Shown here: positions 1 through 64,000 of the stretch, piece by piece
Numbering within the stretch: position 1 is the first letter of the stretch
Layout: each line of letters starts with the position of its first letter
Source of the DNA: Desulfamplus sp.
GTDB lineage: Bacteria > Desulfobacterota > Desulfobacteria > Desulfobacterales > Desulfobacteraceae
Reading direction: 5' to 3'
DNA: 64,000 nt
Assembly (NCBI GenBank): GCA_015232455.1
Contig: JADFZQ010000009.1
Coordinates: forward strand, 62,001 to 126,000
Notes under the pieces: generated by a model
What the model was told of the DNA's origin: nothing
Seen by the model: only the letters and a program-made list of their open reading frames with translations
Databases searched by the model: none
Made by a program: the position numbers and the translations under genes

Positions 1-802
1 TTTTATAGGCATGAATGATTTTGTCCTTACTTACATTCAGTTCTGTTGAATACTGACCCGCAAATGACGCTTCTGTATCTTCACCTATAGCACTACTTCT
101 TAACGCAATGTTTATACCTTTACCAATCTTTTGCTCAAGAGATTCATAGGCTTGAATAATTGCAGTTTCAATTTCTGGAGGAACAGGAGATTTAATAATC
201 CTATCCATTATTTTGAAACTTATTTGTTCAATATAATCTTCTGCTTCAACAGATATTTGTTGCAGAGCCTCTGAAATATACGTTGTAAGGTGGTTTACCT
301 CCATGAAATGATGAAAAGCATAAGCCGTAACAGCAAATCCATCTGGAACAGCAAGACCCAGACTGTTTCGGATAAGGGCAAGATTACCAGCCTTTGAACC
401 AGTCATCTTTTTCATCTCAGGATTAGTTATAGCATCGAAAGGAATAACAATATCTTTGCTCAAAAAATCAAATACGGGATTAAATTCCTTTTCAATGGCA
501 TCACCAAGTGAATCCTTTACCTTTGTTAGTGATGATATATCTTTTTCCGACAGCTTTTCAAACGATTCTATAATACCGCTTACAGCGTTAAACAGCTTTT
601 GATATTGAACTTTTACCCATTGCAGAGTGAAAGCTTTACCTCCATAATAGGCTTCTTCCATATCTGCAATAATATGCAGAGCTATGTAGTTATTTTTGAG
701 TAATTCTCTGAACTGACGATATTTTTCAGTCTGTTCTCCCTCAACAGGTGCAAGTAGTTTACAACTCTCTTCTTGTTTAAAAAAATTAAATATCTTGAGC
801 AT
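1..802 (-). CDS. PEP/pyruvate-binding domain protein (PEP synthase-like), C-terminus cut off by window edge
   Basis: Reading the minus strand from an ATG at 802 gives 267 codons without a stop, running off the window. After about 125 residues of unassigned N-terminal helix-rich sequence comes a region typical of the nucleotide-binding half of PEP synthase / pyruvate phosphate dikinase: GSKAGNLALIRN, then VPDGFAVTAYAF, and later ALRSSAIGEDTEASFAGQY, the conserved loop of that fold. Family members phosphorylate pyruvate (or transfer phosphate) with ATP through a swivelling His domain, which would lie beyond the window. It follows chrA on the same strand with a 36-base gap, so the two may be co-transcribed. 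Full substrate cannot be decided from the fragment; it could be PEP synthase or one of the uncharacterised relatives with an added N-terminal domain. Confidence 0.8.
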   Translation of the reverse strand, partial: MLKIFNFFKQEESCKLLAPVEGEQTEKYRQFRELLKNNYIALHIIADMEEAYYGGKAFTLQWVKVQYQKLFNAVSGIIESFEKLSEKDISSLTKVKDSLGDAIEKEFNPVFDFLSKDIVIPFDAITNPEMKKMTGSKAGNLALIRNSLGLAVPDGFAVTAYAFHHFMEVNHLTTYISEALQQISVEAEDYIEQISFKIMDRIIKSPVPPEIETAIIQAYESLEQKIGKGINIALRSSAIGEDTEASFAGQYSTELNVSKDKIIHAYK

Positions 803-838
803 ATTTTCCTCTATTTATTTCTGTTTTCATAAAAAATT

Positions 839-2161
839 TTAAAATAGATTCCAGATAATCCCTGCTACACCTGAGATTGCGATGACTTTTATCATTCCCA
901 TTTTAAGCCACTGCATAGCTACAAACGACAAGATTCCTAAAATAACTGCAAACCAGTTGAATCCACCTGTTTGAGGAAATATCACATACATTCCAAACCA
1001 GACCGCAAGATTTAGAATAACTCCTACAACCGCAGCAGTAATACCAGATAGAGCAGAGCCAAGTTTCTGGTTATCACGGAATTTTTCAATGTAGGGAGCA
1101 CCTAAAAGAATGAACATAAAGCAAGGTAAAAATGTAAAGTAGGTGGCTGTCAACGAACCTATAAAAGCACCAAATAAAGGGCTGAAATCTCCATGATAGT
1201 TCCAGCCAGCCATAAATCCTACAAACTGAACCACCATAATAAGAGGACCAGGAGTTGTCTCTGCAAGTCCAAGTCCGTCCATCATTTGAGGTCTTGTAAG
1301 CCACGCATATTGCTCAACTCCAGCCTGAGCAATATAAGCAAGCACTGAATATGCTCCTCCAAAGGTCATAAAAGCAGCTTTAGTGAAAAACAGAGCTTCT
1401 GTATAAAAGACTTTTTGGGCAGACAAAATATAAAGTATGGTAATAGGTATCACCCAAAGTAAAACAAAAGCGACCATGACTCCTATACTTTGTGCAGTTG
1501 ATGGATAGATATGACACTCATTTGTGTCGCTTTCATCTTCACAGATAACAACATATCCCTCATCATCAAGACCTTGTAAATCTTTTGATTTTGTAGTTTG
1601 GAACTTATCAGGAGATATAATACTTCCAGCTATACCGATAATTCCAGCTGCAATGATAATTACAGGAAAAGGGATTTTGAGGAAAAAGATGGCGATAAAA
1701 GATAAGGCTGCAATAGAGGTAAGTAGTGAATTTTTAAGAGATTTTTTTCCTATTTTGATAAGTGCTGCAAAGACAATAGCCATAACTGATGCTTTTAAGC
1801 CGTTAAAAAAAGATTCGACCAGAAAAACATTTCCAAATTGGGCATAAATATAACTCAAGGCAAACAGAATAAACATGGAGGGAATGACAAACAGAGAACC
1901 AGCTACAATACCGCCCGGAATTTTATGAAGCAGCCAACCAATGTAAATTGTAAGCTGCTGTGCTTCGGGACCGGGCAGTAGCATACAGTAGTTGAGAGCA
2001 TTCAGAAATCGTCCATTGCTTATCCATCTCTTTTTTTCCACCAACTCTTCGTGCATGATTGCAATTTGTCCAGCAGGACCTCCGAAACTAATAAATCCAA
2101 GTTTCAACCAGAACTTGAACGCCTCAAAAAATGAGGGGTGTGGGACATTATTGTTTGTCAT
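839..2161 (-). CDS. chrA: ChrA-family chromate transporter, two-domain form
   Basis: 440 residues, the usual length of the long (two CHR domain) form of the chromate ion transporter family, an inner-membrane protein proposed to export chromate. The N-terminal half has FGGPAGQIAIMHEE near residue 27 and PGPEAQQL near 65; the second half repeats the pattern with FGGAYSVLAYIAQAG and TPGPLIMVVQFVGF. About ten hydrophobic segments are visible. A charged linker of about 25 residues (around 195-218, rich in Asp/Glu) separates the halves. The gene lies 106 bases downstream of a rhodanese gene on the same strand. Physiological substrate is not certain: many ChrA homologues in anaerobes have never been tested with chromate or sulfate. 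Confidence 0.88.
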   Translation of the reverse strand: MTNNNVPHPSFFEAFKFWLKLGFISFGGPAGQIAIMHEELVEKKRWISNGRFLNALNYCMLLPGPEAQQLTIYIGWLLHKIPGGIVAGSLFVIPSMFILFALSYIYAQFGNVFLVESFFNGLKASVMAIVFAALIKIGKKSLKNSLLTSIAALSFIAIFFLKIPFPVIIIAAGIIGIAGSIISPDKFQTTKSKDLQGLDDEGYVVICEDESDTNECHIYPSTAQSIGVMVAFVLLWVIPITILYILSAQKVFYTEALFFTKAAFMTFGGAYSVLAYIAQAGVEQYAWLTRPQMMDGLGLAETTPGPLIMVVQFVGFMAGWNYHGDFSPLFGAFIGSLTATYFTFLPCFMFILLGAPYIEKFRDNQKLGSALSGITAAVVGVILNLAVWFGMYVIFPQTGGFNWFAVILGILSFVAMQWLKMGMIKVIAISGVAGIIWNLF

Positions 2162-2267
2162 TTTATCACCAGTAACTTGCTGCCTATTAGATTTTATGTT
2201 TATTAATTGTTTAAGATTTTTATCTTACTACACTGCCAAAATCAATAATTACTTTATCGAAAAATCC

Positions 2268-2600
2268 TTAGCTTACTTCCCCTCCAGAATCTTTCCACGC
2301 TTTTATCCCACCCTCTAAATATGAAGTTTTAATTTGTTTGTTATTTAGATACTCAGATACAGAGTTACTGACAGAACCGCCTTTTACACAATAGATGACC
2401 ACCTGTTTATTTTCAGGAATAGTTTTGCTCCAGTCTTCTATCTTCTCAGGGTCTTGCCATGCTGCACCTGAAATCATGTTTGGTTCTGTATCATAATCAG
2501 ATTTTCGTCTTACATCAAAAATGACTACATCATTATTTTCCCCTTCACTTTTTTGCCGAAGGATAGACTTTAACTCTTCTGGGTTAATAATTGTTTTCAT
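2268..2600 (-). CDS. Rhodanese-like domain protein
   Basis: 110 residues, a single rhodanese fold. The opening FDVRRKSDYD (28-37) corresponds to the conserved DVR..xE.. strand, and the active-site loop is YCVKGGSVSN with Cys71 as the predicted persulfide carrier. There is no signal peptide, so it should act in the cytoplasm, moving sulfane sulfur. Start chosen at ATG 2600 with an AAGGAG ribosome site about 8 bases upstream. The loop lacks the terminal Arg of classic thiosulfate:cyanide sulfurtransferases, so donor and acceptor are open. It is the first gene of a possible minus-strand unit with chrA. Confidence 0.85.
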   Translation of the reverse strand: MKTIINPEELKSILRQKSEGENNDVVIFDVRRKSDYDTEPNMISGAAWQDPEKIEDWSKTIPENKQVVIYCVKGGSVSNSVSEYLNNKQIKTSYLEGGIKAWKDSGGEVS

Positions 2601-2768
2601 AAATATATCTCCTTAGATTATAAGTGATGCTACGCAGCTAATACGAAAAATCAATTCCTAATAAATTTAAAAAGTTAGTTGTTAATGTTTAGCTTGATTT
2701 TTTATATAGCTCATTTTTTGAAAAAAAAACTTGATTTAGATCAATCAAAACAATCCTCTCCTCTAAAT

Positions 2769-2888
2769 TATACTGTTCAAGGTCATAAATTTAGGTTTGC
2801 TAACAAAATTTTCAACTGTATAGAGACGTACTGCCGCGCATCTCTACTAAATATAAAAAGCTCAATTTATGCCCACTTGAAATATAAT
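2769..2888. repeat. Family A inverted-repeat element with inner family C hairpin
   Basis: The 423-base gap 2601-3023 has no credible gene and is largely made of repeats. This copy starts TATACTG..AAGGTCATAAATTTAG and ends AAGCTCAATTTATGCCC..AAATATAAT, an imperfect inverted pair. Inside, at 2821-2846, sits a hairpin of the GTAGAGACGC family. Other copies lie at 19831, 50749, 57065 and 63349. No transposase is present; the structure is that of a small non-autonomous element or a mobile hairpin. Confidence 0.75.
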
Positions 2889-2899
2889 AGTATTATCAA

Positions 2900-3012
2900 T
2901 AAGGAATGGGAATAAAATAACACCATAAATTTATATAAATTGAGTAGATACGCACACCCGTACATCTCTACTATCAGTTTAGGGATTAATTAAATTCTCA
3001 TTCCTAAAGTAA
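2900..3012. repeat. Family B inverted-repeat element with inner hairpin
   Basis: Left end AAGGAATGGGAATAAAATAA, right end TTAATTAAATTCTCATTCC, which are imperfect inverted repeats. The inside holds a degenerate GTAGAGACGC-type hairpin at 2944-2971 and the string ATCAGTTTAGGGATTAATT. A second, shorter copy without the inner hairpin is at 13905-13980 and shares both ends and the internal string. Confidence 0.72.
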
Positions 3013-3023
3013 GATTAAAATGA

Positions 3024-4448
3024 TTATGCTATATATTTATAATCCAACAAAAGGCTGGGTGATATTGAGAGCTTTCGTTCTGTATGTTTTGTTTTATGGT
3101 TAAAAATAACACAATCTAAAGGCTCATCAATATGAGAAGATGGATTTATAACTACGCCGCGGTGAGTTGTTTGGTATGCTTTTTTCTCACTTAATAAAAA
3201 TTTATCTTTCTGATAATAATTTTCAAGCATCTCATCTGAAATCCTGAAAATCATATTTTTGGGTAAAAAATGCTTTACAACAAACTCAATCAGCTTATCT
3301 AAGTATGGACCATAGAAAAATTCACCATTCTTATTTTCATTTTTCATAATCTCTATGGTCTTACCAATAGATGAGGCTTTTTTATAAACTCTCTCTGCTG
3401 TAATCGCCTCAAAAGTGTCAGTAATATTCATTAAACGGTAATATTTTACTGTATCATCATAAATCTCGTGCATCTTTTTCTGTGCCTCGGGAATCAAGTA
3501 ATCATAAAAAGATGTGTGAGTATCGTGGGTTATACTGTAACTTTGAGGTAAATTTTTGTTCTCTTTAATATGGTGCATTGCCATGACAAAAGATTCAAAA
3601 TCAAGATTTTGCTGGTTATTAGAGCTAAGAATATAGGATAGAAGAACATGGCTCTTCATAATATCGCTTTCAAGCTGATTTAACCTACCATTTTTGTAAA
3701 TGATCTCTTCGGGAATCAAGGCTTTACCACAATCATGTGCCATGCAGATAATACTTAGCTTCTCATAATCAGATTCTTGAAAATCTTCTAACTCTACAGC
3801 AAGAATAAGTGTGAGCCACGCTGTTTTAAGGCTATGCTCAATTGTTTCTCCCACTTCGTCTTTTTTAAGTTTAAAGATGTTCTGCTCACTTTCAATAAGT
3901 TTTTTTAATGCTGCTGCTGTGCCAATATACTTCTCTTCTGATGTGATAACGCTATTGGCAAATTCAAGATAGCCTTGAACTTGTTGATAATGGGTCTGAA
4001 ATGAGCTTATAGTTTTTTCATTTAAAGCCTGTTGGATAAAATTTTTAACACTGCCCTGTATATGAGGTACATTTTCTTTATTGATGCTATCTAAAAACTC
4101 TTTCTTAGATTTTATAATCTGGCTTAAAGTTATATCAAGAGCAATGTTCTTCTCTTCGTCTGTAACAGAACGATTATTTACTTTAAAATTGATTTTGAGT
4201 TCATCAAAAATTCTTAGCAGATCAATTGTGATAGGTGTGTTTGCAGGGGCAATAAGGTCATTGTCATAGTAGGTATTAAGAGCAAGTTGTTTTCCAAGAA
4301 TAGGGGTAAAAATTGAACGGTATTTAGCAGTAAAGACTCCTTTGCCAGTAGCTTCAAATATGCTTTCATGGTGACCTAGTTTGCTCAAAGGAAAGTATAA
4401 AAGCCGAGTGTTGTCTAATTCTACTTTTTTTTTAATATCTGCTGTCAA
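3024..4448 (-). CDS. HD-GYP-like phosphohydrolase (possible c-di-GMP phosphodiesterase)
   Basis: 474 residues, soluble, no membrane segment. Residues 1-230 show no recognised domain. The metal-binding HD motif is at His238-Asp239 (MAHDCGKALIPEEI), followed by KNGRLNQLESDIMKSH with His267 and by MHHIKEN with His292/His293, the spacing of HD-GYP domains. ITDTFEAITAERVYKKA matches the DxFDALTxxRxYRKA segment of the family. The GYP triad itself is not present (the position reads KNLPQS), so activity on c-di-GMP is not assured; the metal ligands look intact. Diguanylate cyclase output exists elsewhere in the window (49756). It stands alone, divergent from the 4606 methyltransferase. Confidence 0.75.
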   Translation of the reverse strand: MTADIKKKVELDNTRLLYFPLSKLGHHESIFEATGKGVFTAKYRSIFTPILGKQLALNTYYDNDLIAPANTPITIDLLRIFDELKINFKVNNRSVTDEEKNIALDITLSQIIKSKKEFLDSINKENVPHIQGSVKNFIQQALNEKTISSFQTHYQQVQGYLEFANSVITSEEKYIGTAAALKKLIESEQNIFKLKKDEVGETIEHSLKTAWLTLILAVELEDFQESDYEKLSIICMAHDCGKALIPEEIIYKNGRLNQLESDIMKSHVLLSYILSSNNQQNLDFESFVMAMHHIKENKNLPQSYSITHDTHTSFYDYLIPEAQKKMHEIYDDTVKYYRLMNITDTFEAITAERVYKKASSIGKTIEIMKNENKNGEFFYGPYLDKLIEFVVKHFLPKNMIFRISDEMLENYYQKDKFLLSEKKAYQTTHRGVVINPSSHIDEPLDCVIFNHKTKHTERKLSISPSLLLDYKYIA

Positions 4449-4605
4449 TTTAGATACCCCCTATTTTTTTACTTAAGCCACCTATTTTGACACTAATTAA
4501 TAACTTTGATATTGCTCAATGCGTTATAATTTTTTGATATTAGTGGAACTACAATAATGAGGCAATTGTTTTTTTGTCTGTAAACATTTTGAAAAGGAAA
4601 AATAA

Positions 4606-5838
4606 GTGGTTAATAAAAAATGCGAATATAAACATAATAAAAATGAATCAGTGCATAAGATAGATTATGATAACAAGAAGTATCAAAATCAAGCCATTAT
4701 GCTCTCTAACAAGGTAAAGAAACAATATAAACATTTCAGTAAAAGGTATGCAAAACAAAATATTGATATATTCAGGTTGTATGATTGGGATATACCTGAA
4801 ATAGGGGTTGTTGTTGATTGGTATGCAGGTCATCTTGTTGTTGCAGAGTACCTGAAAAAAAATTCAGACCCTTATTGGCTTACTATTATGGCAGAGGCAG
4901 TTGCCAAAACACTTGATGTTAAAATAGAAAATCTGCATATCAAGCAGCGCCATACAGGATATAAAGATGGTAATCGATATGAACGCATTGCCCATACAGA
5001 TAAAAAAATCGTCATGTCAGAGCGAGACTTTAAATTTTATATAAATCTTGATGATTATGTGGATACTGGTCTATTTTCAGATCATAGAAATACAAGAGCT
5101 ATGGTCAGGCAGATGGCACAAGGGAAGGATTTTTTAAATCTTTACTGCTACACAGGCTCTTTTTCATGTTACGCGGCAAAAGGCGGGGCAAAAAGAACTG
5201 TGTCTGTTGATAGGTCAGAAAGTGCTATTCAATGGGCAAAAGAAAATATGGAACTTAATGAGATTCAAGTGGATAGCGGCTTTACTGCTATGGAGAAGAT
5301 TAATGATAAAAATGATATAGATAGTAAATTTGAAATAGATAACAAAGAGATTCAAAAAGAGGAATGGAGTCAGAAAAACATATTTATAAAAGCTCACGCA
5401 TTTGATTTTCTCGAAAAGGCAAAGAAAAAGGGACAGGTGTTTGATATTGCAGTAGTTGATCCTCCATCTTTTTCAAGCAGCAGAGAGCCAAACACAAGGC
5501 AATTCCAAAATAGTAGCACAAGCCCAAATTTTGAAAGAGAAGATTTGGATACAACAAGAAGAGAGAGAGATTTGAAACACCACTTTGATATTGCCCAAGA
5601 TCACCCGCAACTATTAAAGGCGGTTATTGAGGTTATGCGTAAAGATTCAGGGTCTGTAATCTTTTTTTCAACCAACCACCAAAACTTTCAATTAAAACTT
5701 GATGTTGTTAAATTTTCTTTGGAAGAAGATTGCGGTAATTTTATAAAGGAGATCAAGGAGATAACATCAATTACTATTCCAGAAGATTACAAAACTCCTA
5801 AGAAACAGATACACCGCTGCTGGAAAATTATTGTTTAA
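4606..5838 (+). CDS. RlmK/RlmI-type 23S rRNA methyltransferase
   Basis: 410 residues, class I SAM-dependent methyltransferase similar to the C-terminal (RlmK) half of RlmKL. The N-terminal substrate region contains YDWDIPEIGVVVDWYAG (59-75); the catalytic domain has FKFYINLDDYVDTGLFSDHR (143-162), SAM motif I LNLYCYTGSFS (177-187), and VDPPSFS (284-290), the motif IV of base methyltransferases. It starts at GTG 4606, just after a TAA, with AAGGAA about 10 bases upstream. Compared with the family it carries two hydrophilic insertions, roughly 228-256 (Asp/Lys/Glu-rich) and 292-325 (Asn/Ser/Arg-rich). Expected role: guanine methylation of 23S rRNA; the exact base is not determined here. Confidence 0.82.
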   Translation: MVNKKCEYKHNKNESVHKIDYDNKKYQNQAIMLSNKVKKQYKHFSKRYAKQNIDIFRLYDWDIPEIGVVVDWYAGHLVVAEYLKKNSDPYWLTIMAEAVAKTLDVKIENLHIKQRHTGYKDGNRYERIAHTDKKIVMSERDFKFYINLDDYVDTGLFSDHRNTRAMVRQMAQGKDFLNLYCYTGSFSCYAAKGGAKRTVSVDRSESAIQWAKENMELNEIQVDSGFTAMEKINDKNDIDSKFEIDNKEIQKEEWSQKNIFIKAHAFDFLEKAKKKGQVFDIAVVDPPSFSSSREPNTRQFQNSSTSPNFEREDLDTTRRERDLKHHFDIAQDHPQLLKAVIEVMRKDSGSVIFFSTNHQNFQLKLDVVKFSLEEDCGNFIKEIKEITSITIPEDYKTPKKQIHRCWKIIV

Positions 5839-5870
5839 GAGCAACAAAGCTTGACTATTATATTATACGA

Positions 5871-5896
5871 TAGGGGTAACCTTTCGGATACCCCTA
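5871..5896. terminator. Hairpin between convergent genes, possible bidirectional terminator
   Basis: TAGGGGTA and TACCCCTA form an 8-bp stem with an inner CC/GG pair and a short loop. It lies between the stop of the methyltransferase (5838) and the stop of the SDR (5938). There is no strong T-run on either side, so intrinsic termination is plausible but not certain. Confidence 0.45.
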
Positions 5897-5937
5897 AATA
5901 AAGAACAAATTAATGAAGGTAAATTGATACTAAAAAC

Positions 5938-6696
5938 TTAAGACAACATACCACCATCACAGGTAAGGCAGATTCCAGTTGTATAAGATGCAGCTTCAGA
6001 TACAAGATATAACACTGCTGGTGCCATCTCTTCTGGTTTTGCAATTCTACCCATTGGAATTTGAGGAAGTATTAGATTTTTTATATCTTCATTTTTGGTG
6101 ATTGCACTTGCAAATTTGGTGTCAGTAAGTCCGGGTAAAAGAGCATTTACTCGGATATTGTGAGGTGCAAGCTCTCTTGCATAAGCACGAGTCATGGTAA
6201 TAAGTCCAGCTTTGGTTATGGAGTATATTCCCTGAAAAAGTGCTGGTTGAACTCCATTAACAGATGAGACATTAACAATTGCACCGCTGCCATTTTTCTT
6301 CATCAGCTTTGCTGCATATTGAATCATAAAAAATGGACCTTTAAGATTAACCTCATTGGTTTTATCCCAAGCACGCTCTTCAGCGTTTATCATCTCCCCA
6401 AAATATGGGTTTGCTGCTGCATTGTTGATTAAAATATCAAGTTTGCCATAAGTTTTTTCAACATGAGCCATTAACTCTTTAATCTGCTCAATATTTCCCA
6501 TGTTGCAAGCTATTGAGGCAGCATTGCCACCCCTTGATTTTATATCATTTTCTACCTTTGCAAGGTCTTCAGGCTTTCTGCTGACAAGAATGCAAAACGC
6601 CCCTTGTTGTGCTAAAAGATGAGCTATTGACTCTCCAATTCCGCGACTTGCACCTGTAATTATTGCTGTTTTATCTTTAAGTGAAAACATATCCAT
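5938..6696 (-). CDS. Short-chain dehydrogenase/reductase (FabG-like)
   Basis: About 252 residues, classical SDR. TGASRGIG (14-21) is the NAD(P) glycine motif, followed by ILINNAA, a catalytic Ser in IVNVSSVNGV, and YSITK as the YxxxK pair; the C-terminus CLTCDGGMLS is typical of the family. ATG at 6696 is preferred over the upstream TTG at 6711 because GGAG lies 9 bases before it. It is the last gene of the minus-strand acyl-CoA cluster, so a 3-hydroxyacyl or related alcohol/ketone step is the likely job. Cofactor preference and substrate cannot be read from the sequence. Confidence 0.85.
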   Translation of the reverse strand: MDMFSLKDKTAIITGASRGIGESIAHLLAQQGAFCILVSRKPEDLAKVENDIKSRGGNAASIACNMGNIEQIKELMAHVEKTYGKLDILINNAAANPYFGEMINAEERAWDKTNEVNLKGPFFMIQYAAKLMKKNGSGAIVNVSSVNGVQPALFQGIYSITKAGLITMTRAYARELAPHNIRVNALLPGLTDTKFASAITKNEDIKNLILPQIPMGRIAKPEEMAPAVLYLVSEAASYTTGICLTCDGGMLS

Positions 6697-6730
6697 GTTT
6701 TTAGTCTCCAATGTTTTTCATTTTATTTAT

Positions 6731-6862
6731 CGCCCTAAGCTAAAGCTATGGGCTAACTTTATTCAAGTCCTCTTAAGAGGACTTACACATCTCAGCCGAT
6801 GGCTTTAGCATACGGCAAAAGATTGAATAAAAATTAAATTTATGACCGTCAGAGTATAACTT
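6731..6862. repeat. Three-hairpin cassette followed by a family A end
   Basis: Three adjacent palindromes: a CCCTAAGCTAAAGCTATGGG hairpin, the perfect 20-base palindrome AAGTCCTCTTAAGAGGACTT (6765-6784), and GCCGATGGC..GC.TACGGC. They are followed at 6831-6859 by AAATTTATGACCGTCAGAGTATA, which is the right end of family A. The same cassette recurs at 34463-34590 (opposite orientation) and 49600-49752. It fills the gap between the SDR and the 3-hydroxyacyl-CoA dehydrogenase. Confidence 0.75.
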
Positions 6863-6867
6863 GAGTT

Positions 6868-7776
6868 TTAATTTGCTGGTTCAAGAAAATCCTTTGCCAA
6901 ATATGCTGGATTTGGGTAATCGTAAAAACCTTTACCTGTCTTGATTCCAAGCCTTCCTTGATCAACATATTCTTTTAAGAAAGCAGCATTTGCAAGAGCT
7001 TTTTTCTCCTGACGTTTCTGTGCCCAAAAGTCTGTAACCTTCCAGACTGTATCAACGCCAATACTATCCATAGTTCCAAAAGGTCCAAGCGGTGTGTGTA
7101 AAATTCCCATCCATGCTCTATCAATATCTTCAATTGAGGCTATTTTTCTTGTGGCAAGTGTTAAAGCGGCATCCATGTATGCCATAAGCATATTGTTAAA
7201 AACATAACCATTATTCTCTGTGTGCAGCATTATTGGAATCTGTCCAATTTTGTATGCAAACTCTTTAACAATCTGAACAGTCTCAACAGATGTTGCAGGG
7301 TGTGGCATTACATCAACAATCTTTGTCATAGAAATATCGTGAAAGTGAAATGCACAGAACTTTTCTGGTCTTCCAACAGCTTTGGCAAACATTGATGGAA
7401 GAAGCGTTGAAGTATTTGTTGTAAATATTGCCTCTGGTTTGCAAAGTTTATGAAACATTCCAAAAATCTCACCTTTTAGTGCTGGGTCTTCTGGAACAGA
7501 TTCTATTACAAAATCAATATTATCTGCTGCTATTTCTGGTTTATCTGCAAGAGTTATTCTTTTAATGGCTGACTCTGCCGCCTCTTGTGTGAATTGTCCT
7601 GATTTTGTAAGCCTTATGCTGTTTTTTTTAAGCCGTTCAAATCCTTTTTCCAAAATCTCCATTGAGATGTCATACATAACAACATCATATCCATGAATTG
7701 CACAAATAAGGGCTGTCTGCTGTCCCATTGTGCCAGCACCTAAAATCAACACTTTTTTTATATCTTCTACTTTCAC
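6868..7776 (-). CDS. 3-hydroxyacyl-CoA (3-hydroxybutyryl-CoA) dehydrogenase
   Basis: 302 residues, close to the usual size of single-function 3-hydroxybutyryl-CoA dehydrogenases. The N-terminal Rossmann motif is LILGAGTMGQQ (near 10-20) with an Asp at the end of the second strand (MYDIS), favouring NAD. ESVPEDPALKGEIF, TNTSTLLPS and FHFHDISMTKIVDV follow in the order of the family; the C-terminal helical domain ends LGIKTGKGFYDYP. It oxidises a 3-hydroxyacyl-CoA to the 3-oxoacyl-CoA in beta-oxidation, or runs in reverse in butyrate-type routes. The FHFHD segment departs from the more common HFFNP motif around the catalytic His, so substrate preference may differ from enzymes of classic type. 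It is separated from the next cluster gene by the PIN/antitoxin pair. Confidence 0.85.
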   Translation of the reverse strand: MKVEDIKKVLILGAGTMGQQTALICAIHGYDVVMYDISMEILEKGFERLKKNSIRLTKSGQFTQEAAESAIKRITLADKPEIAADNIDFVIESVPEDPALKGEIFGMFHKLCKPEAIFTTNTSTLLPSMFAKAVGRPEKFCAFHFHDISMTKIVDVMPHPATSVETVQIVKEFAYKIGQIPIMLHTENNGYVFNNMLMAYMDAALTLATRKIASIEDIDRAWMGILHTPLGPFGTMDSIGVDTVWKVTDFWAQKRQEKKALANAAFLKEYVDQGRLGIKTGKGFYDYPNPAYLAKDFLEPAN

Positions 7777-7845
7777 TTTATGCTCCTTTGATATTTAAAA
7801 ATAACAGTTTTTGTAAATAATTTATGCTCTTCGCTTCTTTGATAA

Positions 7846-8235
7846 TCAGACTTTTATATATGGCTGAACAGTGTCTAAATTTGGAATAAATTGATAATGC
7901 TTTTTATTGAATGTATATAGCGGCACTCCAAAAGCTACCGCAGTTTGCCCTACAAGAACATCAATCAACCCTGCATTATGGCTCAGGTGATACTGTATAA
8001 AGACATCAAGAGCTTTATTGCAATGTTTAGATGAAAGCCAGATAATTTCGTAATCACATAAAGCTCTTTTTAATCGATCTTGTTCTATTTTCCTTTTACA
8101 ACCCTGAATAAGCTCCATCATCACAAAGCCTGATAGAGCTAATGTCTCATCATCATTAAGTGAGGCAAACCACTCTGTTGCAGGTGGGTAGCCTCTCAAA
8201 AGGTCTATTGCGACATCAGTATCTAATAAGATCAT
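7846..8235 (-). CDS. PIN-domain RNase toxin (VapC-like)
   Basis: 129 residues, single PIN domain. LLDTDVAIDLLRG at the N-terminus gives the first acidic residue, MMELIQGC the second, and LIDVLVGQTAVAFGVPLYTFNKKHY the third acidic site and the C-terminal strand. VapC toxins are Mg-dependent endoribonucleases that cleave tRNA or rRNA and are held inactive by a bound antitoxin. It overlaps the upstream 92-residue gene by 20 bases, the usual translational coupling of such pairs. The module sits inside an otherwise metabolic minus-strand cluster. Confidence 0.85.
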   Translation of the reverse strand: MILLDTDVAIDLLRGYPPATEWFASLNDDETLALSGFVMMELIQGCKRKIEQDRLKRALCDYEIIWLSSKHCNKALDVFIQYHLSHNAGLIDVLVGQTAVAFGVPLYTFNKKHYQFIPNLDTVQPYIKV

Positions 8236-8494
8236 TAAATATTTGCCTCCGTGACTGTGTATCTTCTCTTAATTGACGGGCAAAAACAGAACTGTCTGTT
8301 ATGTCATCACGATCTTGCCACATTCCAATAATTCCAGATTGACGAAATCTACTAACAGTCAAAGAAGGTCTATTAATATCTACAATTTGAGGAAATACAA
8401 TAATATCAACTAATTGTCCTTTTTTATAAGGTAACCCACTGATTGCGACTTCACCATCTTTTTCTATAATTTCTTGAAATCGTATCGCCTCCAT
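8216..8494 (-). CDS. Probable antitoxin partner of the PIN toxin
   Basis: 92 residues, preceded by a strong AAAAGGAGAGG ribosome site. The N-terminal half (residues 1-35, with KDGEVAISGLPYKKGQ) is compact and beta-rich; the C-terminal part is charged with Arg/Gln/Asp (RQLREDTQSRRQ), as expected for the toxin-wrapping tail of a VapB-type antitoxin. I do not recognise a defined DNA-binding family (AbrB, PHD, RHH) with confidence. The functional call rests on its size and its overlap with the downstream PIN gene. Confidence 0.65.
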   Translation of the reverse strand: MEAIRFQEIIEKDGEVAISGLPYKKGQLVDIIVFPQIVDINRPSLTVSRFRQSGIIGMWQDRDDITDSSVFARQLREDTQSRRQIFNDLIRY

Positions 8495-8560
8495 AACTCC
8501 TCTCCTTTTATTGTTGCTAAAGATAGATATATATTAACAAATAGATAACAAAGATTTACG

Positions 8561-9652
8561 CTATAGTTTTGAGTCATCTATTACCTTCAATGCCATCTTT
8601 TCCAACACCTTGACAGCATAAATCAACTGCCCAAATCGTTTGTCTTTTGTAAAGCCTTGATAGAACCTTTTGTAAATCTGCTGTGCAATTACAGCAAGGC
8701 GAAAGAGTCCAAAGCAGTAGTAAAAATCAAATTTATCCATGTTTCTGCCGCTCTTTTTGCCATATCGTTCAATGATTTCGCGGCGTGTCATAGCTCCATC
8801 AATATCTGTTGGCATTGATTTAATTATCTTGAATTCAGAAGGGTCATCTTTTTCAATCCAATATCCAAGCGAACTTCCCAAATCCATCAGAGGATCGCCA
8901 TAGGTTGCCATCTCCCAATCAAGAACACCTACAATTTCCATTGGTTTTTCAGGATTTAACAATACATTGTCAAATTTATAATCATTGTGGATAAGTGCAG
9001 GACGATCTGTATCAGGCTGTTTTTTATCTTCAAGCCACGCCATTACTGCTTCAAAATCAGGAGCATCTGGGGTCTTTGCCTTACGATAACGATCAGACCA
9101 GCCTTGAACTTGACGTGCAACATAACCTTCTGGTTTTCCAATAAAATCAAGTCCAGCAGCTTTAACATCAATTGCATGTAGATCAAGATGAAGATCAACA
9201 AGTTTTTCGCAAAGATTACGTGCCTGATCTTTTGAAAATGTAAGACCTTGTGGAAGCTCTTTTCTTAAAATTATTCCCTGAATCTTCTCCATCACATAAA
9301 ACGAGCAACCCATAATTGATTCATCTTCAGAGTATGCAAGAGGTTTTGGGCAATAGGGAAACACTGGATAAATAGCACTCAATATTTTGAACTCTCTTAC
9401 CATATCGTGTGCTGATTTTATTTTTGCTCCAATTGGAGGTCTTCTCAAAACCATCTGTTTTTCGCCAACTTTTAAAAGGTAGGTTAAATTAGAGAACCCT
9501 CCCGGATATTGCTCAATTATCAAATTAGTAGAAATATCCTTAAAATTAATATTTAAAAACTCTTCTATATTTTCCTTTAAGAACTTTGCAACTGCCTCAA
9601 TATTTAACTCTTCTCCCTGCCTTACCTTTACAGCCTCATCTTTTATTGTCAT
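8561..9652 (-). CDS. APH-family phosphotransferase, ACAD10/11- and LvaA-like (putative hydroxyacyl-CoA kinase)
   Basis: 363 residues, soluble. GGFSNLTYLLKVG near residue 50 is the nucleotide-binding loop and MVLRRPP carries the ATP-binding Lys/Arg region; IHNDYKFDNVL is the catalytic loop and VLDWEMATYGDPLMDLG the metal-binding loop of the aminoglycoside phosphotransferase fold. This form is the stand-alone version of the kinase half of human ACAD10/11 and of Pseudomonas LvaA, which phosphorylates the 4-hydroxyl of 4-hydroxyacyl-CoA. Its position two genes from an ACAD10/11-like dehydrogenase, with only a TetR between, fits that role. Drug resistance is unlikely in this context. Substrate chain length is unknown. 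Confidence 0.8.
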   Translation of the reverse strand: MTIKDEAVKVRQGEELNIEAVAKFLKENIEEFLNINFKDISTNLIIEQYPGGFSNLTYLLKVGEKQMVLRRPPIGAKIKSAHDMVREFKILSAIYPVFPYCPKPLAYSEDESIMGCSFYVMEKIQGIILRKELPQGLTFSKDQARNLCEKLVDLHLDLHAIDVKAAGLDFIGKPEGYVARQVQGWSDRYRKAKTPDAPDFEAVMAWLEDKKQPDTDRPALIHNDYKFDNVLLNPEKPMEIVGVLDWEMATYGDPLMDLGSSLGYWIEKDDPSEFKIIKSMPTDIDGAMTRREIIERYGKKSGRNMDKFDFYYCFGLFRLAVIAQQIYKRFYQGFTKDKRFGQLIYAVKVLEKMALKVIDDSKL

Positions 9653-9667
9653 TTTTTTCCTCCTAAT

Positions 9668-10354
9668 CTATTCCTTATTGAGACAGAAAGATTCTGTAAA
9701 CTCAAGAACATAATCAGCATAGTCATCAACAGTTATCTCTCTTTTTTTATATTTCCACCGTTTTAAATACCAATCTTGCTGCATAGCTTTTATTATGCTT
9801 GCTGTAAGTCTATGGTTTGTTTTGCGAAATAGACCTTGCTCTTCTCCAGCTTCAAGAATTTTAACAAGCCTATTTTCAGTAGATTCTTCCATTGAGATAA
9901 CAGCTTGCATCTGCTCAGGATTTAGGTTTTTTGACTCCATAAATGTAAAGTAAAACCAAGGTCTTGCAGCTTCGCTTAAAAAAAGATGTGCTTTTATTAC
10001 AGATCGAAGCTGCTCTAAAGGCTCATCGTCAGGATTATGGAATTTTTCAAAGACATTTGTAATCATGGAACTACCATGTTTGTGGATAAGTGCGAGAAGC
10101 TCCTCTTTACTTGCAAAGTATGCGTAAAGAGAGCCAAGGCTCATATTTGTACGGCTGCTTAAATCACGCATGGTCATTGCCTGAAAACCTTTTTCATAGG
10201 TAATCTGGAATACCGCATCAAAAATTTTTTGAAAATTTTTTACTGCTGTTTTCTCTTTCTTGATGCGGATATTATCCTGATTTTCCTGAAACACCTCTTT
10301 ATAAATCTCAGCATCAGAACTTTCTAATATCTGTTTAAATTCCATGTATTTCAT
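9668..10354 (-). CDS. TetR-family regulator of the acyl-CoA cluster
   Basis: 228 residues. After about 40 charged N-terminal residues, the helix-turn-helix is MTMRDLSSRTNMSLGSLYAYFASKEEL, characteristic of TetR proteins; the rest is a helical ligand domain with no clear assignment. The gene is 15 bases upstream of the APH-like kinase and 112 bases downstream of the acyl-CoA dehydrogenase on the same strand. By position it should sense an acyl-CoA or acid and repress the divergent dehydrogenase/etfBA promoters through the palindrome at 11834-11847. The operator assignment is inference. The first of two close start codons (10354 and 10345) is given; neither has a strong ribosome site. Confidence 0.85.
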   Translation of the reverse strand: MKYMEFKQILESSDAEIYKEVFQENQDNIRIKKEKTAVKNFQKIFDAVFQITYEKGFQAMTMRDLSSRTNMSLGSLYAYFASKEELLALIHKHGSSMITNVFEKFHNPDDEPLEQLRSVIKAHLFLSEAARPWFYFTFMESKNLNPEQMQAVISMEESTENRLVKILEAGEEQGLFRKTNHRLTASIIKAMQQDWYLKRWKYKKREITVDDYADYVLEFTESFCLNKE

Positions 10355-10466
10355 TCTTTCAATCCATTTTTTATGAATAGACTTTGAATAGATTGTGGAT
10401 AAAGATTTGACGACCTTTTAAAAGTTGTCAAATCTTTAAAATCTTTAATAATCAACCTTTTAGATA

Positions 10467-11675
10467 CTATTTGCAATTACTGCCCTGATACGACTTTAAA
10501 ATTCGTTTTGCCAATGAAGTTTTATGAACCTCGTCAGCTCCATCATAAATACGAGCAGCCCTTTCGTGGCTAAAGAAAAATGCAAGTATGGTGTCGTCAG
10601 TCATGCCAAGACCGCCATGAACTTGCAATGCTCTATCAACAACTTTGTTCATTGTATTTGCAACAACAAACTTAATCATAGAGATTGCATCTCTTGCCTT
10701 AGATGCCCCAACAGTATCAATCTGCCATGCAGCATTTATAACAAGAAGTTTTGCAGATTCAATTTCAGCAGCAGATTCAGCAACCCAATTTTGAATAGTT
10801 TGGCGTGTTGCAAGAGTTTGTCCATCTGGTGATATGACTCTTGTGTTTGCTCTTGAACACATAAGATCAAAAGCTCTGCGGCAGATTCCAAGCCATCTCA
10901 TACAGTGGTGGATTCTTCCCGGTCCAAGCCTATCTTGTGCCATGACAAAACCTTGCCCCTCTTTTCCAAGAAGATTAGTTAAAGGCACTCTGCAAGATTG
11001 ATATAAAATTTCGCCATGACTAAAATAGTCGCTGCCTTTATGACCCATTACTGGAATATTTCTTACAAGATTAAATCCAGGGGTGTTTGTTGGGACAATA
11101 ATCATGCTTGCTTGCAAATGAGTTGGAGCTTCTGGATTTGTTACAGCCATAACAATGGCAAAGTCAGCACCATCAGCAGCAGTTGAATACCATTTATGTC
11201 CATTAATTACATACTCATCTCCATCTTTTACAGCAGTTGTTTCAAGCATAACAGGGTTTGAGCCTGGCATATCAACTTCAGTCATTGAAAAGCAGCTTCT
11301 TATTTTGCCTTGAACTAATGGATTTAGGTATCTCTCTTTTTGCTCTTTTGTGCCATACATGTGAAGAATTTCAACGTTTCCTGAATCAGGAGCTTGACAC
11401 CAAAATACATAATGACCAAGAGGTGATCTGCCAAGTGCTTCAGATACAAGTCCATGCTCAACAAGGCTTAGTCCCATGCCGCCGCATTCAACAGGAAAAT
11501 TAGGTGCCCAAAGCTCCATCTTTTTTACCATTGCCTGCTTCTCTTTTAATACTGGCAACAGTTCCTTAAAATCTTTATTAAGAAAATCTGGCTCAAGCGG
11601 TATGAGTTCTTTATCAACAAACTCATTAATCATATCCACAATAATTTTGATTTTGTCTGATACTTGAAAATCCAT
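10467..11675 (-). CDS. Acyl-CoA dehydrogenase, ACAD10/11 (LvaC) type
   Basis: 402 residues, complete acyl-CoA dehydrogenase fold with FAD-binding signatures (CFSMTEVDMPGSNP, INGHKWYSTAADG, QVHGGLGMTDD). QAPDSGNVEILHMYG, LGPGRIHHCMRWLGI and YDGADEVHKTSLA match the dehydrogenase half of human ACAD10/11 rather than ordinary short-chain dehydrogenases. In that family the enzyme acts with a partner kinase: the 4-hydroxyl is phosphorylated, then phosphate is removed to give an enoyl-CoA. The kinase homologue is encoded at 8561-9652. A GGGGGA ribosome site precedes the ATG. It is the first gene of the minus-strand cluster and divergent from etfBA, which would take its electrons if it also oxidises. 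Confidence 0.88.
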   Translation of the reverse strand: MDFQVSDKIKIIVDMINEFVDKELIPLEPDFLNKDFKELLPVLKEKQAMVKKMELWAPNFPVECGGMGLSLVEHGLVSEALGRSPLGHYVFWCQAPDSGNVEILHMYGTKEQKERYLNPLVQGKIRSCFSMTEVDMPGSNPVMLETTAVKDGDEYVINGHKWYSTAADGADFAIVMAVTNPEAPTHLQASMIIVPTNTPGFNLVRNIPVMGHKGSDYFSHGEILYQSCRVPLTNLLGKEGQGFVMAQDRLGPGRIHHCMRWLGICRRAFDLMCSRANTRVISPDGQTLATRQTIQNWVAESAAEIESAKLLVINAAWQIDTVGASKARDAISMIKFVVANTMNKVVDRALQVHGGLGMTDDTILAFFFSHERAARIYDGADEVHKTSLAKRILKSYQGSNCK

Positions 11676-11794
11676 GTTTTTATATCCCCCTGTTTTAAAT
11701 GATTAACAATTTTAGTTAATAAGTGGTTAAATTTAGAGCTAATTTTTAGATGTTAGATTAGGTTACGCATCATTTATGATTTATTTTAAGTCGA

Positions 11795-11884
11795 TATTTA
11801 CAGGGAAAAAAAATTGAAGTCAAGAATTATTTGAACGAACGTTCGTTTTTTAAACTTGATTATTCACATTGTATTAGATATAAA
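11795..11884. promoter_or_regulatory. Divergent promoter pair around a TetR-type operator
   Basis: The 303-base gap 11676-11978 separates the acyl-CoA dehydrogenase (minus) from etfB (plus). The centre is a perfect 14-base palindrome AACGAACGTTCGTT at 11834-11847, a typical TetR-family operator. On the minus strand TTGACT (11823-11818) and TAAATA (11800-11795) are 17 bases apart; on the plus strand TTGATT (11856-11861) and TATAAA (11879-11884) are also 17 apart. The operator thus lies between the two -35 boxes, where one bound dimer could control both. The boxes are read by eye. Confidence 0.6.
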
Positions 11885-11978
11885 AAGTTGGTCTCAATCT
11901 TTTAATCCTTGATTCAGACCGATAGTATTCAATATACAAGATATATAATTATTACAGAGCTATGAAAGGTGCAAAACA

Positions 11979-12836
11979 ATGAAAATTTTAGTTTGTATCA
12001 AACAAATATCAACATCTGAGATTAACCTAAATGGTTCAGGTAAATGGGTTACGCAGGGAAGCTCATCTTCATTTGCAATAAGCAGATTTGATGAAAATGC
12101 ACTTGAAGAGGCAATTTTGTTAAAAGAGCGTTTTGGTATGTTAAACACTTCAGTTGATGTTATCTCTGTTGGCAGCCAAACAGCAGCAGAGAGCATAAAA
12201 CGTGGTATGGGAATGGGGGCTGATAATGGAATTCATGTAATCACAGAAGATAAAGGCTATGTAAGTGGTTCTCTTACAGCTTTAAGAGTTGCAACGATGA
12301 TTAAAAAGATTTCAAAATCTGGAAATACAATAAAAATGGAAGAATCTGATTATTCCCTTTGCCCTTATGATCTTATACTAACTGGCATCATGTCTGAAGA
12401 TTTAATGCAAGCCCAAGTTGGACCTATGGTTGCAGAGCATTTAGGTATTCCTTGCATTACATCTGTAGTTAAGATCAACTTTGATGATAATCTAAACGTC
12501 AGTGATAATAGAATAGATAAAATTGAGGTTCAAAGGGAGTTAGAAGGTGGAATCAGGCAAAATATCAAGGTAAAACTGCCTGCACTTTTGACCATACAAG
12601 CTGGAATAAATCAGCCTCGTTATCCATCTTTATCAAATATTTTAAGAGCTAACAAAAAAGAGATTCTAACTTATAATATTGTTGATGCACAAAGCAGCAG
12701 CTCTTTTGATCCTCTTAAAGTTATAAGAGTTGAGTATCCTGAAAAAAAACGAGCAGGTAAAATTCTTAATGGGACAACAAAAGATAAAGCTATGGAGTTA
12801 AAGAATATTTTAAAACAGAGGGGATTGTTGATATGA
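11979..12836 (+). CDS. etfB: Electron transfer flavoprotein, beta subunit
   Basis: 285 residues, slightly longer than common EtfB. It opens with KILVCIKQISTSEINLN, the conserved first strand, and has ISRFDENALEEAILLKE, SVGSQTAAESIKRGMGMGAD and DLILTGIMSEDLMQAQVGPMVAEHLGIPCIT, the AMP/FAD-site stretch of the beta subunit; GIRQNIKVKLPALLTIQAGINQPRYPS closes the fold. EtfAB accepts electrons from acyl-CoA dehydrogenases and passes them to a membrane quinone reductase or a bifurcating partner. It is divergent from an acyl-CoA dehydrogenase and 55 bases ahead of etfA. Whether it is a bifurcating ETF cannot be decided by eye. Confidence 0.9.
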   Translation: MKILVCIKQISTSEINLNGSGKWVTQGSSSSFAISRFDENALEEAILLKERFGMLNTSVDVISVGSQTAAESIKRGMGMGADNGIHVITEDKGYVSGSLTALRVATMIKKISKSGNTIKMEESDYSLCPYDLILTGIMSEDLMQAQVGPMVAEHLGIPCITSVVKINFDDNLNVSDNRIDKIEVQRELEGGIRQNIKVKLPALLTIQAGINQPRYPSLSNILRANKKEILTYNIVDAQSSSSFDPLKVIRVEYPEKKRAGKILNGTTKDKAMELKNILKQRGLLI

Positions 12837-12891
12837 ATAGTTCCATGCGGTTTTATAATACCAAAGCAATTTTACCAGAAGGAGATTATTG

Positions 12892-13887
12892 ATGAATAAT
12901 AAAACCATATTAGTTATCGCAGAATATTTAGATGGTAAGCTAAACCCCATAACAGATGAACTTATCGCCTGTGCTATTGAAATAAAAAAAATTTTTGATT
13001 TAAAAGCCAAAGATATTTCAGAGGTTAATGTTCTTTATGAAATTAAAGTTATTCACTTTAAAGGGATAAATTCACTTGAGAGCGAAAAATATAAATCGTT
13101 TCTTTTTCCAATTATTAGAGAGATTAATCCATCGTTTATTTTAATGGGACATACTTCTCAAGGAATTGATATAGCTTCTGGTCTTGCTGTAAGGATTGGT
13201 TGTAATTGCATTACAAATATAAATAAAATAATTTATTCTCAACCTGAAAATATTGACGGATCAGAAGGTAGTAAATCTAATATACTTTTTTCTCGTTCTG
13301 TGTTTAAAGGTAAATTTAATACTATAGTTGGTGTTGAAAACCTTGAAACTATAATCTTACTAACTATTCAATCGGGAAGTTTTTATATCAAAGATTGTTG
13401 TAAAGAATATAATAATATTATATCTAATGAAGAGTGTTATCTCTCCAATGTAGATGATTCAATTATTAGTTTAATTGAATATGGCGATATAGTCTATTCT
13501 TGCACTACAAACTCAAAATTGAATGAGGCAAAAGTTATTGTTGCTTGCGGAAGAGGCATTGGAGATAAAGAAAATATAGAGTATATAAAAAAAATGGCAG
13601 CTTGTTTTACAGGTTCAGCAGTTGCTGGTTCACGACCTTTGATTGACATGGGTTGGCTACCTTATGAGCAGCAGGTTGGAATTACAGGTGCTATTGTATC
13701 CCCTGAACTCTATCTTGCTGTGGGAATCTCTGGCTCATCTCAACATATTGCTGGAATGAAAGATTCAAAATTCATTGTTTCTGTAAATAAAGACCCTAAT
13801 GCAGCTATTTTTAATTTTTCTGATATATCTATTGTTGAAGATTGTTTAAGTTTTATTGAAGAGTTTATATATTCTAAGCAGGCATGA
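12892..13887 (+). CDS. etfA: Electron transfer flavoprotein, alpha subunit
   Basis: 331 residues from ATG 12892, which has AAGGAG 7 bases upstream; the adjacent TTG at 12889 is unlikely to be used. The C-terminal FAD domain is clear: VACGRGIGDKENIEYIKKMA, GSRPLIDMGWLPYEQQVG, VSPELYLAVGISGSSQHIAG and FIVSVNKDPNAAIFNFSDI. The N-terminal half is more divergent (Asn/Ile/Lys-rich) than EtfB. The last residues, YSKQA and the stop codon, are encoded by sequence that matches the end of the family A repeat, implying the original 3' end was replaced. Confidence 0.88.
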   Translation: MNNKTILVIAEYLDGKLNPITDELIACAIEIKKIFDLKAKDISEVNVLYEIKVIHFKGINSLESEKYKSFLFPIIREINPSFILMGHTSQGIDIASGLAVRIGCNCITNINKIIYSQPENIDGSEGSKSNILFSRSVFKGKFNTIVGVENLETIILLTIQSGSFYIKDCCKEYNNIISNEECYLSNVDDSIISLIEYGDIVYSCTTNSKLNEAKVIVACGRGIGDKENIEYIKKMAACFTGSAVAGSRPLIDMGWLPYEQQVGITGAIVSPELYLAVGISGSSQHIAGMKDSKFIVSVNKDPNAAIFNFSDISIVEDCLSFIEEFIYSKQA

Positions 13888-13904
13888 ATTGAGCTTTTTA
13901 TATT
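13868..13904. repeat. Family A half-element overlapping the etfA stop codon
   Basis: TATATTCTAAGCAGGCATGAATTGAGC is the inverted form of the family A right end seen at 50821-50845 (CTCAATT..GCCCGCTTAGAGTA). It includes the last codons and TGA stop of etfA. The other half of the element is missing; a family B element follows immediately. Confidence 0.65.
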
Positions 13905-13980
13905 TAGGAACGGGAATAAAATAACACTATAAATTTCTACTATCAGTTTAGGGATTAATTTAATTCTCATTCCTTAACGT
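13905..13980. repeat. Family B inverted-repeat element
   Basis: GGAACGGGAATAAAATAACAC at the left and TTAATTTAATTCTCATTCCTTA at the right are imperfect inverted repeats. The core includes CTACTATCAGTTTAGGGATTAA, shared with 2900-3012. It abuts the family A half-element after etfA and sits upstream of the kinase gene at 14042. Confidence 0.72.
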
Positions 13981-14041
13981 AAGAGGGTTGTTCTTTAATC
14001 AAGATGGTTAGAAATACAAACAGGATACAGATACTTCTATA

Positions 14042-16465
14042 ATGTTGAAAAACTCAAATAAAAAACAATACATTAAGGGGACTTTTCAATCTAATGGCTG
14101 GAAACTGCGTACCCATCTGTTAATCTTAGTTGTTATAATATTCATTCCAATTTTGCTTTTGCTTATATTGCGTGGATATGACGATCGAAAGCAGAGTTTA
14201 GAAAAGATAAAAGAGCAGTCTGAACAGATGTTTAAACTCTTTGTTGATGAGCAGGTATCTATGATTGAAAACACCCGCCAACTGCTTGATGTATTATCTC
14301 ATATACCTGCTGTGCAGAATCTTGAACTTAGTGAATGCAACTCTATTTTAACTACCGTAAAAAATCACAGCCTCAAATATTCTACTTTAGTTGCAGCAGA
14401 TAAAAATGGAATTATTAATTGTTGTGCAGTTCCAATAAAAGAGCCTATAGATGTCAAAGATCGGAGCTGGTTTAAACGAATAGTTCAAACACGCGAATTT
14501 GTGGTAGGTGATTTTTTAATCAGCAGATCGGCACATAAAGCCTCTTTACCCTTTGCTTACCCTATACTTGATGATTCAGGAAACCTTAAAGTAGCAGTAG
14601 GTGCGGCTTTTGACCTCTCTTATTATAGCCATGTTTTCAATAGAGTTATTCTTCCTCCTGAATCAGTTATAATCATAACAGATAAAAAAAAGGATATATT
14701 GTATATCTCTGGTCTTTCTAAAGAAATTAAAACCTCAGAGCTGCTTGGACAACCTCTTGCAGAGATAAGAGGTTTTAAAGTGCCTGCTCAATCTAAGGGT
14801 AATTTTACTGTAACTGATAGTGATAATATCGAGCGGATTTACTGGTTTGAACACCTTTCAGTTGGGCAAACCAGCAATAACATCTGTCTCTTTGTTGGAT
14901 TTTCAAAAAAGGTTATATTTAATGAAGCAGACAAATTCATGTTTAGGAATATATCTCTTTTAGCTCTATTTGCTGTCTTATCGTTTGGATTTGCGTATTT
15001 TTTCTGCGAAAGGTCTATTGTTAAACCTGTCAATCTACTTGTTCAAAAAATTCAAACATTACATGATAAAAATATTCCAAATATAGAAATCGGGGTATCC
15101 AAAACCCTATATTATCCAGCTCAGGAGTTAGAATTACTATCCGCAACTTTTGAAGAATTAATTGATAAACTCACTCAAAGAGAGAAAGAGCGTAATGAAG
15201 CAGAGGAGTCTTTGCGTTTAAACAGAGAGCGTCTTGAATCTGTTATAAAAGGTAGTGAGCTTGGCTATTGGGATTGGGACATTACAACTGGAAAGGTTGA
15301 GCGTAATGCACGTTGGGCAGAGATGCTTGGTTACACTTTGAAAGAAATTGAATTTAATGTTAAACAGTGGACAGATTTACACCACCCTGATGACAAAGAA
15401 GCTGCATGGAAATCTATAAACGATCATTTAGAAGGTCGAACTGACATGCACAAACTCGAATACAGAATGCTTTGCAAAGATGGCAGTTATAAGTGGATTC
15501 TTGATTGTGCAAAAATTGTGAAACGAGACCCTGAAGGTCGTCCTCTACGTATGAGTGGAACACATGCAGATATAACTGAACGCAAAAATGCTGAAGAGGA
15601 GATTCGTAAACTAAACGCTGAACTTGAAAATCGGGTTTTAGAGAGAACTAAACTGTTTGAGGTAGCCAACTATCAGCTTGAAGAAACAAATAAACAGCTT
15701 GAATTAGCTAACAATCAACTTGGAGAGAGTAATAAACAACTTAATTTAGCTAACACACAGCTTAAATCAGCTAATAAAGAGCTTGAGGCATTCTCATACT
15801 CTGTATCACATGATCTGCGTTCACCTTTACGAGGAATTGATGGTTGGAGTCTTGCACTTGCTGAAGAGTTTGGTAACGATATTGGCGAGCAAGGTCAGAG
15901 ATACATAGAACGGATAAGATCAGAGACCCAGCACATGAATCAACTTATTGAGGATCTTCTTAAATTATCAAGAATTACTCGATCTGACATGTTTATAGGT
16001 TTAGTAAATATATCTGAAGCAACCAGAAAAGTTGCTAATATTTTTATTGAAACATATCCTAAGAGAGAAGTTGAGTTTATCATTGAACCTGATTTAATTG
16101 CTTATGCAGATAAAGGCATGATTGATATTGTGCTTACCAACCTTATAGACAATGCCTTTAAGTTCACACGTAATAAGCCAATCACGCGGATAGAGTTTGG
16201 GAAAATGAAAAAAGAGATGTTAGCCCAAATTCAGTCTATAGAAGATTCTAAACAGACTTTTTTTATAAAAGATAATGGTGCGGGTTTTGACATGACATAT
16301 AATTCTAAGCTGTTTGGTGCATTTCAAAGACTTCACAAATCAAACGAATTTGAGGGAACAGGCATTGGGCTTGCAACGGTTCAGCGTATTATCCGCAGGC
16401 ATGGAGGAGTGGTCTGGGCAGAAGGGAATATAAATATAGGTGCAACATTCTATTTTACTTTGTAA
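14042..16465 (+). CDS. Membrane sensor histidine kinase with extracytoplasmic sensor and PAS domain
   Basis: 807 residues. One membrane segment near 26-44, a periplasmic sensor domain to about 295 (dCache-like in size and style), a second segment near 299-316, a HAMP-like stretch, a PAS domain about 388-510 (GYWDWDITTGKVERNARW, ending SGTHADITERK), then a coiled-coil made of five nearly perfect seven-residue repeats (QLEETNK, QLELANN, QLGESNK, QLNLANT, QLKSANK). The HisKA box is FSYSVSHDLRSPLRGID and the ATPase domain shows NLIDNAFKFT, DNGAGFD and GTGIGLATVQRI. No receiver is attached; the next gene (16660) supplies receivers, so the pair may form a relay. The signal is unknown. Confidence 0.88.
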   Translation: MLKNSNKKQYIKGTFQSNGWKLRTHLLILVVIIFIPILLLLILRGYDDRKQSLEKIKEQSEQMFKLFVDEQVSMIENTRQLLDVLSHIPAVQNLELSECNSILTTVKNHSLKYSTLVAADKNGIINCCAVPIKEPIDVKDRSWFKRIVQTREFVVGDFLISRSAHKASLPFAYPILDDSGNLKVAVGAAFDLSYYSHVFNRVILPPESVIIITDKKKDILYISGLSKEIKTSELLGQPLAEIRGFKVPAQSKGNFTVTDSDNIERIYWFEHLSVGQTSNNICLFVGFSKKVIFNEADKFMFRNISLLALFAVLSFGFAYFFCERSIVKPVNLLVQKIQTLHDKNIPNIEIGVSKTLYYPAQELELLSATFEELIDKLTQREKERNEAEESLRLNRERLESVIKGSELGYWDWDITTGKVERNARWAEMLGYTLKEIEFNVKQWTDLHHPDDKEAAWKSINDHLEGRTDMHKLEYRMLCKDGSYKWILDCAKIVKRDPEGRPLRMSGTHADITERKNAEEEIRKLNAELENRVLERTKLFEVANYQLEETNKQLELANNQLGESNKQLNLANTQLKSANKELEAFSYSVSHDLRSPLRGIDGWSLALAEEFGNDIGEQGQRYIERIRSETQHMNQLIEDLLKLSRITRSDMFIGLVNISEATRKVANIFIETYPKREVEFIIEPDLIAYADKGMIDIVLTNLIDNAFKFTRNKPITRIEFGKMKKEMLAQIQSIEDSKQTFFIKDNGAGFDMTYNSKLFGAFQRLHKSNEFEGTGIGLATVQRIIRRHGGVVWAEGNINIGATFYFTL

Positions 16466-16479
16466 AAAAATCTTACCAT

Positions 16480-16640
16480 TTAGGAATAAAAACTTAATAA
16501 TGCCCTAAATTATATCAGCAAGTTAAGGTGGTAGTTAGGGAACAACGATCGTTGTTCCGGGAACAATGATCATTGTTCCCTACTAAATTTATTCCATCTT
16601 TGATTAATTTCTGGTGTTATTAAATTCCAATTCCTTAACC
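16480..16640. repeat. Family B-like element with two perfect palindromes inside
   Basis: Left end TTAGGAATAAAAACTTAATAA and right end TTATTAAATTCCAATTCCTTAA are imperfect inverted repeats related to family B. The core has two adjacent perfect palindromes: GGAACAACGATCGTTGTTCC (16539-16558) and a 22-base one centred on TGATCA (16559-16580). It fills most of the gap between the two kinase genes. Confidence 0.65.
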
Positions 16641-16659
16641 ACTTTTTGGAGATCAATAT

Positions 16660-18348
16660 ATGGATATAAACCAATCAGCAGATAAAAAATTACTTCGTAT
16701 ATTGCTTGTTGAAGATTCAGAAAGCGATGCTGAGTTGATTATTCGGCTATTGAAGCGTTCGGGTTTTGATTTAGTTTTTGAACAGGTTGAAACCGCTGAA
16801 GATATGAGAGCTGTTTTAAATAGAGATGAATGGGATATTGTCTTATCTGATTATAATATGCCTCAATTTGATGCTTTATCTGCTTTGGAACTTCTCAAAT
16901 CAACGGGTCGTGATATTCCATTTATTGTGGTTTCAGGAGCTATTGGTGAAGATACTGCTGTCTCAATGATGAAAAGAGGGGCACATGATTATGTTATGAA
17001 ACAGAATCTTAAGCGTCTTATTCCTGCTATTGAAAGGGAGCTACGAGAAGCTAAACTTCGTCAAGATAAGAGAAAATCTGAAGAAGATAAAAAATATTTA
17101 GAAGAGCAACTTCGTCAAGCTCAGAAGATGGAGGCAGTTGGACAGTTGGCAGGCGGGGTTGCACATGATTTTAATAATATGCTCTTTATAATTACAGGCT
17201 GCACAGAGCTTATGATGGACGATATTCCGTCTGAATCCCCTCTGCATCAGAATCTAACCATGATCATGGGGGCAGCACAAAGGGCAACCACATTAGTTCG
17301 TCAATTACTCTTGTTTAGCCGAAAAACTACCAGAAAGCCTGTAGTTATTGACATGAACGATCTTATCGCAAATCTAATGAAGATGGTAAGGCGTGTTATT
17401 GGAGAGCATATTTTGCTTGAGTTTCAGCCATGCTATAATCTGAAAAGTATATGTGCTGACCCAGGACAGATGGAACAGGTTGTGATGAACCTTTGCGTAA
17501 ATGCAAGAGATGCTATGCCTAATGGTGGTAAAATCACAATTGAAACGGATAATCTCTTTATTGATGGCTATAGCAACTTAAAGAGAGAAGGTTATAGATT
17601 GATTAACCAGATAGACAGCTTGCCAGAGGCGACATTAACAACTCATGCTAACATTTTTGAAAATCATAAAGATACACTATTAAAGCATAAAGAATTTGTA
17701 GTATTGACTATTTCAGATACAGGTTGTGGCATTCCAGATGATATCCAAGAACGTATTTTTGAACCATTCTTCACTACAAAAGATGTTGGAAAAGGTACTG
17801 GAATGGGGCTTTCTGCTGTTTATGGAATAGTAAGATCACATGAGGGTATGATACATCTTCAAAGTGAAGTTGGAATAGGAACGGTATTTAAAATATATAT
17901 TCCAATGTCAGATGGGTTCAACTGTAATATTGAAGATTGCGAAACCTTAGTAGAAAAGATAACAGGTAATAAAGAGATTATTCTCGTTGCAGAAGATGAT
18001 GAGCCTGTTCGTAGAATGATCGTAAGGATTCTTGAGAGTTCAAATTATCATGTTATCTCTTCTGAGAACGGTCGTCAAGCTGTTCAGTTATTTGAAAAGA
18101 ACAGTGAAACTATAGATATTGCTATTCTTGATGTTGTGATGCCTGAGATTGGTGGTGATAAAGTTATGGAATATATAAGAAAAATTAAGAGCGATATACC
18201 AATTATCTTTTTAACAGGATATAGCAGAGGAATGTTACCAGAGACTATATCATCTCAAAGTAATTATGATACCCTTCAAAAACCTGTTTCTCGCTCTGAT
18301 ATGTTAAGTAAAGTAAAAGAGATGCTTTTAAGAAATAGAAAAGATTAA
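16660..18348 (+). CDS. Hybrid histidine kinase, receiver-kinase-receiver
   Basis: 562 residues, soluble. Receiver 1 occupies about 10-125 ([13 protein letters not shown], then [12 protein letters not shown] with the phospho-Asp, VVSGAIGE, and KQNLK). A short coiled coil leads to HisKA ([17 protein letters not shown], His near 170), then the ATPase domain ([37 protein letters not shown]). Receiver 2, about 440-560, has [24 protein letters not shown] and LTGYSR, with LQKPVSR as the Lys loop. The kinase belongs to the HDFNN subclass. An N-terminal receiver suggests it is controlled by another kinase, possibly the one encoded directly upstream. A GGAGATC ribosome site supports ATG 16660. Confidence 0.9.
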
Positions 18349-18401
18349 CTATATAATATTAATTTACCATATAATGTAAAATAATTAGGATTAAAAAAAA
18401 C

Positions 18402-19805
18402 ATGCCCATAAACAAAGCAAAAGTTATTGATACAAGCACATTAGTTCACGATCCATCATGTTTAGAACATCTAATTAACAACAAAATTCTTGCCTGTATT
18501 CCTTGGATTGTTCTTGAGGAGCTTGATGGTCTTAAAAAGAGACCTGATGTAGGTTTTGATGCAAGAGAAGCAATAAGAAGCCTTGAAGCATTAAGGCGTA
18601 ATAAATCTCCATATCTAAAAATTGTTAAAGAGACTGATTGGACAGGTATTGAGTTTTTAGAGCATCGCACAAATGACCACAAAATTATTGCCTCAGCAAA
18701 TGCTATAAAAAAGCAATTTGATAATGTAGAGATTATCTCTAAAGACTCTATGATGCGAATCAAGGTAAGAGAACTTGGGTTTAAAGCTGAAGATTATTAT
18801 AAAGATCAGGCAATTAATGGCTCTTTTAAAGATCACCCAAGAATTGAGGTTAAAAATGATGAGATTGATAAAGAGAATTTCACATTTCAATACAATTCAC
18901 AAAAACATGGCGAAATAGCAATTAATCAAGGAGTTATCTGTATAAGTGATTGGAAAGGCGATTTCAAAAGACCTAATGAGACCTGTGATCCAAACGAACA
19001 ATTTGTTGCTGTGAGAGTTGATAATAGATTTAAAATAGTTCCAAATAACATACAGGCTTTTGGTATTCGTCCCTATGGCGGAACTGTTAATGGAAAGCAT
19101 GACTCTCTTGTTAATGGAAAGCATGATCACGATGTTGATTATAATCCTAATTCAACTCACAACCCTCAACATCAACCTCAAAATTGGTCTCAAACATTAG
19201 CTCTTTTTCAACTTACCCGTCCTGATCTCTCTCTTATCTTTCTTGAAGGTGGAGCTGGAACTGGCAAAACACTTTTTGCCCTTGCTGCATCTTTAGAAAA
19301 GAGGCGGGATTTTCGGCAGATACTTATAACCCGCCCAATGGTTCATTTAGAAGATATTGATAATATGGGATTTTTGCCCGGTAATATTAAAGAAAAAATG
19401 GATCCATGGCTTAGACCAATTTGGCAAAATTTATCAGTTTTAAAAGAGTTAAGTAACGACAATTTGCAGCTTATTGATAAGATGCTTCTTGAAAAGAAGA
19501 TAGATATTGAGCCATTAGATTACATCCGCGGCACAACATTTTGGAAAAGCATTTTGATAATTGATGAGGCTCAAAACTTAACACCTCATCAGATGAAAAC
19601 CATTATTACCCGTGCTGGGATGGGAACAAAGATTATCTTTACAGGAGACCTTGATCAGATTGATAGAAAACGGCGTCTTGATAAACTCTCAAGTGGGCTT
19701 GCTTATGCAATCAGCAAACTATCTGGTCAAAGCCTTGTGGCATCAGTAAAATTTCAGACATCTGTAAGATCAGAGCTTGCTAAACTTGGTGTTGAGATGC
19801 TTTAA
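18402..19805 (+). CDS. PIN-PhoH ATPase (PhoH2/YlaK type)
   Basis: 467 residues. The N-terminal PIN nuclease domain (about 1-140) begins KVIDTSTLVHDPSCLEHL and includes VLEELDGLKKRPDVG. The C-terminal PhoH NTPase has Walker A GGAGTGKTLFALA near 283-295, ITRPMVHLEDIDNMGFLPG, Walker B ILIIDEAQNLTPHQMK and the GDLDQIDR sensor. PhoH2 proteins couple RNA unwinding with RNase activity. Between the domains, around 225-262, is a hydrophilic insertion with the direct repeat VNGKHDSL / VNGKHDHD and an Asn/His/Gln-rich tail, unusual for the family. It stands between the hybrid kinase and the chemotaxis operon and is probably independent. Confidence 0.88.
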   Translation: MPINKAKVIDTSTLVHDPSCLEHLINNKILACIPWIVLEELDGLKKRPDVGFDAREAIRSLEALRRNKSPYLKIVKETDWTGIEFLEHRTNDHKIIASANAIKKQFDNVEIISKDSMMRIKVRELGFKAEDYYKDQAINGSFKDHPRIEVKNDEIDKENFTFQYNSQKHGEIAINQGVICISDWKGDFKRPNETCDPNEQFVAVRVDNRFKIVPNNIQAFGIRPYGGTVNGKHDSLVNGKHDHDVDYNPNSTHNPQHQPQNWSQTLALFQLTRPDLSLIFLEGGAGTGKTLFALAASLEKRRDFRQILITRPMVHLEDIDNMGFLPGNIKEKMDPWLRPIWQNLSVLKELSNDNLQLIDKMLLEKKIDIEPLDYIRGTTFWKSILIIDEAQNLTPHQMKTIITRAGMGTKIIFTGDLDQIDRKRRLDKLSSGLAYAISKLSGQSLVASVKFQTSVRSELAKLGVEML

Positions 19806-19830
19806 GAATAATAACCCCCCTTATTTTTAT

Positions 19831-19901
19831 TATACTGCTTTCGGTCATAAGTTGAGCGTTGTAGATAAAAAGCTGAATTTATGATCGTTAGAAGTATATA
19901 C
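19831..19901. repeat. Family A inverted-repeat element, short form
   Basis: TATACTGCTTTCGGTCATAAG at the left and AATTTATGATCGTTAGAAGTATA at the right are inverted repeats with a short AT-rich core and no inner hairpin. It follows phoH and precedes the chemotaxis operon. Confidence 0.75.
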
Positions 19902-20007
19902 TCTACTATCATTAATTTGAATCTTGATTCAGAAAATTAACCAATGCGAAAAACAAGCCCTCAAATCTGCAAAATGAGTTTACATATCGGAGGCATTTAC
20001 AGATACT

Positions 20008-22167
20008 ATGAAACTTAATACGTACAAAGAAGAAGATGAATTTCCAGATGATTTAATGCGATCCAAGATAGATGAATTTTCTGAAACAATTAAAGCCCAG
20101 ATGTCAGAAGTTGAGCCTGTTTTTCTTCAACTTGGGCAAGATATGCAAAATATCTACTCAGATTCTGCATGCCTTACAGATATTATCACAAAATCTGCGG
20201 ATATTGTTGGCAATCAGAGTAAGGGAAGTTTTATCAACCATATACACAACATCGTAAGCGATCTACTCAAAGAGCTTAAAAATTGCCACGAGACAGTTAG
20301 TGTCAATAAAATTCACATGGACAGCAGCACAGGCGAACTTGAGACATTGTGTAAAATATGCACGAGTTTGGCTAAAACTGCACGATTTCTCAATGTTGTT
20401 GGACTCAATATTGATGTGGAGTCCTGCCGTTCTAATGAATCAAAAAATATGTTTCTTGGATTTGGAGGGGAAGTCAAAGAGCTTGCACACAAAATAGGAG
20501 TGATTGCAGATATTATTTACACAGATTCAAAATCTGTAGAGACAACTCAAGTGTCAGGGATTGCTGCTATAAACGCTAATCTCCAAAAATTGTCGATTCT
20601 TTCTCAGTCGGCTGAAGATAGTGTAAGTTATGCTCTTGAGAAGGTAGAAAAACTGACACAGTTGGCATATACCACCTTAGATAATGCCGCTAACCATTCA
20701 CAAGAGATACAGAATAAGATAGCTGAAATTGTAATGAGTATCCAGTTCCATGATATTGTGAGACAAAAATTAGAGCATGTGATTTCAGCATTTGATGACT
20801 GCATAAAACTTTTAAACCACGATAAATCTGAAGAATCTGACAAAAATAGAGAAGATTCTTATATAAACTCATCTACTTATAAGGATGAGTTGGATAGTGG
20901 TAAGAAGGATTTAGATAACAGTAAGAAGGATTTAGATAGAAGACATGCAAAACTATACTTTGTTTTAAAAATTCAGTCAGCCCAGCTTGAGCATATTATT
21001 TCTGAATTAAATACAGTAAACAGCGACCTTAAAAAGGCGTTTAAAGGAATTGATGACAAAACAGAACTTATGATGGATTACGTAGCAAGTTCAGATTCAA
21101 CCATCAATAAAGTTGATAAAACAGAAACAACTGAGGCAAATAAAATTACCTTAAATGTAGCCTCCAATAAAACACAGAGTAATAGAACGGTTATTAATAA
21201 AAAAACTGCTCAATTTGGTGAATCTGCTAAATTGGGTCAATATGCTCAATCTGGTAAATCTTCTCAATCTGGTCAAGAGCTTAAAAAGGAATTTGACTCC
21301 ATTAAGAAAGAGTTAGAAAACTTAAAGATACTTAGAAATCACGGACAGAGTATATCAGTTGAAATGATGGAGAGTATAAAAAGAACATCTCTAATTGTAT
21401 CTGGACTTACAGAGCATATTGCTAAGGTAAACAGCATAAATATGAATCTTCAGTATAAAGCCTTGAATGCAATAATAATGACCAGTAAACTTGGAGAAAA
21501 AGGACGCACCTTAGAGGTACTTGCAAGAGAGGTCAGGCTCATATCTCTTGACTCAAATGAGTTCATGGAACAGATTGTTAAGACACTTGAAAAAGTAAAA
21601 GAGATCACGGGCAATCTGAAGAAAATTAATGAAGATAGCTCATATCAACTTAATGGAGTTAATGGAGATAATTTAGCAACAAGTGGCATCTCTGACGAGT
21701 TATCTCAATCATTAGATAATACATTAAACCAAATATCTACAACAATAATAAGCTATCAGGAGAATATAGATCACTCTGTTGAAATGTCTCATAAGCTTAG
21801 ACAAAATATTGAAAAAGTGAGAAAACAAGTTGACTCTGTTGCTAAATGGGCAAAAGATACCAATATCATAAAGGAGCAAGTTGATGATATCGTAAAGCAG
21901 ATAGAGCCAATTATCCTTTCTATGGATAAATCTATATTAGTTGAATTTGAGAGTATAGCAAAAAGATATACAATGGAAAGTGAGCGTAAAGTGCATCATC
22001 AGACATCAATGAGAAGCTATGGAGATAATGCTCATATTAATTTTGACAAACAAAACCTTAAACATAGTAGAAAAAATGCGGATAACACCAACTCTCAGGA
22101 AACTCAAATTGATAACGAGCAGGATAACCTAAATGATGAGTTTGACGATAATGTTGAACTTTTTTAA
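20008..22167 (+). CDS. Soluble MCP-like coiled-coil protein heading the chemotaxis operon
   Basis: 719 residues, no signal peptide or membrane segment, strongly helical. Residues about 395-600 resemble the signalling helices of chemoreceptors in divergent form (NMNLQYKALNAIIMTSKLGE at the hairpin-tip position), lacking the canonical EAARAGE core. Near residue 245 is IQFHDIVRQKLEHV, whose D-x-x-x-Q spacing recalls the CheZ phosphatase signature. Low-complexity stretches include DSGKKDLDNSKKDL and GESAKLGQYAQSGKSSQSG. The start has CGGAGG upstream; the next gene follows after 17 bases. It may organise the array or act on CheY-P; I do not know a named family for it. Confidence 0.6.
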   Translation: MKLNTYKEEDEFPDDLMRSKIDEFSETIKAQMSEVEPVFLQLGQDMQNIYSDSACLTDIITKSADIVGNQSKGSFINHIHNIVSDLLKELKNCHETVSVNKIHMDSSTGELETLCKICTSLAKTARFLNVVGLNIDVESCRSNESKNMFLGFGGEVKELAHKIGVIADIIYTDSKSVETTQVSGIAAINANLQKLSILSQSAEDSVSYALEKVEKLTQLAYTTLDNAANHSQEIQNKIAEIVMSIQFHDIVRQKLEHVISAFDDCIKLLNHDKSEESDKNREDSYINSSTYKDELDSGKKDLDNSKKDLDRRHAKLYFVLKIQSAQLEHIISELNTVNSDLKKAFKGIDDKTELMMDYVASSDSTINKVDKTETTEANKITLNVASNKTQSNRTVINKKTAQFGESAKLGQYAQSGKSSQSGQELKKEFDSIKKELENLKILRNHGQSISVEMMESIKRTSLIVSGLTEHIAKVNSINMNLQYKALNAIIMTSKLGEKGRTLEVLAREVRLISLDSNEFMEQIVKTLEKVKEITGNLKKINEDSSYQLNGVNGDNLATSGISDELSQSLDNTLNQISTTIISYQENIDHSVEMSHKLRQNIEKVRKQVDSVAKWAKDTNIIKEQVDDIVKQIEPIILSMDKSILVEFESIAKRYTMESERKVHHQTSMRSYGDNAHINFDKQNLKHSRKNADNTNSQETQIDNEQDNLNDEFDDNVELF

Positions 22168-22184
22168 CACCATCAGGAGATATT

Positions 22185-22538
22185 ATGCCAATCACCGTAC
22201 AGGATCAGAAAAAAAATAAGCAAGATACAAGTGTTTCCGAACAAAACAAAAAAAGCTGCGGTATCGTAAAACATGATGCCCCCCTGACAGCCATTGAAGT
22301 TACTGATTTTAAAAATTTGTTGACCGAACAGTTTTCTATTTACCACGATGTAATAGTTGAATTTACAGATTTAACCGATTGCGATACCCTTGGGATTCAG
22401 CTTCTACTCTCTGCAAATAAGAGTGCAAAAGCCAGAAACAGTAGATTTGAGATAAAAGGAGATATTGAGGTGTTTAACAATGCAGCACAGCGGATAGGGC
22501 TGGATTTTGAAGAGTATTTTAATCAGGCAGCAGGCTAA
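22185..22538 (+). CDS. STAS-domain protein
   Basis: 117 residues, with a 25-residue polar leader then a STAS fold. DVIVEFTDLTDCDTLGIQLL is the conserved strand and helix that, in SpoIIAA/RsbV-type anti-anti-sigma factors, carries the phosphorylated Ser/Thr (here the Thr in CDTLG is the candidate). In chemosensory operons such STAS proteins occur as small partners of unknown detail. Start ATG 22185 has AGGAGA 8 bases upstream. Confidence 0.78.
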   Translation: MPITVQDQKKNKQDTSVSEQNKKSCGIVKHDAPLTAIEVTDFKNLLTEQFSIYHDVIVEFTDLTDCDTLGIQLLLSANKSAKARNSRFEIKGDIEVFNNAAQRIGLDFEEYFNQAAG

Positions 22539-22700
22539 TCTCCTGACAGGGACGATTAAATCTGATTTTGAATATTACAGGCATAGATTTGACAATTTTT
22601 TAGAAATTATCAAGTCTATCAAACAGAAATTATTTATGATTTTAATTAGTTATAATAAATTTATTAAATATTTCTTATAATCCATGAATGAGGAAAAAAT

Positions 22701-23066
22701 ATGTCCAAAACAATTATGACTGCTGATGACTCCAGCAGTATAAGACAGATGGTGAGTTTCACGTTAAAACAGGCAGGCTACAGCGTTGTTGAGGCTATAG
22801 ATGGAAGTGATGCATTGAACAAACTTAAAACAAATGCTGTCCACATGTTGATCTCAGATTTGAATATGCCCAAGATAGATGGCATTGAGCTGATAAAACA
22901 GGTAAGGGCAATGCCTCAATATAAGTTTATCCCCATAATCATGCTGACAACTGAATCTCAGGCAGACATGAAACAAAAGGGAAAGGCAGCAGGTGCCACA
23001 GGCTGGATTGTAAAACCTTTTCAACCCGAACAACTGCTTTCAGTTATTAAAAAAGTCCTCAGATAA
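22701..23066 (+). CDS. cheY: CheY response regulator
   Basis: 121 residues, a stand-alone receiver. ADDSSSIRQMV gives the acidic pair, LISDLNMPKIDGIEL the phospho-Asp, MLTTESQ the Thr and VKPFQPEQLL the Lys. There is no output domain, as expected of CheY, which carries phosphate from CheA to a motor or other target. It is separated from the STAS gene by 162 bases with no clear promoter and precedes cheA by 97 bases. Confidence 0.92.
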   Translation: MSKTIMTADDSSSIRQMVSFTLKQAGYSVVEAIDGSDALNKLKTNAVHMLISDLNMPKIDGIELIKQVRAMPQYKFIPIIMLTTESQADMKQKGKAAGATGWIVKPFQPEQLLSVIKKVLR

Positions 23067-23163
23067 TTCCATTCCATTGAACCCCAGATTTAGACATTCC
23101 CTTGCAAGAGAAGAGGGAACTTAAAATAAGAGGTTTTCAATAAACCAATAAGGAACAAAAAAT

Positions 23164-25275
23164 ATGGTCGAACCAAACAGGTTTATCGAAGGATTCCGCC
23201 AAGAGGCTCAAGAACTTTTGGTTGAGATTGAAGCAGCAGTGCTTGACATTGAAGAGAACCCCGAAGAACATGAAGCTGTCAACCGTCTCTTCAGAGCTAT
23301 GCATACTATTAAAGGTTCTGGTGCAATGTTCGGTTTTGATGATATTGCAAAGTTTGCCCATCATGTTGAGACTGCTTTAGATAAAGTGCGTGGAGGGTTA
23401 GTGCCTATAACCCGTGAGTTAATTGATTTAACCCTCTCATCAAGAGATCAAATTAAAATAATGCTCGAAGCCTCAGCAACAGGAGAAGCATTTGATCAGG
23501 AGAAAAACATTGAAATAATCAATGCCTTGAAGATCATCATGGGAGAAGGCACGGAGCTATCATCTGATGATAAATCTTCTCATAAACAGAAAAAGAACCT
23601 ATCTTTCCCAGAACCTGAGATTGATCAACAAATTCCAATGACATACAGAATTCGCCTAAAACCCTCTGCTGATATATTTAAGTCAGGCATGGATCCAGCT
23701 TTGCTCATTGAAGACCTTAAGGCTCTTGGGGAGTGTAAAGTTATTGCTCAAACTGAACTTATCCCTGATTTGGCATTGTATAACCCAGAACTTTGTTATC
23801 TTTTTTGGGACATCACACTTACAACAGCAAAAGATGTTAATGCCATAAAAGATGTCTTTATTTTTGTTGAAGATGATTGCGATATTTCAATTGAGATCAT
23901 TGAAAAACACGATCTCGTTGAATCACTTACTCCTTTACCTCGTCTTGGTGAAATTCTTATTGAACGCGGGGATACCACAAAAGAGATTGTAGATAAGACT
24001 CTTGCAAAGCAAAAACGGATTGGTGAGATTCTTATTGAAAATGGTGCGGTCTCTCCAGAAAAGGTTAAATCAGCCCTTTCCGAACAAGAGGTGCTGGGTA
24101 AACATAAACCATCTGTCTTAGTATCTTCGGTGCGGGTTCCCTCTGACAGGTTAGATAAACTTATCAATCTTGTGGGAGAGCTTGTAATTACGCAGGCAAG
24201 GTTAAGCCAAGTTTCAGCTAAGGTTAATAATATTGAACTCTCAGAGCCTGTTGAAGAGGTAGAACGCCTTACAGGAGAACTTCGAGATAATGTGCTTAAT
24301 ATCAGAATGATGCCAATTGGCACAACGTTCAGTAAATTCAGGCGACTTGTCCGCGATCTTTCTGGTGAACTTGGGAAAAAGATCGATCTTGTAACTTATG
24401 GGGCAGAGACTGAGATGGATAAAACAGTGCTTGAACGTTTAGATGATCCCCTTGTTCATCTAATACGCAACTGCATTGATCACGGTATCCAATCTCCTGA
24501 AGAGAGAAAGAGAGTTGGGAAATCTGAAAGAGGAACAATTACGCTCTCCGCACACCACAGAGGTACAAACGTTGTAATTAAAATCAGTGATGATGGCTCT
24601 GGTCTAAAATCTGAAGTGATAAGGAAAAAGGCAGAAGAAAAGGGACTTATAACAAGTGATCAAGAGTTATCCCGTAAAGAGATGTTTGCTTTGATATTTG
24701 CTCCTGGATTTTCAACAGCCGAATCTATTACCAATGTCTCTGGTCGCGGGGTGGGTATGGATGTTGTTAAAAAAACAATTGAATCTTTAAGAGGCTCAAT
24801 TGAGATCGACAGCATCACTGATCAGGGGACAACCATTACCCTTATTTTGCCACTTACTTTAGCAATCATTCATGGACTTTTAGTTACCATAGGTAATGAT
24901 TTCTTTGTTCTTCCACTTATGACAGTTGAGGAGTGTGTGGAGATGAAGAAAAGTAACTCAGAAAAGAACAGAGGGAGAAATATCTTAAATGTCAGAGGTG
25001 AGATTGTTCCATATATTCGTTTAAGAGATAATTTTAAAATTAACTGCAACCAAAGAGACCTTGAACATGTTGTAATTGCAGATGTAAATGGTAGAAGAAT
25101 AGGTTTTGTTGTGGATAATGTGATTGGAGGACACCAAACTGTTATAAAGTCATTGGGTCCCATTTTCGCCAATGTCCGCGATATATCAGGTGCTACCATA
25201 CTTGGAGACGGAACAGTTGCCCTTATTTTAGATACAAACGTCCTTCTTGAAAAGGCTATGGAACGATTGCCTTAA
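23164..25275 (+). CDS. cheA: Chemotaxis histidine kinase CheA with an inserted repeat domain
   Basis: 703 residues. The HPt domain at the N-terminus has AMHTIKGSGAMFGFDDI with His47 as phosphorylation site. A middle region of about 130-250 is not a clear CheY-binding P2. Residues about 257-318 hold two copies of an (L/I)GEILIE(R/N)G motif, RLGEILIERGDTTKEIVDKT and RIGEILIENGAVSPEKVKSA, like the N-terminal modules of GspE/MshE ATPases. Then P3 dimerisation (SDRLDKLINLVGELVITQAR), P4 kinase (LVHLIRNCIDHGI, GRGVGMDVVKKTI) and a C-terminal CheW-like domain (HGLLVTIGNDFFVLPL). It should phosphorylate CheY and CheB in the same operon. Confidence 0.92.
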   Translation: MVEPNRFIEGFRQEAQELLVEIEAAVLDIEENPEEHEAVNRLFRAMHTIKGSGAMFGFDDIAKFAHHVETALDKVRGGLVPITRELIDLTLSSRDQIKIMLEASATGEAFDQEKNIEIINALKIIMGEGTELSSDDKSSHKQKKNLSFPEPEIDQQIPMTYRIRLKPSADIFKSGMDPALLIEDLKALGECKVIAQTELIPDLALYNPELCYLFWDITLTTAKDVNAIKDVFIFVEDDCDISIEIIEKHDLVESLTPLPRLGEILIERGDTTKEIVDKTLAKQKRIGEILIENGAVSPEKVKSALSEQEVLGKHKPSVLVSSVRVPSDRLDKLINLVGELVITQARLSQVSAKVNNIELSEPVEEVERLTGELRDNVLNIRMMPIGTTFSKFRRLVRDLSGELGKKIDLVTYGAETEMDKTVLERLDDPLVHLIRNCIDHGIQSPEERKRVGKSERGTITLSAHHRGTNVVIKISDDGSGLKSEVIRKKAEEKGLITSDQELSRKEMFALIFAPGFSTAESITNVSGRGVGMDVVKKTIESLRGSIEIDSITDQGTTITLILPLTLAIIHGLLVTIGNDFFVLPLMTVEECVEMKKSNSEKNRGRNILNVRGEIVPYIRLRDNFKINCNQRDLEHVVIADVNGRRIGFVVDNVIGGHQTVIKSLGPIFANVRDISGATILGDGTVALILDTNVLLEKAMERLP

Positions 25276-25317
25276 CTTGGGACACAGACTTTATAAATTT
25301 CATAAGGAGATTTAATT

Positions 25318-25815
25318 ATGAGCGTTGATGGAATTACGGAAACAAACCAATATCTGACATTCAAACTTGATGACGAAATTTATGCACTGGGTATTAACCA
25401 TGTTAGAGAAGTGCTTGATTTCACTAAAATAACAAGAGTTCCTCGTATGCCTGATTTCATGTGCGGTGTGCTTAACCTCAGGGGCGGAGTTGTCCCTGTG
25501 GTTGATCTACGTATAAAATTTGCCATGCCTGTAAAAGAGAAAACTGTTGATACTTGTATTATTATTATTGAGATCACCATTGGTGAAGAGGAGACCCTTC
25601 TTGGCATAATGGCTGATTCAGTTCAGGAAGTTATGAGCCTTGAACCTGACCAGATAAAACCTCCACCAAAGATAGGAACACGCCTCAAGACAGAGTTCAT
25701 AAAAGGTATGGGCAAAAAAAATGACGAATTCATAATCATTCTTGAGTGCGATAAGGTATTTTCATCTGAAGAGTTAGTTGTGGTTCAAGATTTTGAGTCC
25801 CAGCCCGAAGCGTAA
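25318..25815 (+). CDS. cheW: CheW adaptor
   Basis: 165 residues, one CheW domain: QYLTFKLDDEIYALGINHVREVL at the start, then RVPRMPDFMCGVLNLRGGVVPVVDLR, the conserved receptor/CheA contact segment, and LLGIMADSVQEVMSL. It links receptors to CheA. The strong AAGGAG site 8 bases ahead of ATG 25318, 42 bases after cheA, supports co-expression. The short C-terminal tail (about 10 acidic residues) is not conserved in my memory of the family. Confidence 0.93.
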   Translation: MSVDGITETNQYLTFKLDDEIYALGINHVREVLDFTKITRVPRMPDFMCGVLNLRGGVVPVVDLRIKFAMPVKEKTVDTCIIIIEITIGEEETLLGIMADSVQEVMSLEPDQIKPPPKIGTRLKTEFIKGMGKKNDEFIIILECDKVFSSEELVVVQDFESQPEA

Positions 25816-25835
25816 TTTTAATATGGTATTAAACT

Positions 25836-25864
25836 GTAGAGACCCACGGCGTGCGTCTCTCTAC
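25836..25864. repeat. Family C hairpin
   Basis: GTAGAGACCCACGGC paired with GTGCGTCTCTCTAC, a GC-rich stem in AT-rich surroundings, without family A or B ends. It lies in the gap between cheW and the first MCP gene. Other copies are at 2821, 2944, 31417, 50792 and 63428. Confidence 0.75.
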
Positions 25865-25961
25865 TTGTTCATTGATTAATAGATCGTTTAGGTTAGAATC
25901 TAAAAAGACATGGGCTAAATTGGGCTTTTGGCAGTGCTTATATTAAAAGGGAGAGTTTAGA

Positions 25962-28274
25962 ATGAAAATTTCAGACGTCAAGATCGGCACTAAACTTTAT
26001 TCAAGTTTTATCTGCGTAGTTATGATCTTTGCAGGCATAGCAGCTTATCAGATTTTTCAACTATATCAATTGGCTCAAATTCAAGATGCGGGTGCAAAAA
26101 GAGCAGCAGATTCAATTGAAGTTTTTGGTATTATGGAGCAGTTTAATTCAGTCTATACGGTAATTGCCGATGCTATTATAAATCGAGATATGGAAGAGAC
26201 AAAAGCCTCTTTTGAACAAATCAAAAAGAGTGCCAAAAGCAATATTGCCATATTGCATGGACTTGTAGATACGGCTGAAGAGAAAAGCTGGGCTGCTGAT
26301 TTTGAAACCGCATACGAAAATTATACTGATCTGTTTGAAAAGCAGATGCTGCCGATTCTCTTAAAAAGTGAATCTTTAAAAAACGGGCATCAGATTGAAT
26401 CTGCGGAAATGTCGGCTGATGAAGCCAAAATAAAAGAGCTTGACGATCAGGTTGACAAACTTAGAGTGGCTGCTGGAGTCCCGATTGCAAAGATAGTGGA
26501 GTCTTTGAAAGCAGAGTCTATTGAGGGTGATGAACTCTACGATACAATTGCTCAAAAAACTCGTATTGTCTCGATTACGCTTGCACTTGTTGGAATCATG
26601 GTGGCACTTTTTCTTGCATGGTTGATAACACGAGGTATTACCCGTCCTATCAACGCTTGTGTTGATGCTGCTAATAAAATAGCTGTTGGAAACACAGATG
26701 TTGAGCTTGACACTACAAGAAGAGATGAGCTTGGCATACTTCAGGTAGCAATGCAAAAAATGGTTCATGCTATCAACGCTCTTATCAAAGATGCAACTAT
26801 GCTTTCCACAGCCGCTGTGGCAGGCGAACTTGCAACCCGTGCAGATGCAGCAAAACATCATGGAGATTTTGGCAAAATAGTTACAGGTATTAATGAAACT
26901 CTTGATGCAGTGATTAAGCCCTTGAACGTGGCGGCAAAATATATTGATCGTATAAGTGTTGGGGATTTACCAGAAAAGATTACAGACGAATATCGGGGTG
27001 ATTTTAACAGCATAAAAAACAACCTTAATCTTCTTATTGATGCTATGAATAATGTTACTGAAGCTGCACAAACCATGTCTAAAGGTGATTTGACGGTCAA
27101 TGTGCAGGAGCGTTCCTCTTCTGATAAACTTATGCAGGCACTTAACTCCATGATAAGAAATTTGAAAGCTACAGTTGCAGTAGCTGAAACAATTGCCACA
27201 GGCGATCTCACGATCAAGGTAAACCTTCTTTCAGAAAAAGATACGTTAGGTCAGGCGTTAAAGCAGATGGTTATGGATTTAAGAGAGATTGTATTGGATG
27301 TTAAATCTGCTGCTAATAATGTATCTGGTGGTAGTCAGCAATTAAGTGCCACAGCCGAACAAATGTCTCAAGGAGCAACAGAACAGGCAGCCTCAGCAGA
27401 AGAGGCATCATCATCAATGGAAGAGATGTCAGCAAATATCAGCCAAAATGCAGAAAATGCCCAGCAGACAGAGCGTCTTGCAATACAGGCTGCAAATGAT
27501 GCAGCAAAAGGAGGAGAAGCAGTATCTAAAACTGTAGTTGCTATGAAATCTATTGCCGAGAAGATTTCAATTATTGAAGAGATAGCAAGACAGACAAATA
27601 TGCTTGCTCTTAATGCGGCAATTGAGGCAGCCCGTGCTGGTGAACATGGCAAGGGATTTGCCGTGGTTGCAGATGCAGTAAGAAAACTTGCAGAGAGAAG
27701 CCAAGCTGCTGCTGGAGAGATAAGTAAACTATCTATCACAAGTGTTCAGATTGCTGAAAATGCAGGCGAAATGCTTGAAAAAATGGTTCCTGATATAAGA
27801 AAAACAGCAGAGCTTGTTCAAGAGATCAATGCTGCATCAAATGAACAAAATACAGGTGCTGCACAGATAAATCAGGCACTTCAACAGCTTGATCAGATTA
27901 TTCAGCAGAATGCTTCAGCGTCAGAAGAGATGTCAGCAACCTCTGAGGAGCTTTCCTCTCAGGCTGATAACCTCCTTGATATAATTAACTATTTTAAGAT
28001 TGATTCATCTCATGGTGATGGGCAAAAGAGAGTTGGTGGTGGAAATAGGCAGTCTGAATTTCATGGCAAAAGTTCAGAAGGCAACCCAAAAAATAATGAT
28101 GCTTATACAAGAGCCTCAGAAAGCTATACAAAAGCAATTAGTGGTAGCAGAAGAAGAGCAATAACTAATATTCAACAAAGCTCCAGAACATCTAAAGGAG
28201 ATGGGATTTCCTTAGATATGGGCAGCATCAACCCAAATAATGACTCCCTTGATGATGAGTTTGAAAAATATTGA
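25962..28274 (+). CDS. Methyl-accepting chemotaxis protein with serial HAMP-like units
   Basis: 770 residues. Membrane segments near 13-32 and 202-222 enclose a four-helix-bundle-like periplasmic domain of about 170 residues. A HAMP domain follows ([19 protein letters not shown]), then further HAMP-like units ([41 protein letters not shown]). The signalling domain, about 440-680, has the canonical tip [20 protein letters not shown] flexible tail of about 80 Ser/Gly/Arg/Asn residues ends [15 protein letters not shown] has the aromatic-x-x-aromatic pattern of the NWETF tether that binds CheR/CheB. The second MCP shares this end. Confidence 0.93.
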
Positions 28275-28378
28275 GGATTATTGCAGACTCAAAAGTTGAT
28301 TGTCAGTTTGAAAAATATTGATTTAAAAGAGAAGTAAATAACAATCACTGATTCCCAAAATACTAAGGAGATAAAGTT

Positions 28379-30433
28379 ATGAAAAGAAATAGAAACATGG
28401 CTTTTTTTGTTTTGTTTGCAATAGTTATTGTGTTTACTCTCAGCAATTTGAATGTTCATGCCTCATCTTCAGCATCATCTGATGAGGCTGCTTCAATAGC
28501 AAAAGATGACAGCAATAAGCATCTTGCAAATGAAGATGAAAATAGCATTTTTACTAAAAGAGATGAAAATAAGAGATTTAACAAAGGGGAATCAGAAAGA
28601 AAAGAGAGCGAAGAAGAGAACAAACAAGAGCAAAGCAATAAAGTTGATGAAAAGAGTTTTATTCAAACTTATATGGTAATGATTGTGTCAATTGCAATTT
28701 TCATATTGTTTTTAGTTCTCTTTTTATATAAGGGAGCAGAAATATTAAGACGGATAAATATGCGAAAACAGGTTATCCTTACTGTATCTGTCTTAAATAT
28801 AATGATCGTTGTCTGCTCTTTGTTTGCCTCTATAAAGGTCAATATAATTGGAACTGAGTTAAAATCTATTGCCGAAGAGGATATGCCTTTGACCGAGATC
28901 ATTACTCAAATAACAGTCAATCAACTCTCACAATCTGTCTGGTTTGAAAGGATGCTAAGACATGGAGAGATGGTTCAGAGGGTTCCAGAGGCAGCAGTTG
29001 ATCTTGAAAATGCAAAAAAAGAGTATATGGATTATACCCTTTTAATTGATAAAGAGATACAACAAGGTGAACAGATAGCAAAACAGGCTATTCTTAGTGC
29101 AGATTCATTACAAAATAGAAATGAATTTGAAGAGATATTGAACCATCTTAAACAAATTGAAGAGATACATGCAGAGTATGAAGATGCTGTGCTAAATGTG
29201 GTTAAGTTGTTCAAGGAGCAGCAATTAACAAAAATTCAAGAGCTTACAGAAGATATTGGAGAGAGAGAAAGCAGGCTTAACAGTGATCTTAAGGAGTTTC
29301 TCAGAAGTGTTGAAAAATTTACTGAAGAGTCAACTGAAATTGCACATAATGAGGAGATTAAAACTTTAACTGGAATGATATTGCTATCAATAGCATCTCT
29401 TATCTTTGCTTTTATGATCTGCACAATGCTTCTTAAAAACATGCGTCAGATAGTTGATAATATTTATAGAAGTGCTGAAAATGTTGCTGCTGGAAGTCAG
29501 GAGATGAGTGCAACCGCCGAGCAGATGGCTGCTGGTGCTTCAGAGCAAGCAGCTTCTGCCGAGGAGGCTTCTGCCTCAATGGAAGAGATGACAGCAAATA
29601 TAATACAGAGTGCGGACAATTCACAGCAAACACAGCGAATTGCTGTGAAAGTTGCTGAAGATGCTGTAAGAGGCGGTGAAGCCGTCCAAAAAACTGTTGA
29701 GGCAATGAAGCAAATTTCAAGTAAAATTACAATTATTGAAGAGATTTCAAGACAGACAAACATGCTTGCACTAAATGCTGCGATTGAGGCTGCCCGTGCA
29801 GGAGAACATGGAAAAGGGTTTGCTGTGGTTGCTGATGCTGTCAGAAAACTTGCTGAAAGAAGTCAAACTGCTGCAAGTGAGATAAGCAATATTTCCGCAT
29901 CAAGTGTTGGAATTGCAGTTGAAGCTGGTGAAATGCTTGCCAAAATAGTGCCTGATATAAAAAAAACAGCCGATCTTGTTGAAGAGATCAATGCTGCTGC
30001 AAGTGAGCAGAAAACAGGCACAGAGCAGATAAATCAAGCACTTCAGCAGCTTGATCAGGTGATTCAGAGTAATGCTGCTGCTTCAGAAGAGATGTCTTCA
30101 ACATCAGAAGAGTTGGCTGCACAAGCTGAAACTCTTAAAAATTCAATCAATTTGCTGGATAATATCAGAGGGTTAGAGAGAAAAGATGAATTTTATAATT
30201 TTAAAGATAGTAGAAAGGATAGCTACTCCTCTAAAAAAGGACCTCGTAACACAGGTGGAATAACAAACCACTCTTTTGAAACAAATAAGAGGCAACAATC
30301 TGAACCTAATCCACATATTAGAAAACAACAGCCTGAAACAAAGTCTCACCTAAAAAAAGGTGGGATTCATATTGAAATGCACGACAGTGATCTTCAGACA
30401 GACAGACTTGATGATGATTTTGAAAAATATTGA
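28379..30433 (+). CDS. Methyl-accepting chemotaxis protein with four membrane segments and no HAMP
   Basis: 684 residues. A signal-like segment (about 8-28) is followed by 70 very polar residues (Ser/Glu/Lys/Asn), two close membrane segments (about 99-121 and 131-152), an extracytoplasmic helical region, and a further segment near 335-352. The signalling helices begin immediately ([20 protein letters not shown]) without a HAMP domain. The tip [19 protein letters not shown] matches the first MCP almost exactly, implying recent duplication of that half or shared arrays. The tail ends [11 protein letters not shown], again an F-x-x-Y tether. If the first segment is cleaved as a signal peptide, the Lys/Glu-rich leader would be outside the membrane. 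Confidence 0.9.
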
Positions 30434-30484
30434 GGATTAGACAGAGTTAAAATTTGATAATTAGTTTGAAAACAATTGGAAAAA

Positions 30485-31354
30485 ATGACAGATTATAATT
30501 CACATAATGGCTCTGTAAGCCACCTTTCTATTGAGCTTTTTAGGGAGCTTGGGAATTTTATTCATGCTCAGATTGGCATTAAAATGCCTGATGCCAAGAG
30601 AAACATGGTAGAATCTCGCCTGCACAAGAGACTTATAAACCTAAACATGAGAAGTTATACAGAGTATTGCAAATATCTTTTTAGTGCCGAAGGAATTGAA
30701 AGAGAACTTCCAGAGTTCATTAATCAGATCACAACCAATAAAACAGATTTTTTCAGAGAGCCAGACCATTTTACATTTCTTATGGAACATGCTTTGCCTG
30801 AAATTGTAAAGAGATTCAAAACAGGGTCCACAAATAGGCTCTCATTGTGGTCTGCTGCCTGCTCCAGAGGGCATGAACCCTATACAGTTGCTATGACTCT
30901 GAATGAGTTTGCAAGGCAGAATCCAAGACTCTCATTAACATTTTCTGTGTTGGCTACAGATATTTCTACTCAAGTTCTTGAAGTGGCAAAGAAGGCTGTT
31001 TATAGCCATGATGAGATTGAACCTGTTCCAATGGAGCTTAGGAAAAGATATATTTTAAGGAGCAAAAATAGAAAAAAAGATATGGTGCGAATTGCTCCTG
31101 AATTAAGAAAAATGGTTCAATTCAGATGGATAAACCTCATAAGCAGTAAACTTGAGATAAGAGAACCTATGGATATTATATTTTGTAGAAACGTGATGAT
31201 CTATTTTGATAGACCAACACAAGAGAAATTGATAGAAAAACTTTGCGGTTATCTCAAGCCTAAGGGGTATCTTTTTGTTGGTCATTCTGAAGTTTTAAAT
31301 TGCCATAATACACCCCTTGCACCTATGGGACATGCAATTTATAAAAAGTTGTAA
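30485..31354 (+). CDS. cheR: CheR protein-glutamate methyltransferase
   Basis: About 290 residues. The N-terminal CheR helical domain has IGIKMPDAKRNMVESRLHKR; the SAM domain has TTNKTDFFREPDHF, LWSAACSRGHEPYTVAMTL (motif I), VLATDIS, IIFCRNVMIYFD and YLFVGHSEVL. It methylates MCP glutamates. ATG 30485 is preferred, with GGA six bases ahead; an in-frame TTG lies at 30476. Motif I reads CSRGHEPY where CST/SGEEPY is usual, a mild change. It follows the second MCP by about 50 bases, and the two MCPs carry C-terminal tethers that could recruit it. Confidence 0.92.
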   Translation: MTDYNSHNGSVSHLSIELFRELGNFIHAQIGIKMPDAKRNMVESRLHKRLINLNMRSYTEYCKYLFSAEGIERELPEFINQITTNKTDFFREPDHFTFLMEHALPEIVKRFKTGSTNRLSLWSAACSRGHEPYTVAMTLNEFARQNPRLSLTFSVLATDISTQVLEVAKKAVYSHDEIEPVPMELRKRYILRSKNRKKDMVRIAPELRKMVQFRWINLISSKLEIREPMDIIFCRNVMIYFDRPTQEKLIEKLCGYLKPKGYLFVGHSEVLNCHNTPLAPMGHAIYKKL

Positions 31355-31416
31355 TCTAAGAATAGCTATAACTTCCCTAAATGATTTGTGAAAATATAAA
31401 TAATCAATATTTACAA

Positions 31417-31445
31417 GTAGAGACGTACGGCTGTGCATCTCTAAG
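31417..31445. repeat. Family C hairpin before cheB
   Basis: GTAGAGACGTACGGC pairs with GTGCATCTCTAAG. The hairpin lies just ahead of cheB; the first in-frame GTG (31445) overlaps its last base, another reason to prefer a later start for cheB. A hairpin here could also affect mRNA stability between cheR and cheB. Confidence 0.7.
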
Positions 31446-31471
31446 TGATATTACAAAAGCAAATGGTGATA

Positions 31472-32548
31472 ATGAAAAATAAAATTCAAGTACTTATTGT
31501 TGATGATTCCGCATTAGTGCGTCAGGCTCTTTCAGATGTGCTCTCTTCTGACCCTGAAATTGAAGTTATGGCAACAGCATCAGACCCTTATATTGCTGCT
31601 TCTAAAATGAGAACTCAAGTTCCTGATGTCATCACCCTTGATGTTGAGATGCCACGCATGGATGGAATCACATTTCTTCAAAAGATAATGTCTCAACACC
31701 CAATACCTGTTGTTATCTGCTCAAGTCTTGCAGGAGAGGGAAGTGCTACTGCTTTTAAAGCACTTGAATATGGGGCTGTTGAAATTATTCAAAAACCGAG
31801 CATGGGGACAAAAAAGTTTATTGAAGAGTCAAGGATAAAAATTTGTGATACCATTAAAGCTGCTGCTCTCTCAAAAGCCAAAAAGATCAACGAATTCAGA
31901 AAAGTGCCTCCAAAACTTACTGCTGATGCTGTTATAGCAAAATCGAACAGCAGAGCTATGGTTGAAACAACCGATAAAATCGTGGCTGTTGGTGCATCAA
32001 CAGGTGGAACAGAAGCTCTAAGGGTTCTTTTAGAAGCATTGCCTACCGATTCTCCTGGTATTGTAATTGTACAGCACATGCCTGAAAATTTTACTAAAGC
32101 TTTTGCCAAAAGGTTAGACGGTCTATGCAAGGTTTCAGTGAAAGAAGCTGTGAATAATGACCCTGTGCTGCCGGGTCAAGTATTGATTGCCCCTGGAAAT
32201 GATCACATGCTGCTAAAACGGAGTGGGGCACGTTATTATGTTGAAGTCAAATCAGGACCCTTAGTTTCAAGGCACAGACCTTCAGTCGATGTTCTGTTCC
32301 GCTCAACAGCAAGATATGCGGGGCAAAATGCTGTTGGAGTTATAATGACAGGCATGGGTGATGATGGTGCACAAGGAATGCTCGAAATGAAAGAGGCAGG
32401 TGCCTTTACAATTGCTCAAGATGAAAAAACGTGCGTTGTATTTGGTATGCCCCATGAGGCTATCAAAAGAAATGCAGTTGACAGAGTCGTTCCACTTGAT
32501 GCTATTGCCAGAACTTTGTTGCAAAAATGTGGCAGATCTCATCTGTAA
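31472..32548 (+). CDS. cheB: CheB protein-glutamate methylesterase/deamidase
   Basis: About 358 residues from ATG 31472, which starts the receiver core directly ([20 protein letters not shown]). In-frame GTG 31445 and ATG 31463 are alternatives. Receiver: VDDSA acidic pair, [11 protein letters not shown] phospho-Asp, IQKPSM Lys. The esterase has the catalytic triad in order: Ser in [12 protein letters not shown], His in [14 protein letters not shown], Asp in [15 protein letters not shown]. It demethylates or deamidates MCPs when phosphorylated by CheA, opposing CheR. Complete and apparently functional. Confidence 0.93.
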
Positions 32549-32603
32549 AAAGATTGTTGTAGAATTTATGTGTAAAAATGTTATGGAAGATTTATAAATT
32601 GTT

Positions 32604-33164
32604 ATGATGGATACACGGGTTTTTATTAAAATAGGAGAATACTATGTAACTCAAGCACCAATATTTATTGGGACAGTATTGGGTTCATGTGTTGGAGTCT
32701 GTCTCTTTGAGAAACAGAAGCGTATTGGCGGATTGAATCATATTCTTTTACCGGGTAACCCTGATTTTGAACATTACAATGACTCTGCCCGCTATGGTAT
32801 CAATGCTATGGAAATTCTTATTAATGGAATTATGAAGATGGGGGGCAAAAAAGAGAATATTATTGCAAAAGCATTTGGTGGAGCATGTGTTACAAGCAGC
32901 TTTTCTTGTGAAAATGGACCTGGACAGAAAAACATTGAATTTGTAAGAAGATTTCTAAAAGACGAAAGGATAAAATTAGTGAGCTACGACTTGGGAGGCT
33001 ATGATATTCGCAAAATTTTTCTAAACTCAAATACTGGAGATGTATTTCTCAAACGCCTTAACTCATCTTTGTCCTCTAAAATCAACCAGATAGAAAAACA
33101 AAATTTAGAAAAGCAGAAGGCAGAGAAAAAACAACAAAAACATGTCATTGAACTTTTTGAATAA
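32604..33164 (+). CDS. cheD: CheD chemoreceptor glutamine deamidase, active-site residues intact
   Basis: 186 residues. FIGTVLGSCVGVCLFEK carries Thr24 and the catalytic Cys29; RIGGLNHILLPG carries His46; AKAFGGACV follows. These are the residues required by CheD for deamidating receptor Gln and for binding CheC where that exists. No cheC is present in the window. A Lys/Gln-rich tail of about 30 residues ends HVIELFE. It is 55 bases after cheB and 18 bases before the aspartoacylase-family gene. A second CheD homologue at 43740 lacks the Cys. Confidence 0.92.
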   Translation: MMDTRVFIKIGEYYVTQAPIFIGTVLGSCVGVCLFEKQKRIGGLNHILLPGNPDFEHYNDSARYGINAMEILINGIMKMGGKKENIIAKAFGGACVTSSFSCENGPGQKNIEFVRRFLKDERIKLVSYDLGGYDIRKIFLNSNTGDVFLKRLNSSLSSKINQIEKQNLEKQKAEKKQQKHVIELFE

Positions 33165-33182
33165 ATAGGCTTTAAATAAGCG

Positions 33183-34412
33183 ATGGAGCAAATGAGAACA
33201 AAAACAATAAAAAAACACCTTTTACCACTCTCAATGTCAGGTTCTGGAAGATTTATAAATTCAATCCATTATGGTTACGCAGGCAGGTATAAAAAGGTCT
33301 ATATCCAATCAGGGCTTCATGCTGAAGAAGCTCCTGGTTATATGGTTATGCACTATCTTCTTGAACTGCTTGATATTGCTGATAGTCAAGATAAAATTAG
33401 AGGTGAAATTATCTGTGTTCCAGCAGCAAATCCAATAGGTCTTGACCAGTGGTTTTATGATAGACCTCAAGGCAGGTTTGACACTTCAAATGGTGTCAAT
33501 TTTAACAGAAATTTTCCAGATATTGTTGAAGAGACGGCTAAAATAATTGAAAACCAGCTAACCAATGATCCTGATAAAAATAGAGATATAATAAGAGACG
33601 CAATGAAGATAGCAATTGATAATCTTCACCCAGAAGATGAGGCGGGTGCTTTAAAAAAACTGCTTTTCTCTCTATCTTTTGATGCTGATGTTGTGCTTGA
33701 TCTTCATTGTGATAATCAGGCTATAATGCACATTTATACAGGCGAATCTCTTTGGTCTAATTCCACCTCAAATACTAGCTCCAACTCAAACCAAACTCCA
33801 AACTTAGCTTCAAATCCAAAACAACCTTTTTCATCTGCTTGTGAGCTTGCAGCGTGGACAGGAGCTGAGGCAATTCTTTTAGCAGATGAGTCAGGAGGCG
33901 ACCCTTATGATGAGGCGTGCAGTAAAATCTGGTGTAAACTAAAAGAGCTATATCCAGATTATCCAATCTATCCATCTTGCCTTGCTGCTACCATTGAGTA
34001 TCGTGGGGAGGCAGATGTATCTGAAGAGCTTAACAGGCAAGATGCTATAAATCTTTACTCTTTTCTTCATCAGCAAGGATATTTAAGCGGTGATATTCCA
34101 TTAAAAATGCCAGAGCTAAAAATAGATGCAACCCCTTTAAGTGGAGTTGAACATATCAAAGCCCCTGTTTCAGGAATTGTAAATTTTTTAAGAAGACCCG
34201 GAGAGATGTTAAAGGCTGGAGATAAAGTAGCAGAGATTATGAATCCTTACTCTCAAAATGAAGAGAATAGAATAACTGAACTCTTTTGCAAAATAGATGG
34301 ACTTTTATTTTCTCTTACATCTGATAGAATGGCACGACAAGGAAGAATTCTTGCAAAAATTGCGGGTAAAAAGCCAATTGAGGGTAAAGGAAAGCATCTT
34401 TTGACAGCTTGA
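33183..34412 (+). CDS. Succinylglutamate desuccinylase/aspartoacylase-family deacylase
   Basis: 409 residues, zinc carboxypeptidase-like fold. GLHAEEAPGY supplies His46 and Glu49 and VLDLHCDN supplies His175 as metal ligands; NFNRNFPD (106-113) contains the substrate-binding Arg; ATIEYRGEAD holds the catalytic Glu. The C-terminal 110 residues form a biotinyl/lipoyl-like barrel (IKAPVSGIVNFLRRPGEMLKAGDKVAEI). Family members hydrolyse N-acyl amino acids or related amides. An Asn/Ser-rich insertion lies at about 194-217. It is 18 bases after cheD and ends the chemotaxis operon, so it may process an attractant or a receptor modification; this is conjecture. Confidence 0.85.
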   Translation: MEQMRTKTIKKHLLPLSMSGSGRFINSIHYGYAGRYKKVYIQSGLHAEEAPGYMVMHYLLELLDIADSQDKIRGEIICVPAANPIGLDQWFYDRPQGRFDTSNGVNFNRNFPDIVEETAKIIENQLTNDPDKNRDIIRDAMKIAIDNLHPEDEAGALKKLLFSLSFDADVVLDLHCDNQAIMHIYTGESLWSNSTSNTSSNSNQTPNLASNPKQPFSSACELAAWTGAEAILLADESGGDPYDEACSKIWCKLKELYPDYPIYPSCLAATIEYRGEADVSEELNRQDAINLYSFLHQQGYLSGDIPLKMPELKIDATPLSGVEHIKAPVSGIVNFLRRPGEMLKAGDKVAEIMNPYSQNEENRITELFCKIDGLLFSLTSDRMARQGRILAKIAGKKPIEGKGKHLLTA

Positions 34413-34462
34413 TAAAAGTAGAGAGAAAGAGAGAATAGAAGCATTTTTAATCTTCATTTTTT

Positions 34463-34590
34463 AGCCGATGGTTAAAACCATCGGCTAAGTTAAAAAAGTC
34501 CTCTTAAGAGGACTTGGAAAATTCAGCCCTGAGCTTTAGCTCTGGGTGATAAAAGGTTAAAAGCTCAAATTAAGACTGTGTAAAGTATAA
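34463..34590. repeat. Three-hairpin cassette with a family A end, inverted copy
   Basis: AGCCGATGG..CCATCGGCT, then AAGTCCTCTTAAGAGGACTT (34496-34515), then AGCCCTGAGCTTTAGCTCTGGG: the same three hairpins as at 6731 but in the opposite order. AAAGCTCAAATTAAGACTG..AAAGTATA at the right (34560-34590) is a degenerate family A end. It lies between the convergent aspartoacylase-family and cyclophilin genes and could terminate both. Confidence 0.72.
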
Positions 34591-34603
34591 TCATAAGATT
34601 TAT

Positions 34604-35101
34604 TTAACCCTCAACCACTTCTGCTTTAATAATGGTTACAGGCTCTTTTGGAACATCACTATGTCCTGCTTTGTTGCCAGTTGCAACTTGTTTGAGCTTA
34701 TTTACCACACCTTGCCCCTTAACAACCTTACCAAATACTGTATATCCCCACCCTTGAGGGGTCTTTGATGAAAAATTAAGAAAATCATTCTTTTTAACAT
34801 TAATGAAAAACTGAGCAGTTGCACTATGTGGATCAGATGTTCTTGCCATTGCAACTGTATAGGCATCATTTTTCAAACCATTGTCAGCCTCATTTTCAAT
34901 TGGCTCACGGGTTGGCTTTTCCTTCATATCTGCTGTCATGCCACCGCCTTGAACCATAAAACCATCAATGACTCTATGAAAAATTGTGCCGTCATAATGT
35001 CCAGCATTTACATAAGAGATAAAGTTCTCAACTGTTTTTGGAGCTTTTTCTGCATTAAGTTCTAAACAAATTTCGCCCATACTTGTTTCAAGTCTTACCA
35101 T
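34604..35101 (-). CDS. Cyclophilin-type peptidyl-prolyl cis-trans isomerase
   Basis: 165 residues, the size of cytoplasmic PpiB, with no signal peptide. [32 protein letters not shown] (catalytic FHR and QGG residues), [19 protein letters not shown] and [16 protein letters not shown] follow the cyclophilin order; the Trp that binds cyclosporin is present in PQGWGY. It catalyses prolyl isomerisation in folding. It lies downstream of the PEP carboxykinase gene but 98 bases away, so it probably has its own promoter. Confidence 0.93.
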
Positions 35102-35199
35102 TTTTATTCACCTAAAATTATTAAATTATATACTAATATTATTACCTATTGTTCACTAACTATTATTAACTATCTAATTATGTTAGATAAAATTTACAA

Positions 35200-37221
35200 C
35201 TAACCTTTTATATAAGCATTAAGCATAGAAGGAGATATTATTGTACCTATCTTTTCCTTTAATGATAACAACTCTGATTTTTCAGAATTTAGAATACTAA
35301 ACAATGTATCTGGTATCCCTTTTTCCTTTGAATAAGCCTCAATTTGAAGGTTTAACCTATTTACAATATTATCAACATAAAGTGAAAATTGCTTTTCATA
35401 AAGCTCAACAGAATACTCTTTATTTATGAGCTGGCTGAAAAGCTGTTTTAAGTCATCATACATTGGAATATATCCAATTGGCGTCTCAATCGCCTTGACT
35501 TCATTGTGTGTATAACGTTCAAGCCATGCAAGCCATACCTTTACATCACGTTTTTCACCAAGAAGTTTATTAGAATCGCCGCCTCTTGCTTTATGTGTTA
35601 AAAAATAGTTAAGACCTGCCATAACAGGCTTTTTATCAGTTGCAATTTTTGGATTTCCAAAAAACTTAAATTGAGCGTCCATGTAATCACCAAGAGAGCC
35701 GGGAATAAATGGTGCATTTGCCCAAGGTGCTCTTTTTACGCCGCTTACTCCAACTTCTGTTGCTGTTGCTGCTGAAACAATACAAGCACCAAGAACAACA
35801 CCCTGTTCAGAGTTTTTTGCAACCCAAACTGGAGGCATTGTGTCGCTGTCTCTGCCGCTGTAGGTAAAGATTCTTGTCTCAACACCTTTTGGATTTTCAG
35901 CTTCTATTGAATAATTGCCAAGAGCTGATGAAGCAATTGTGCATCTTGAGTTTGGGTGAGACATTGGAATTGGTTTGCCATCAGCATCAACCATACCTTT
36001 GTGCCATCTGCCTTGAAAATTTACACCGCTTTCAGGCGGCTCTTCGCCATTGCCAACCCAATGAGGAACAAGTTTGTCGTCAACAAGAACATTTGACCAG
36101 ATAACTTCAGCTCCAGGTTTTCTTAAATTCTCCATAAGCATTGGGTCGCCTTCCCAATTTACATCTTCAACAATGCCAAAAATTCCACACTCAGGATTAA
36201 CAGCCCTTATTGAGCCATCTTCTGCAATCCACATTTGTGCAAGATCATCTCCTACAAAGTGGCTGCCAGCCATTGCAGTTGTGGTTTTGCCGCACCCACT
36301 TGGAGCTGCACCAGCACACCATGTAATTCTACAATTACTTGATGGATCGTTTACTCTATCTTTTAAAGCACTGCCTTTTGGTCCGTTTATACCTGTAATG
36401 AACATGTGTTCAGCAACTTCTTCTCCGCACTTTTCGTAAACAGCCATATCAACCGCAAATCTATGGTTTCCTTTTTTAAGAAGTAGTGTGTTGCCAGCAT
36501 AAGTGCATTTAAAAGAGTAAGTAGTTTTATAGTGTCTATCCATCAACACCCGTGCATTTGGCAGGTCTTCTGGTCTATTTAAACCTTCGCTGTGGATATT
36601 TGTAAAAAAATGTCCTATTCTTGTAACTTCGCTATTAAATGAAGAGTATGCGTTTCGGTAAAGAATTTCAGCACTGTGGGCAACATAAGCAGAGCTTGTT
36701 ATCTCAATTGCTGGATTAGCACCTTTTGCCCCAACAGGTCCTCTCATGTAAAAGCCTACAATCATCACTTTGCCCTGCATTATTCCTTTAAAATTATCTT
36801 TTACCTCTTTAAGTGCAGTTTCACGATTCATACGTTTAGCAAGCGAGCTTACATCTTCAAAGTCATCAACAATATAAAAGGTTCTATCAACAATTCTGCC
36901 CTGTTCCTGACTTAAATCAAAATGAATAGTGTGGTTATCCATTGCTAATGGAGACTCTTCACCTTTTTTAAGGGCAAGTTCTTTTATAAACTTGCGATCT
37001 TCTTCATTTCCTCTGTTTATAAAAACTGATTCAGGCTCTGATATGGCAATTGCATTGGCTATCTTTCGTCTGACATCAATATTGGTAATGAGTTCAATTC
37101 TTGAGTACTGCTCATTATCCATATAGCGTCTAAAAATATCTTCTATCTCCTCTTTAGACTCAATATTTCCAAGTTTTTCTCCAATATCTGGCCCTGCTTT
37201 TTGTTCCACCGTATTCACCAT
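35200..37221 (-). CDS. pckG: Phosphoenolpyruvate carboxykinase (GTP)
   Basis: 673 residues, larger than the roughly 600 of common GTP-type enzymes, with the extra length mostly at the C-terminus. Active-site segments present: YVAHSAEILYRNAY, FITGINGPKG, WCAGAAPSGCGKTTTAMAG (P-loop with the reactive Cys), VGDDLAQMW (metal), and AKNSEQGVVLGACIVS; GDYMDAQFKFF and LNYFLTHKARGG fit the guanine-binding region. It interconverts oxaloacetate and PEP with GTP/GDP. It follows the acidic protein gene by 71 bases at the end of the ABC operon. The terminal 90 residues (helical, Lys/Glu-rich) are not assigned. Confidence 0.92.
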   Translation of the reverse strand: MVNTVEQKAGPDIGEKLGNIESKEEIEDIFRRYMDNEQYSRIELITNIDVRRKIANAIAISEPESVFINRGNEEDRKFIKELALKKGEESPLAMDNHTIHFDLSQEQGRIVDRTFYIVDDFEDVSSLAKRMNRETALKEVKDNFKGIMQGKVMIVGFYMRGPVGAKGANPAIEITSSAYVAHSAEILYRNAYSSFNSEVTRIGHFFTNIHSEGLNRPEDLPNARVLMDRHYKTTYSFKCTYAGNTLLLKKGNHRFAVDMAVYEKCGEEVAEHMFITGINGPKGSALKDRVNDPSSNCRITWCAGAAPSGCGKTTTAMAGSHFVGDDLAQMWIAEDGSIRAVNPECGIFGIVEDVNWEGDPMLMENLRKPGAEVIWSNVLVDDKLVPHWVGNGEEPPESGVNFQGRWHKGMVDADGKPIPMSHPNSRCTIASSALGNYSIEAENPKGVETRIFTYSGRDSDTMPPVWVAKNSEQGVVLGACIVSAATATEVGVSGVKRAPWANAPFIPGSLGDYMDAQFKFFGNPKIATDKKPVMAGLNYFLTHKARGGDSNKLLGEKRDVKVWLAWLERYTHNEVKAIETPIGYIPMYDDLKQLFSQLINKEYSVELYEKQFSLYVDNIVNRLNLQIEAYSKEKGIPDTLFSILNSEKSELLSLKEKIGTIISPSMLNAYIKG

Positions 37222-37292
37222 TTATATACTCATTCTTTTTTCAATAATCATCACGGTTCATAGAACTAATATGAGTTGTGATGATTGGCTAT

Positions 37293-37922
37293 TTATTTAT
37301 CTTGTGTTCTCCAAAAATCTCTGCTCTCTTTAAGAATATCCTCAATATCGTCAGAATGACTAAGCTGATTTAAGTCAGCTATAGGATCAAGCTCTTCTTC
37401 AGGTTCATTCAATTCATTTAAGTCAGCAATTGGATCAAGTTCACCCGCATCTTTCTCATCTTCGAGTTGGTCGAGTATATCTCCATCGCCGTCTCCAAGT
37501 ATATCTTCATCTTCAAGAGAAGTAATATCATCAATAATAAGTTCATCATCATCAAGTAGTGGATCATAAGATTTGATTTTAGTATGGTTATCTATCTTAT
37601 TATCTTCTGCATGTGTAGAGTCTATCTTATCTGGGGATATATTATATGGTTCTGGAATATAGTTGCCTTTTCTATCAAACATTATTGACATAGCTGTTTG
37701 CAGTTCAAAATCAACTCTAAATGCAATCTCTCCTTTATGGACAATAATCTCACCACCATTTACATCAAAAGATAAAGAGCTATCTTTATTAAGATCAAAA
37801 GAAGCTGACTTGATTCTTTGTATAAAAATTTCCTTAATAGTATCCCAATCAAGGTCATCTTTAATTGATTCTATCAAATCTCTTTCGCCTGATTTTATGA
37901 CATCTGGCTCTGTAACTTTCAA
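37293..37922 (-). CDS. Acidic protein of unknown function with internal repeat
   Basis: 209 residues starting at TTG 37922 behind AGAGGTG. The first 90 residues look folded (SASFDLNKDSSLSFDVNGGE, IAFRVDFELQTAMSIMFDRK); the remainder is extremely rich in Asp and Glu. Two copies of DPIADLN(E/Q)L appear about 20 residues apart near 160-195, and the protein ends ILKESRDFWRTQDK. No membrane segment or known domain is seen. It lies 57 bases downstream of the receiver-SBP gene and 71 upstream of pckG on the same strand. A docking or scaffold role for an acidic repeat tail is possible but unproven. Confidence 0.6.
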   Translation of the reverse strand: MKVTEPDVIKSGERDLIESIKDDLDWDTIKEIFIQRIKSASFDLNKDSSLSFDVNGGEIIVHKGEIAFRVDFELQTAMSIMFDRKGNYIPEPYNISPDKIDSTHAEDNKIDNHTKIKSYDPLLDDDELIIDDITSLEDEDILGDGDGDILDQLEDEKDAGELDPIADLNELNEPEEELDPIADLNQLSHSDDIEDILKESRDFWRTQDK

Positions 37923-37979
37923 CCTTCACCTCTTGAAATGAATGAAAATTTATCTAAATCATTAAAATAGCAACTTCAA

Positions 37980-39353
37980 TTAACCTTTAAGTACTTTATC
38001 AGCAAAAGATGTATTTACAAATTTTTCAAGATCGATCAATCTGCCAATCTCCATGACATCGTGCATATATTTTTGTATTACATCAAAATCTTCAATAACA
38101 GGATAAAGATCATCCATTTTAATTGCTAAAGGTTGGGAAAATACCTTTTCAAGAACTTTAGTGTTAAGCCCAAGCTGTCCGTCAGGATCAAGAAATTTAA
38201 CAGCAATTTCAGCAGCTCTTACCTTATCTTGCTCAACGTATTGTCCTGTCTCAATGAGTAAGTCAACAAACTCTTGAACAGCATCAGGGTATTTTTCAAT
38301 AAAATCTTTTTGCATAGCAACAATACAGCATGGATGTTTATCCCATCTTGTTGCAGATATAAATTCAAGATTGCCGATCTCTGTTGCAATTGCCTTTGTA
38401 GCAATTGGTTCAGCCACCATAAAACCTGCAACATCTTCATTTTCCTTCATAATGCCCGGCATCTTAATTGGTGGAACAACCTCAAATCTTACATTAATAG
38501 CCTTTTTACCCGGAACACCTGGTTTTAATCCAAGCTCTTTTAGAAATTGGTGTGCCAACATGTGATGAATTGACATTTTGTGCGGAATATCAACAACTTT
38601 GTATTTGTAGAAACTCTGTAGAGAGTCAAAGCGGGGATCATAGTGGCGACTTCTGACAAAGGTGCTGCCGTTTTTGTGGGCAAGAAGCACAAGTTGTATG
38701 GGCGAATCATAAGCAAAAAGGTCCATAGCAATCGGAGCAAGCACAAATGCACAGTCAATTTCACCTGTTTCAAGCCCCTCTTGTATAGGATTCCAACCTG
38801 GCTTACGATCTGTTTTTAGATCAAAGAATCTTGGTATAACCTGTCCAGACTCTATTCTATGTTTTAATGCACCAAGTGCAAGGTGATCTGTAATTTGAAT
38901 ATGGGCAACAGTAAGCTCAACTTTACCATCTACTACATTACGCTTTTTAGGTCCAGATACAGCCACAGCTTCAGGGGCAAACACCTTGTATATTGCATCT
39001 TTTATCTGGTTTGAATCAAATGGTTTTGGCACATGTCCATTACCCTTTGCTTCATAAATAGCGATCTGCTGCCCTTTATCTGCCTGTGCGGTTGCCATTA
39101 TGAATGGGATATTTTGGTAGGGTGGGGTCTTTCTTACCCATTGAAGAAACTCTAAGCCATCCATTCTTGGCATATTCCAGTCACTGATAATCAGATCTGG
39201 TGGTGATTCTTGAACCTTTTTAACACCATCGCTGCCATCTATAGCTACAACAATATTCTCAAACCCTGCTTTATTTAGCATCTGTTTGAACATAATGCGC
39301 ATAGTGCCTGAATCATCTGCTATCAGAATTTTCATTTTTGGATCAACTGCCAT
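37980..39353 (-). CDS. CheY-type receiver fused to a NrtA/TauA-like substrate-binding domain
   Basis: 457 residues starting at ATG 39353 with a good GGAG site. Residues 1-125 are an intact receiver: Asp13/Asp14 (ILIADDSGTMR), phospho-Asp58 (IISDWNMPRMDG), Thr88 (IMATAQ), Lys110 (HVPKPFD). After a short linker, about 138-457 is a periplasmic-binding-protein fold of the nitrate/taurine group: ITDHLALGALKHRIESGQ, GEIDCAFVLAPIAMD, PHKMSIHHMLAHQFLKELG, VAGFMVAEPIATKAI and KHPCCIVAMQKDF. There is no signal peptide, so the binding domain is cytoplasmic. It is the fifth gene of the ABC operon. This architecture implies that ligand binding and phosphorylation influence one another; no such function is known to me. 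Confidence 0.88.
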   Translation of the reverse strand: MAVDPKMKILIADDSGTMRIMFKQMLNKAGFENIVVAIDGSDGVKKVQESPPDLIISDWNMPRMDGLEFLQWVRKTPPYQNIPFIMATAQADKGQQIAIYEAKGNGHVPKPFDSNQIKDAIYKVFAPEAVAVSGPKKRNVVDGKVELTVAHIQITDHLALGALKHRIESGQVIPRFFDLKTDRKPGWNPIQEGLETGEIDCAFVLAPIAMDLFAYDSPIQLVLLAHKNGSTFVRSRHYDPRFDSLQSFYKYKVVDIPHKMSIHHMLAHQFLKELGLKPGVPGKKAINVRFEVVPPIKMPGIMKENEDVAGFMVAEPIATKAIATEIGNLEFISATRWDKHPCCIVAMQKDFIEKYPDAVQEFVDLLIETGQYVEQDKVRAAEIAVKFLDPDGQLGLNTKVLEKVFSQPLAIKMDDLYPVIEDFDVIQKYMHDVMEIGRLIDLEKFVNTSFADKVLKG

Positions 39354-39428
39354 AAAAACGCTCCTTAATTTTTATATCTTCAAAAATAGAACCATTTATA
39401 TTTTTCATGTTAGAAAAAATCACTTTTA

Positions 39429-40358
39429 TCACTCAATCCACGATTTTGTAAAAGCACTCTGAATTATCTGAAATATTTTATCTAAAGTAAAACCTAAAAT
39501 TCCAATCGCAACAATAATTGCCATAAGGGTGTCGTAAGCCATAGTGTCTCTTGCGTCATTTATCAGATAACCTAATCCACTTGCAACTCCTAAAAATTCT
39601 GCTGGAACAAGCACAATCCAAGCAACTCCTAATGCTAACCTAAGACTTGCCATAATACCCGGAAGAGACGCTGGAATTATAATAGTATAAAATATCTGAA
39701 AGTGGCTGGCTCCCTGATTCATAGCCATCTTTATCCAACTTGGATTCACATTTGCAGCTCCTGATGCTGTATTCAAAATAATGGGCCACACAGTTGCCAT
39801 TACAATAAGAAAATAAATTGCAGATTCAAAATCTGTAAATATAATCAACGCAATAGGCATCCATGCAAGAGGACTTATCATTCTTAGAAATTGAATTGGG
39901 GCGTAGGCAATATTTCTCAAAATTGGATAGTATCCTGTAACAAGACCTAAAGGTATTCCGATAAAAGCAGCAATAAGTATTCCAATAAATACTCTGCTCA
40001 TACTTGCCCATACAGACAAGTAAAATCTCTCTTGAAGCAGAAGTTTATAAAGAGCCTTAAATGTAGGAAAAGGGAGAAAAATATCTCCAGAGGAGATTGA
40101 AGGAACAAGTAAAAAAATCCACCCTGCTACAAACCATAGTAGTAAAAGAATCAATATCCCAAGCAGTTCAAAACGTATATCTGATGCTCTATATCTGAAA
40201 AAAGTGCCAAGACTTATCATCTTCTCTTTTTTTGAGATGCTGTTTATTTCACCATCTGATAATTTATAGCTCTTTTTCTCTTTTTTCTCAGATTTTGATA
40301 TGAGGTGTTTATCAACCAATTTCAATGACCTCTTCGCGAGAGAAAATATTAGGATCAA
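39429..40358 (-). CDS. ABC transporter permease, NrtB/SsuC/TauC type
   Basis: 309 residues from TTG 40358 (another TTG at 40319 is possible and would leave a shorter overlap with the upstream gene). About 50 polar residues precede the first membrane segment (FELLGILILLLLWFVAGWIF). Six membrane segments are visible, with the ATPase-contact loop AMNQGASHFQIFYTIIIP and ASLPGIMASLRLALGVAWI. With the ATPase at 41669 and the binding protein at 40312 it makes an importer for a small anion or organosulfur/nitrogen compound. The overlap with the binding-protein gene supports coupled translation. Confidence 0.9.
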   Translation of the reverse strand: MILIFSLAKRSLKLVDKHLISKSEKKEKKSYKLSDGEINSISKKEKMISLGTFFRYRASDIRFELLGILILLLLWFVAGWIFLLVPSISSGDIFLPFPTFKALYKLLLQERFYLSVWASMSRVFIGILIAAFIGIPLGLVTGYYPILRNIAYAPIQFLRMISPLAWMPIALIIFTDFESAIYFLIVMATVWPIILNTASGAANVNPSWIKMAMNQGASHFQIFYTIIIPASLPGIMASLRLALGVAWIVLVPAEFLGVASGLGYLINDARDTMAYDTLMAIIVAIGILGFTLDKIFQIIQSAFTKSWIE

Positions 40359-41676
40359 CTACATCTTTATTGTTAGAATCAAAAGTTCCGTAAACACTCA
40401 TATTTTTCATAGCTTTTTTAACAAAAGTGTCATCTACAAGCTCTGCTATTGCTAAATTTGGATCAATAGCAATATCTTTTAGAAATTTGGAATCTCCTTC
40501 AACTTTTGTTTTTGCCATCTGGTTAATAATAAACTTAGTTGCTGAAGGGTAAGGATATGGCTGAAAACCAATTCTCCCTATATTCCATTCTGGATGAATT
40601 ATAGGGCGAGGTGGTTCGCCCTCTAAATAATCTTTTAGATCATATTTGGTAAATACCCTCAAAAGCACATCTTCATTTACAGGAAGATAGCCATCTCCTT
40701 TATCTCGGCTTAAAATATTTGCGGCTTTTTCAGGATTTTTTGTGCACCACAGCTGTGCCCTTACAACAGCATTAATGGCTTTTTGAATCATAGCAGGTTG
40801 AGTTTTTATAAAGTTTTCATGGGAGACAACCACACAGCAAGGGTGATTTTTCCAAATATCACCTGTAAACCTCATGATTCTGCCCTTTATTTTCATCTCT
40901 GCAAGAGCGTTAAACGGCTCTGCTACAATAAATCCGTCCATTTTTTTACCAAGAAGTGCTGGAGGCATTTCAGGTGGCGGAAGAACAAAAAGATTTACCT
41001 CATCAGGTGCAATTACAGCACCTTGCGGTTTGATAACAGGCTTTAACCCTTTTGCCATTATTCCCATTTGAACCATGTAGTTGTGGGTAGAATACCATGA
41101 TGGAACAGCAATCTGTCTGCCTCCTAAATCGCCAAAACCTCTTATGTTTGAATCCCCACGAACAGTCAAAGCACTGCCATTTGTATGATCCCACGCAAGC
41201 ACTTTAACTGGAATTTTTTGCTTAAATCTCATCCAGATAGGTATTGGAAACATTAAATGGGTAAAGTTAAACTGACCTCCAATAAATGATTCTGATAACA
41301 CTGTCCACGATCTAACCATTACTGGCTTTGGAACAATTAGCCCCTCTTCTTTAAAAAAACCAAGACTATATGCAATTAAAAGTGGGGTTGCATCTGTTAT
41401 TGGAATATATCCAATTTTAAGCTCTTGCTCATTGTTGTTACTGGCATAAGCAGAAGAGGTGGTAAATGAAGTTGAAAATAAGCTATTTGATATTAGAGAA
41501 GAGCCAAAAGCTGCTCCAGCTCCAATGGTTATTGAAGCACTCTTTTTAAGGAATGATCTTCTGTCAAATAGATCAATAGTATTAATATCGTCATTAATTC
41601 TATTAAGAGCATCATCTCTATTGCTATTTTCATCAACACCATTAAAATCATTTTTCTCTTTTATATAATCACTCAT
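40312..41676 (-). CDS. Tat-exported ABC substrate-binding protein, NrtA/CmpA-like
   Basis: About 454 residues from ATG 41676, which has AGGAGA upstream; an in-frame ATG at 41694 lacks a site. After an unusually long polar leader of about 35 residues comes a twin-arginine signal, DRRSFLKKSASITIGAG. The mature part resembles nitrate/bicarbonate-type binding proteins (LKIGYIPITDATPLLIAYSL, GGRQIAVPSWYSTHNYMVQM, FIVAEPFNALAEMKIKGR, KNHPCCVVVSHENF). It would deliver substrate to the permease. The HPCC motif is shared with the receiver-fused module at 37980, so both may bind the same ligand. Ligand not determined. Confidence 0.9.
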   Translation of the reverse strand: MSDYIKEKNDFNGVDENSNRDDALNRINDDINTIDLFDRRSFLKKSASITIGAGAAFGSSLISNSLFSTSFTTSSAYASNNNEQELKIGYIPITDATPLLIAYSLGFFKEEGLIVPKPVMVRSWTVLSESFIGGQFNFTHLMFPIPIWMRFKQKIPVKVLAWDHTNGSALTVRGDSNIRGFGDLGGRQIAVPSWYSTHNYMVQMGIMAKGLKPVIKPQGAVIAPDEVNLFVLPPPEMPPALLGKKMDGFIVAEPFNALAEMKIKGRIMRFTGDIWKNHPCCVVVSHENFIKTQPAMIQKAINAVVRAQLWCTKNPEKAANILSRDKGDGYLPVNEDVLLRVFTKYDLKDYLEGEPPRPIIHPEWNIGRIGFQPYPYPSATKFIINQMAKTKVEGDSKFLKDIAIDPNLAIAELVDDTFVKKAMKNMSVYGTFDSNNKDVVDPNIFSREEVIEIG

Positions 41677-42502
41677 CAAATGCAATCTCCTCATTCATTT
41701 GGTTCATGGAAAAAAACTTTCTGCTGCCTACGTGTGCTTGCTTTAAATTTGCGAGTATTTCTGCACGATACTCCTTAAATGAAGGAAGATTTATATCTCG
41801 AGGATATGGATCATCAATATCATAAATTCCACTTACACAACCAGGATAACCACCAATCAGGATAATTTTATTACCAAGAAGTATTGCTTCGTTAATGTCA
41901 TGAGTTACGAAAACTGCTGTAAACTTTTCGCTTAACCAAATGTTTACAAGCTCTTCTTGTATATGGGCTTGAGTAAAAGTATCTAATGAGGCAAAAGGTT
42001 CATCAAGAAGAAGCATCTCAGCACGACCAACTAATGCTCTTGCAAGACAGACTCTTTGAGCCATTCCAAGCGAAAGAGAAACAGGTTTTGCATTTTCAAA
42101 TCCTGAAAGCCCCATCATTTCAATAAATTGATAGACTCTATAGTCAAGATTTTCAATATCTCCCCTTAGTTTACACCCATAAGCAACATTATCTTTTACA
42201 GTAAGCCAAGGGATCAATACTGGTTGTTGAAATAGCATAGAGCGAGATGGTTCAATTCCATTTACTTTATTTCCATCTACAAAAACCTCTCCTGATGTTG
42301 GTTTTTCAAGCCCTGCTAAAAGGTTTAACAAAGTCGTCTTTCCGCCACCAGATTCTCCAAGTATAACGACAAAATCACCGCTATTTACGGAAAAGGATAT
42401 ATTGTCTAATACAATATTTTCTCCGCCATCAAAACGAGGAAAAATTTTGGATACATTGCAAACGTCTATTTTCAATTTATTATGCCCCAGCCTCAAGTGC
42501 AA
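41669..42502 (-). CDS. ABC transporter ATP-binding protein, NrtD/SsuB/TauB type
   Basis: 277 residues. Walker A GESGGGKTTLLNLL, Q-loop FQQPVLIPWL, signature LSLGMAQRVCLARALV and Walker B MLLLDEPFASLD are present; the C-terminal part includes FVTHDINEAILLG. The listed start is TTG 42502, inside the end of the upstream gene; TTG 42475, just after that gene's stop and with GGGG upstream, is equally good. It overlaps the next gene by 8 bases at ATGAGTGA. It energises uptake through the 39429 permease. Confidence 0.93.
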   Translation of the reverse strand: MHLRLGHNKLKIDVCNVSKIFPRFDGGENIVLDNISFSVNSGDFVVILGESGGGKTTLLNLLAGLEKPTSGEVFVDGNKVNGIEPSRSMLFQQPVLIPWLTVKDNVAYGCKLRGDIENLDYRVYQFIEMMGLSGFENAKPVSLSLGMAQRVCLARALVGRAEMLLLDEPFASLDTFTQAHIQEELVNIWLSEKFTAVFVTHDINEAILLGNKIILIGGYPGCVSGIYDIDDPYPRDINLPSFKEYRAEILANLKQAHVGSRKFFSMNQMNEEIAFDE

Positions 42503-43427
42503 AACTTCTATCTACAAAATTATCCATATATATTATGTTTTTCATTATTCCCATATCATTAACCATGAAGCGATTAATAACTTCAAGTGATTTAATATCT
42601 GGCATAAGTGAGTTCGGTGTGTTTGGCAAAAAAGATGAGAACATAAACTCAAGAATCTCTCTATCTTGAAAACGTCTAAACTTATCAAAAAACTCTCTTG
42701 AAAGTCGATACAAATCAGTCGAACCTTTATATATAAAATGGCTTGAAGCTACCATAAGATGAATTATATCCATAAGATGTCTGCGATAATCCTTAATAAC
42801 ATAATCGTGTATAACTAAAACTGAGTTTGGGTGAGATGTCCAAATACGAGACGAAGGTAATATCACTTTACCCCAGTTATTTTTAATAACCATAGAACCA
42901 AAAGGTTCTTCTATAAAAACACCACCGATTTCGTTTGATTCATCATTATTTAACATTTCAGGAACGATAAACGGTGGAACAATTTCGATATATACATCTG
43001 GATCACTATCATTTTCAAGCCCTGCTTTCAATCTTGCTGAAGCCATTAGTCGATAAAAAAGAAGATTATGGACAGAAAGATAGTTAGATATAAGAACAGT
43101 TTTCCCTTTAAAATCTGTAAGTTTATTTATGTTTGCAGCTCTATTACCAATTATATATGCTCCGGGGCGGGAATCAAAAAGCACCAATTTCATCTCCATT
43201 CCAGAGTCAAAAAGAGCCATAGCTTCAGGAAGAGGAAGGAATGCTCCATGAAGATCACCATTGCAAAAGGCTTGTTTTATCTGACTCCAACTGCCAAAAG
43301 AGACTGCTGTCATAAGGTGATCAGTGTGTTTAAGAAGAGCTGCTCCAGAACCATCATAAGCAAATCCAAGCATCAGATGTTCAAGAATCCTTAAATGTCC
43401 TATCCTGATAAATGGGAGTCTATTCAA
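42480..43427 (-). CDS. Cytoplasmic substrate-binding-fold protein, paralogue of the ABC binding proteins
   Basis: 315 residues starting at TTG 43427, with AAGG 8 bases upstream and an in-frame stop two codons before it. The sequence begins directly in the fold (FIRIGHLRILEHLMLGFAYD) with no signal peptide or membrane segment. AFLPLPEAMALFDSG, FKGKTVLISNYLSVHNLLFY, GGVFIEEPFGSMVI and SHPNSVLVIHDYV align in order with the binding module of the receiver fusion, and both end with a similar (F/Y)V(D/N)xSFA stretch. It lacks the HPCC motif (SHPNS). It is the first gene of the ABC operon and may sense ligand inside the cell. A missed signal upstream is excluded by the stop codon. Confidence 0.8.
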   Translation of the reverse strand: MNRLPFIRIGHLRILEHLMLGFAYDGSGAALLKHTDHLMTAVSFGSWSQIKQAFCNGDLHGAFLPLPEAMALFDSGMEMKLVLFDSRPGAYIIGNRAANINKLTDFKGKTVLISNYLSVHNLLFYRLMASARLKAGLENDSDPDVYIEIVPPFIVPEMLNNDESNEIGGVFIEEPFGSMVIKNNWGKVILPSSRIWTSHPNSVLVIHDYVIKDYRRHLMDIIHLMVASSHFIYKGSTDLYRLSREFFDKFRRFQDREILEFMFSSFLPNTPNSLMPDIKSLEVINRFMVNDMGIMKNIIYMDNFVDRSFALEAGA

Positions 43428-43739
43428 TGCCTATACCTTATGAATAACTCTATTTTAATTAGTTTTTTAAGTTTATGCTTCTAAGCATTAGAGAATCTCA
43501 GCTATAAGAAAATTTTCATATCTTAATAGTTAAATTTTTAGCACAAGATTGAGTTTATGTGCAATATTTATAATCTAAGGCTTATCATTTATATTATAAA
43601 ATGCGATTCCATAATATCATGCTCTCGCATTAGCACCATTAATCACTTGAAATTGCACATTTAATATAATATTTTAAGTAAAATATCTGTAGGTTTAAGA
43701 TACATAGATAATATAAGGAACAAAAAGACAGATACATTA
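43428..43739. promoter_or_regulatory. Divergent intergenic region between the ABC operon and the CheD-like gene
   Basis: 312 bases, very AT-rich. It must contain the start signals for both the minus-strand ABC operon and the plus-strand CheD-like gene. I see no sigma-54 site, no palindromic operator and no family A/B/C repeat; GATTGAGTTTATGTGC at about 43549 is at most a degraded family A end. Several TATAAT-like strings exist but none has a convincing -35 partner. Confidence 0.4.
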
Positions 43740-44252
43740 ATGAGCAACCAAGATAACATTCCAACCAGATTAGATTACCTCCTAAAGCCTGGGTTTATCT
43801 ATCTGTCAGATAAGCCAATATCAATATCAACTGTAGTAGGCTCGTCTGTAGCCGTATGCCTATTTGATAAAAAGCAAAAAATAGGCGGAATGAACCATTT
43901 CCAGCTTCCAGAGATCAAAGATAGAGAAAAAGCAACGGCAATATATGGTAATGTTGCAAATTTAGCTTTAATAAAGATGATGTTATCAAATGGTTCAAAA
44001 GTCGGACACATTGAAGCACAAATATTTGGAGGTGCTTATAATCCAGAGGTATCTAACATAAACATAGGAATAAATAACATTAGGGCAGCACGCAAAATCT
44101 TAAATAGCAAAAGGATAAAAATTATATCAGAAGATGTTGGTGGTGAAGTTGGAAGAAAGATTATCTTCAACACGTCAACTTGTGAGATTGCCGTGTTGAA
44201 GGTTAAGACTTTAAGAGAATCTGACTGGTATCCTTATGAGAATAATCGGTAA
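43740..44252 (+). CDS. CheD homologue with catalytic Cys replaced by Ser
   Basis: 170 residues. ISTVVGSSVAVCLFDKK aligns with the active CheD at 32604 (IGTVLGSCVGVCLFEK): Thr31 is kept, Cys is Ser36. His53 is kept in IGGMNHFQLPE, and AQIFGGAYNPE follows. Without the Cys the deamidase/amidase reaction should not work, but binding of receptor-like or CheC-like partners could remain. The gene is divergent from the ABC operon that contains the receiver-SBP fusion and stands alone on its strand. The spacing from AAGGAA to ATG 43740 is long, so translation may be weak or the start imperfectly assigned. Confidence 0.85.
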   Translation: MSNQDNIPTRLDYLLKPGFIYLSDKPISISTVVGSSVAVCLFDKKQKIGGMNHFQLPEIKDREKATAIYGNVANLALIKMMLSNGSKVGHIEAQIFGGAYNPEVSNINIGINNIRAARKILNSKRIKIISEDVGGEVGRKIIFNTSTCEIAVLKVKTLRESDWYPYENNR

Positions 44253-44315
44253 AGCTGCACGCCTTTTCATTTTTTAAACCTTTAGAATCCCAGCCGTTGA
44301 AAATAACAGTTATCC

Positions 44316-46163
44316 CTATTTTGACCCAAATGAGGCTTCGGGCATCTCTTCAACCGATTTGTCGCCCTCTATAATAGCGTCCATCTTGCCAAGTGCTGAT
44401 GGTAAAATGGTATTGATAAAAAATTCTGCTGTCATAATCTGTCCAGCATAGTAAGCAACATCTTTATTTTTCTCAGCCTGCTCTTTAATAGCGTTGCGAG
44501 CAATAGACCCTGCCTTTTGCTCAAGTTTTGGAGCTGAAACAGTTGCTCTCCATAAAAGCATCCAAGCCATAGTAATATCGCCTGTAACTTCAAGAAATGG
44601 GTGAGCAAAAGAGTAGGCATTTACCATATCTTCTGACCGTGAACGATCTCCTATAACTTTTGCGGTTGATAAGAGCTTATCAAATGCTTTTTCAAATTTT
44701 GCTGTTATCCCTTCGATTCTTTTAACTGTTTTTGCATCTTTGATAGTGTTTTGGATAAGTTCAATAAAATAACCAAAAGATTTGCCCTTTTTCATACTAA
44801 GTTTACGACCAAGAAGATCCATTGCCTGAATGCCGTTTGTCCCTTCATAGATCATAAAAATTCTTGAATCTCTCATAAGCTGTTCAACTGGAAACTCTTT
44901 AATATATCCATAGCCACCATAAACCTGAACTCCATGGCTGCAAACCTCAAGAGCTTTGTCTGTAACATATCCTTTAACAAGAGGAGTTAAAACTTCAATT
45001 AAATCGCTATATTTCTCTTTTTCTTCTGCATTTGAAGCTGTTGCTTTTAAATCTGCACACTTACCATTTAGATAAAGCAAACTTCTCATACCCTCAACCC
45101 ATGCCTTCATATTTAAAAGCTGGCGTCTAACATCTGGGTGCTGAATTATAGGAACACTCTTTGCGTTTGGGTCTTTTCCAGCCGAAATATTGCGTCCTTG
45201 AACTCTTGTTCTTGCATATTCTAAAGCATACATATAAGAAGCTGTGGCAACACCAAATGCTTGAAGTCCAACAAATGCACGAGCTTCATTCATCATCTGA
45301 AACATCTCAGGCATACCTTTATTGACTTCACCAAGAAGGGTTCCAATGCTTGGACCTTTTTCTCCAAGTGAGAGCGTGCAGGTAGCATTTCCGTGAATGC
45401 CCATCTTCTCTTCAATTCCAGTGCATACAACATTGTTAAAAGCACCAAGTGAGCCGTCAGGATTTACATGGTATTTTGGCACAAGAAATAGAGAGATACC
45501 CTTTGTGCCAGCAGGAGACCCTTCAATACGGGCAAGTACGGGGTGGATTATGTTTTTGCAAAGATCATGCTCGCCAGCAGAGATAAATATTTTTGTTCCA
45601 GTAATTGAGTATGTTCCATCTTCGTTTAGCTTCGCACTTGTAGTTAAAGCACCAACATCAGAGCCAGCTTCAGGTTCTGTTAAAAGCATTGTTCCGCCCC
45701 ATTCACCTGAAAACATTTTTTTCATATAAAGGGCTTTTTGCTCTTTTGTGCCAAACTCTTCAACAAGTTTTGCAGCTCCATGAGTCATGCCGCTGTAGAG
45801 CATAAATGAAGGATTTGCACCAACAAGATATTCGCTTGCAGCAAGCCCTACAAGTTTTGGCATTCCTTGACCACCAGATTCAGGAGAATCAGTCATGGCA
45901 AGCCATTCGCCTTCTTTGTAAAGCTCCCACGCACGTTTAAAACATTCAGGCACTTTTACTACACCATTTTCAAGAACACACCCCTCTTCATCACCTGGTT
46001 TTTGCGTGGGTAAAATCTCCTTAATTGCTAAATTCCTTGCCTCTGATACAATCAGGTCAACGGTCTTTTTATTAAATTCCGCGAATAGTTCATGCTCAAC
46101 TAATCCAAGCTGTTCGTAAAGTACAAAATCCACATCTCTTCTGTCTGAAATTAACTGTGCCAT
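44316..46163 (-). CDS. Long-form acyl-CoA dehydrogenase (DmdC-like, about 600 residues)
   Basis: 615 residues, longer than the usual 380-400 because of a C-terminal helical extension seen in DmdC and related enzymes. FAD/substrate motifs: MLLTEPEAGSDVGALTT, ITGTKIFISAGEHD, RVQGRNISAGKDPN, and VQVYGGYGYIKEFPVEQLMRD with the region IFMIYEGTNGIQAMDLLGR. It oxidises an acyl-CoA to the 2-enoyl-CoA with ETF as acceptor; the etfBA genes at 11979 are a candidate partner. The DmdC name refers to 3-methylmercaptopropionyl-CoA, but family members act on other acyl-CoAs, so substrate is open. It is monocistronic here. Confidence 0.9.
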   Translation of the reverse strand: MAQLISDRRDVDFVLYEQLGLVEHELFAEFNKKTVDLIVSEARNLAIKEILPTQKPGDEEGCVLENGVVKVPECFKRAWELYKEGEWLAMTDSPESGGQGMPKLVGLAASEYLVGANPSFMLYSGMTHGAAKLVEEFGTKEQKALYMKKMFSGEWGGTMLLTEPEAGSDVGALTTSAKLNEDGTYSITGTKIFISAGEHDLCKNIIHPVLARIEGSPAGTKGISLFLVPKYHVNPDGSLGAFNNVVCTGIEEKMGIHGNATCTLSLGEKGPSIGTLLGEVNKGMPEMFQMMNEARAFVGLQAFGVATASYMYALEYARTRVQGRNISAGKDPNAKSVPIIQHPDVRRQLLNMKAWVEGMRSLLYLNGKCADLKATASNAEEKEKYSDLIEVLTPLVKGYVTDKALEVCSHGVQVYGGYGYIKEFPVEQLMRDSRIFMIYEGTNGIQAMDLLGRKLSMKKGKSFGYFIELIQNTIKDAKTVKRIEGITAKFEKAFDKLLSTAKVIGDRSRSEDMVNAYSFAHPFLEVTGDITMAWMLLWRATVSAPKLEQKAGSIARNAIKEQAEKNKDVAYYAGQIMTAEFFINTILPSALGKMDAIIEGDKSVEEMPEASFGSK

Positions 46164-46503
46164 AAATTGTGAAATTCCCCTTTTTTGTAAAAGTTAATCT
46201 TTACAAGTCTTATTAAAACGGTTTACATTATGAAATAGCATCTTAACTCAAAAATCGGTTAAAATCAGGATAAAACAAAAAACAGGATTAGTTATTTCTG
46301 ATTCTGGCTAAATTAAACTGACTCAAAATCAACTGTTTTTTGGTTTACACTGTCTCAAATTCAATTTAATGACTTTCCTAAGACAATAAAAGATGAAAGT
46401 CAACATTATGATTGATTCATTTTTTTATGGACTATCAGATGCTGATGTAGTAGCCAATTAAAGCATTATTATTCACAAAAAACGATAATACCAAGGATAG
46501 CTC
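46164..46503. promoter_or_regulatory. Divergent intergenic region, acyl-CoA dehydrogenase / MBL hydrolase
   Basis: 340 bases, AT-rich, upstream of both neighbours. No repeat of families A-C is present. The strings AACTGACTCAAAATCAACTG and ACACTGTCTCAAATTCAA are loosely repeated near 46317-46363. A minus-strand TTGACT near 46405 could be a -35 box, but the matching -10 is poor. No operator is clear. Confidence 0.4.
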
Positions 46504-47343
46504 ATGTATATTAAATGCTGGGGTTCTCGTGGTTCAATTGCTGTGGCAGGTGAGGAATACAACAGATATGGTGGAGAGACAACCTGCATTCAGATAGGTT
46601 CACAGAGCGGGGATATTGTTATTATTGATGCAGGAACAGGTTTACGGAGACTTGGACTTAGTCTGCCCGTGAACAAAAGCTCTCATTATAATATGCTGTT
46701 TACCCACAGCCATTGGGATCATGTATCAGGATTTCCATTTTTCAAGCCTCTTCAAGATCATAGTGTAACTCTTACAATATACAATAGTCGATTTGACTCG
46801 CTTTCTGTAAAAGAGATTATTGCTAATGTTATGTCCCCGCCTTTTTTTCCAATTACAATGAAAGAGATGCAGGCAAAAGTTATCTACCAAGAGGATAACC
46901 ATTCAATTTTTTCTATAGGCTCACTTGAAATTACAACTATCCCTCTTAGCCACCCAGGAGGTGGATTCGGATATAAATTCTCTGAAAATGGCAAAGTATT
47001 TGTGTTTCTTACAGATAATGAGCTAACCTATCCCCATTCAGGTGGTAAAAGTATCCAAGATTACACAGAATTTTGCAAAAATGCTGATATTTTATTCCAT
47101 GACATGGAATATACTCCTGAAGAGTATTTATCAAAGAGAGGGTGGGGACACTCTTCATACACAGATGTGCTTGAGCTTGCCATGAATGCAAATGTAAAAC
47201 AGCTTGGGCTATTTCACATAAATCAGGAGAGGAGTGATGATGAAATGGATAAGATGGTAGCAATATGCCAAGATATTATTAAAAAAAGCAACTCTACAAT
47301 GAGCTGTTTTGGTGTAGCTTGTGGCATGGATTTCACTTTATAA
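46504..47343 (+). CDS. Metallo-beta-lactamase-fold hydrolase
   Basis: 279 residues. IKCWGSRGSIAVAGEEYNRY at the start and GGETTCIQI mark the subgroup often found next to signalling genes. Metal ligands: FTHSHWDHVSGFPFF (HxHxDH), IPLSHPGGGFGYKF, VFLTDNE (Asp) and KRGWGHSSYTDV (final His). There is no signal peptide. Family members are phosphodiesterases, phosphorylcholine- or RNA-type hydrolases; the substrate of this subgroup is not known to me. It converges on the DUF6178-like gene with 27 bases between stops. A good AAGGATAG ribosome site precedes ATG 46504. Confidence 0.87.
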   Translation: MYIKCWGSRGSIAVAGEEYNRYGGETTCIQIGSQSGDIVIIDAGTGLRRLGLSLPVNKSSHYNMLFTHSHWDHVSGFPFFKPLQDHSVTLTIYNSRFDSLSVKEIIANVMSPPFFPITMKEMQAKVIYQEDNHSIFSIGSLEITTIPLSHPGGGFGYKFSENGKVFVFLTDNELTYPHSGGKSIQDYTEFCKNADILFHDMEYTPEEYLSKRGWGHSSYTDVLELAMNANVKQLGLFHINQERSDDEMDKMVAICQDIIKKSNSTMSCFGVACGMDFTL

Positions 47344-47370
47344 TTACCCCTCTGCCAATATTTATGACCA

Positions 47371-49563
47371 CTATTCTTGTATGATAAAGTGATAAATTAG
47401 CTTAGGATCAATATCTTTTTGTGAAACTCTTCCATATTCATCTTCAATTTCATCAAACAGCTCATTAAAAATCTTATGGGCAGTGGTAAAATTATCATTG
47501 CCCGATACTACTTTAGCTTCACAAGCACCAGCCACTATACGACTATTTATTTCAATCCAATTCTTAGCAACACACCCTAATTCAGCAAGCCAGCTAAAAA
47601 AGTCATTCCTTACAACTTTATCTATTTTACCAAAAACTTCATGCTTCTCACATTGAATTTCAGATTGCTTTGAATTTGAGATGGCAGATTGATTTAGATT
47701 TAGGATAGTAGGTTGATTTGAATTTGAAATCGCAGATTGACTCTTCTCTCTTAAATTAAGTAATTGTATAAAAAAAGGTTTAAACTTGTTAAGTGGTATC
47801 CCATACTCGACAGATGTTTTATTATCAATTCCCAGCCTTTTCATAGCCCATAGAGTCAAAAAAAGAGATTTCCATGTTAATAAGGTATTTGAGATCAACG
47901 AAAAATTGGGGTTTAGATGTTTTAATATACCATCTATCTCAATAATATTTTCAAGTTCCTTGGAGGTGTTATCAATATCTTTTAATGAACTAAAATCTCT
48001 GTAAAACGTTCCTTCTATATAATTTCTATCTACTTTAGTTTTATTGCTATTAACACCACTGATGTTTTTATCTTCACTATTTTCATCAACACAGATTCCA
48101 AAAAAGAGTGGTCTTTCAATGAGCAATCCACCAATAACCCCAAGCCATTTTTCGCCTAAAAAAGTGAGGGGCAGTTTCTTTTTTACAATATAGCTATTGC
48201 CATACCATTGCCTTGCCTTCTCTTTAAGGCTTATTACAGACCCTGAAGCAACTCTAAAAATATCTTTAAGTGGATATTGGATCAAAATTCTACTGCCGAT
48301 TTCTGGTGTTAAGTTTGATGTTAAGTCATAAAGCAAATCTACCTTCAAATTTTTAGCCAAATTAGCTGTTGAACTTGAATTTAATCCTGATAAAGCGTTC
48401 TCATAATAAATTATCTCTATCCCAAGGCTCAAATAAGATGAAGTTTTTCTCACCACTTTTTCAAGCTCCTCTCGTGATCGGACAACCTGTTTATCAGCAG
48501 ATGCAACAGAATTAACTAAAAAAGCAAGTTCAGATTGCAGATTAAGTGCTATCTCATCATTTTTAGAGAGATTTTCTAAAGAAGAGGCAAATATATTATC
48601 TTTTCTACTGTTAGATAAAGAAGATATATACAAGGGCGGGTGTGGTAAATCTGACTCTATAAAGGGCTTAGTTAAAAATATAGATGGACGTTTTTTCAAA
48701 TTTTCTGTTTTTAATGGTTGATATATAGCAACAGCCTCATGTGGAGGAAGAAATCCTTTTTCTGCAAGACGAACATTTTTGAGACGAAACTCCTCCTCTT
48801 CTGTCTCTGATGGTATAATTGTGCAAGTTTCGAGCAAAAGAGCATGAAAAACAGAAAGGTCCATATCAGCCAAAGTGTTTAGCATATCTGAAATAAAGAT
48901 TTCCGAAGATTGTGGCATTGATTCTTGATAAGATTCAGATTCAATTGATTCTTGATCTAATATTGATGAAACCAAGTTTTGATTGGACTCTATGTCATCT
49001 TCAGACTCTTGGGTAGAATTTGAATAAGATTCTTTTTTCCATTTTTGATGTGGAAATCTAAAGTAAAATATAGAGTCTATGGTGATAAATTCGTTTTTAA
49101 TATCTCCTAATATATCCATAAAGTCAGAAGGGTCTTCATCATGCTCTCTTATTCTTATCTCCAGATTGTTAAAAAGATAGTATTCAATAAACTCTGTTTT
49201 ATCTTTTATAGCCCAGCGTATAAGCCTTTGAGGATCAGCCTTGTAAAGTAAAGAGAGCATATTTGTCATCTGAACCAAATCTAATCTGTCGTTATTCCAA
49301 ACTTCAACATCAAGGATATATTCCCACTGCTCAGATGATGCAAGTGCAAGCACAGGTAGAAAGTCGTCTTCACCAATGTGGTGCATCAAAAAATGGAGGT
49401 CTTGCTCTGGAAATGATTGAATTAAAGATGCTGGAAAAGGTGTATCAAGTATAGTATCAAGAGCCTTTTCTGCTGGAAGTGCAAGAATTTTTGACCTTAT
49501 TGCTGCAAGTTTTTTCTCTTTATTGATAGTGCTTGTAAGTTGATGATTATCCATGTTGTTCAT
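47371..49563 (-). CDS. DUF6178-like protein of unknown function
   Basis: About 730 residues from ATG 49563, which has CAGGAAAA upstream (an in-frame TTG lies at 49581). Soluble, helical, no recognised catalytic motif. The N-terminal part (FPEQDLHFLMHHIGEDDFLP, LASSEQWEYILDVEVWNNDR) fits proteins labelled DUF6178 that I associate with sulfate-reducing Desulfobacterota; the family name is from memory. Residues about 630-660 contain a tandem Asn/Ser/Gln insertion (SNSNQPTILNLNQSAISNSK), and another acidic insertion lies near 195-230. It follows the diguanylate cyclase on the same strand, separated by a repeat cassette. Confidence 0.6.
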   Translation of the reverse strand: MNNMDNHQLTSTINKEKKLAAIRSKILALPAEKALDTILDTPFPASLIQSFPEQDLHFLMHHIGEDDFLPVLALASSEQWEYILDVEVWNNDRLDLVQMTNMLSLLYKADPQRLIRWAIKDKTEFIEYYLFNNLEIRIREHDEDPSDFMDILGDIKNEFITIDSIFYFRFPHQKWKKESYSNSTQESEDDIESNQNLVSSILDQESIESESYQESMPQSSEIFISDMLNTLADMDLSVFHALLLETCTIIPSETEEEEFRLKNVRLAEKGFLPPHEAVAIYQPLKTENLKKRPSIFLTKPFIESDLPHPPLYISSLSNSRKDNIFASSLENLSKNDEIALNLQSELAFLVNSVASADKQVVRSREELEKVVRKTSSYLSLGIEIIYYENALSGLNSSSTANLAKNLKVDLLYDLTSNLTPEIGSRILIQYPLKDIFRVASGSVISLKEKARQWYGNSYIVKKKLPLTFLGEKWLGVIGGLLIERPLFFGICVDENSEDKNISGVNSNKTKVDRNYIEGTFYRDFSSLKDIDNTSKELENIIEIDGILKHLNPNFSLISNTLLTWKSLFLTLWAMKRLGIDNKTSVEYGIPLNKFKPFFIQLLNLREKSQSAISNSNQPTILNLNQSAISNSKQSEIQCEKHEVFGKIDKVVRNDFFSWLAELGCVAKNWIEINSRIVAGACEAKVVSGNDNFTTAHKIFNELFDEIEDEYGRVSQKDIDPKLIYHFIIQE

Positions 49564-49599
49564 AATTTTCCTGATTTCCAATAATTTTTTTCATCTAAT

Positions 49600-49752
49600 A
49601 ATTTGAGCTTTTAATTTGTTTTGTCGCCAGAGCTAAAGCTCAGGGCTGAATTGTTCAAGTCCTCTTAAGAGGACTTTCTTGAACTTAACCGATAGTTTTA
49701 ACCATCGGTTTAAAGATTAAATAAAAACTCAATTTATAACAATGCGAAGTAT
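49600..49752. repeat. Three-hairpin cassette flanked by family A-like ends
   Basis: AATTTGAGCTTTTAATTTG at the left and AATAAAAACTCAATTTATAAC..GAAGTAT at the right are inverted; between them lie CCAGAGCTAAAGCTCAGGG, AAGTCCTCTTAAGAGGACTT (49657-49676) and AACCGATAG..CATCGGTT. This is the clearest case of the cassette sitting inside a family A frame. It lies between the diguanylate cyclase and the DUF6178-like gene. Confidence 0.75.
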
Positions 49753-49755
49753 CAA

Positions 49756-50694
49756 TCAATCGCCAAAAACTGTCGCAACTACCCTGTTTCTGCCGTTTTG
49801 TTTTGCAATATAGAGATTTTTATCAGCTTGCTCCATAATGGCTTGAGCAGACGGGGCAGATGTTAATACTTTTTTAGGATAAAAAGTTATAAAACCTATA
49901 CTTATAGATACTGATTCAGATACTCTTGAATATAGGTGTGGAATATTTAGAGCCATAACTGCACGGCGAACCCTCTCAGCAACCTGTTGAGCTGCATCTG
50001 CGTCTGTCTCTGGAAGAATTATAACAAACTCCTCACCACCATAACGAGCAACCACATCTGCTGGGCGTTTTAGTGCATTTTCTAAAGCAGACCCAATGCT
50101 TTGCAGGGTTCTGTCGCCCATTGCATGACCATAGTGATCGTTGTATTGCTTGAAAAAATCAACATCAAGCATACCCACTGAAAGTGGGGTACCGTTTCTT
50201 GTTGCCCTTGAAAACTCTTTTGGAAACATCTCATCAAACCTGCGGCGGTTTGGAATCTCAGTTAAAGGATCAAGATATGCAAGTTTATCAAGCAGTTTAT
50301 GCTGATGGACAAATCTTAGATGGTTATGTATCCTCATCTTTACAATAGGTGGAGAAAATGGCTTTGTTATATAATCAACAGCTCCAAGTTTTAAGCCATG
50401 CTCTTCATCTTCAACAGAGTTAAGAGCAGTTATGAATATAACTGGAACATCTTTAGTAAGATCATTTTCTTTAAGTGCTTTTATAACCTCATATCCACCC
50501 ATTTCAGGCATAACAACATCAAGAAGAATAAGGTCAGGCGGAGGATTTTGAAACGAAAACTTTAATGCCTGCTCCCCGTTTCTTGCAAGCACAAGAGAGT
50601 AGTCATCTTTTAGAAGATCAACTAAAACTTTGATATTCATTTTTTCGTCATCAACAATCAATATACGTGCTTTATTTTTATTCGGAGTGGTCAT
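49756..50694 (-). CDS. Receiver-GGDEF diguanylate cyclase (PleD/WspR-like)
   Basis: 312 residues. Receiver, about 8-125: LIVDDEKMNIKVL, LILLDVVMPEMGG with the phospho-Asp, VIFITALNS and ITKPFSPP. GGDEF domain, about 140-310: DPLTEIPNRRRFDEMF, DVDFFKQYNDHYGHAMGD and the active site RYGGEEFVIILPE. An RxxD inhibitory site (RPAD) lies five residues before GGEEF, so product feedback is expected. It makes c-di-GMP when phosphorylated. It lies downstream of the hybrid kinase and the hydrogenase gene on the same strand and is the likely output of that set. Confidence 0.93.
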   Translation of the reverse strand: MTTPNKNKARILIVDDEKMNIKVLVDLLKDDYSLVLARNGEQALKFSFQNPPPDLILLDVVMPEMGGYEVIKALKENDLTKDVPVIFITALNSVEDEEHGLKLGAVDYITKPFSPPIVKMRIHNHLRFVHQHKLLDKLAYLDPLTEIPNRRRFDEMFPKEFSRATRNGTPLSVGMLDVDFFKQYNDHYGHAMGDRTLQSIGSALENALKRPADVVARYGGEEFVIILPETDADAAQQVAERVRRAVMALNIPHLYSRVSESVSISIGFITFYPKKVLTSAPSAQAIMEQADKNLYIAKQNGRNRVVATVFGD

Positions 50695-50748
50695 CTCTTA
50701 TCACATCGTTATATCAAAATGTAGGTCATGCTATTGTTATTTTTGATT

Positions 50749-50845
50749 TATACTGCTCAGGCTCATAACATAAATTGGGTTCTACCTAAACTATAGAGAC
50801 GCACGGCTGTGCGTCTCTACTCAATTCATGCCCGCTTAGAGTACA
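50749..50845. repeat. Family A element with family C hairpin, overlapping the kinase stop codon
   Basis: TATACTGCTCAGGCTCATAAC at the left and CTCAATTCATGCCCGC..AGAGTA at the right frame a near-perfect family C hairpin at 50792-50820 (TAGAGACGCACGGC / GTGCGTCTCTA). The right end runs into the coding region of the hybrid kinase: its last codons (YSKRA and stop) come from the repeat. Confidence 0.78.
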
Positions 50846-53800
50846 ACTCTGATATAATTTTTTTAACAATATCTCCTGCAGCCTCATATTCAATATCATC
50901 AATTAGCTCTTTAATTTTTATCAGCTCCCCATTGTAACCACTCTCACCAAGTATAGATTGAACTTGTGGGAGTCTATCTGTTGCATTTGCATCGCCGCTA
51001 TTAAGTAAATTCATAAATTCAGTTAGATATTCAACTTGCAAACCGTTTTCTATCTTTGTTGGCTCTGCTTTGCTACGTTCTGTTACTCTTGACAAAGTCG
51101 TCTTTTGAGCCAAATCAATTTCTTCGTTTACATTCAAGTTCAATTTAGAAAGAGACCCAACAATATTTTCAATGCTTTGTATAAGAGGTTCAATAAAATA
51201 GGCAGCTTCTGCAAGAAGAACAGTTCCATTATCTTTGAGAAAATCCTCTAACTTAGAAGCACTCTGGAAAAGAGCATCTGCTCCCATATATCCAGCAATT
51301 CCTTTTAAGGTATGCGCCTTTATCTTAAGTTCGGCACAATTTCCCTCCCTAAAAAGCTCTCTTATCCTTTCAGGCTCGTTTGAGTAGTTTTTCTTAAAGT
51401 CATTTAGTATATTTATCAACATTGCAGGTTTATTGTTAAGCCGCTTGATTGCTGTTTTATAGTCAATACCTTTTATATCTGAAAATATAGCTATTTGTTT
51501 TAAATACTCTTTAGATTGTTTGTAAATAGGCTCATGGTTATTATTCACACTATCATACGATGGCGTGTAAAATATATTATCAGATAAATCGTTCTTCTCT
51601 AAAGACAAGCTAATGCTATCTAATTGATTATCAGAAATAAACTGACTCAAGGTATTGTAAAGCTCAATAGGATCAACTGGTTTGCTGATATGACCATTCA
51701 TTCCAGCGTTTAGACTCTTTTCTCTGTCTCCTGCCATTGCATGAGCTGTCATTGCAATGATTGGAATATCAGCCATAAGTTTTTCTTTTCTGATTTTGCG
51801 AGCTGATTCAAGACCGTCCATAACAGGCATCTGAATATCCATAAGCACAAGATCAAATGGCTCTTTGTCAACTATATTAAGAGCCTCAAAGCCATTAGAG
51901 GCAATTCTTACAACAATGCCAGCATCTCTTAGAAATTCAGTTGCAACTTCTTGATTTATTGGATTATCCTCAACAAGCAACACTCTTTTCCCTTTAAGTC
52001 CTTTCATTGCACAAGATGCTTTAATATCATCTTCTTTGCTATTTTTTCTCCATGAAGGAACACAATCAATATTTAACATATCAATCAGTGTGTTATACAT
52101 AACTGAAGCATAAACAGGTTTTAATAAAAATCCCTCAAGACCTGCCTGCTCTGCCTCAATTCTTGCCTCTTCTCTTCCATTTGCTGTAACCATAAGCATT
52201 GCTGGTATTTTTGCAAATTCAGCATTTGCTCTTATGCGTCTTGCTGTCTCAATACCGTCAATACCCGGCATAATCCAATCAAGAAGAACCACGTCGTATG
52301 GTTTTCCATCTTTAACAGCCTTCTCAAGAGATGCAATCGCATCTTTGCCATCGTGGGCAGTATCTACTCTCATTTTAAACGATTCAAGCATTGCTTTAAG
52401 AACATGGCGTGCAGCCTCATTATCGTCAACAACTAACGCCTTAAGACCTTTAAATGAGTCTTGACAAGATATAGAGCGTGTCATTATCTCATCAGATAGT
52501 TTAAACTTAATGGTAAAAACAAACTCTGATCCTCTACCCGGACTACTTTTAACCCAAATGTTTCCGCCCATCATCTCTGTAAGTTGACGGCATATTGAGA
52601 GTCCAAGACCTGTGCCTCCATATTTGCGGGTAATGCTGTCGTCAGCTTGAATAAATGGATCAAAAAGAGATTCAACCTGTTCAGGGTATAGTCCAATGCC
52701 GCTATCTTGAACAGAGAACTTTAAGATAACCTCATTTTCAGAAAGAGCTTGGGTATTTATATTATCAGGAAGGGCTTGATTGTTGGTATTATCGGAAAGA
52801 GCTTGGATATTTATATTCTCAGGTGAACTCATATCACATAAACTCACTGATATTATAACTTCACCATGTTCTGTGAATTTAACAGCATTACTTGCCAAAT
52901 TCATAAGAACTTGACCAAGACGTAATGGATCTCCTACAAGATTAAAAGGGACATCGTTGCCAATTTTAAAAACAAACTCAAGCCCTTTTTCTTCAGCATT
53001 TAATCCAATTGAGTTTACAAGATGGCTTAAAACATCTTCAAGGTTAAAAGAGATTGACTCAATTTCTAATTTACCAGCATCAATTTTGGAAAAATCAAGA
53101 ATATCGTTGATGAGATTGAGAAGATTATTTGCAGAACTCAATATTTTATCAAGGTAGTTTGACTGTTTTGGAGATAAATCGGTCTTTTTCATAAGGTGTG
53201 CCATACCAAGAACACCGTTCATTGGAGTTCTTATCTCATGGCTCATTCGTGCCAAAAAATCACCTTTTGAGGCATTAGCAGATTCTGCATTTTTCATTGC
53301 CTCAATAAGTTTATTCTCCATAAGTTTATGGTTACTTATATCCATTGCCGTAAAAAGATACCCTTTAAGGCTTCCCTTTGCGTTGTAAAATGGAGTGATA
53401 GAAAGATTAATAGGAAGAAGAGAGCCATCTTTTTTTATATATGTCCAATCACTACTTTGAGATATTTTTTGTTTAACATATTGATCAAACACCTTGATAG
53501 GATCAAATAATAATGTAGAGCTACCTTTTCCATCTATGTAATAGAGCGACGAGTCGTCAATGAAGTTAATATTTAGATAAGAGGTACCTGAATCTCTATT
53601 TACACTATTATTCATTGATAAATTTGAATCATTTAGTGCTAAAGTTGAACTACTTAGCAGCCTCTCTCCATGAAGTTGTATCTCCTGACTTAGGTGAAGA
53701 GAGGCAATATTGCGTTTTTTCACCATCTCCTCTTGGCTGTAACCAAGAAGAGTTGTAGCTCCTGGGCTAAATAGAGTTATTGTTCCATCAAGGTTTGTAG

Positions 53801-54023
53801 CTATAATAGACAATTGAGTTGCAGCATCTAAAACGGCTTGACGCTCGGCATTTGCACTTTGGAATTTTCGGAGCATCTTCTCTGTCTCTTCAAATTGTTT
53901 AACCACAAGTTTTGCAGTTATGCTGGCAGCTTCTCTTGCAACTTTAATCTCTTCTCGCAGCATTTTATTTTCTGCTAAAAGCTCTTTTATTGTTGGTAAA
54001 TCTGGTATTGGTGATGTGAACAT
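50826..54023 (-). CDS. Soluble hybrid histidine kinase, PAS-HisKA-ATPase-REC-REC-HPt
   Basis: 1065 residues, no membrane segment. A coiled coil (about 12-60) leads to a PAS domain (IIATNLDGTITLFSPGATTL; closing FTAMDISNHK near 230). HisKA is FLARMSHEIRTPMNGVLGMA (about 255-275); the ATPase domain has NLASNAVKFTEHGEV, FSVQDSGIGL and GGTGLGLSIC. Receiver 1 (ALVVDDNEAARHVL) and receiver 2 (RVLLVEDNPINQEV, LVLMDIQMPVMDG) follow, then an HPt (IKAHTLKGIAGYMG). The ATPase domain carries a tandem insert of about 30 residues built from QALSDN-like units. A cytoplasmic PAS kinase directly after a regulatory-type hydrogenase gene resembles HoxJ of H2-sensing systems. Its C-terminus is formed by repeat sequence. 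Confidence 0.92.
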   Translation of the reverse strand: MFTSPIPDLPTIKELLAENKMLREEIKVAREAASITAKLVVKQFEETEKMLRKFQSANAERQAVLDAATQLSIIATNLDGTITLFSPGATTLLGYSQEEMVKKRNIASLHLSQEIQLHGERLLSSSTLALNDSNLSMNNSVNRDSGTSYLNINFIDDSSLYYIDGKGSSTLLFDPIKVFDQYVKQKISQSSDWTYIKKDGSLLPINLSITPFYNAKGSLKGYLFTAMDISNHKLMENKLIEAMKNAESANASKGDFLARMSHEIRTPMNGVLGMAHLMKKTDLSPKQSNYLDKILSSANNLLNLINDILDFSKIDAGKLEIESISFNLEDVLSHLVNSIGLNAEEKGLEFVFKIGNDVPFNLVGDPLRLGQVLMNLASNAVKFTEHGEVIISVSLCDMSSPENINIQALSDNTNNQALPDNINTQALSENEVILKFSVQDSGIGLYPEQVESLFDPFIQADDSITRKYGGTGLGLSICRQLTEMMGGNIWVKSSPGRGSEFVFTIKFKLSDEIMTRSISCQDSFKGLKALVVDDNEAARHVLKAMLESFKMRVDTAHDGKDAIASLEKAVKDGKPYDVVLLDWIMPGIDGIETARRIRANAEFAKIPAMLMVTANGREEARIEAEQAGLEGFLLKPVYASVMYNTLIDMLNIDCVPSWRKNSKEDDIKASCAMKGLKGKRVLLVEDNPINQEVATEFLRDAGIVVRIASNGFEALNIVDKEPFDLVLMDIQMPVMDGLESARKIRKEKLMADIPIIAMTAHAMAGDREKSLNAGMNGHISKPVDPIELYNTLSQFISDNQLDSISLSLEKNDLSDNIFYTPSYDSVNNNHEPIYKQSKEYLKQIAIFSDIKGIDYKTAIKRLNNKPAMLINILNDFKKNYSNEPERIRELFREGNCAELKIKAHTLKGIAGYMGADALFQSASKLEDFLKDNGTVLLAEAAYFIEPLIQSIENIVGSLSKLNLNVNEEIDLAQKTTLSRVTERSKAEPTKIENGLQVEYLTEFMNLLNSGDANATDRLPQVQSILGESGYNGELIKIKELIDDIEYEAAGDIVKKIISELYSKRA

Positions 54024-54071
54024 ACTTTGTGATTTTCCCTGAAATTTATTTGACCTACTGCGAAACTAATT

Positions 54072-55694
54072 TTAATGAACAGAACAGACCATGCAAGGAT
54101 CAAATGATCTTATCACATGACCTGCCTCAATAAGGTTATCTGGATTTTTAATTTCAGTTCCAATAAGAGCCTCTTCCCAAGGTCCTCTTATTTTATTGCT
54201 GTCTCTTGGAGAACCATTCCAAGCACTTGGAGTTATGATCTGGTAGTGGTTTATTTTTCTGTTTTTTATAGATACCCAATGCCCTAAAGCACCGCGTGCA
54301 GCTTGTATCATACCAGCACCTTCTCCATCTGGAATATCTTTGATACTAAAATAAAAAGGCTCTTTTCTATTGAGCATCAACTCATTGAGCCATCTCTCCA
54401 TAACAGGTAAAAGCATTGCTGGACGCACAATTCTTGCAAGTTCCCTTACCATTGCATTTGTTCCTTGCTCTCTTATCATATCCTGAAAAAGTGGAATCTC
54501 TTGAATAACCATCTCAGCAAGAGGACCTGTTTCAGCAGGCAGACCATTATAACGAGGTGCTTTTGTCCATGAATATTGCTCTCCGCTTTTACCAGAGGCA
54601 TAAGGTTTGGTGCTGCCCTTAAAAGGGTGAGAAGAGAAGCTGTTGTTATTAGCCTGACTATACGAAGCAGAATATTGTTGAGGTAAAGGCGGTTGGGCAG
54701 TTGCAGATAATCTTCCAGATAAAGATGTTTGAATCTCATCATTAACAGGATAGGCATGATACCATGAGTGGGATATATCTTCTGATAATTTTGATTGATC
54801 AAATGGCTCGACTTTTGTGCCTATTGCAAAACCAGACCCTATAAATCGTCCCCCTCTTTTTGCAGTAACTGTAGTTGATTGAGGTAAAAGAAGGCTTCCA
54901 TAAGAGATAAAATTTTGATGCCCCTTACCAATTTTATCTATACCAGCTTGCATTGCAAATTTAAGAAAAAACTCAACTTCGCTTTTGCTTTTGTTGTAAT
55001 TATTTTTTTGTCTCTCTTCAAGCCACTCATAAAGCTCTTTAAGAGTTGTAATAGCACTCCATCGTTCAATGGAGCAGCCAAGAATCTTCTTTTCATACCA
55101 TTTTTTGAAGTTGTTTATAATCATTTTGCATTGCAATATTTTATGGACTTCAGGAATTGATGTAACGCCTCCTGGAACCATAAAAGATGTGTGAGGCCAC
55201 TGCCCTCCAATGATAGCAATCACCTCAATAACTCTTTTGGTCTCCTTAATCACATCAATAACAGAAGAGCCTTTTAGAGGCTCATACCGCCTAAATGCCT
55301 CTTGAAAAAATGGGTGGTTATTGTAAGCAGCTTGGTTAGCAAAATCAGCCATATACATAAGGATTGATTGACGCATATCACTTTGAATTGTCTCTGCCAT
55401 AAGTGCAATATTGCAAAGACGTATGGCATTATCAGGCAGAACAACTCCAGTAATCACATCTAAAGCTCCGACCGCAGCAGTTAAATGACTTAAACTGCAT
55501 ATTCCGCATATCCTTGGAGTTATAACAAGACCATCTAATACCCCACGCCCTGTCATCATCTCTTCAAATCCCCGATACATTGTGCCACAGCTCCAAGCAT
55601 CTGTAATAACGCCATCTACCACATCTACTCGAATCTCAAGATCACCCTCTACACGATTTAAAGGGATATTAATATTTTTGATAATATTTGGCAT
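54072..55694 (-). CDS. Orphan [NiFe]-hydrogenase large subunit, regulatory-type C-terminus
   Basis: About 540 residues from ATG 55694, set by AGGAGG five bases upstream (an in-frame ATG at 55709 overlaps that site). Nickel ligands: PRICGICSLSH (Cys63, Cys66) and DPCMVCSVH (Cys534, Cys537) at the very end; RVEGD holds the conserved Glu16, and YSWTKAPRYNGLP is typical of uptake/sensor large subunits. The protein stops at the final His, so no C-terminal extension has to be cut off, a trait of H2-sensing enzymes such as HoxC/HupV. No small subunit is encoded nearby. A Ser/Gln/Asn-rich insert lies near 335-375. The hybrid kinase follows after 48 bases. Confidence 0.88.
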   Translation of the reverse strand: MPNIIKNINIPLNRVEGDLEIRVDVVDGVITDAWSCGTMYRGFEEMMTGRGVLDGLVITPRICGICSLSHLTAAVGALDVITGVVLPDNAIRLCNIALMAETIQSDMRQSILMYMADFANQAAYNNHPFFQEAFRRYEPLKGSSVIDVIKETKRVIEVIAIIGGQWPHTSFMVPGGVTSIPEVHKILQCKMIINNFKKWYEKKILGCSIERWSAITTLKELYEWLEERQKNNYNKSKSEVEFFLKFAMQAGIDKIGKGHQNFISYGSLLLPQSTTVTAKRGGRFIGSGFAIGTKVEPFDQSKLSEDISHSWYHAYPVNDEIQTSLSGRLSATAQPPLPQQYSASYSQANNNSFSSHPFKGSTKPYASGKSGEQYSWTKAPRYNGLPAETGPLAEMVIQEIPLFQDMIREQGTNAMVRELARIVRPAMLLPVMERWLNELMLNRKEPFYFSIKDIPDGEGAGMIQAARGALGHWVSIKNRKINHYQIITPSAWNGSPRDSNKIRGPWEEALIGTEIKNPDNLIEAGHVIRSFDPCMVCSVH

Positions 55695-55724
55695 GGAGAC
55701 CTCCTGCATATATATTGTAAAATC

Positions 55725-56885
55725 TTACGAAATGGTTTTCTTAAATTTTATTGAGGCTGTTATAATAAACAACACTGACAAAATCAATTGAGCTGTAATT
55801 GCAGGCAAAAGGTTTACAATTCCAACATCTTTCATAACAATCCCCCTTAAAATATGGAGAAACCAACGCATTGGATTAAGAAATGTAGCATATTGAACAA
55901 CTTCTGGCATATTGTTAATTGGAAACATAAAGCCGCTTAACATTACACAGGGCATTAGAATCAAAAAACTTGTCAACATCGCCTGTTGTTGTGTGGCTGA
56001 AGTTGCACTGATAATAAGTGCAAGACCTAAATTTCCGCAAAGATATATTCCCGCTAAAAAATAGAGAAGCAAAATACTTCCTTTAACATGCACCCCAAAT
56101 ACTATAAATGCAACGCACAACATTATTGACATTGAGATATAACCTGTAATCATATAGGGAACTGTCTTTCCAAGAATAAACTCAAGCCTCCGTATTGGGG
56201 TTACCATTACCTGTTCAATTGTGCCTATCTCTTTTTCTTTAACAATTCCAATACTTGTAAGAAGAAGACTAAATATAAACAGCATAACAGCTATAAGTGA
56301 TGGCACATAATAATATTTACTCTCTTGATTTGTGTTAAACCATGCACGGGTAAGAGTCTCAATTTTTAGTGGAGTATCTGATACTTTGCCATTGTCAGCT
56401 CTTTTTATGTCAGTTACACCTTGATTTCTAAGTCTCTCAATTAAAACTTTGTTTCCATAACTACCTATGATTGTATTTGCATATCCAAGAACAATGGCTG
56501 TGCTGTTGTTATCAGTTCCATCTGTAATCATCTGAACTTTTGCTTTTTTTCCTGATGCAATATCTTCTGCAAATCCTGATGGAATATGGATAATTGCCCT
56601 TACATCTGCCCTATCTAAAAGAGGTGCAATCTCATTCATTGAGTTAAGGTTGTAGGATATTTTAAAATAACCTCCAGCAGTAAAATCGCTTATCAACTTT
56701 CTTGAGGCTGATGTTTTATCCATATCAAGAAGAGCTGTTCGGATATTCGTAACATCTGTGGTCAACGCAAAAGCCATAATCATCATCTGTATAACAGGCA
56801 TACCAAATATTACAGCCCTCATTCGTGGATCGCGAAGCATCTGAAGAAACTCTTTTATAAGCATCTGTTTTATACGGTTAAACAT
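55725..56885 (-). CDS. ABC-2 type transporter permease
   Basis: 386 residues with the YhhJ/YbhS layout: an N-terminal membrane segment (VIFGMPVIQMMIMAFAL), a large periplasmic domain to about 185, then five membrane segments including LIAVMLFIFSLLLTSIGIVKEKEIGTIEQ, in which EKEIGTIEQ is the conserved coupling motif. Such permeases export drugs or lipids with an ABC ATPase and usually an HlyD-type adaptor, none of which is within the window. The hydrogenase gene begins 30 bases downstream, so the two may share a transcript by chance or design. Confidence 0.87.
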   Translation of the reverse strand: MFNRIKQMLIKEFLQMLRDPRMRAVIFGMPVIQMMIMAFALTTDVTNIRTALLDMDKTSASRKLISDFTAGGYFKISYNLNSMNEIAPLLDRADVRAIIHIPSGFAEDIASGKKAKVQMITDGTDNNSTAIVLGYANTIIGSYGNKVLIERLRNQGVTDIKRADNGKVSDTPLKIETLTRAWFNTNQESKYYYVPSLIAVMLFIFSLLLTSIGIVKEKEIGTIEQVMVTPIRRLEFILGKTVPYMITGYISMSIMLCVAFIVFGVHVKGSILLLYFLAGIYLCGNLGLALIISATSATQQQAMLTSFLILMPCVMLSGFMFPINNMPEVVQYATFLNPMRWFLHILRGIVMKDVGIVNLLPAITAQLILSVLFIITASIKFKKTIS

Positions 56886-56977
56886 TTTAGTTCCTCTGAT
56901 TTATTCTTAAACATTTTCAATTCTCTAACTTATTCTTTTAGCCATTAAATTTATTTCAGAGCTGTGAACTTGGATAA

Positions 56978-56994
56978 TTGGCACTAAACTTGCT
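56978..56994 (+). promoter_or_regulatory. Sigma-54 promoter upstream of nifV
   Basis: TTGGCACTAAACTTGCT has the invariant GG (56980-56981) and GC (56992-56993) exactly 10 bases apart and fits the TGGCAC-N5-TTGCT consensus. It points toward nifV, about 180 bases upstream of its start, with a family A element between. NifA, encoded just past nifV, is a sigma-54 activator. No TGT-N10-ACA NifA site was found upstream by eye. Confidence 0.75.
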
Positions 56995-57064
56995 GTATTT
57001 TATTGCAAGGCTCAGGTTTAATATACCCACAGCTTTCGAGGTTTTTAAAATGAGACCTCTCTTC

Positions 57065-57138
57065 TATACTGATCAAGGTCATAAATTGAGTTCTACTTAA
57101 ATAGAAAAAGCTCAATTAATGCCCGCTTAGAGTATAAT
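57065..57138. repeat. Family A inverted-repeat element in the nifV leader
   Basis: TATACTGATCAAGGTCATAAATT at the left and AGCTCAATTAATGCCCGC..AGAGTATAAT at the right are inverted, with an AT-rich core and no inner hairpin. It lies between the sigma-54 promoter and the nifV start codon, so it would be transcribed into the leader and could fold there. Confidence 0.75.
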
Positions 57139-57171
57139 ATGAGGATTACAGTTATCACAAAGGGGTTTTGT

Positions 57172-58158
57172 ATGCCAGAGGAATATAGAATTATTGATTC
57201 AACTCTCAGAGAAGGAGAGCAAACGCCTGGGGTTTCATTTACAATTGATCAGAAGAAAAATATCCTCAATAGATTAGCAAAAATCGGAGTGTCAGAGGCT
57301 GAAATTGGAATAGCGTCGCCTCTTATTGGCTATTTGGACGATATTTTTGATTATTGCAGAACTGACTTGCCAAGCCTTAAAATATCTCTGTGGAGCAGGT
57401 GCAAAGAAGATGACATTAGATATGCAGCTAAACTCAAGCCAGATATTTTATCACTATCTATTCCAACATCAGATTTACACCTTAAAGCAAAATTCAATAA
57501 AACTCGCAAATGGGCAAAAAATAAACTATCTGATTCAATAAATTTTGCTCGTGAATTGGGTCTTAGAGTCTCTGTAGGCTTTGAAGATGCAACAAGAGCT
57601 GATATAGAATTTATCACTGAATTAGTAATTATTGCATCGGATAATGGAGCTGAGAGGATAAGATTAGCAGATACAGTTGGGATAAGTTCGCCTAAGAAAA
57701 TTAGCAATCTTGTTAAATCGGTGAAAAATATTAACTCAAAATGTCAAATAGCAGTTCATACTCATAACGATTTTGGTATGGCTACAGCTAATGCAGTTGC
57801 AGCTTTAGAATCAGGGGCTACATGGGCAGATGCAACTGTTCTTGGACTTGGAGAAAGATCAGGGTGTGCAAGACTTGAGGAGCTTGCTGTATATCTTACT
57901 ATGCAGACAAAATATTGTAAAATGTCAATCCAATACCTCAAAGAGCTTTCAACTTACGTAGCGTCAATTGCTTCGCTCTCTATTGAAAGGGGAAGACCAA
58001 TTGTAGGTAATGATATATTTACATGCGAAACTGGTCTTCACCTTCATGGATTGCAAAAAAATGTTAAAACCTACGAACCATACCCTCCTGAAAGTGTTGG
58101 AGCAGAAAGAAGATTTATATTTGGAGCAAAAAGCGGGTGTCAGGCTATTAAATTATAA
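57172..58158 (+). CDS. nifV: Homocitrate synthase, NifV-like
   Basis: 328 residues from ATG 57172, chosen for AAAGGGG six bases upstream; the longer frame from 57139 begins within the repeat. DSTLREGEQTPGVSF is the catalytic start of the HMG-lyase-like/homocitrate-isopropylmalate synthase barrel; AVHTHNDFGMATANAVAALE gives the metal His pair, and GLGERSGCARLEEL the helix typical of NifV. The protein lacks the C-terminal regulatory domain of LeuA, as expected. It makes homocitrate for the FeMo cofactor. The sigma-54 promoter upstream and the convergent NifA gene support nif function; no nifHDK is in the window. Confidence 0.85.
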   Translation: MPEEYRIIDSTLREGEQTPGVSFTIDQKKNILNRLAKIGVSEAEIGIASPLIGYLDDIFDYCRTDLPSLKISLWSRCKEDDIRYAAKLKPDILSLSIPTSDLHLKAKFNKTRKWAKNKLSDSINFARELGLRVSVGFEDATRADIEFITELVIIASDNGAERIRLADTVGISSPKKISNLVKSVKNINSKCQIAVHTHNDFGMATANAVAALESGATWADATVLGLGERSGCARLEELAVYLTMQTKYCKMSIQYLKELSTYVASIASLSIERGRPIVGNDIFTCETGLHLHGLQKNVKTYEPYPPESVGAERRFIFGAKSGCQAIKL

Positions 58159-58251
58159 CACCTTTAGTGGGCTTTTATTAAATTTTAGCCATTCGATTTA
58201 TCGCTGGTTACAAGGAGGATTATTCGAGTTTTGTGGGTTTTGCAAAAAACT

Positions 58252-59883
58252 CTAATAAGCATCAAAACGAGATAGTTTATGTTTTTTTATTTTGTATCCC
58301 ATCTGGCGAGGAGTGATGCCAAGTTCTTTTGCAGCAAGAATTTGCACCCATCCATTACGCCGAAGGGCTGATTCCACCTCTGTTCGTTCAATATCTCGCA
58401 AAGAAAATTTTGTACTGTTTTTATGTTCTTTTTTGATATTTCTATCTTCAAAAGACGATATAGAACTTGCACTCTTTTCAACTGCTCTTACATCTTGAAC
58501 TTCTGAGGGATTTCTTACTTCATAAGGCAAATCTCCTAATGTCAAACGATCACTTTCTGCAAGAATAACCATACGTTCAACCATATTTTGCATCTCTCTT
58601 ACATTGCCGGGCCACTTGTAATTTATAAGAAAATCAAGAAGCTCTGATGTGAGCTTGATGTTTCTACCATTTCGCTGATTGCTTTTAAGCAGAAAGTGGT
58701 TAAATAAAATAGGAATATCTTCCTTGCGATCTCGCAGAGGAGGCAGAATTATAGGGACAACATTTAGTCTGTAGTAGAGATCCGCTCTAAATCTACCAGC
58801 GTTTACAGCTTGCTCCAAACTCACATTAGTAGCAGCAATTATACGAACATCAACATTAATTGTTTTTGTACCGCCAATCCGTTCAAACTGTCTTTCCTGA
58901 AGAACTCTTAGCATCTTAGATTGCAAAGATAGGGGCATTTCGCCTAATTCATCAAGAAAAATGGTTCCGTTATCAGCCAACTCAAATCTACCTTGACGTG
59001 CTGCATAAGCTCCAGTGAATGCCCCTTTTTCGTGTCCAAATAGTTCACTTTCTAAAAGAGTCTCAGGCAGAGCAGCACAGTTCACCTTTATAAATGTCTT
59101 ATCTTTTCTCATACTTGAATCGTGAATAGCCCTTGCAACAAGCTCTTTTCCTGTACCTGATTCTCCAAGCAAAAGGGCTGTAACATTGCTTTTTGCTATT
59201 TTCTCTATAATACTGAACACCTCTTGCATTGGTTTGGAGTGTCCAACAATAAAGTGTCCATCATGCAAATTATGAAGTTTTGCCTTTAATGAACGGTTCT
59301 CCTCTTTTAATCTTGCCTCTTTTCTACGAATCTCCTCATGTAACTGGAGAAATTGAGCAATAAGGGTTGAGAGAACTGTAAGAAACCTTATATCTTCCTC
59401 AAAAGAGACTTCAGGACCAAAAAGTCTGTCAACAGTAAGAACACCAACTGGGTTACCTTTTACTAAAACTGGAACACCAAGAAATGAGAGTTTTGTCTTG
59501 CTGAACATAGTTCTGGCACCTGTACGATTTAGAAACATTGGTTCGCTGTGAATATCTGGAACAACAAAAGGTGATTTAGTTTGAAAAATCTGCCCACAAA
59601 TACCCTCCTCAGGTTTATAAACTCCTCTTAGCTCCTCCTCTGCTGACAGACCACAAGAAGCACGTATTGTCAGAAGCTGAGTCTCTTCATCTATCAAGAG
59701 CAAAGTTGCTCTCTCCATCTTTAGAGTATCATTAAGCACCTTAAGAATGTTGGAAAGTGTGGTCTCAAGATTGACAGCCGTACCTATAAGCTGCGTTATG
59801 CTGTGCAATGCCATCAACTCAAATCTCTCTGTTGATTCTTTAGTCTGTTCAAACTTAATTTTAATAGCTTCAGTAGATTGCAT
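58252..59883 (-). CDS. nifA: NifA-like sigma-54 transcriptional activator
   Basis: 543 residues. GAF domain about 1-185 (LLIDEETQLLTIRASCGLS, VGVLTVDRLFGPEVSFEEDI), AAA+ domain about 210-440 (GESGTGKELVARAIH Walker A, GHEKGAFTGAYA sigma-54 contact loop, GTIFLDELGEM Walker B), Fis-type HTH at the end (GWVQILAAKELGITPRQMG), a close fit to NifA. The linker between AAA+ and HTH has no Cys pair, so it should belong to the oxygen-insensitive NifA class that relies on NifL or other partners. It converges on nifV, with 93 bases between stops. Confidence 0.87.
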   Translation of the reverse strand: MQSTEAIKIKFEQTKESTERFELMALHSITQLIGTAVNLETTLSNILKVLNDTLKMERATLLLIDEETQLLTIRASCGLSAEEELRGVYKPEEGICGQIFQTKSPFVVPDIHSEPMFLNRTGARTMFSKTKLSFLGVPVLVKGNPVGVLTVDRLFGPEVSFEEDIRFLTVLSTLIAQFLQLHEEIRRKEARLKEENRSLKAKLHNLHDGHFIVGHSKPMQEVFSIIEKIAKSNVTALLLGESGTGKELVARAIHDSSMRKDKTFIKVNCAALPETLLESELFGHEKGAFTGAYAARQGRFELADNGTIFLDELGEMPLSLQSKMLRVLQERQFERIGGTKTINVDVRIIAATNVSLEQAVNAGRFRADLYYRLNVVPIILPPLRDRKEDIPILFNHFLLKSNQRNGRNIKLTSELLDFLINYKWPGNVREMQNMVERMVILAESDRLTLGDLPYEVRNPSEVQDVRAVEKSASSISSFEDRNIKKEHKNSTKFSLRDIERTEVESALRRNGWVQILAAKELGITPRQMGYKIKKHKLSRFDAY

Positions 59884-60329
59884 AATATTTTCAAATAGTT
59901 TTGGTTGTTTTGGATTATCAGTCTTAAAATTGTTTTGAGCTTTAAAGGTTATGTTTTAAATCCTATCTCCTACAAAATCCTTTATATCCCTACATTTTAA
60001 TATATCTGCATTTTTCAGACCAAAATTCTTCTTTGTAATACAAAAATAGTATAACATATTGATTTTAAAGTCTTATTAATAGGTTGTAATTAACTTTATA
60101 GATAACTATACCTAATAAATAAAAGGCTTTTGTAATTAACTAAATTACACTCATGTATATATAACCACATTGATATTACAATATTGTTCTCTCAAAATTA
60201 GATTTTGTTCAAAATTTTTAAGCCAACCCAAATAGATTGCAATCACACATTTTTCTTGACTTAATTAAAATGGGTAAGTAAATATTACTCACTAAGGTAA
60301 GTAAATATTACTCACTATAAGACAAAAAA
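59884..60329. promoter_or_regulatory. Divergent region with tandem TetR operators upstream of the 60330 regulator
   Basis: 446 bases, very AT-rich. Two 22-base direct repeats, GGTAAGTAAATATTACTCACTA, lie at 60273-60294 and 60296-60317; each contains an imperfect 19-base dyad (GTxAGTAA..TTACTxAC), suiting a TetR dimer. TTGACT at 60256 is a candidate -35 box, so bound repressor would cover the promoter of tetR and acyl-CoA synthetase. A further inverted repeat, TGTAATT-N5-AATTACA, is at 60131-60149. No sigma-54 site or family A-C repeat is seen. Confidence 0.6.
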
Positions 60330-60962
60330 ATGGAGCAATGGCAAAACAAGATGGAGTCAGAAAAGAGAAACACGCAATTATTAAGAACTCCTCCACCCGG
60401 AAAGATAAAAATTATGAATGCCCTTTCTGAACTTATGAGGGAAAAAGATTTTAATTCAATCACAACTGCTGATATTGCAACAACAGCAGGGGTTACTGAA
60501 GGATTAATATATAAATATTTTAGAGATAAAAAAGACCTTCTATATCAGGTGCTTAACGGACATTTTCAAACTTTTCAAAATTATATTGTCTCAAAGATTG
60601 AGACACGTAAATCAAGCATTGAGAAGCTCTCAATTATAATTAAAACAACACTTAAGAGTTACTCTATCAACCGTGTCTTTGCACGAATACTGCTTCTTGA
60701 GGTGAGAAACTCCCCAAACTACTTTGAAAGCGATGCTTACGACATGGTCAAGATATACTCTCGAACAATCTTGGATATTATCAATCAAGGGATAAAAGAG
60801 GGTGAGATAAAAGATGATATTGACCCTCATGCTCTGCGTCAGGTGATGCTTGGTTCAATTGAACACGCATGTCTTGGAGAGGTTATTTTTGGTAAAGACT
60901 TGGATACTGACAAGGTATCAGAACATATCTGCAACATTATATTTAGAGGTGCAAAAAAATGA
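60330..60962 (+). CDS. TetR-family regulator of the acyl-CoA synthetase
   Basis: 210 residues. After 25 polar residues comes the HTH: NSITTADIATTAGVTEGLIY followed by KYFRDKKDLLYQVL, diagnostic of TetR. The ligand domain is helical and unassigned. Its stop overlaps the start of the synthetase gene (ATGA at 60959-60962), so they are co-translated, and the tandem operators directly upstream suggest autoregulation. The start codon has no clear ribosome site; a second ATG lies five codons in. Confidence 0.9.
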   Translation: MEQWQNKMESEKRNTQLLRTPPPGKIKIMNALSELMREKDFNSITTADIATTAGVTEGLIYKYFRDKKDLLYQVLNGHFQTFQNYIVSKIETRKSSIEKLSIIIKTTLKSYSINRVFARILLLEVRNSPNYFESDAYDMVKIYSRTILDIINQGIKEGEIKDDIDPHALRQVMLGSIEHACLGEVIFGKDLDTDKVSEHICNIIFRGAKK

Positions 60963-63346
60963 ATTATACAACTACAGAAACAACGGCTGTCTCTAACCAA
61001 ACTCTTTGTGAAGCCAACGCTATCAGGCAGGAAGCTGTTTGCGAAAATAGAGCTAAATCTATTCAAACTCTTTGCGAAGATGAAGCCAAAGCTATTTTAA
61101 AACAGTATGGAATTCCAGTTGTAAATGAGATAAGGGCAAAAAACCAAGAAGAGGCTATTAATGCGGCTTTAAAACTTGGTTTTCCTTCTGATGCTGTAGA
61201 TAAGTTAGTTGTAAAAGGCGTTGGAAGTAAATTTGCCCATAAAAGCGAGATGGGGCTTGTTCATGTTGGTATTTCTGATAATGACGAACTCAAAAAAGCT
61301 GTAAGTTCAACCATTGAAATAGGCGGAAAAGAGCTTGAGGGAATTTTAGTCCAACCAATGGTTAAAGGTAAACGTGAGCTTGTTGCAGGCATGTTTCGTG
61401 ATCCTCAATATGGTCCTGTAATCATGTTTGGTCTTGGTGGAATATTTACAGAAGCATTAAAAGATGTCTCATTTAGGCTTGCTCCTTTAACAGATTGGGA
61501 TATTGAGGAGATGATAAATGAGATTTCAGCCAAAGCAATGTTTGAAAATTTTAGAGGTGAAAAGGCAATTGATAAAAAGCAGATAAAATCAGTTTTATCA
61601 GGTCTCTCAAGAGTTGCTTTAAGCTTACCTGAAATCAAAGAGGTTGATATAAATCCTCTTATTGCAACAAAAGATGGCGATCTTATTGCTGTTGATGCTC
61701 TTATAGTAAAGAGTATTGAAAACAATAGCGAGACAGAGTCGGAAAATGGAGAGATTGCAGAGAATAGGGCAGTAGATTTGAAAAATGAAAAAATTTCAGA
61801 GAATAGAACAATATATTTGGAAAATGAAAAAATTTCAAAAAATAGTGAGAATAGATATAAAAGACCACCTGTTGATAAAGTTCAGCTTGCCTCGCTTTTT
61901 TATCCAAAATCTGTTGCCTTTGTAGGAGCTTCTGGAACGCTTGGCAAATGGGGACATATGCTTTTAACAAATGCTTTAAGTGGTAAATTCAAAGGCAAAA
62001 TCTATCTTGTCAATCCAAAAGGAGGCACAATTGTCGGGCAGCATGTTTACACGTCAATCAGCGATATTGAGTCAGATATTGACCTTGCTGTTGTAACTCT
62101 TCCTGCAAACAAAGTTCTTGAGACCATTCCACAACTTAAAGCTAAAAATGCAAAAGGTATTTTGTTAATTACATCTGGTTTTAGTGAAACTGGAGAAGAT
62201 GGACTAAAACTTGAGCGTGAAGTTATGTCAAAAGCTGCTGACTCTGGTATTGTTGTTCTTGGTCCAAATACTATGGGAATATGCAATCCTCATATAGATT
62301 TTGCTTGCAGCGGTGCTCATGTCCACCCTCTGCCAGGCTCAACTGCTTTAATTTGTCAATCTGGCAACATGGGAACTCAGCTTCTTGCTTTTGCTGAACA
62401 GCAAGGAATTGGTATCAGGGCTTTTTCTGGTTCTGGCAATGAAGCTATGGTTACTATTGAAGATTATATGGAGCTTTTTGAAATTGATGAAAAGACAAAA
62501 TCTGTGGTTCTCTATATTGAGAGCGTAAAAGATGGAAGACGCTTTTTTGAGAGTGCAAAAAGAGTTTCAGAAAAAAAGCCTGTAGTAGTTCTTACAGGAG
62601 GAAGGACAGATGTTGGTCGTAAAGCTGCTGCAAGCCATACAGGTGCATTAGCTTCAAACGCTAAAGTTACAGCTTCTGCATTTAGACAAGCTGGAATTAT
62701 TGAGGTTGGGCAGCCAATGGATCTGCTTGATATGTCAGCTCTATTTTCATCAATGCCGCTTCCAAAGGGAAACAGAGTCGCAATTATGACACTTGGCGGA
62801 GGCTGGGGCGTTGTTACATCAGATCTATGTGCAGAGCATAACCTTGAAGTGCCTACACTATCACCAGAAATTATAAAGACCCTTAACCCGCTTTTGCCAG
62901 ATTATTGGAGTCATGCTAATCCTGTTGATATTGTCGGAGAAAACGATCCCAATATTCCAAAGGTTGCTCTTGAAGAGCTATTAAAATGGGATGGGTGTGA
63001 TGCTGTAATCCATCTTGGTATTCATGGTAAGAGGATTTTTATTGAAAAGATGGTTGACTCAATCGCTAAGGTTGATCCTTCACACTCAAGAGAGAGCCTT
63101 ACACCTTTAAAAGATATGTTGATTAATTTTGAAAACGAATATGTCTCTCATGTTATTAAACTAACAGAAAAATATGAAAAGCCAGTTCTTGGTGTAAGCC
63201 TTTTGACTGACAGCACAACCAAAACACTTTACCGCGTTGATGGCTGTAAATACAGTGGAGTTTTCTTTCCATCACCTGAAAGGGCTGTAAAAGCTCTATC
63301 TGGTATGTGTAAGTATAGTCGGTGGTTGAGAAGATTTCATAATTAA
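60959..63346 (+). CDS. Acetate/acyl-CoA synthetase (ADP-forming), fused beta-alpha
   Basis: 795 residues. ATP-grasp (beta) part about 38-260: AKAILKQYGIPVVNEIRAK, VKGVGSKFAHKSEMGLVHVG, GMFRDPQYGPVIMFGLGG. CoA-binding and ligase (alpha) part about 310-795: SVAFVGASGTLGKWGHMLL, VLGPNTMGICNPHIDF, ICQSGNMGTQLLAFAEQQGIG, GRKAAASHTGALAS with the phospho-His. It converts acyl-CoA, ADP and phosphate to acid, CoA and ATP, or the reverse. Extra features are an N-terminal extension with repeated TLCE/VCE units (about 14-36) and a repeated linker around 262-305 (EKISENR-type units). It overlaps the tetR gene by four bases. Confidence 0.9.
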   Translation: MNYTTTETTAVSNQTLCEANAIRQEAVCENRAKSIQTLCEDEAKAILKQYGIPVVNEIRAKNQEEAINAALKLGFPSDAVDKLVVKGVGSKFAHKSEMGLVHVGISDNDELKKAVSSTIEIGGKELEGILVQPMVKGKRELVAGMFRDPQYGPVIMFGLGGIFTEALKDVSFRLAPLTDWDIEEMINEISAKAMFENFRGEKAIDKKQIKSVLSGLSRVALSLPEIKEVDINPLIATKDGDLIAVDALIVKSIENNSETESENGEIAENRAVDLKNEKISENRTIYLENEKISKNSENRYKRPPVDKVQLASLFYPKSVAFVGASGTLGKWGHMLLTNALSGKFKGKIYLVNPKGGTIVGQHVYTSISDIESDIDLAVVTLPANKVLETIPQLKAKNAKGILLITSGFSETGEDGLKLEREVMSKAADSGIVVLGPNTMGICNPHIDFACSGAHVHPLPGSTALICQSGNMGTQLLAFAEQQGIGIRAFSGSGNEAMVTIEDYMELFEIDEKTKSVVLYIESVKDGRRFFESAKRVSEKKPVVVLTGGRTDVGRKAAASHTGALASNAKVTASAFRQAGIIEVGQPMDLLDMSALFSSMPLPKGNRVAIMTLGGGWGVVTSDLCAEHNLEVPTLSPEIIKTLNPLLPDYWSHANPVDIVGENDPNIPKVALEELLKWDGCDAVIHLGIHGKRIFIEKMVDSIAKVDPSHSRESLTPLKDMLINFENEYVSHVIKLTEKYEKPVLGVSLLTDSTTKTLYRVDGCKYSGVFFPSPERAVKALSGMCKYSRWLRRFHN

Positions 63347-63348
63347 AA

Positions 63349-63455
63349 TATACTGCAAACGGTCATAAATTTAGCTTTTATATATGCAAAACTCAACCTA
63401 TGACCGAGAGAAGTATAACATAAGAACGTAGAGACGCAATGCCGTGCGTCTCTAC
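63349..63455. repeat. Family A element followed by a family C hairpin
   Basis: TATACTGCAAACGGTCATAAA and ACTCAACCTATGACCG..AAGTATA are inverted ends (63349-63418); the hairpin GTAGAGACGCAATGCC / GTGCGTCTCTAC follows at 63428-63455, outside the element rather than within it. It begins three bases after the synthetase stop and could act as its terminator. Confidence 0.76.
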
Positions 63456-63566
63456 TCGTAAATATTGGTTATTTATATCTCCACGAATCATTTAGGAAAT
63501 CTATATTTTTAACTGTTATAAATTGCATTATTATTAAATTTCAAACTAAACCAAAAGGATCACATA

Positions 63567-64000
63567 ATGAAAATAAAGGTATTGATAGGGCTTTGTATCA
63601 CTATGATTTTTATGAGTAGTAACGTCTGGTCTCTGAGTGCACCGCCGTATCAACTTCAACGACAGCTTCTCAACAGTGTGGGAGCAAGTTCATTGGTAGA
63701 TGTTGGGGAAGTAGTTGAACAAAGCCCTGCAAACTATGTTATCGACATAACTACATCCAAAGATGATGTTGCAAATTCACTCGCCGTTGTTCTTTTGCGA
63801 AGATGGGTTTTTGGCAATGAAACTCTTGTCATTAGGGTTTTCAGACCTAACGGGACTCAAGTAACCTCCCCAAAATTGAATCCTTGGGGGATTAGTTCGG
63901 CTGACGCCATAGAGAAACACTTCCAGATAGCCCTAAAGAAAAACCCTTTTTTCGTTACCACCTATAATGAACAACTCCCATATAGCGATACGAATATCTG
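63567..64000 (+). CDS. Secreted protein of unknown function, cut by the window edge
   Basis: 144 codons are visible from ATG 63567 (AAAAGGA 8 bases upstream), with no stop before the edge. A signal peptide is clear: MKIKVLIGLCITMIFMSSNV followed by polar WSLSAPPYQ. The visible mature part has VDVGEVVEQSPANYVIDITT and later ADAIEKHFQIALKKNPFFVT, alpha/beta in style but not a family I recognise. Base composition is higher in GC than its neighbours. Confidence 0.6.
   Translation, partial: MKIKVLIGLCITMIFMSSNVWSLSAPPYQLQRQLLNSVGASSLVDVGEVVEQSPANYVIDITTSKDDVANSLAVVLLRRWVFGNETLVIRVFRPNGTQVTSPKLNPWGISSADAIEKHFQIALKKNPFFVTTYNEQLPYSDTNI

Follow-up and report, generated by a model that had tools for sequence, protein, structure and literature searches.

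Binding-protein copies beside an ABC importer of Desulfamplus as candidate internal sensors for chemotaxis

Bacteria with the operon and binding modules described here probably steer by compounds that they have already taken up, a reading suggested because, in relatives from several phyla, this internal module is joined to other chemotaxis proteins. Chemotaxis is usually pictured as relying on receptors that sense outside or inside the cell, the adaptor CheW, and the kinase CheA, which has no sensor of its own. In the window, i.e. the whole stretch of 64,000 nucleotides of Desulfamplus sp. DNA that was analysed, six minus-strand genes, A to F (Table 1), encode the parts of an ABC importer together with two signal-less binding modules, one of which is a complete solute-binding domain fused to an intact receiver, and sequences and models link the family of these modules as a whole to chemotaxis. 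Receiver, CheW, CheA and kinase domains are all found fused to one ligand-binding fold, encoded by genes next to an importer that has the same pocket. We are evenly divided on the broader proposal of a widespread and undescribed, receptor-free class of chemotaxis, in which a compound would enter by ABC import and its internal level would be read via binding-protein copies in CheY, CheW and CheA. If true, nutrient uptake would be coupled directly to steering, and the measurement of internal state in chemotaxis would become tractable with purified domains.

Table 1. Features of the operon and of the neighboring chemotaxis genes, in window coordinates.
Feature	Position	Strand	Remarks
A, cytosolic solute-binding protein without export signal, NMT1_2, 315 aa	42480..43427	-	
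B, ABC ATPase of NrtC/D, Tau and Ssu type, without fused regulatory domain	41669..42502	-	
C, Tat-exported solute-binding protein, NMT1_2	40312..41694	-	
D, permease, BPD_transp_1, NrtB/TauC-like	39429..40358	-	
E, 457 aa, fusion of CheY-type receiver and cytosolic solute-binding domain	37980..39353	-	
Receiver domain of E, residues 1-125	38979..39353	-	D14, D58, T88, K110 invariant
Solute-binding domain of E, residues 143-457	37983..38927	-	pocket W187, S261, H263, C342, C343
F, acidic protein with ~85-aa conserved N-terminal domain, variable acidic linker, conserved C-terminal peptide	37293..37922	-	
C-terminal peptide of F, DDIEDILKESRDFWRTQDK	37296..37352	-	conserved across genera behind variable linker
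cheD, divergent from A	43740..44252	+	
Chemotaxis cluster: cheY, cheA, cheW, two receptors, cheR, cheB, cheD	22701..33164	+	named from sequence

All six open reading frames that the sequence-only reading had placed on the minus strand were found there. The single overlapping run that it described holds for A to D, which overlap by 23 (A/B), 26 (B/C) and 47 nt (C/D) when the first start codon is taken, and does not extend to E and F, where gaps of 75 nt (permease to E) and 57 nt (E to F) were seen; the true overlaps may be smaller, because orthologues suggest later starts for several genes. Scans for promoters and terminators gave no clear excess over shuffled sequences, and do not decide the extent of the transcript. 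Conservation of gene order in relatives, which had been proposed as a check, was borne out, since the order A-ATPase-SBP-permease-fusion (SBP, solute-binding protein) recurs in 36 other loci across Desulfobacteraceae and is therefore not specific to this strain. A che gene lies upstream of A at 21 of the 26 six-gene loci (cheD in 20, MCP in one), and the chemotaxis cluster of the window, the CheA of which scores over the cut-off (G000:C82:86124), is the nearest candidate partner pathway for the operon.

The three binding modules are members of one family, Pfam NMT1_2 (PF13379), with the NrtA/CmpA fold. A, C and E score 68.9, 162.9 and 92.9 bits against a curated cut-off of 24.7, so the relatedness on which the earlier interpretation depended is upheld; chance resemblance was ruled out by these scores together with the structural matches. 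One module is exported by Tat (C, with a twin-arginine motif that is invariant in 15 orthologues) and two, A and E, have no export signal, as had been read from the sequence; this genome codes for five NMT1_2 proteins in total, one exported and four cytosolic. The common start (IxHLxITDHLxLG) and end (xFVxxxFA) were also recovered, as near-invariant columns in a 16-sequence alignment, and by this comparison they mark a cytosolic family that forms its own group in a tree, apart from the exported protein; of this tree, only the separation of cytosolic and exported groups is used because the outgroup is poor and long-branched.

Judged by its sequences, the importer is of ABC type and NrtA/CmpA class. 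A nitrate (NrtABCD) or bicarbonate (CmpABCD) importer was ruled out by family cut-offs and a pocket residue: with the NCBIfam cut-offs used for permease and ATPase (TIGR01183 and TIGR01184, the NtrB and NtrCD families), D reached 131 bits, below the required 209, and B reached 186, below 292, and in the alignment C has HPCC where NrtA has HPEK, which includes the nitrate-binding Lys269. B, with 277 aa, has no NMT1_2 match, so it carries no fused C-terminal regulatory domain. The Sao transporter was rejected as well, with SaoA, SaoP and SaoX at 194.8 of 360, 147 of 295 and 50.4 of 300 bits, all below the NCBIfam cut-offs. A cysteine takes the place of NrtA Lys269 in every sampled C, E, W (the form REC-SBP-CheW, in which REC is the receiver) and S (the standalone SBP form), and ten pocket-region positions, compared through sequence columns and not superposed structures, are identical in all sampled E, W, S and C, i.e. 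the exported binding protein of the importer, with the exception of one exported relative at one position.

E is not a single-domain CheY, as a binding domain is attached at its C-terminus. In the model of E (pLDDT 90) this domain is complete, and it matches 3un6 (Z = 36), NrtA (35), CmpA (34) and the CmpC CRD (33), while the receiver matches CheY with a Z of ~23 and is identified as CheY-type by D14, D58, T88 and K110, which are invariant in 40 sequences. The pocket residues are likewise invariant in 40 REC-SBP sequences from several phyla, and are the same as those of exported C. These observations bear on an improbable alternative, in which E would carry its receiver as a phosphate sink or as a variant of CheY, and its binding domain as a scaffold that has ceased to bind ligand. 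The role of phosphate sink has been proposed for CheV, another che protein with a receiver (PMC12691637); an invariant pocket equal to that of the exported protein is, however, unexpected for a dead one. The approximately 85-aa N-terminal domain of F has no Pfam match, and F probably serves E as a tethered partner. The earlier interpretation, that transport is combined with internal sensing of one compound by both internal copies, survives for the fusion E, given the pocket shared with C and the co-occurrence of importer and module without exception (61 of 61 importer genomes also have a cytosolic module), but fits poorly for A, the pocket of which is partly degenerate in the window (HPNS instead of HPCC), both cysteines and other pocket residues having been lost in this lineage. 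These losses, and the retention of the Cys pair in no more than about half of the A sequences sampled, weaken the case that A senses ligand in the way proposed for E; most likely A would act on the importer much as the regulatory domain at the C-terminus of CmpC/NrtC does, while being a protein of its own.

Sequence comparison places the internal modules in chemotaxis, a point that had been missed earlier, because relatives carry CheW and CheA fusions, lie in che clusters and, in the class searched, are confined to genomes with CheA. Further forms of the module, by Pfam, are REC-SBP-CheW, REC-SBP-CheA, histidine kinase-REC-SBP, REC-SBP-REC-SBP-CheW and standalone SBP, and this genome itself codes for a REC-NMT1_2-CheW paralogue (G000:C44). 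A REC-SBP-CheA gene, in which no Hpt domain was found by Pfam, sits between MCP genes (G200), another genus has a REC-SBP-CheA gene as well (G144), and a binding-protein copy built into CheA would give this kinase its own ligand-input domain. Gene clusters of the type CheA-CheR-(REC-SBP-CheW) and REC-SBP genes within che clusters were seen, and relatives of the module occur in Desulfobacterota, Spirochaetes, Gammaproteobacteria, Melioribacteraceae and KSB1. Hosts in pure culture exist, e.g. Desulfobacter vibrioformis and Desulfospira joergensenii. The cytosolic module was detected in 84 of 291 genomes and, in the class searched, is restricted to those with CheA, which is present in 84/84 module genomes vs. 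125/207 without the module (Fisher p = 2e-15, from genomes that are related and not independent samples) and, within the family of the window, in 43/43 vs. 7/17. E itself has neither a CheW nor a CheA domain by Pfam, so its own link to chemotaxis is one of homology, context and co-occurrence. The same architectures speak against a further, very unlikely alternative, raised by Thi5, MqnD and DszB structures among the fold matches and by S and A being cytosolic single-domain proteins, in which the proteins without export signal would act on the imported compound as enzymes or ligand carriers with this fold: binding proteins and regulatory domains, and no enzymes, make up the top matches, no enzyme gene constantly adjoins, and fusions to receiver, CheW, CheA and kinase favour sensing.

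The importer adjoins a cytosolic module in three arrangements, namely the six-gene operon, a REC-SBP-CheW gene lying upstream (L159, L206-L208) and, in a spirochaete, a standalone SBP gene in that upstream place (L242). Conservation of gene order together with the importer, and the structural matches to the CmpC and NrtC regulatory domains, would suit an alternative that we consider unlikely but deserving of weight. In it, both internal copies would be trans-acting regulators of the importer, transport would be gated by a kinase through the receiver of E, and the signal would run from chemotaxis or a two-component system towards the transporter; the domain of CmpC reportedly keeps the ATPases blocked until nitrate binds (PMC13249358). 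Yet REC-SBP and REC-SBP-CheW also occur far from importers and in genomes with no detected importer of this type, the SBP-E-F trio of the f14 family is separate from the importer (L027, L028), and the CheW and CheA fusions put the module in the array. For several REC-SBP genomes, an importer of this type was not found in the sequence available, so the ligand of the sensor need not enter through it.

From sequences, models and analogy, we lean slightly towards the reading that the chemotaxis array receives information on the imported compound from the cytosolic copies and that the degenerate A regulates the importer. Exported C would catch a small compound, which the importer would bring in, and which would then occupy the binding-domain clefts of E and of the REC-SBP-CheW protein of this genome. 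Closure of the domain in E may alter the uptake of phosphate by its receiver from CheA, or closure may change the signalling of an attached CheW or CheA in the array. Since a filled domain would alter CheA-linked signalling, swimming would track the internal pool of the compound or its uptake, and not the level outside.

Several known systems share parts of this arrangement. In cyanobacterial bicarbonate and nitrate importers, the regulatory domain of CmpC, which is reported to sense cytosolic nitrate (PMC13249358), and that of NrtC are likewise cytosolic copies of an importer's own binding-protein fold and among the best structural matches, but they are fused to the ATPase and gate transport, whereas here the copies are separate or on receiver, CheW or CheA, with a cysteine at the nitrate lysine position. 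NrtABCD and CmpABCD have an NMT1_2 binding protein and a related permease and ATPase; here, in contrast, there is one ATPase gene with no fused domain, and HPCC replaces the nitrate Lys or bicarbonate Glu. The W form resembles CheV in having a CheW domain and a phosphorylatable receiver in one protein, but has a binding domain between them, and the E of the window is without CheW. About 35% of CheA proteins have a receiver domain (PMC10782961), and REC-SBP-CheA likewise unites receiver and kinase core, with the difference of a binding-protein domain as built-in input. No description of REC-SBP or SBP-CheW proteins was found in the accessible part of the open-access literature, and the 30 undescribed architectures of a CheW survey may include them. 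In CheWS of Treponema denticola, intracellular SAM is sensed through a CheR-like domain fused to CheW, and, as proposed for the W form, a cytosolic sensor on the chemotaxis coupling domain lets an internal signal reach the array without a receptor (PMC10653840). The CheWS sensor is methyltransferase-like; the W form has no CheR domain and carries NMT1_2 as its putative sensor, which sets it apart from CheWS proper, and the SBP fold is here combined with a receiver and linked to an importer. CheW-fused intracellular sensors are already known from CheWS, and the putative SBP-based sensor is a variant of them.

The six minus-strand genes, called A to F here, all lie where the sequence-only reading had placed them, running from 43427 downwards in the order signal-less solute-binding protein (A), ABC ATPase (B), Tat-exported solute-binding protein (C), permease (D), CheY-type receiver (REC) fused to a cytosolic solute-binding domain (SBP) (E), and acidic protein (F). 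They had been described as one overlapping run. With the longest ORFs this holds for A to D, whereas a short gap precedes E and another separates E from F. The proposed relatedness of the three binding modules was borne out, with A, C and E each above the cut-off of Pfam NMT1_2, a family of the NrtA/CmpA fold. E is additionally above the Response_reg cut-off, and F has no match in Pfam or NCBIfam. The grouping also extends to relatives, with A, the ATPase, C, the permease and E sharing a neighborhood in 36 further loci, from genera including Desulfobacter, Desulfobacula, Desulfotignum, Desulfospira and Desulfobacterium. Among named genomes, those of Desulfamplus (Desulfobacteraceae) are the closest relatives. 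Of the six proteins, E shows the highest identity between genera, about 72-80%, and A the lowest, about 28-35% (42% against the more distant Desulfamplus).

In the E model (mean pLDDT 90), residues 3-129 match CheY structures (Z about 23), and residues 142-457 match 3un6 (Z 36), NrtA (35), CmpA (34) and the CmpC regulatory domain (33). The receiver active-site residues D14, D58, T88 and K110 are invariant in 40 sequences. Modelled alone, A forms a complete binding-protein fold (pLDDT 90) with the same best matches as the E binding domain.

The window's genome encodes five NMT1_2 proteins: C is exported, while A, E, a receiver-SBP-CheW protein (W) and a standalone cytosolic SBP (S) have no export signal. 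Standalone cytosolic SBPs are also present in two other compared loci, L025 and L026. In a tree whose root is uncertain because its outgroup is weak, cytosolic modules stand apart from the exported C proteins. There the E sequences make up a single clade, and the A sequences cluster with standalone S proteins encoded beside receiver-SBP genes. Further architectures occur elsewhere (REC-SBP-CheW, REC-SBP-REC-SBP-CheW, REC-SBP-CheA in two genera, and HK-REC-SBP), and named hosts beyond Desulfobacterota include Spirochaetes, a Gammaproteobacteria MAG, Rhabdochromatium, Melioribacteraceae and KSB1. The Rhabdochromatium SBP (L245:5666-6646), with permease and ATPase genes beside it, is intermediate between the two groups, being Tat-exported with the ITDHL start typical of the cytosolic family.

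Features of the binding-module family, of F and of the importer loci, with positions
Feature	Position	Context
W, paralogue of E	L021:4225-6237, contig C44	adjoins divergent CheY-like gene and PAS/GAF histidine kinase
S	L022:5251-6189, contig C55	adjoins lptF/G-type, kdtA-type and ispD genes in the window's genome
Receiver and SBP N-terminal to a CheA kinase core	L154:3975-7058 (genome G200)	between receptor genes and CheW gene
Same, second copy	G144:C273:46-3198	
F C-terminal peptide	window 37296-37352	also ends F proteins in L111, L098
Importer arrangement 1		six-gene operon
Importer arrangement 2	L159, L206-L208	REC-SBP-CheW directly upstream of ATPase, C, permease; two other families
Importer arrangement 3	L242	standalone module, TetR gene, then ATPase, C, permease; spirochaete Marispirochaeta

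Pocket residues W187, G229, S230, S261, H263, W337, H340, C342 and C343 (E numbering) do not vary among the E, W, S and C proteins sampled, and Pro341 deviates in one exported relative only. By motif, H263 corresponds to NrtA His196 and to CmpC His409, a position where mutation relieved CmpC. The window's A has Asn-Ser in place of the Cys pair and differs at other pocket positions, and about half of the sampled A proteins retain the pair. From this pattern of residues, a single compound is probably bound by C, E, W and S, while A has changed. The idea that one compound is both imported and sensed internally is favored by the pocket common to C and E, and weakened for A by its lost Cys pair. 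The nitrate residue Lys269 of NrtA (numbering counted from our own alignment) aligns with the second Cys of the HPCC motif; a pair of cysteines gives no indication of nitrate as the ligand.

A cytosolic module is present in 61 of 61 genomes with a C-type protein, and within the window's family the presence of the two agrees in 60/60 genomes. Three different kinds of arrangement place the module beside the importer (table), and in another spirochaete (L243) the importer is followed by cheD. In family f14, an SBP gene is grouped in a trio with those of E and F, and the importer is found on a different contig (L027, L028), which suggests that the six-gene operon is a sensor trio joined to an importer. 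The importer locus L028 (genome G036) has a permease ORF of 606 aa at 6329-8149, about twice the usual length, which may reflect a fusion of two domains or a frame that extends too far. Two parts of F are conserved among its orthologues, about 85 residues forming an N-terminal domain and, beyond an acidic stretch that varies, the C-terminal peptide DDIxxILKESRxFWxxK; in f14 the end of F carries at least two copies of a related peptide, KSxxFW. The peptide looks like a tethered docking peptide. F remains beside E where the locus lacks an importer, which makes E or the chemotaxis array a likelier partner for F than the importer.

For the module family, the link to chemotaxis is direct, through CheW and CheA fusions. 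Clusters of CheA-CheR-[REC-SBP-CheW] were found in two loci (L128, L130), the che clusters of L063 and L096 contain REC-SBP, and no Hpt domain was detected by Pfam in the G200 copy of REC-SBP-CheA. Among 291 genomes of the class, CheA occurs in 84/84 with a strong cytosolic module versus 125/207 others (Fisher p 2e-15), and in the window's family in 43/43 carriers versus 7/17 non-carriers, figures inflated by the relatedness of the genomes; in two genera mixing both states, it occurs in 13/13 carriers versus 6/15 non-carriers. In 21 of the 26 six-gene loci with enough flank, A has a che gene on its upstream side (20 times cheD, once a receptor gene), an adjacency that is largely inherited and not independent evidence. 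In the window cheD occurs twice, with about 10 kb between the copies, at 32604-33164 in the che cluster and at 43740-44252 beside the importer operon. Separately, an ORF at 54072-55709 carries nickel-iron hydrogenase large subunit motifs (CGICS near its start, DPCMVC at its end), with no obvious small subunit adjoining.

The observed domains, common pocket, fusions and co-occurrence stand behind a mechanism in which import would raise the internal level of the compound, ligand would close the binding domain, and closure would change phosphate flow through the receiver, or signalling of the attached CheW or CheA. These steps are reasonable given two precedents: in CheWS, a domain fused to CheW senses intracellular SAM and modulates chemotaxis (PMC10653840), and cytosolic nitrate bound by the CmpC regulatory domain releases the ATPases (PMC13249358). 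By analogy, A would be best seen as a CmpC-type regulatory domain set free from the ATPase. A binding-protein sensor combined with CheY, CheW and CheA and with a same-pocket importer was not found in the open-access literature searched, and what would most surprise a specialist is a CheA that carries its own binding-protein input, along with how broad the family is. The single elements have known counterparts in CheV, CheWS, the CmpC regulatory domain and NrtA-class importers.

Follow-up and report, generated by a model that had tools for sequence, protein, structure and literature searches.

Genes at the locus

Within the window, the 64,000-nucleotide stretch of Desulfamplus sp. DNA analyzed here, a minus-strand gene (39353→37980) encodes a protein of 457 amino acids from an ATG start codon, with AAGGAG upstream as a ribosome-binding site. 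The preliminary description had recognized a real open reading frame here but omitted its strand. The protein (37980..39353, minus) is composed of a CheY-like receiver (REC), a linker, and a cytosolic substrate-binding domain (SBP) of the NMT1_2/NrtA type, with an HPCC motif at residues 340-343, and is referred to below as REC-SBP. Pfam, fold comparison, and residue conservation place the receiver at residues 9-125 (38979..39329, minus), and Pfam and fold comparison place the SBP half at residues about 142-451 (38001..38930, minus). Response_reg (PF00072) matched residues 9-121 (8.7e-26; 90.7 bits against a cut-off of 30.2), and the acidic pair, phospho-Asp, Thr, and Lys of a receiver were all present, in agreement with the full catalytic set described earlier (D13, D14, D58, T88, and K110). 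NMT1_2 (PF13379) matched residues 146-383 (3.6e-26; 92.9 bits against a cut-off of 24.7), a membership with which the type-II SBP fold agrees. As had also been described, no signal peptide was found in REC-SBP, nor any transmembrane-like segment: the chain begins with the receiver and its maximum 19-residue hydropathy is 1.35. The best NCBIfam match was the full-length CheY equivalog NF007901; identity as a single-domain CheY was rejected because the score (95.9 bits) was below the cut-off (189) and the chain runs on into the SBP half. Pfam detected no CheW domain in the window's REC-SBP.

An AlphaFold model of REC-SBP, built on 58 family members, had a mean pLDDT of 92 and a pTM of 0.87. Among solved structures, 3UN6 came nearest to the SBP half (Z 36.9, 2.1 Å over 288 residues by VIA-align), ahead of NrtA (Z 35.5), CmpA (Z 34.9), and, at Z 33-34, the cytosolic regulatory domains of CmpC and NrtC. 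The REC half compared with E. coli CheY at a Z of about 23 and 37-38% identity. The C-terminal NrtA/TauA-type binding fold that had been proposed from the sequence was thus obtained by structure prediction, which disposes of a missing fold as an objection.

The operon opens at 43427 with the gene for a second cytosolic SBP; next on the way down come those for an ATPase, an exported SBP, a permease, and REC-SBP, and the last encodes an uncharacterized protein. The fast-evolving first gene (42480..43427, minus) has no signal peptide and HPNS for HPCC; among its orthologs the Cys pair of HPCC and H263 are often lost, and the protein may act as a decoy or sense a different ligand. The ABC transporter ATPase (41669..42502, minus) and permease (BPD_transp_1; 39429..40358, minus) had best NCBIfam matches of SaoA, NtrCD, and TauB type and of SaoP and NtrB type, respectively, all below cut-off. 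A selenocysteine-assisted Sao transporter (SaoX/SaoA/SaoP; selenium/organometal) was rejected, since equivalog scores fell far below their cut-offs for the SBP (50.4 against 300), the ATPase (194.8 against 360), and the permease (147 against 295). The exported SBP (40312..41694, minus) carries a twin-arginine-like signal (DRRSFLKK) and the pocket residues HPCC, H226, and H263 as in REC-SBP. No Pfam match to an ANTAR domain was found among the operon genes examined.

The uncharacterized partner (37293..37922, minus) consists of a small N-terminal domain, a long acidic disordered tether, and a conserved C-terminal helix (DDIxDILKESRxFW). It lies directly downstream of REC-SBP in Desulfobacteraceae, and the DILKESRxFW motif is doubled at two loci (L087 and L097). 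This make-up resembles a docking peptide on a tether. The C-terminal peptide was not supported as a motif for docking across the genome: the pattern had 5 matches, only one of them in such a protein, against 4 in a reversed control.

Divergent from the operon lies a CheD paralog (43740..44252, plus) with GSSV for GSCV, in which Ser replaces the catalytic Cys. Its operon-linked orthologs shown here likewise carry GSSV or GSGV, without the catalytic Cys; the CheD at 32604-33164 in the window retains GSCV. Upstream of the operon, in the window as in many Desulfobacteraceae loci, is a gene for an acyl-CoA dehydrogenase-like protein of about 615 amino acids (44316-46163, minus). The window also contains a che cluster whose CheA (23164..25275, plus), with H-kinase_dim and CheW matches inside, is a candidate kinase. 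Across Desulfobacteraceae-type loci (L044-L086), importer genes were directly upstream of REC-SBP in 40 of 43; of the other three, one (L046) is cut off by the end of its contig and two (L053 and L086) have a chemotaxis context.

Conservation and architectures of the family

Could the fusion be an assembly or frameshift artefact joining cheY to an SBP gene? The window's genome is split over several contigs and was probably assembled from a metagenome; no support for such an artefact was found. An uninterrupted REC-SBP frame is common to all 118 non-identical units in our conservation set, from dozens of independent genomes, and is intact in complete and isolate genomes of several phyla. The receiver always directly precedes the SBP, separated by a linker of 9-45 residues (13-21 in 116 of 118 units). 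D14, D58, T88, and K110 are identical in 118/118 receivers, and the D13 position is D or E. Where estimable, dN/dS was 0.01-0.11 in both halves, values that point to strong purifying selection on each. In the tree, every REC-bearing SBP fell into a single clade against the REC-less SBPs sampled, an outgroup of near relatives only (SH-aLRT 100), as expected from a single fusion with later domain additions. An artefact is therefore exceedingly improbable, and the sequencing error that had been raised as a potential refutation is set aside by the open ortholog frames and low dN/dS.

A contig scan matched 226 relatives, of which 80 were retained; these were mainly from Desulfobacterota, with others from Spirochaetota, Ignavibacteriota, Latescibacterota, KSB1, and Gammaproteobacteria (e.g., Rhabdochromatium). 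In the order, 65/291 genomes matched the SBP profile, and 58 of these reached REC-SBP strength; in the phylum, 17/297 genomes matched. A plasmid search returned no full-length relative. The window's genome, marked as Desulfamplus by relatives that are almost identical to it, additionally encodes a stand-alone cytosolic SBP and a REC-SBP-CheW paralog (L002; 670 amino acids), 44% identical across the whole of REC-SBP.

The preliminary description had called for a search of domain architectures, and REC-SBP proved to recur across phyla in several of them. Besides REC-SBP and REC-SBP-CheW, we observed a tandem REC-SBP-REC-SBP-CheW (L154 and L163) and REC-SBP joined to a CheA core of dimerization, kinase, and CheW domains (L156:1975-5058 and L162:1-3213). 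No Hpt domain was detected in these two CheA-core fusions, a result to be read with the low reported sensitivity of Hpt domain models (PMC10782961); they appear to be CheA proteins with a built-in sensor for which an Hpt in trans would be needed. Four further fusions (L159, L160, L161, and L170) joined REC-SBP to an anti-sigma-kinase-like HATPase_c_2 domain and STAS (REC-SBP-RsbW-STAS), which suggests that the sensor may also drive a partner-switching pathway. Another (L157:521-3703) was a hybrid histidine kinase ending in REC-SBP (REC-DUF3369-HisKA-HATPase_c-REC-SBP).

Pocket residues and candidate ligand

Pocket positions D156, W187, H226, G229, S230, H263, W337, and HPCC (340-343) were conserved at 97-100% in REC-SBPs and the exported SBPs of their operons, and H226, S230, H263, H340, C342, and C343 were common to 119 REC-SBP units and 37 exported SBPs. 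The HPCC motif, whose presence in the operon's exported binding protein had been pointed out earlier, occurs in 99% of REC-SBPs and 97% of exported operon SBPs. On the basis of these common residues, the exported and the receiver-coupled SBP probably recognize one compound class. In the alignment, the regulatory domain of CmpC has HPGK here, with its Lys at the position of the second Cys of HPCC, and the equivalent Lys of NrtA holds the anion. Because this position is Cys in the family, nitrate or bicarbonate is an unlikely ligand of REC-SBP. Where the family has HPCC, the S. aureus NMT1-type SBP 3UN6 also has a Cys-Cys pair, and the title of its entry mentions bound zinc; a soft metal or a thiol-type compound would be our guess at the ligand.

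Association with chemotaxis

A complete che operon in one relative (G024, L189) ends in REC-SBP (cheW-mcp-cheA-(short gene)-cheD-HDOD-cheY-cheX(?)-cheB-cheR-pseudoCheD-RECSBP). REC-SBP is also terminal in a Pfam-checked operon of a Desulfobacula sp. (L187; cheW-cheA-cheD-HDOD-cheX-cheB-pseudoCheD-RECSBP); there, the stand-alone cytosolic SBP comes after a convergent cheA-cheY-cheR. The CheD paralog lacking the catalytic Cys thus accompanies REC-SBP into the che operons of relatives. In Desulfobacter latus (L188) REC-SBP is flanked by two cheA genes, and two other loci (L112 and L115) have the order cheA-cheR-RECSBP-CheW. In the order sample, every one of the 58 genomes with REC-SBP encoded CheA, compared with 206/291 overall (hypergeometric p = 1.2e-10, uncorrected for relatedness), and in 27/27 REC-SBP genomes from other orders or phyla, for a total of 85/85.

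Fusions, che operons, and constant CheA thus mark the family as a CheA-linked chemosensory component; for the window copy itself, evidence of this kind is confined to che proximity and the divergent CheD paralog. The preliminary description had suggested that REC-SBP is possibly fed by the CheA at 23164. That pairing was not supported: the window's genome contains at least 7 loci with the CheA-type H-kinase_dim, and the same-genus genome G001, which has the same block of genes, shows no che cluster in the roughly 14 kb that lie past it, so a function tied to this particular CheA was rejected for want of conserved adjacency. Its broader idea, a one-protein integrator of ligand level and phosphorylation, fared better, in that a single chain does combine a phosphorylatable receiver with a cytosolic ligand-binding fold, and the general link to CheA is upheld by co-occurrence, by CheW and CheA fusions, and by che-operon membership.

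Proposed function and alternatives

We consider it fairly probable that REC-SBP is a soluble intracellular chemosensory input, in which an imported ligand is sensed, the receiver is phosphorylated by CheA, and the output passes to the array. The SBP half would bind in the cytoplasm the class of compound taken up from outside by the operon's ABC importer, and its ligand-driven opening and closing would be passed through the short linker to the CheY-type receiver. The receiver would be phosphorylated by a CheA, and a CheA/CheW array would read the combined state of ligand and phosphate. This reading would be direct in CheW- or CheA-fused forms, such as the CheW-fused paralog in the window's genome; since the window's stand-alone REC-SBP has no CheW, it could couple to the array only in trans. 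The receiver may also have a part in adaptation or feedback, like that of CheV. The proposal builds on observations made here, namely, both folds, the invariant phosphorylation residues, the lack of an export signal, and the pocket signature shared with the exported SBP, as well as the CheW and CheA fusions, the che-operon membership, and the universal co-occurrence of CheA. From these we infer the imported compound as ligand, phosphorylation by CheA, conformational coupling, and the direction of the signal. Given its recurrent fusion to, and co-encoding with, chemotaxis proteins, REC-SBP probably senses an imported compound inside the cell and signals it to the swimming machinery. A narrower version, which we regard as plausible yet short of probable, makes REC-SBP a widespread chemoreceptor-like module that feeds CheA directly. 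Its HPCC/His pocket would sense a ligand brought in from outside, possibly of soft-metal or thiol type, the CheA-phosphorylated receiver would serve as feedback, and the chemotactic response would track the intracellular level of what the importer supplies.

Against the chemosensory reading, the importer neighborhood in 40/43 Desulfobacteraceae loci fits transporter control equally well. In the main rival reading, REC-SBP would act in trans on the ABC importer of its own operon, as a regulator gated by phosphorylation: its SBP half would sense the imported compound and block or release the ATPase, and its receiver would provide kinase input. Besides the conserved operon, this idea draws on the cytosolic NrtC/CmpC regulatory domains among the nearest solved relatives of the SBP half, on the report that the CmpC domain blocks the nucleotide-binding domains until ligand binding (PMC13249358), and on two loci (L042 and L043) in which a REC-SBP-CheW adjoins an ABC ATPase. 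However, those two are the only cases observed beyond Desulfobacteraceae of an importer operon near REC-SBP, and where REC-SBP is terminal in che operons, importer genes are lacking. The fusion partners in the set examined were CheW, CheA, and RsbW-STAS, never an ABC subunit, and we judge regulation of the importer to be unlikely.

The RsbW-STAS fusions also count against the chemosensory reading, as they show that the module is not confined to chemotaxis. They point toward non-chemotactic outputs and, along with a CheY-like receiver without an output domain, are consistent with a phosphate sink or with a single-chain counterpart of NasS-NasT. The SBP half would then hold the receiver captive until ligand binding, and the freed receiver would work on another target with no array coupling, either acting on gene expression or competing with CheY for CheA phosphate. 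A model for this exists in NasS, a cytosolic NrtA homologue that binds NasT and releases it upon nitrate binding (PMC5424462). Nevertheless, REC-SBP has no ANTAR or DNA-binding domain, the recurrent CheW and CheA fusions favor array coupling, and a sink would have no need of an invariant ligand pocket; these alternatives seem to us decidedly improbable.

Chemoreceptors are usually pictured as methyl-accepting proteins. If the chemosensory reading of REC-SBP is true, an intracellular SBP fold with a receiver on CheW/CheA would constitute a separate route from metabolic state to the arrays, nutrient import and swimming would be tied together inside a single operon, and REC-SBP would represent a ready-made allosteric switch for ligand and phosphate. 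The family provides testable signal-input candidates for sulfate reducers and for magnetotactic Desulfamplus.

Comparison with known systems

CheV resembles the REC-SBP-CheW paralogs as a soluble chemotaxis adaptor with CheW and receiver domains. Its domain order is CheW-REC, and it is not known to have a ligand-binding domain. It differs from the window's REC-SBP, which has no CheW; among its kin, CheW is found in the paralog L002 and in many relatives. E. coli CheY differs in being a single domain, and the position of its Tyr106 is occupied by His, Phe, or an aliphatic residue in nearly all REC-SBPs (Tyr in 3/118). The annotation of 3UN6 makes it an ABC importer's ligand-binding component, and it has no receiver.

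The premise of the preliminary description that binding proteins work outside the membrane needs qualification, since cytosolic SBP-like sensors are known in NasS (PMC5424462) and NrtC/CmpC (PMC6603209, PMC13249358). NasS, a cytosolic nitrate sensor partnered by NasT, is like REC-SBP an NrtA-type SBP without a signal peptide that serves as an intracellular ligand sensor with a regulator partner. NasS and NasT are, however, two separate chains that act through an ANTAR antiterminator, with no CheY-type receiver attached and no tie to chemotaxis; REC-SBP shares the missing export signal but is not a stand-alone SBP with an ANTAR partner. The C-terminal domains of NrtC and CmpC, which sense the imported or a related solute, are cytosolic and NrtA/CmpA-like, as is the SBP half, but they are fused to an ABC ATPase and lack a receiver, and CmpC has HPGK where the family has HPCC. 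The ATPase of the window's operon is a separate gene.

The CheW-fused forms are most readily compared with CheWS, a Treponema CheW-CheRlike protein that senses intracellular SAM and is anchored in chemotaxis arrays via CheW (PMC10653840). Both join a cytosolic small-molecule sensor to CheW, and CheWS thereby offers a precedent for anchoring such a sensor domain to arrays; its sensor is a CheR-like SAM-binding domain, with neither receiver nor SBP. The 30 undescribed CheW architectures in Fig. S10 of that study may include REC-NMT1_2-CheW. No description of an SBP/NMT1 domain combined with a receiver and CheW or CheA was found in the open-access literature searched, and the family is apparently undescribed. 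Cytosolic SBP sensors (NasS and NrtC/CmpC) and CheW-fused cytosolic sensors (CheWS) are thus kinds already known; what appears to be new is the covalent REC-SBP unit with its recurrent CheW, CheA, and STAS fusions.

Follow-up and report, generated by a model that had tools for sequence, protein, structure and literature searches.

The gene at positions 43,740–44,252 of the window (the whole 64,000-nucleotide stretch of DNA analysed here, from the sulphate-reducing bacterium Desulfamplus), which we call CheDS, encodes a 170-residue protein of CheD fold in which serine takes the place of the nucleophilic cysteine. CheDS is probably a catalytically inactive CheD paralogue whose targets would be receptor-like helices or a partner protein; it would modulate chemosensory arrays in connection with soluble sensors of the NMT1 type. 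Loss of the cysteine is common to many related bacteria, which suggests that CheDS now acts through binding instead of catalysis.

Fold and catalytic positions of CheDS

CheDS, an open reading frame on the plus strand, matches the Pfam CheD family (PF03975) with 76.6 bits against a cut-off of 25 (E = 1.9e-21), and CheD of T. maritima (2f9z_C) is its sole sequence match in the PDB (E = 2.6e-19). An AlphaFold model built from 53 sequences (the window and its loci) has a pLDDT of 92.1 and a pTM of 0.88, and its top Foldseek match is again 2f9z_C (E = 2.3e-14, TM 0.80/0.88, rmsd 1.7 Å), followed by NTAN1 at rank 2 and then by YfiH-type proteins. The nucleophile motif of CheDS is GSSV, with Ser36 (codon TCT, 43,845–43,847) aligned to the catalytic Cys27 of T. 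maritima CheD, which is therefore absent. The canonical CheD of the window, identified by sequence and Pfam and used as comparator (32,604–33,164, plus strand), reads GSCV with Cys29. These results bear out an earlier note, made from the DNA alone, which had described a CheD homologue with cysteine changed to serine, a retained fold and an intact GSCV copy in the main operon.

The catalytic triad of T. maritima CheD is Cys27/His44/Thr21 (PMC7022378, excerpt). His44 aligns with His53 of CheDS (43,896–43,898), so the histidine named in the note is indeed kept. The note had also listed Thr31 as the retained catalytic threonine, but the alignment places Thr21 at Ser30 (43,827–43,829), one residue away; in NTAN1, serine stands at the position equivalent to the catalytic threonine (PMC7022378, excerpt). 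Residues 158–166 (44,211–44,237) form the clade-specific C-terminal motif LRESDWYPY. CheDS falls under the cut-off of all nine NCBIfam CheD equivalog models (best 121.9 versus 223 bits); because the cysteine-bearing CheD of the window likewise falls short of the 223 bits (165.6 bits), these thresholds cannot separate CheDS from canonical CheD.

Overall, CheDS resembles the CheD deamidases (PF03975; T. maritima 2F9Z, B. subtilis) in fold, Pfam family and the His44 equivalent, but differs by Ser for Cys, Ser30 at the Thr21 position, the additional C-terminal DWYPY and NCBIfam scores below cut-off. The Met-Phe pair that forms the CheC interface of B. subtilis CheD aligns with Asn101-Pro102 in CheDS (PMC3513319, excerpt), indicating that the best-studied CheD binding mode is not kept; CheC was considered as a partner of CheDS, a candidacy weakened by the missing pair. 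A plasmid search returned distant CheDs alone, all with less than 60% identity.

A CheD-like clade with a variable position 36

Relatives of CheDS were sampled by searching 58 related genomes and scanning named genomes, and clade statistics refer to 81 sequences, namely the best 80 of 149 relatives plus the window protein. Cultured relatives contribute members too, for example Desulfospira joergensenii (L055) and Desulfamplus magnetovallimortis (L044). By its sequence, CheDS belongs to a separate CheD-like clade whose signature is the C-terminal motif LRxxDWYPY, with Trp163 in 79/79 and Asp162 in 77/79 readable sequences of this best-80 set; the motif was not seen in the C-termini of 33 control CheDs. 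In trees built without column 36, the clade separates from the controls with support of 99 in one tree and of 100/98 in another with five controls, in which the bootstrap values had not fully settled. Position 36 is occupied by Ser in 42, Cys in 27, Gly in nine and Ala in three of the 81 sequences, and the tree of the same set requires a minimum of 11 switches between Cys and non-Cys, compared with 18 to 26 in 200 label shuffles. Five sequences of this set lack both Cys36 and His53 (L072, L079, L084, L096 and L115): four carry Gly at position 36, and L079 belongs to the Ser subclade described below, with Arg for His53.

Cys and His are kept in all 40 non-clade CheDs sampled from the relatives, a chosen, mostly higher-scoring set that leaves out HDOD-fused, broken and some other matches, and Cys is kept in 30 of the 33 controls, which come from the same loci or genome, the two sets overlapping by at least two genes. 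The remaining three controls are additional CheD copies that read GTSL, starting at L050:7283, L066:7999 and L075:2, which represent another Cys-to-Ser change, within the ordinary CheD lineage and in chemosensory operons. No account of a CheD clade lacking the cysteine was found in the open-licence PMC papers searched.

The serine clade that the earlier note had proposed to look for in CheD alignments does exist. Within the best 80 of 149 relatives plus the window, CheDS falls into a subclade of 34 sequences (support 99/89 in the tree with five controls), all of which carry Ser36, encoded by TCT (18), TCC (11), TCG (3) and TCA (2). Ser30 is present in 33/33 readable members and His53 in 33/34, the L110 sequence being incomplete. 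The frame is open in all eight Desulfamplus CheDS genes compared, and pairwise dN/dS among them is 0.04–0.14 for pairs with computable dS. With its conserved Ser, four Ser codons and low dN/dS, CheDS shows a trait of pseudoenzymes, a fold under purifying selection without its nucleophile. Sequences placed near the Ser subclade carry Gly, in a part of the tree where branch order is moderately supported, and the cysteine may therefore have been lost before serine became fixed.

Uniform Ser36 across 34 sequences, its four codons and the low dN/dS indicate more than chance or error. A base-call error, which the earlier note had named as a possible refutation, would need a single base, as TCT differs by one from the Cys codon TGT; however, Ser is also found in seven other Desulfamplus assemblies, and one of these uses TCA, a codon that no single-base change turns into a Cys codon; this excludes the objection for practical purposes. 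Nor is CheDS at all likely to be a decaying duplicate, a scenario to which the broken or fragmentary copies in L151 and L152 and the absence of the gene from some relatives lend colour, but which fits poorly with low dN/dS and an open frame in 8/8 Desulfamplus genes and with Ser36 in every member of the subclade.

Gene neighbourhood and the REC-NMT1 family

CheDS lies divergent from an NMT1/ABC operon on the minus strand, across an intergenic region (43,428–43,739), an arrangement repeated in 28 related loci. The operon begins with NMT1b, a receiver-less NMT1_2 protein (42,480–43,427; PF13379, E = 8e-19), and continues with an ABC transporter ATPase (41,669–42,502; PF00005, E = 4.5e-33), an NMT1-type substrate-binding protein whose N-terminus looks by eye like a Tat signal (40,312–41,694; PF13379, E = 1.6e-47) and an ABC transporter permease (39,429–40,358; PF00528, E = 3.7e-22). 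These are followed by REC-NMT1, a CheY-like receiver fused to NMT1_2 (37,980–39,353; PF00072, E = 8.7e-26; PF13379, E = 3.6e-26), whose receiver retains Asp58, Thr88 and Lys110, and, at the operon end, by a conserved acidic protein with no Pfam family (37,293–37,922) homologues of which occupy the corresponding position in many loci. The earlier note was thus right that CheDS diverges from the operon, but not that it sits beside the receiver fusion: NMT1b is adjacent, and REC-NMT1 is the fifth gene away.

Genomic context was read from BLAST hits within 6 kb, which under-calls short contigs (12 sequences classed as 'other'). Within the best 80 of 149 relatives plus the window, the NMT1/ABC operon adjoins CheDS in 29 sequences including the window, and Ser is present in 29/29, in agreement with the co-occurrence of serine clade and operon raised in the earlier note. 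In all 28 operon-linked loci outside the window, NMT1b lies upstream on the opposite strand, as the next gene in 27 and beyond two intervening ORFs in L038; L117 was not placed in the layout comparison. No operon is visible beside five members of the Ser subclade: L039, L052 and L110 are classed as 'other', L043 has MCP and CheA genes upstream, and L053 has an MCP-CheW-MCP run upstream. Outside the subclade, clade members lie mostly near chemosensory genes. Loss of the cysteine extends beyond the operon context, as the chemosensory context (40 sequences, L091 counted) holds eight Ser (including L043 and L053), nine Gly and three Ala beside 20 Cys; the 12 'other' sequences comprise seven Cys and five Ser.

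Cys-bearing clade members such as L056, L069 and L070 share DWYPY and 57–60% identity with the window protein, but they retain Cys36 and are located in chemosensory operons, behind flgK, flgL (by eye) and a small exported protein. On the far side of CheDS, an acyl-CoA dehydrogenase gene and others are often conserved. The operon occurs without CheDS in L150, with a broken CheDS in L151 and with a fragmentary one in L152. In L151, a complete genome, an insert of about 4 kb interrupts the gene (L151:9723-14446), and in L152 a C-terminal piece alone remains (L152:8259-8681).

The REC-NMT1 family of the neighbouring operon is chemosensory, since it is joined to Gly-form CheDS in the operons of L091 and L148 and to CheW by fusion, and the link between this operon and the chemosensory machinery at which the earlier note had hinted is thereby upheld. 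In L091 and L148, a one-strand chemosensory run ends with cheB (then cheR in L148), Gly-form CheDS and REC-NMT1. The L148 genome, which is of the same family, has a second REC-NMT1 in an ABC operon (L149) without an adjoining CheDS. Between cheA and cheD, the L148 chemosensory operon also encodes a hemerythrin-domain protein (L148:4168-4578). The genome of the window itself encodes a REC-NMT1_2-CheW fusion of 670 residues on contig C44 (L194:6225-8237; receiver E = 3e-23, NMT1_2 E = 8.7e-23, CheW E = 9e-36), and a CheW match is present in seven of eight further long-frame REC-NMT1 homologues, L231 being the exception. CheV is a coupling protein composed of CheW and a receiver. The fusion likewise joins a receiver to CheW, but unlike CheV it has an added NMT1 ligand-binding domain and the receiver comes first; the likeness concerns the partner family and not CheDS. 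No account of a REC-NMT1-CheW protein was found in the open-licence PMC papers searched.

Across the 58 genomes, with thresholds of >130 bits for CheDS and >280 bits for the REC-NMT1 family, 23 have both, nine CheDS only, eight REC-NMT1 only and 18 neither (p = 0.003, confounded by descent); the association does not reach significance within the family (22, 4, 5, 4; p = 0.16). Because of this confounding, adjacency and fusion carry the weight, and the occurrence of each protein without the other (REC-NMT1 in 8/58 genomes, CheDS in 9/58) counts against a strict bond.

Candidate roles and genomic background

CheDS retains the fold of CheD and a large part of its pocket; with Ser for Cys it probably cannot turn over glutamine, and sequence comparison points strongly to a loss of catalysis. 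The variation at position 36 across the clade, set against Trp163 in 79/79 and non-clade Cys in 40/40, counts in favour of this non-catalytic reading. We infer that CheDS binds receptors, has lost deamidase activity and is a direct partner of REC-NMT1. In NTAN1, Ala for Cys abolishes all activity, and the Ser mutant, designed to retain substrate for crystallography, has a KD of 26.84 nM for one peptide (PMC7022378, excerpt), so a natural Ser form with a kept pocket would be well placed for binding without turnover. This laboratory form (C75S, 6A0F) shares the superfamily fold and the same substitution with CheDS, although NTAN1, a eukaryotic N-terminal asparagine amidase, acts on a different substrate and has 11% identity. 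In B. subtilis, CheD F102E has about normal deamidase activity but weak binding, and its proline taxis is as poor as that of the null, implying that binding is the main role of CheD there (PMC3513319, excerpt).

The putative target of CheDS would be helical, either a helix of the chemoreceptor signalling domain or a receptor-mimicking partner. Its binding would alter the kinase activity of CheA, or protect the site against the Cys-bearing CheDs of the genome, with the clade-specific C-terminal DWYPY as a likely docking or stabilising element. The decoy role suggested in the earlier note is one of several possible binding roles. In this lineage, CheDS would act with NMT1-type soluble sensors (REC-NMT1 and its relatives), linking the transporter/sensor operon to the arrays.

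Two other roles have to be weighed against a binding paralogue tied to these sensors. The near-invariance of Ser36, Ser30 and His53 in the subclade, with Ser36 in 34/34 across four codons, counts against the non-catalytic reading, as a working serine enzyme would show the same; Ser36 could thus act with His53 and Ser30 as a serine-type hydrolase on receptor glutamines, methyl esters or another target. Such an activity is nonetheless unlikely, given Gly or Ala at position 36 in 12 of the 81 sequences (best 80 of 149 plus the window), Arg for His53 in L079, the missing His in four Gly forms and the use of the NTAN1 Ser mutant to trap substrate (PMC7022378, excerpt). CheDS may instead be non-catalytic but serve the general chemosensory system only, where it would compete with active CheD at receptors or take over from it, and its position next to the ABC operon would be an accident of inheritance. 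This carries somewhat more weight, though still well short of probable: clade members outside the Ser subclade lie mostly in chemosensory operons, the Ser forms of L043 and L053 have CheA or MCP/CheW genes but not the operon as neighbours, the operon-linked layout, found in one subclade, resembles one event followed by descent, and far-side genes such as acyl-CoA dehydrogenase are often conserved too. However, REC-NMT1 is joined to CheDS again in another layout, within the chemosensory operons of L091 and L148, and it is also joined to CheW by fusion.

Beyond a binding paralogue tied to NMT1-type sensors, we tentatively entertain that this recurrently inactivated CheD branch is a dedicated adaptor plugging such sensors (REC-NMT1, REC-NMT1-CheW, NMT1b) and the ABC uptake operon into the arrays, in which case cytoplasmic or imported ligand levels would steer behaviour without a transmembrane receptor for the ligand. 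The clade also offers a natural test of the B. subtilis idea that CheD binding outweighs its enzyme role, the enzyme residue having changed repeatedly while the protein was kept, and it draws attention to NMT1-type soluble sensors as a family coupled to chemotaxis proteins.

The window lies on contig C82 of a genome of 4.35 Mb in 82 contigs, the close relatives of which are Desulfamplus assemblies. The four CheD-family genes of this genome comprise GSCI, GSCV, GTCV and GSSV copies; the GSCI copy (L005) adjoins CheA, HDOD, CheY, CheX and CheB genes, and the GTCV copy is a CheD-HDOD fusion (L006:8521-9900, contig C11). Fused CheD-HDOD frames of about 450–500 residues recur among the CheD matches of relatives. 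The genome also has 37 MCP-domain matches, some of which are pieces of one gene, and two CheC-family matches. In the window, a 719-residue protein (20,008–22,167) upstream of STAS, CheY and CheA genes has a sub-threshold match to the MCP signalling domain (23.8 versus 34.6 bits).

Upstream of CheDS, a sigma-28 scan gave no match in 30 sequences and a sigma-54 scan two sigma-54-like matches in 30, with no shared promoter of either kind, and a sigma-70 scan of the window region stayed at shuffle level. By eye, a promoter-like stretch, CTTGATATGG...TATAAAA, is shared upstream of CheDS in L054, L071, L077, L078, L087 and others, with TGGCAAG...TTAA ahead of it, perhaps as a site for a regulator between the divergent genes.
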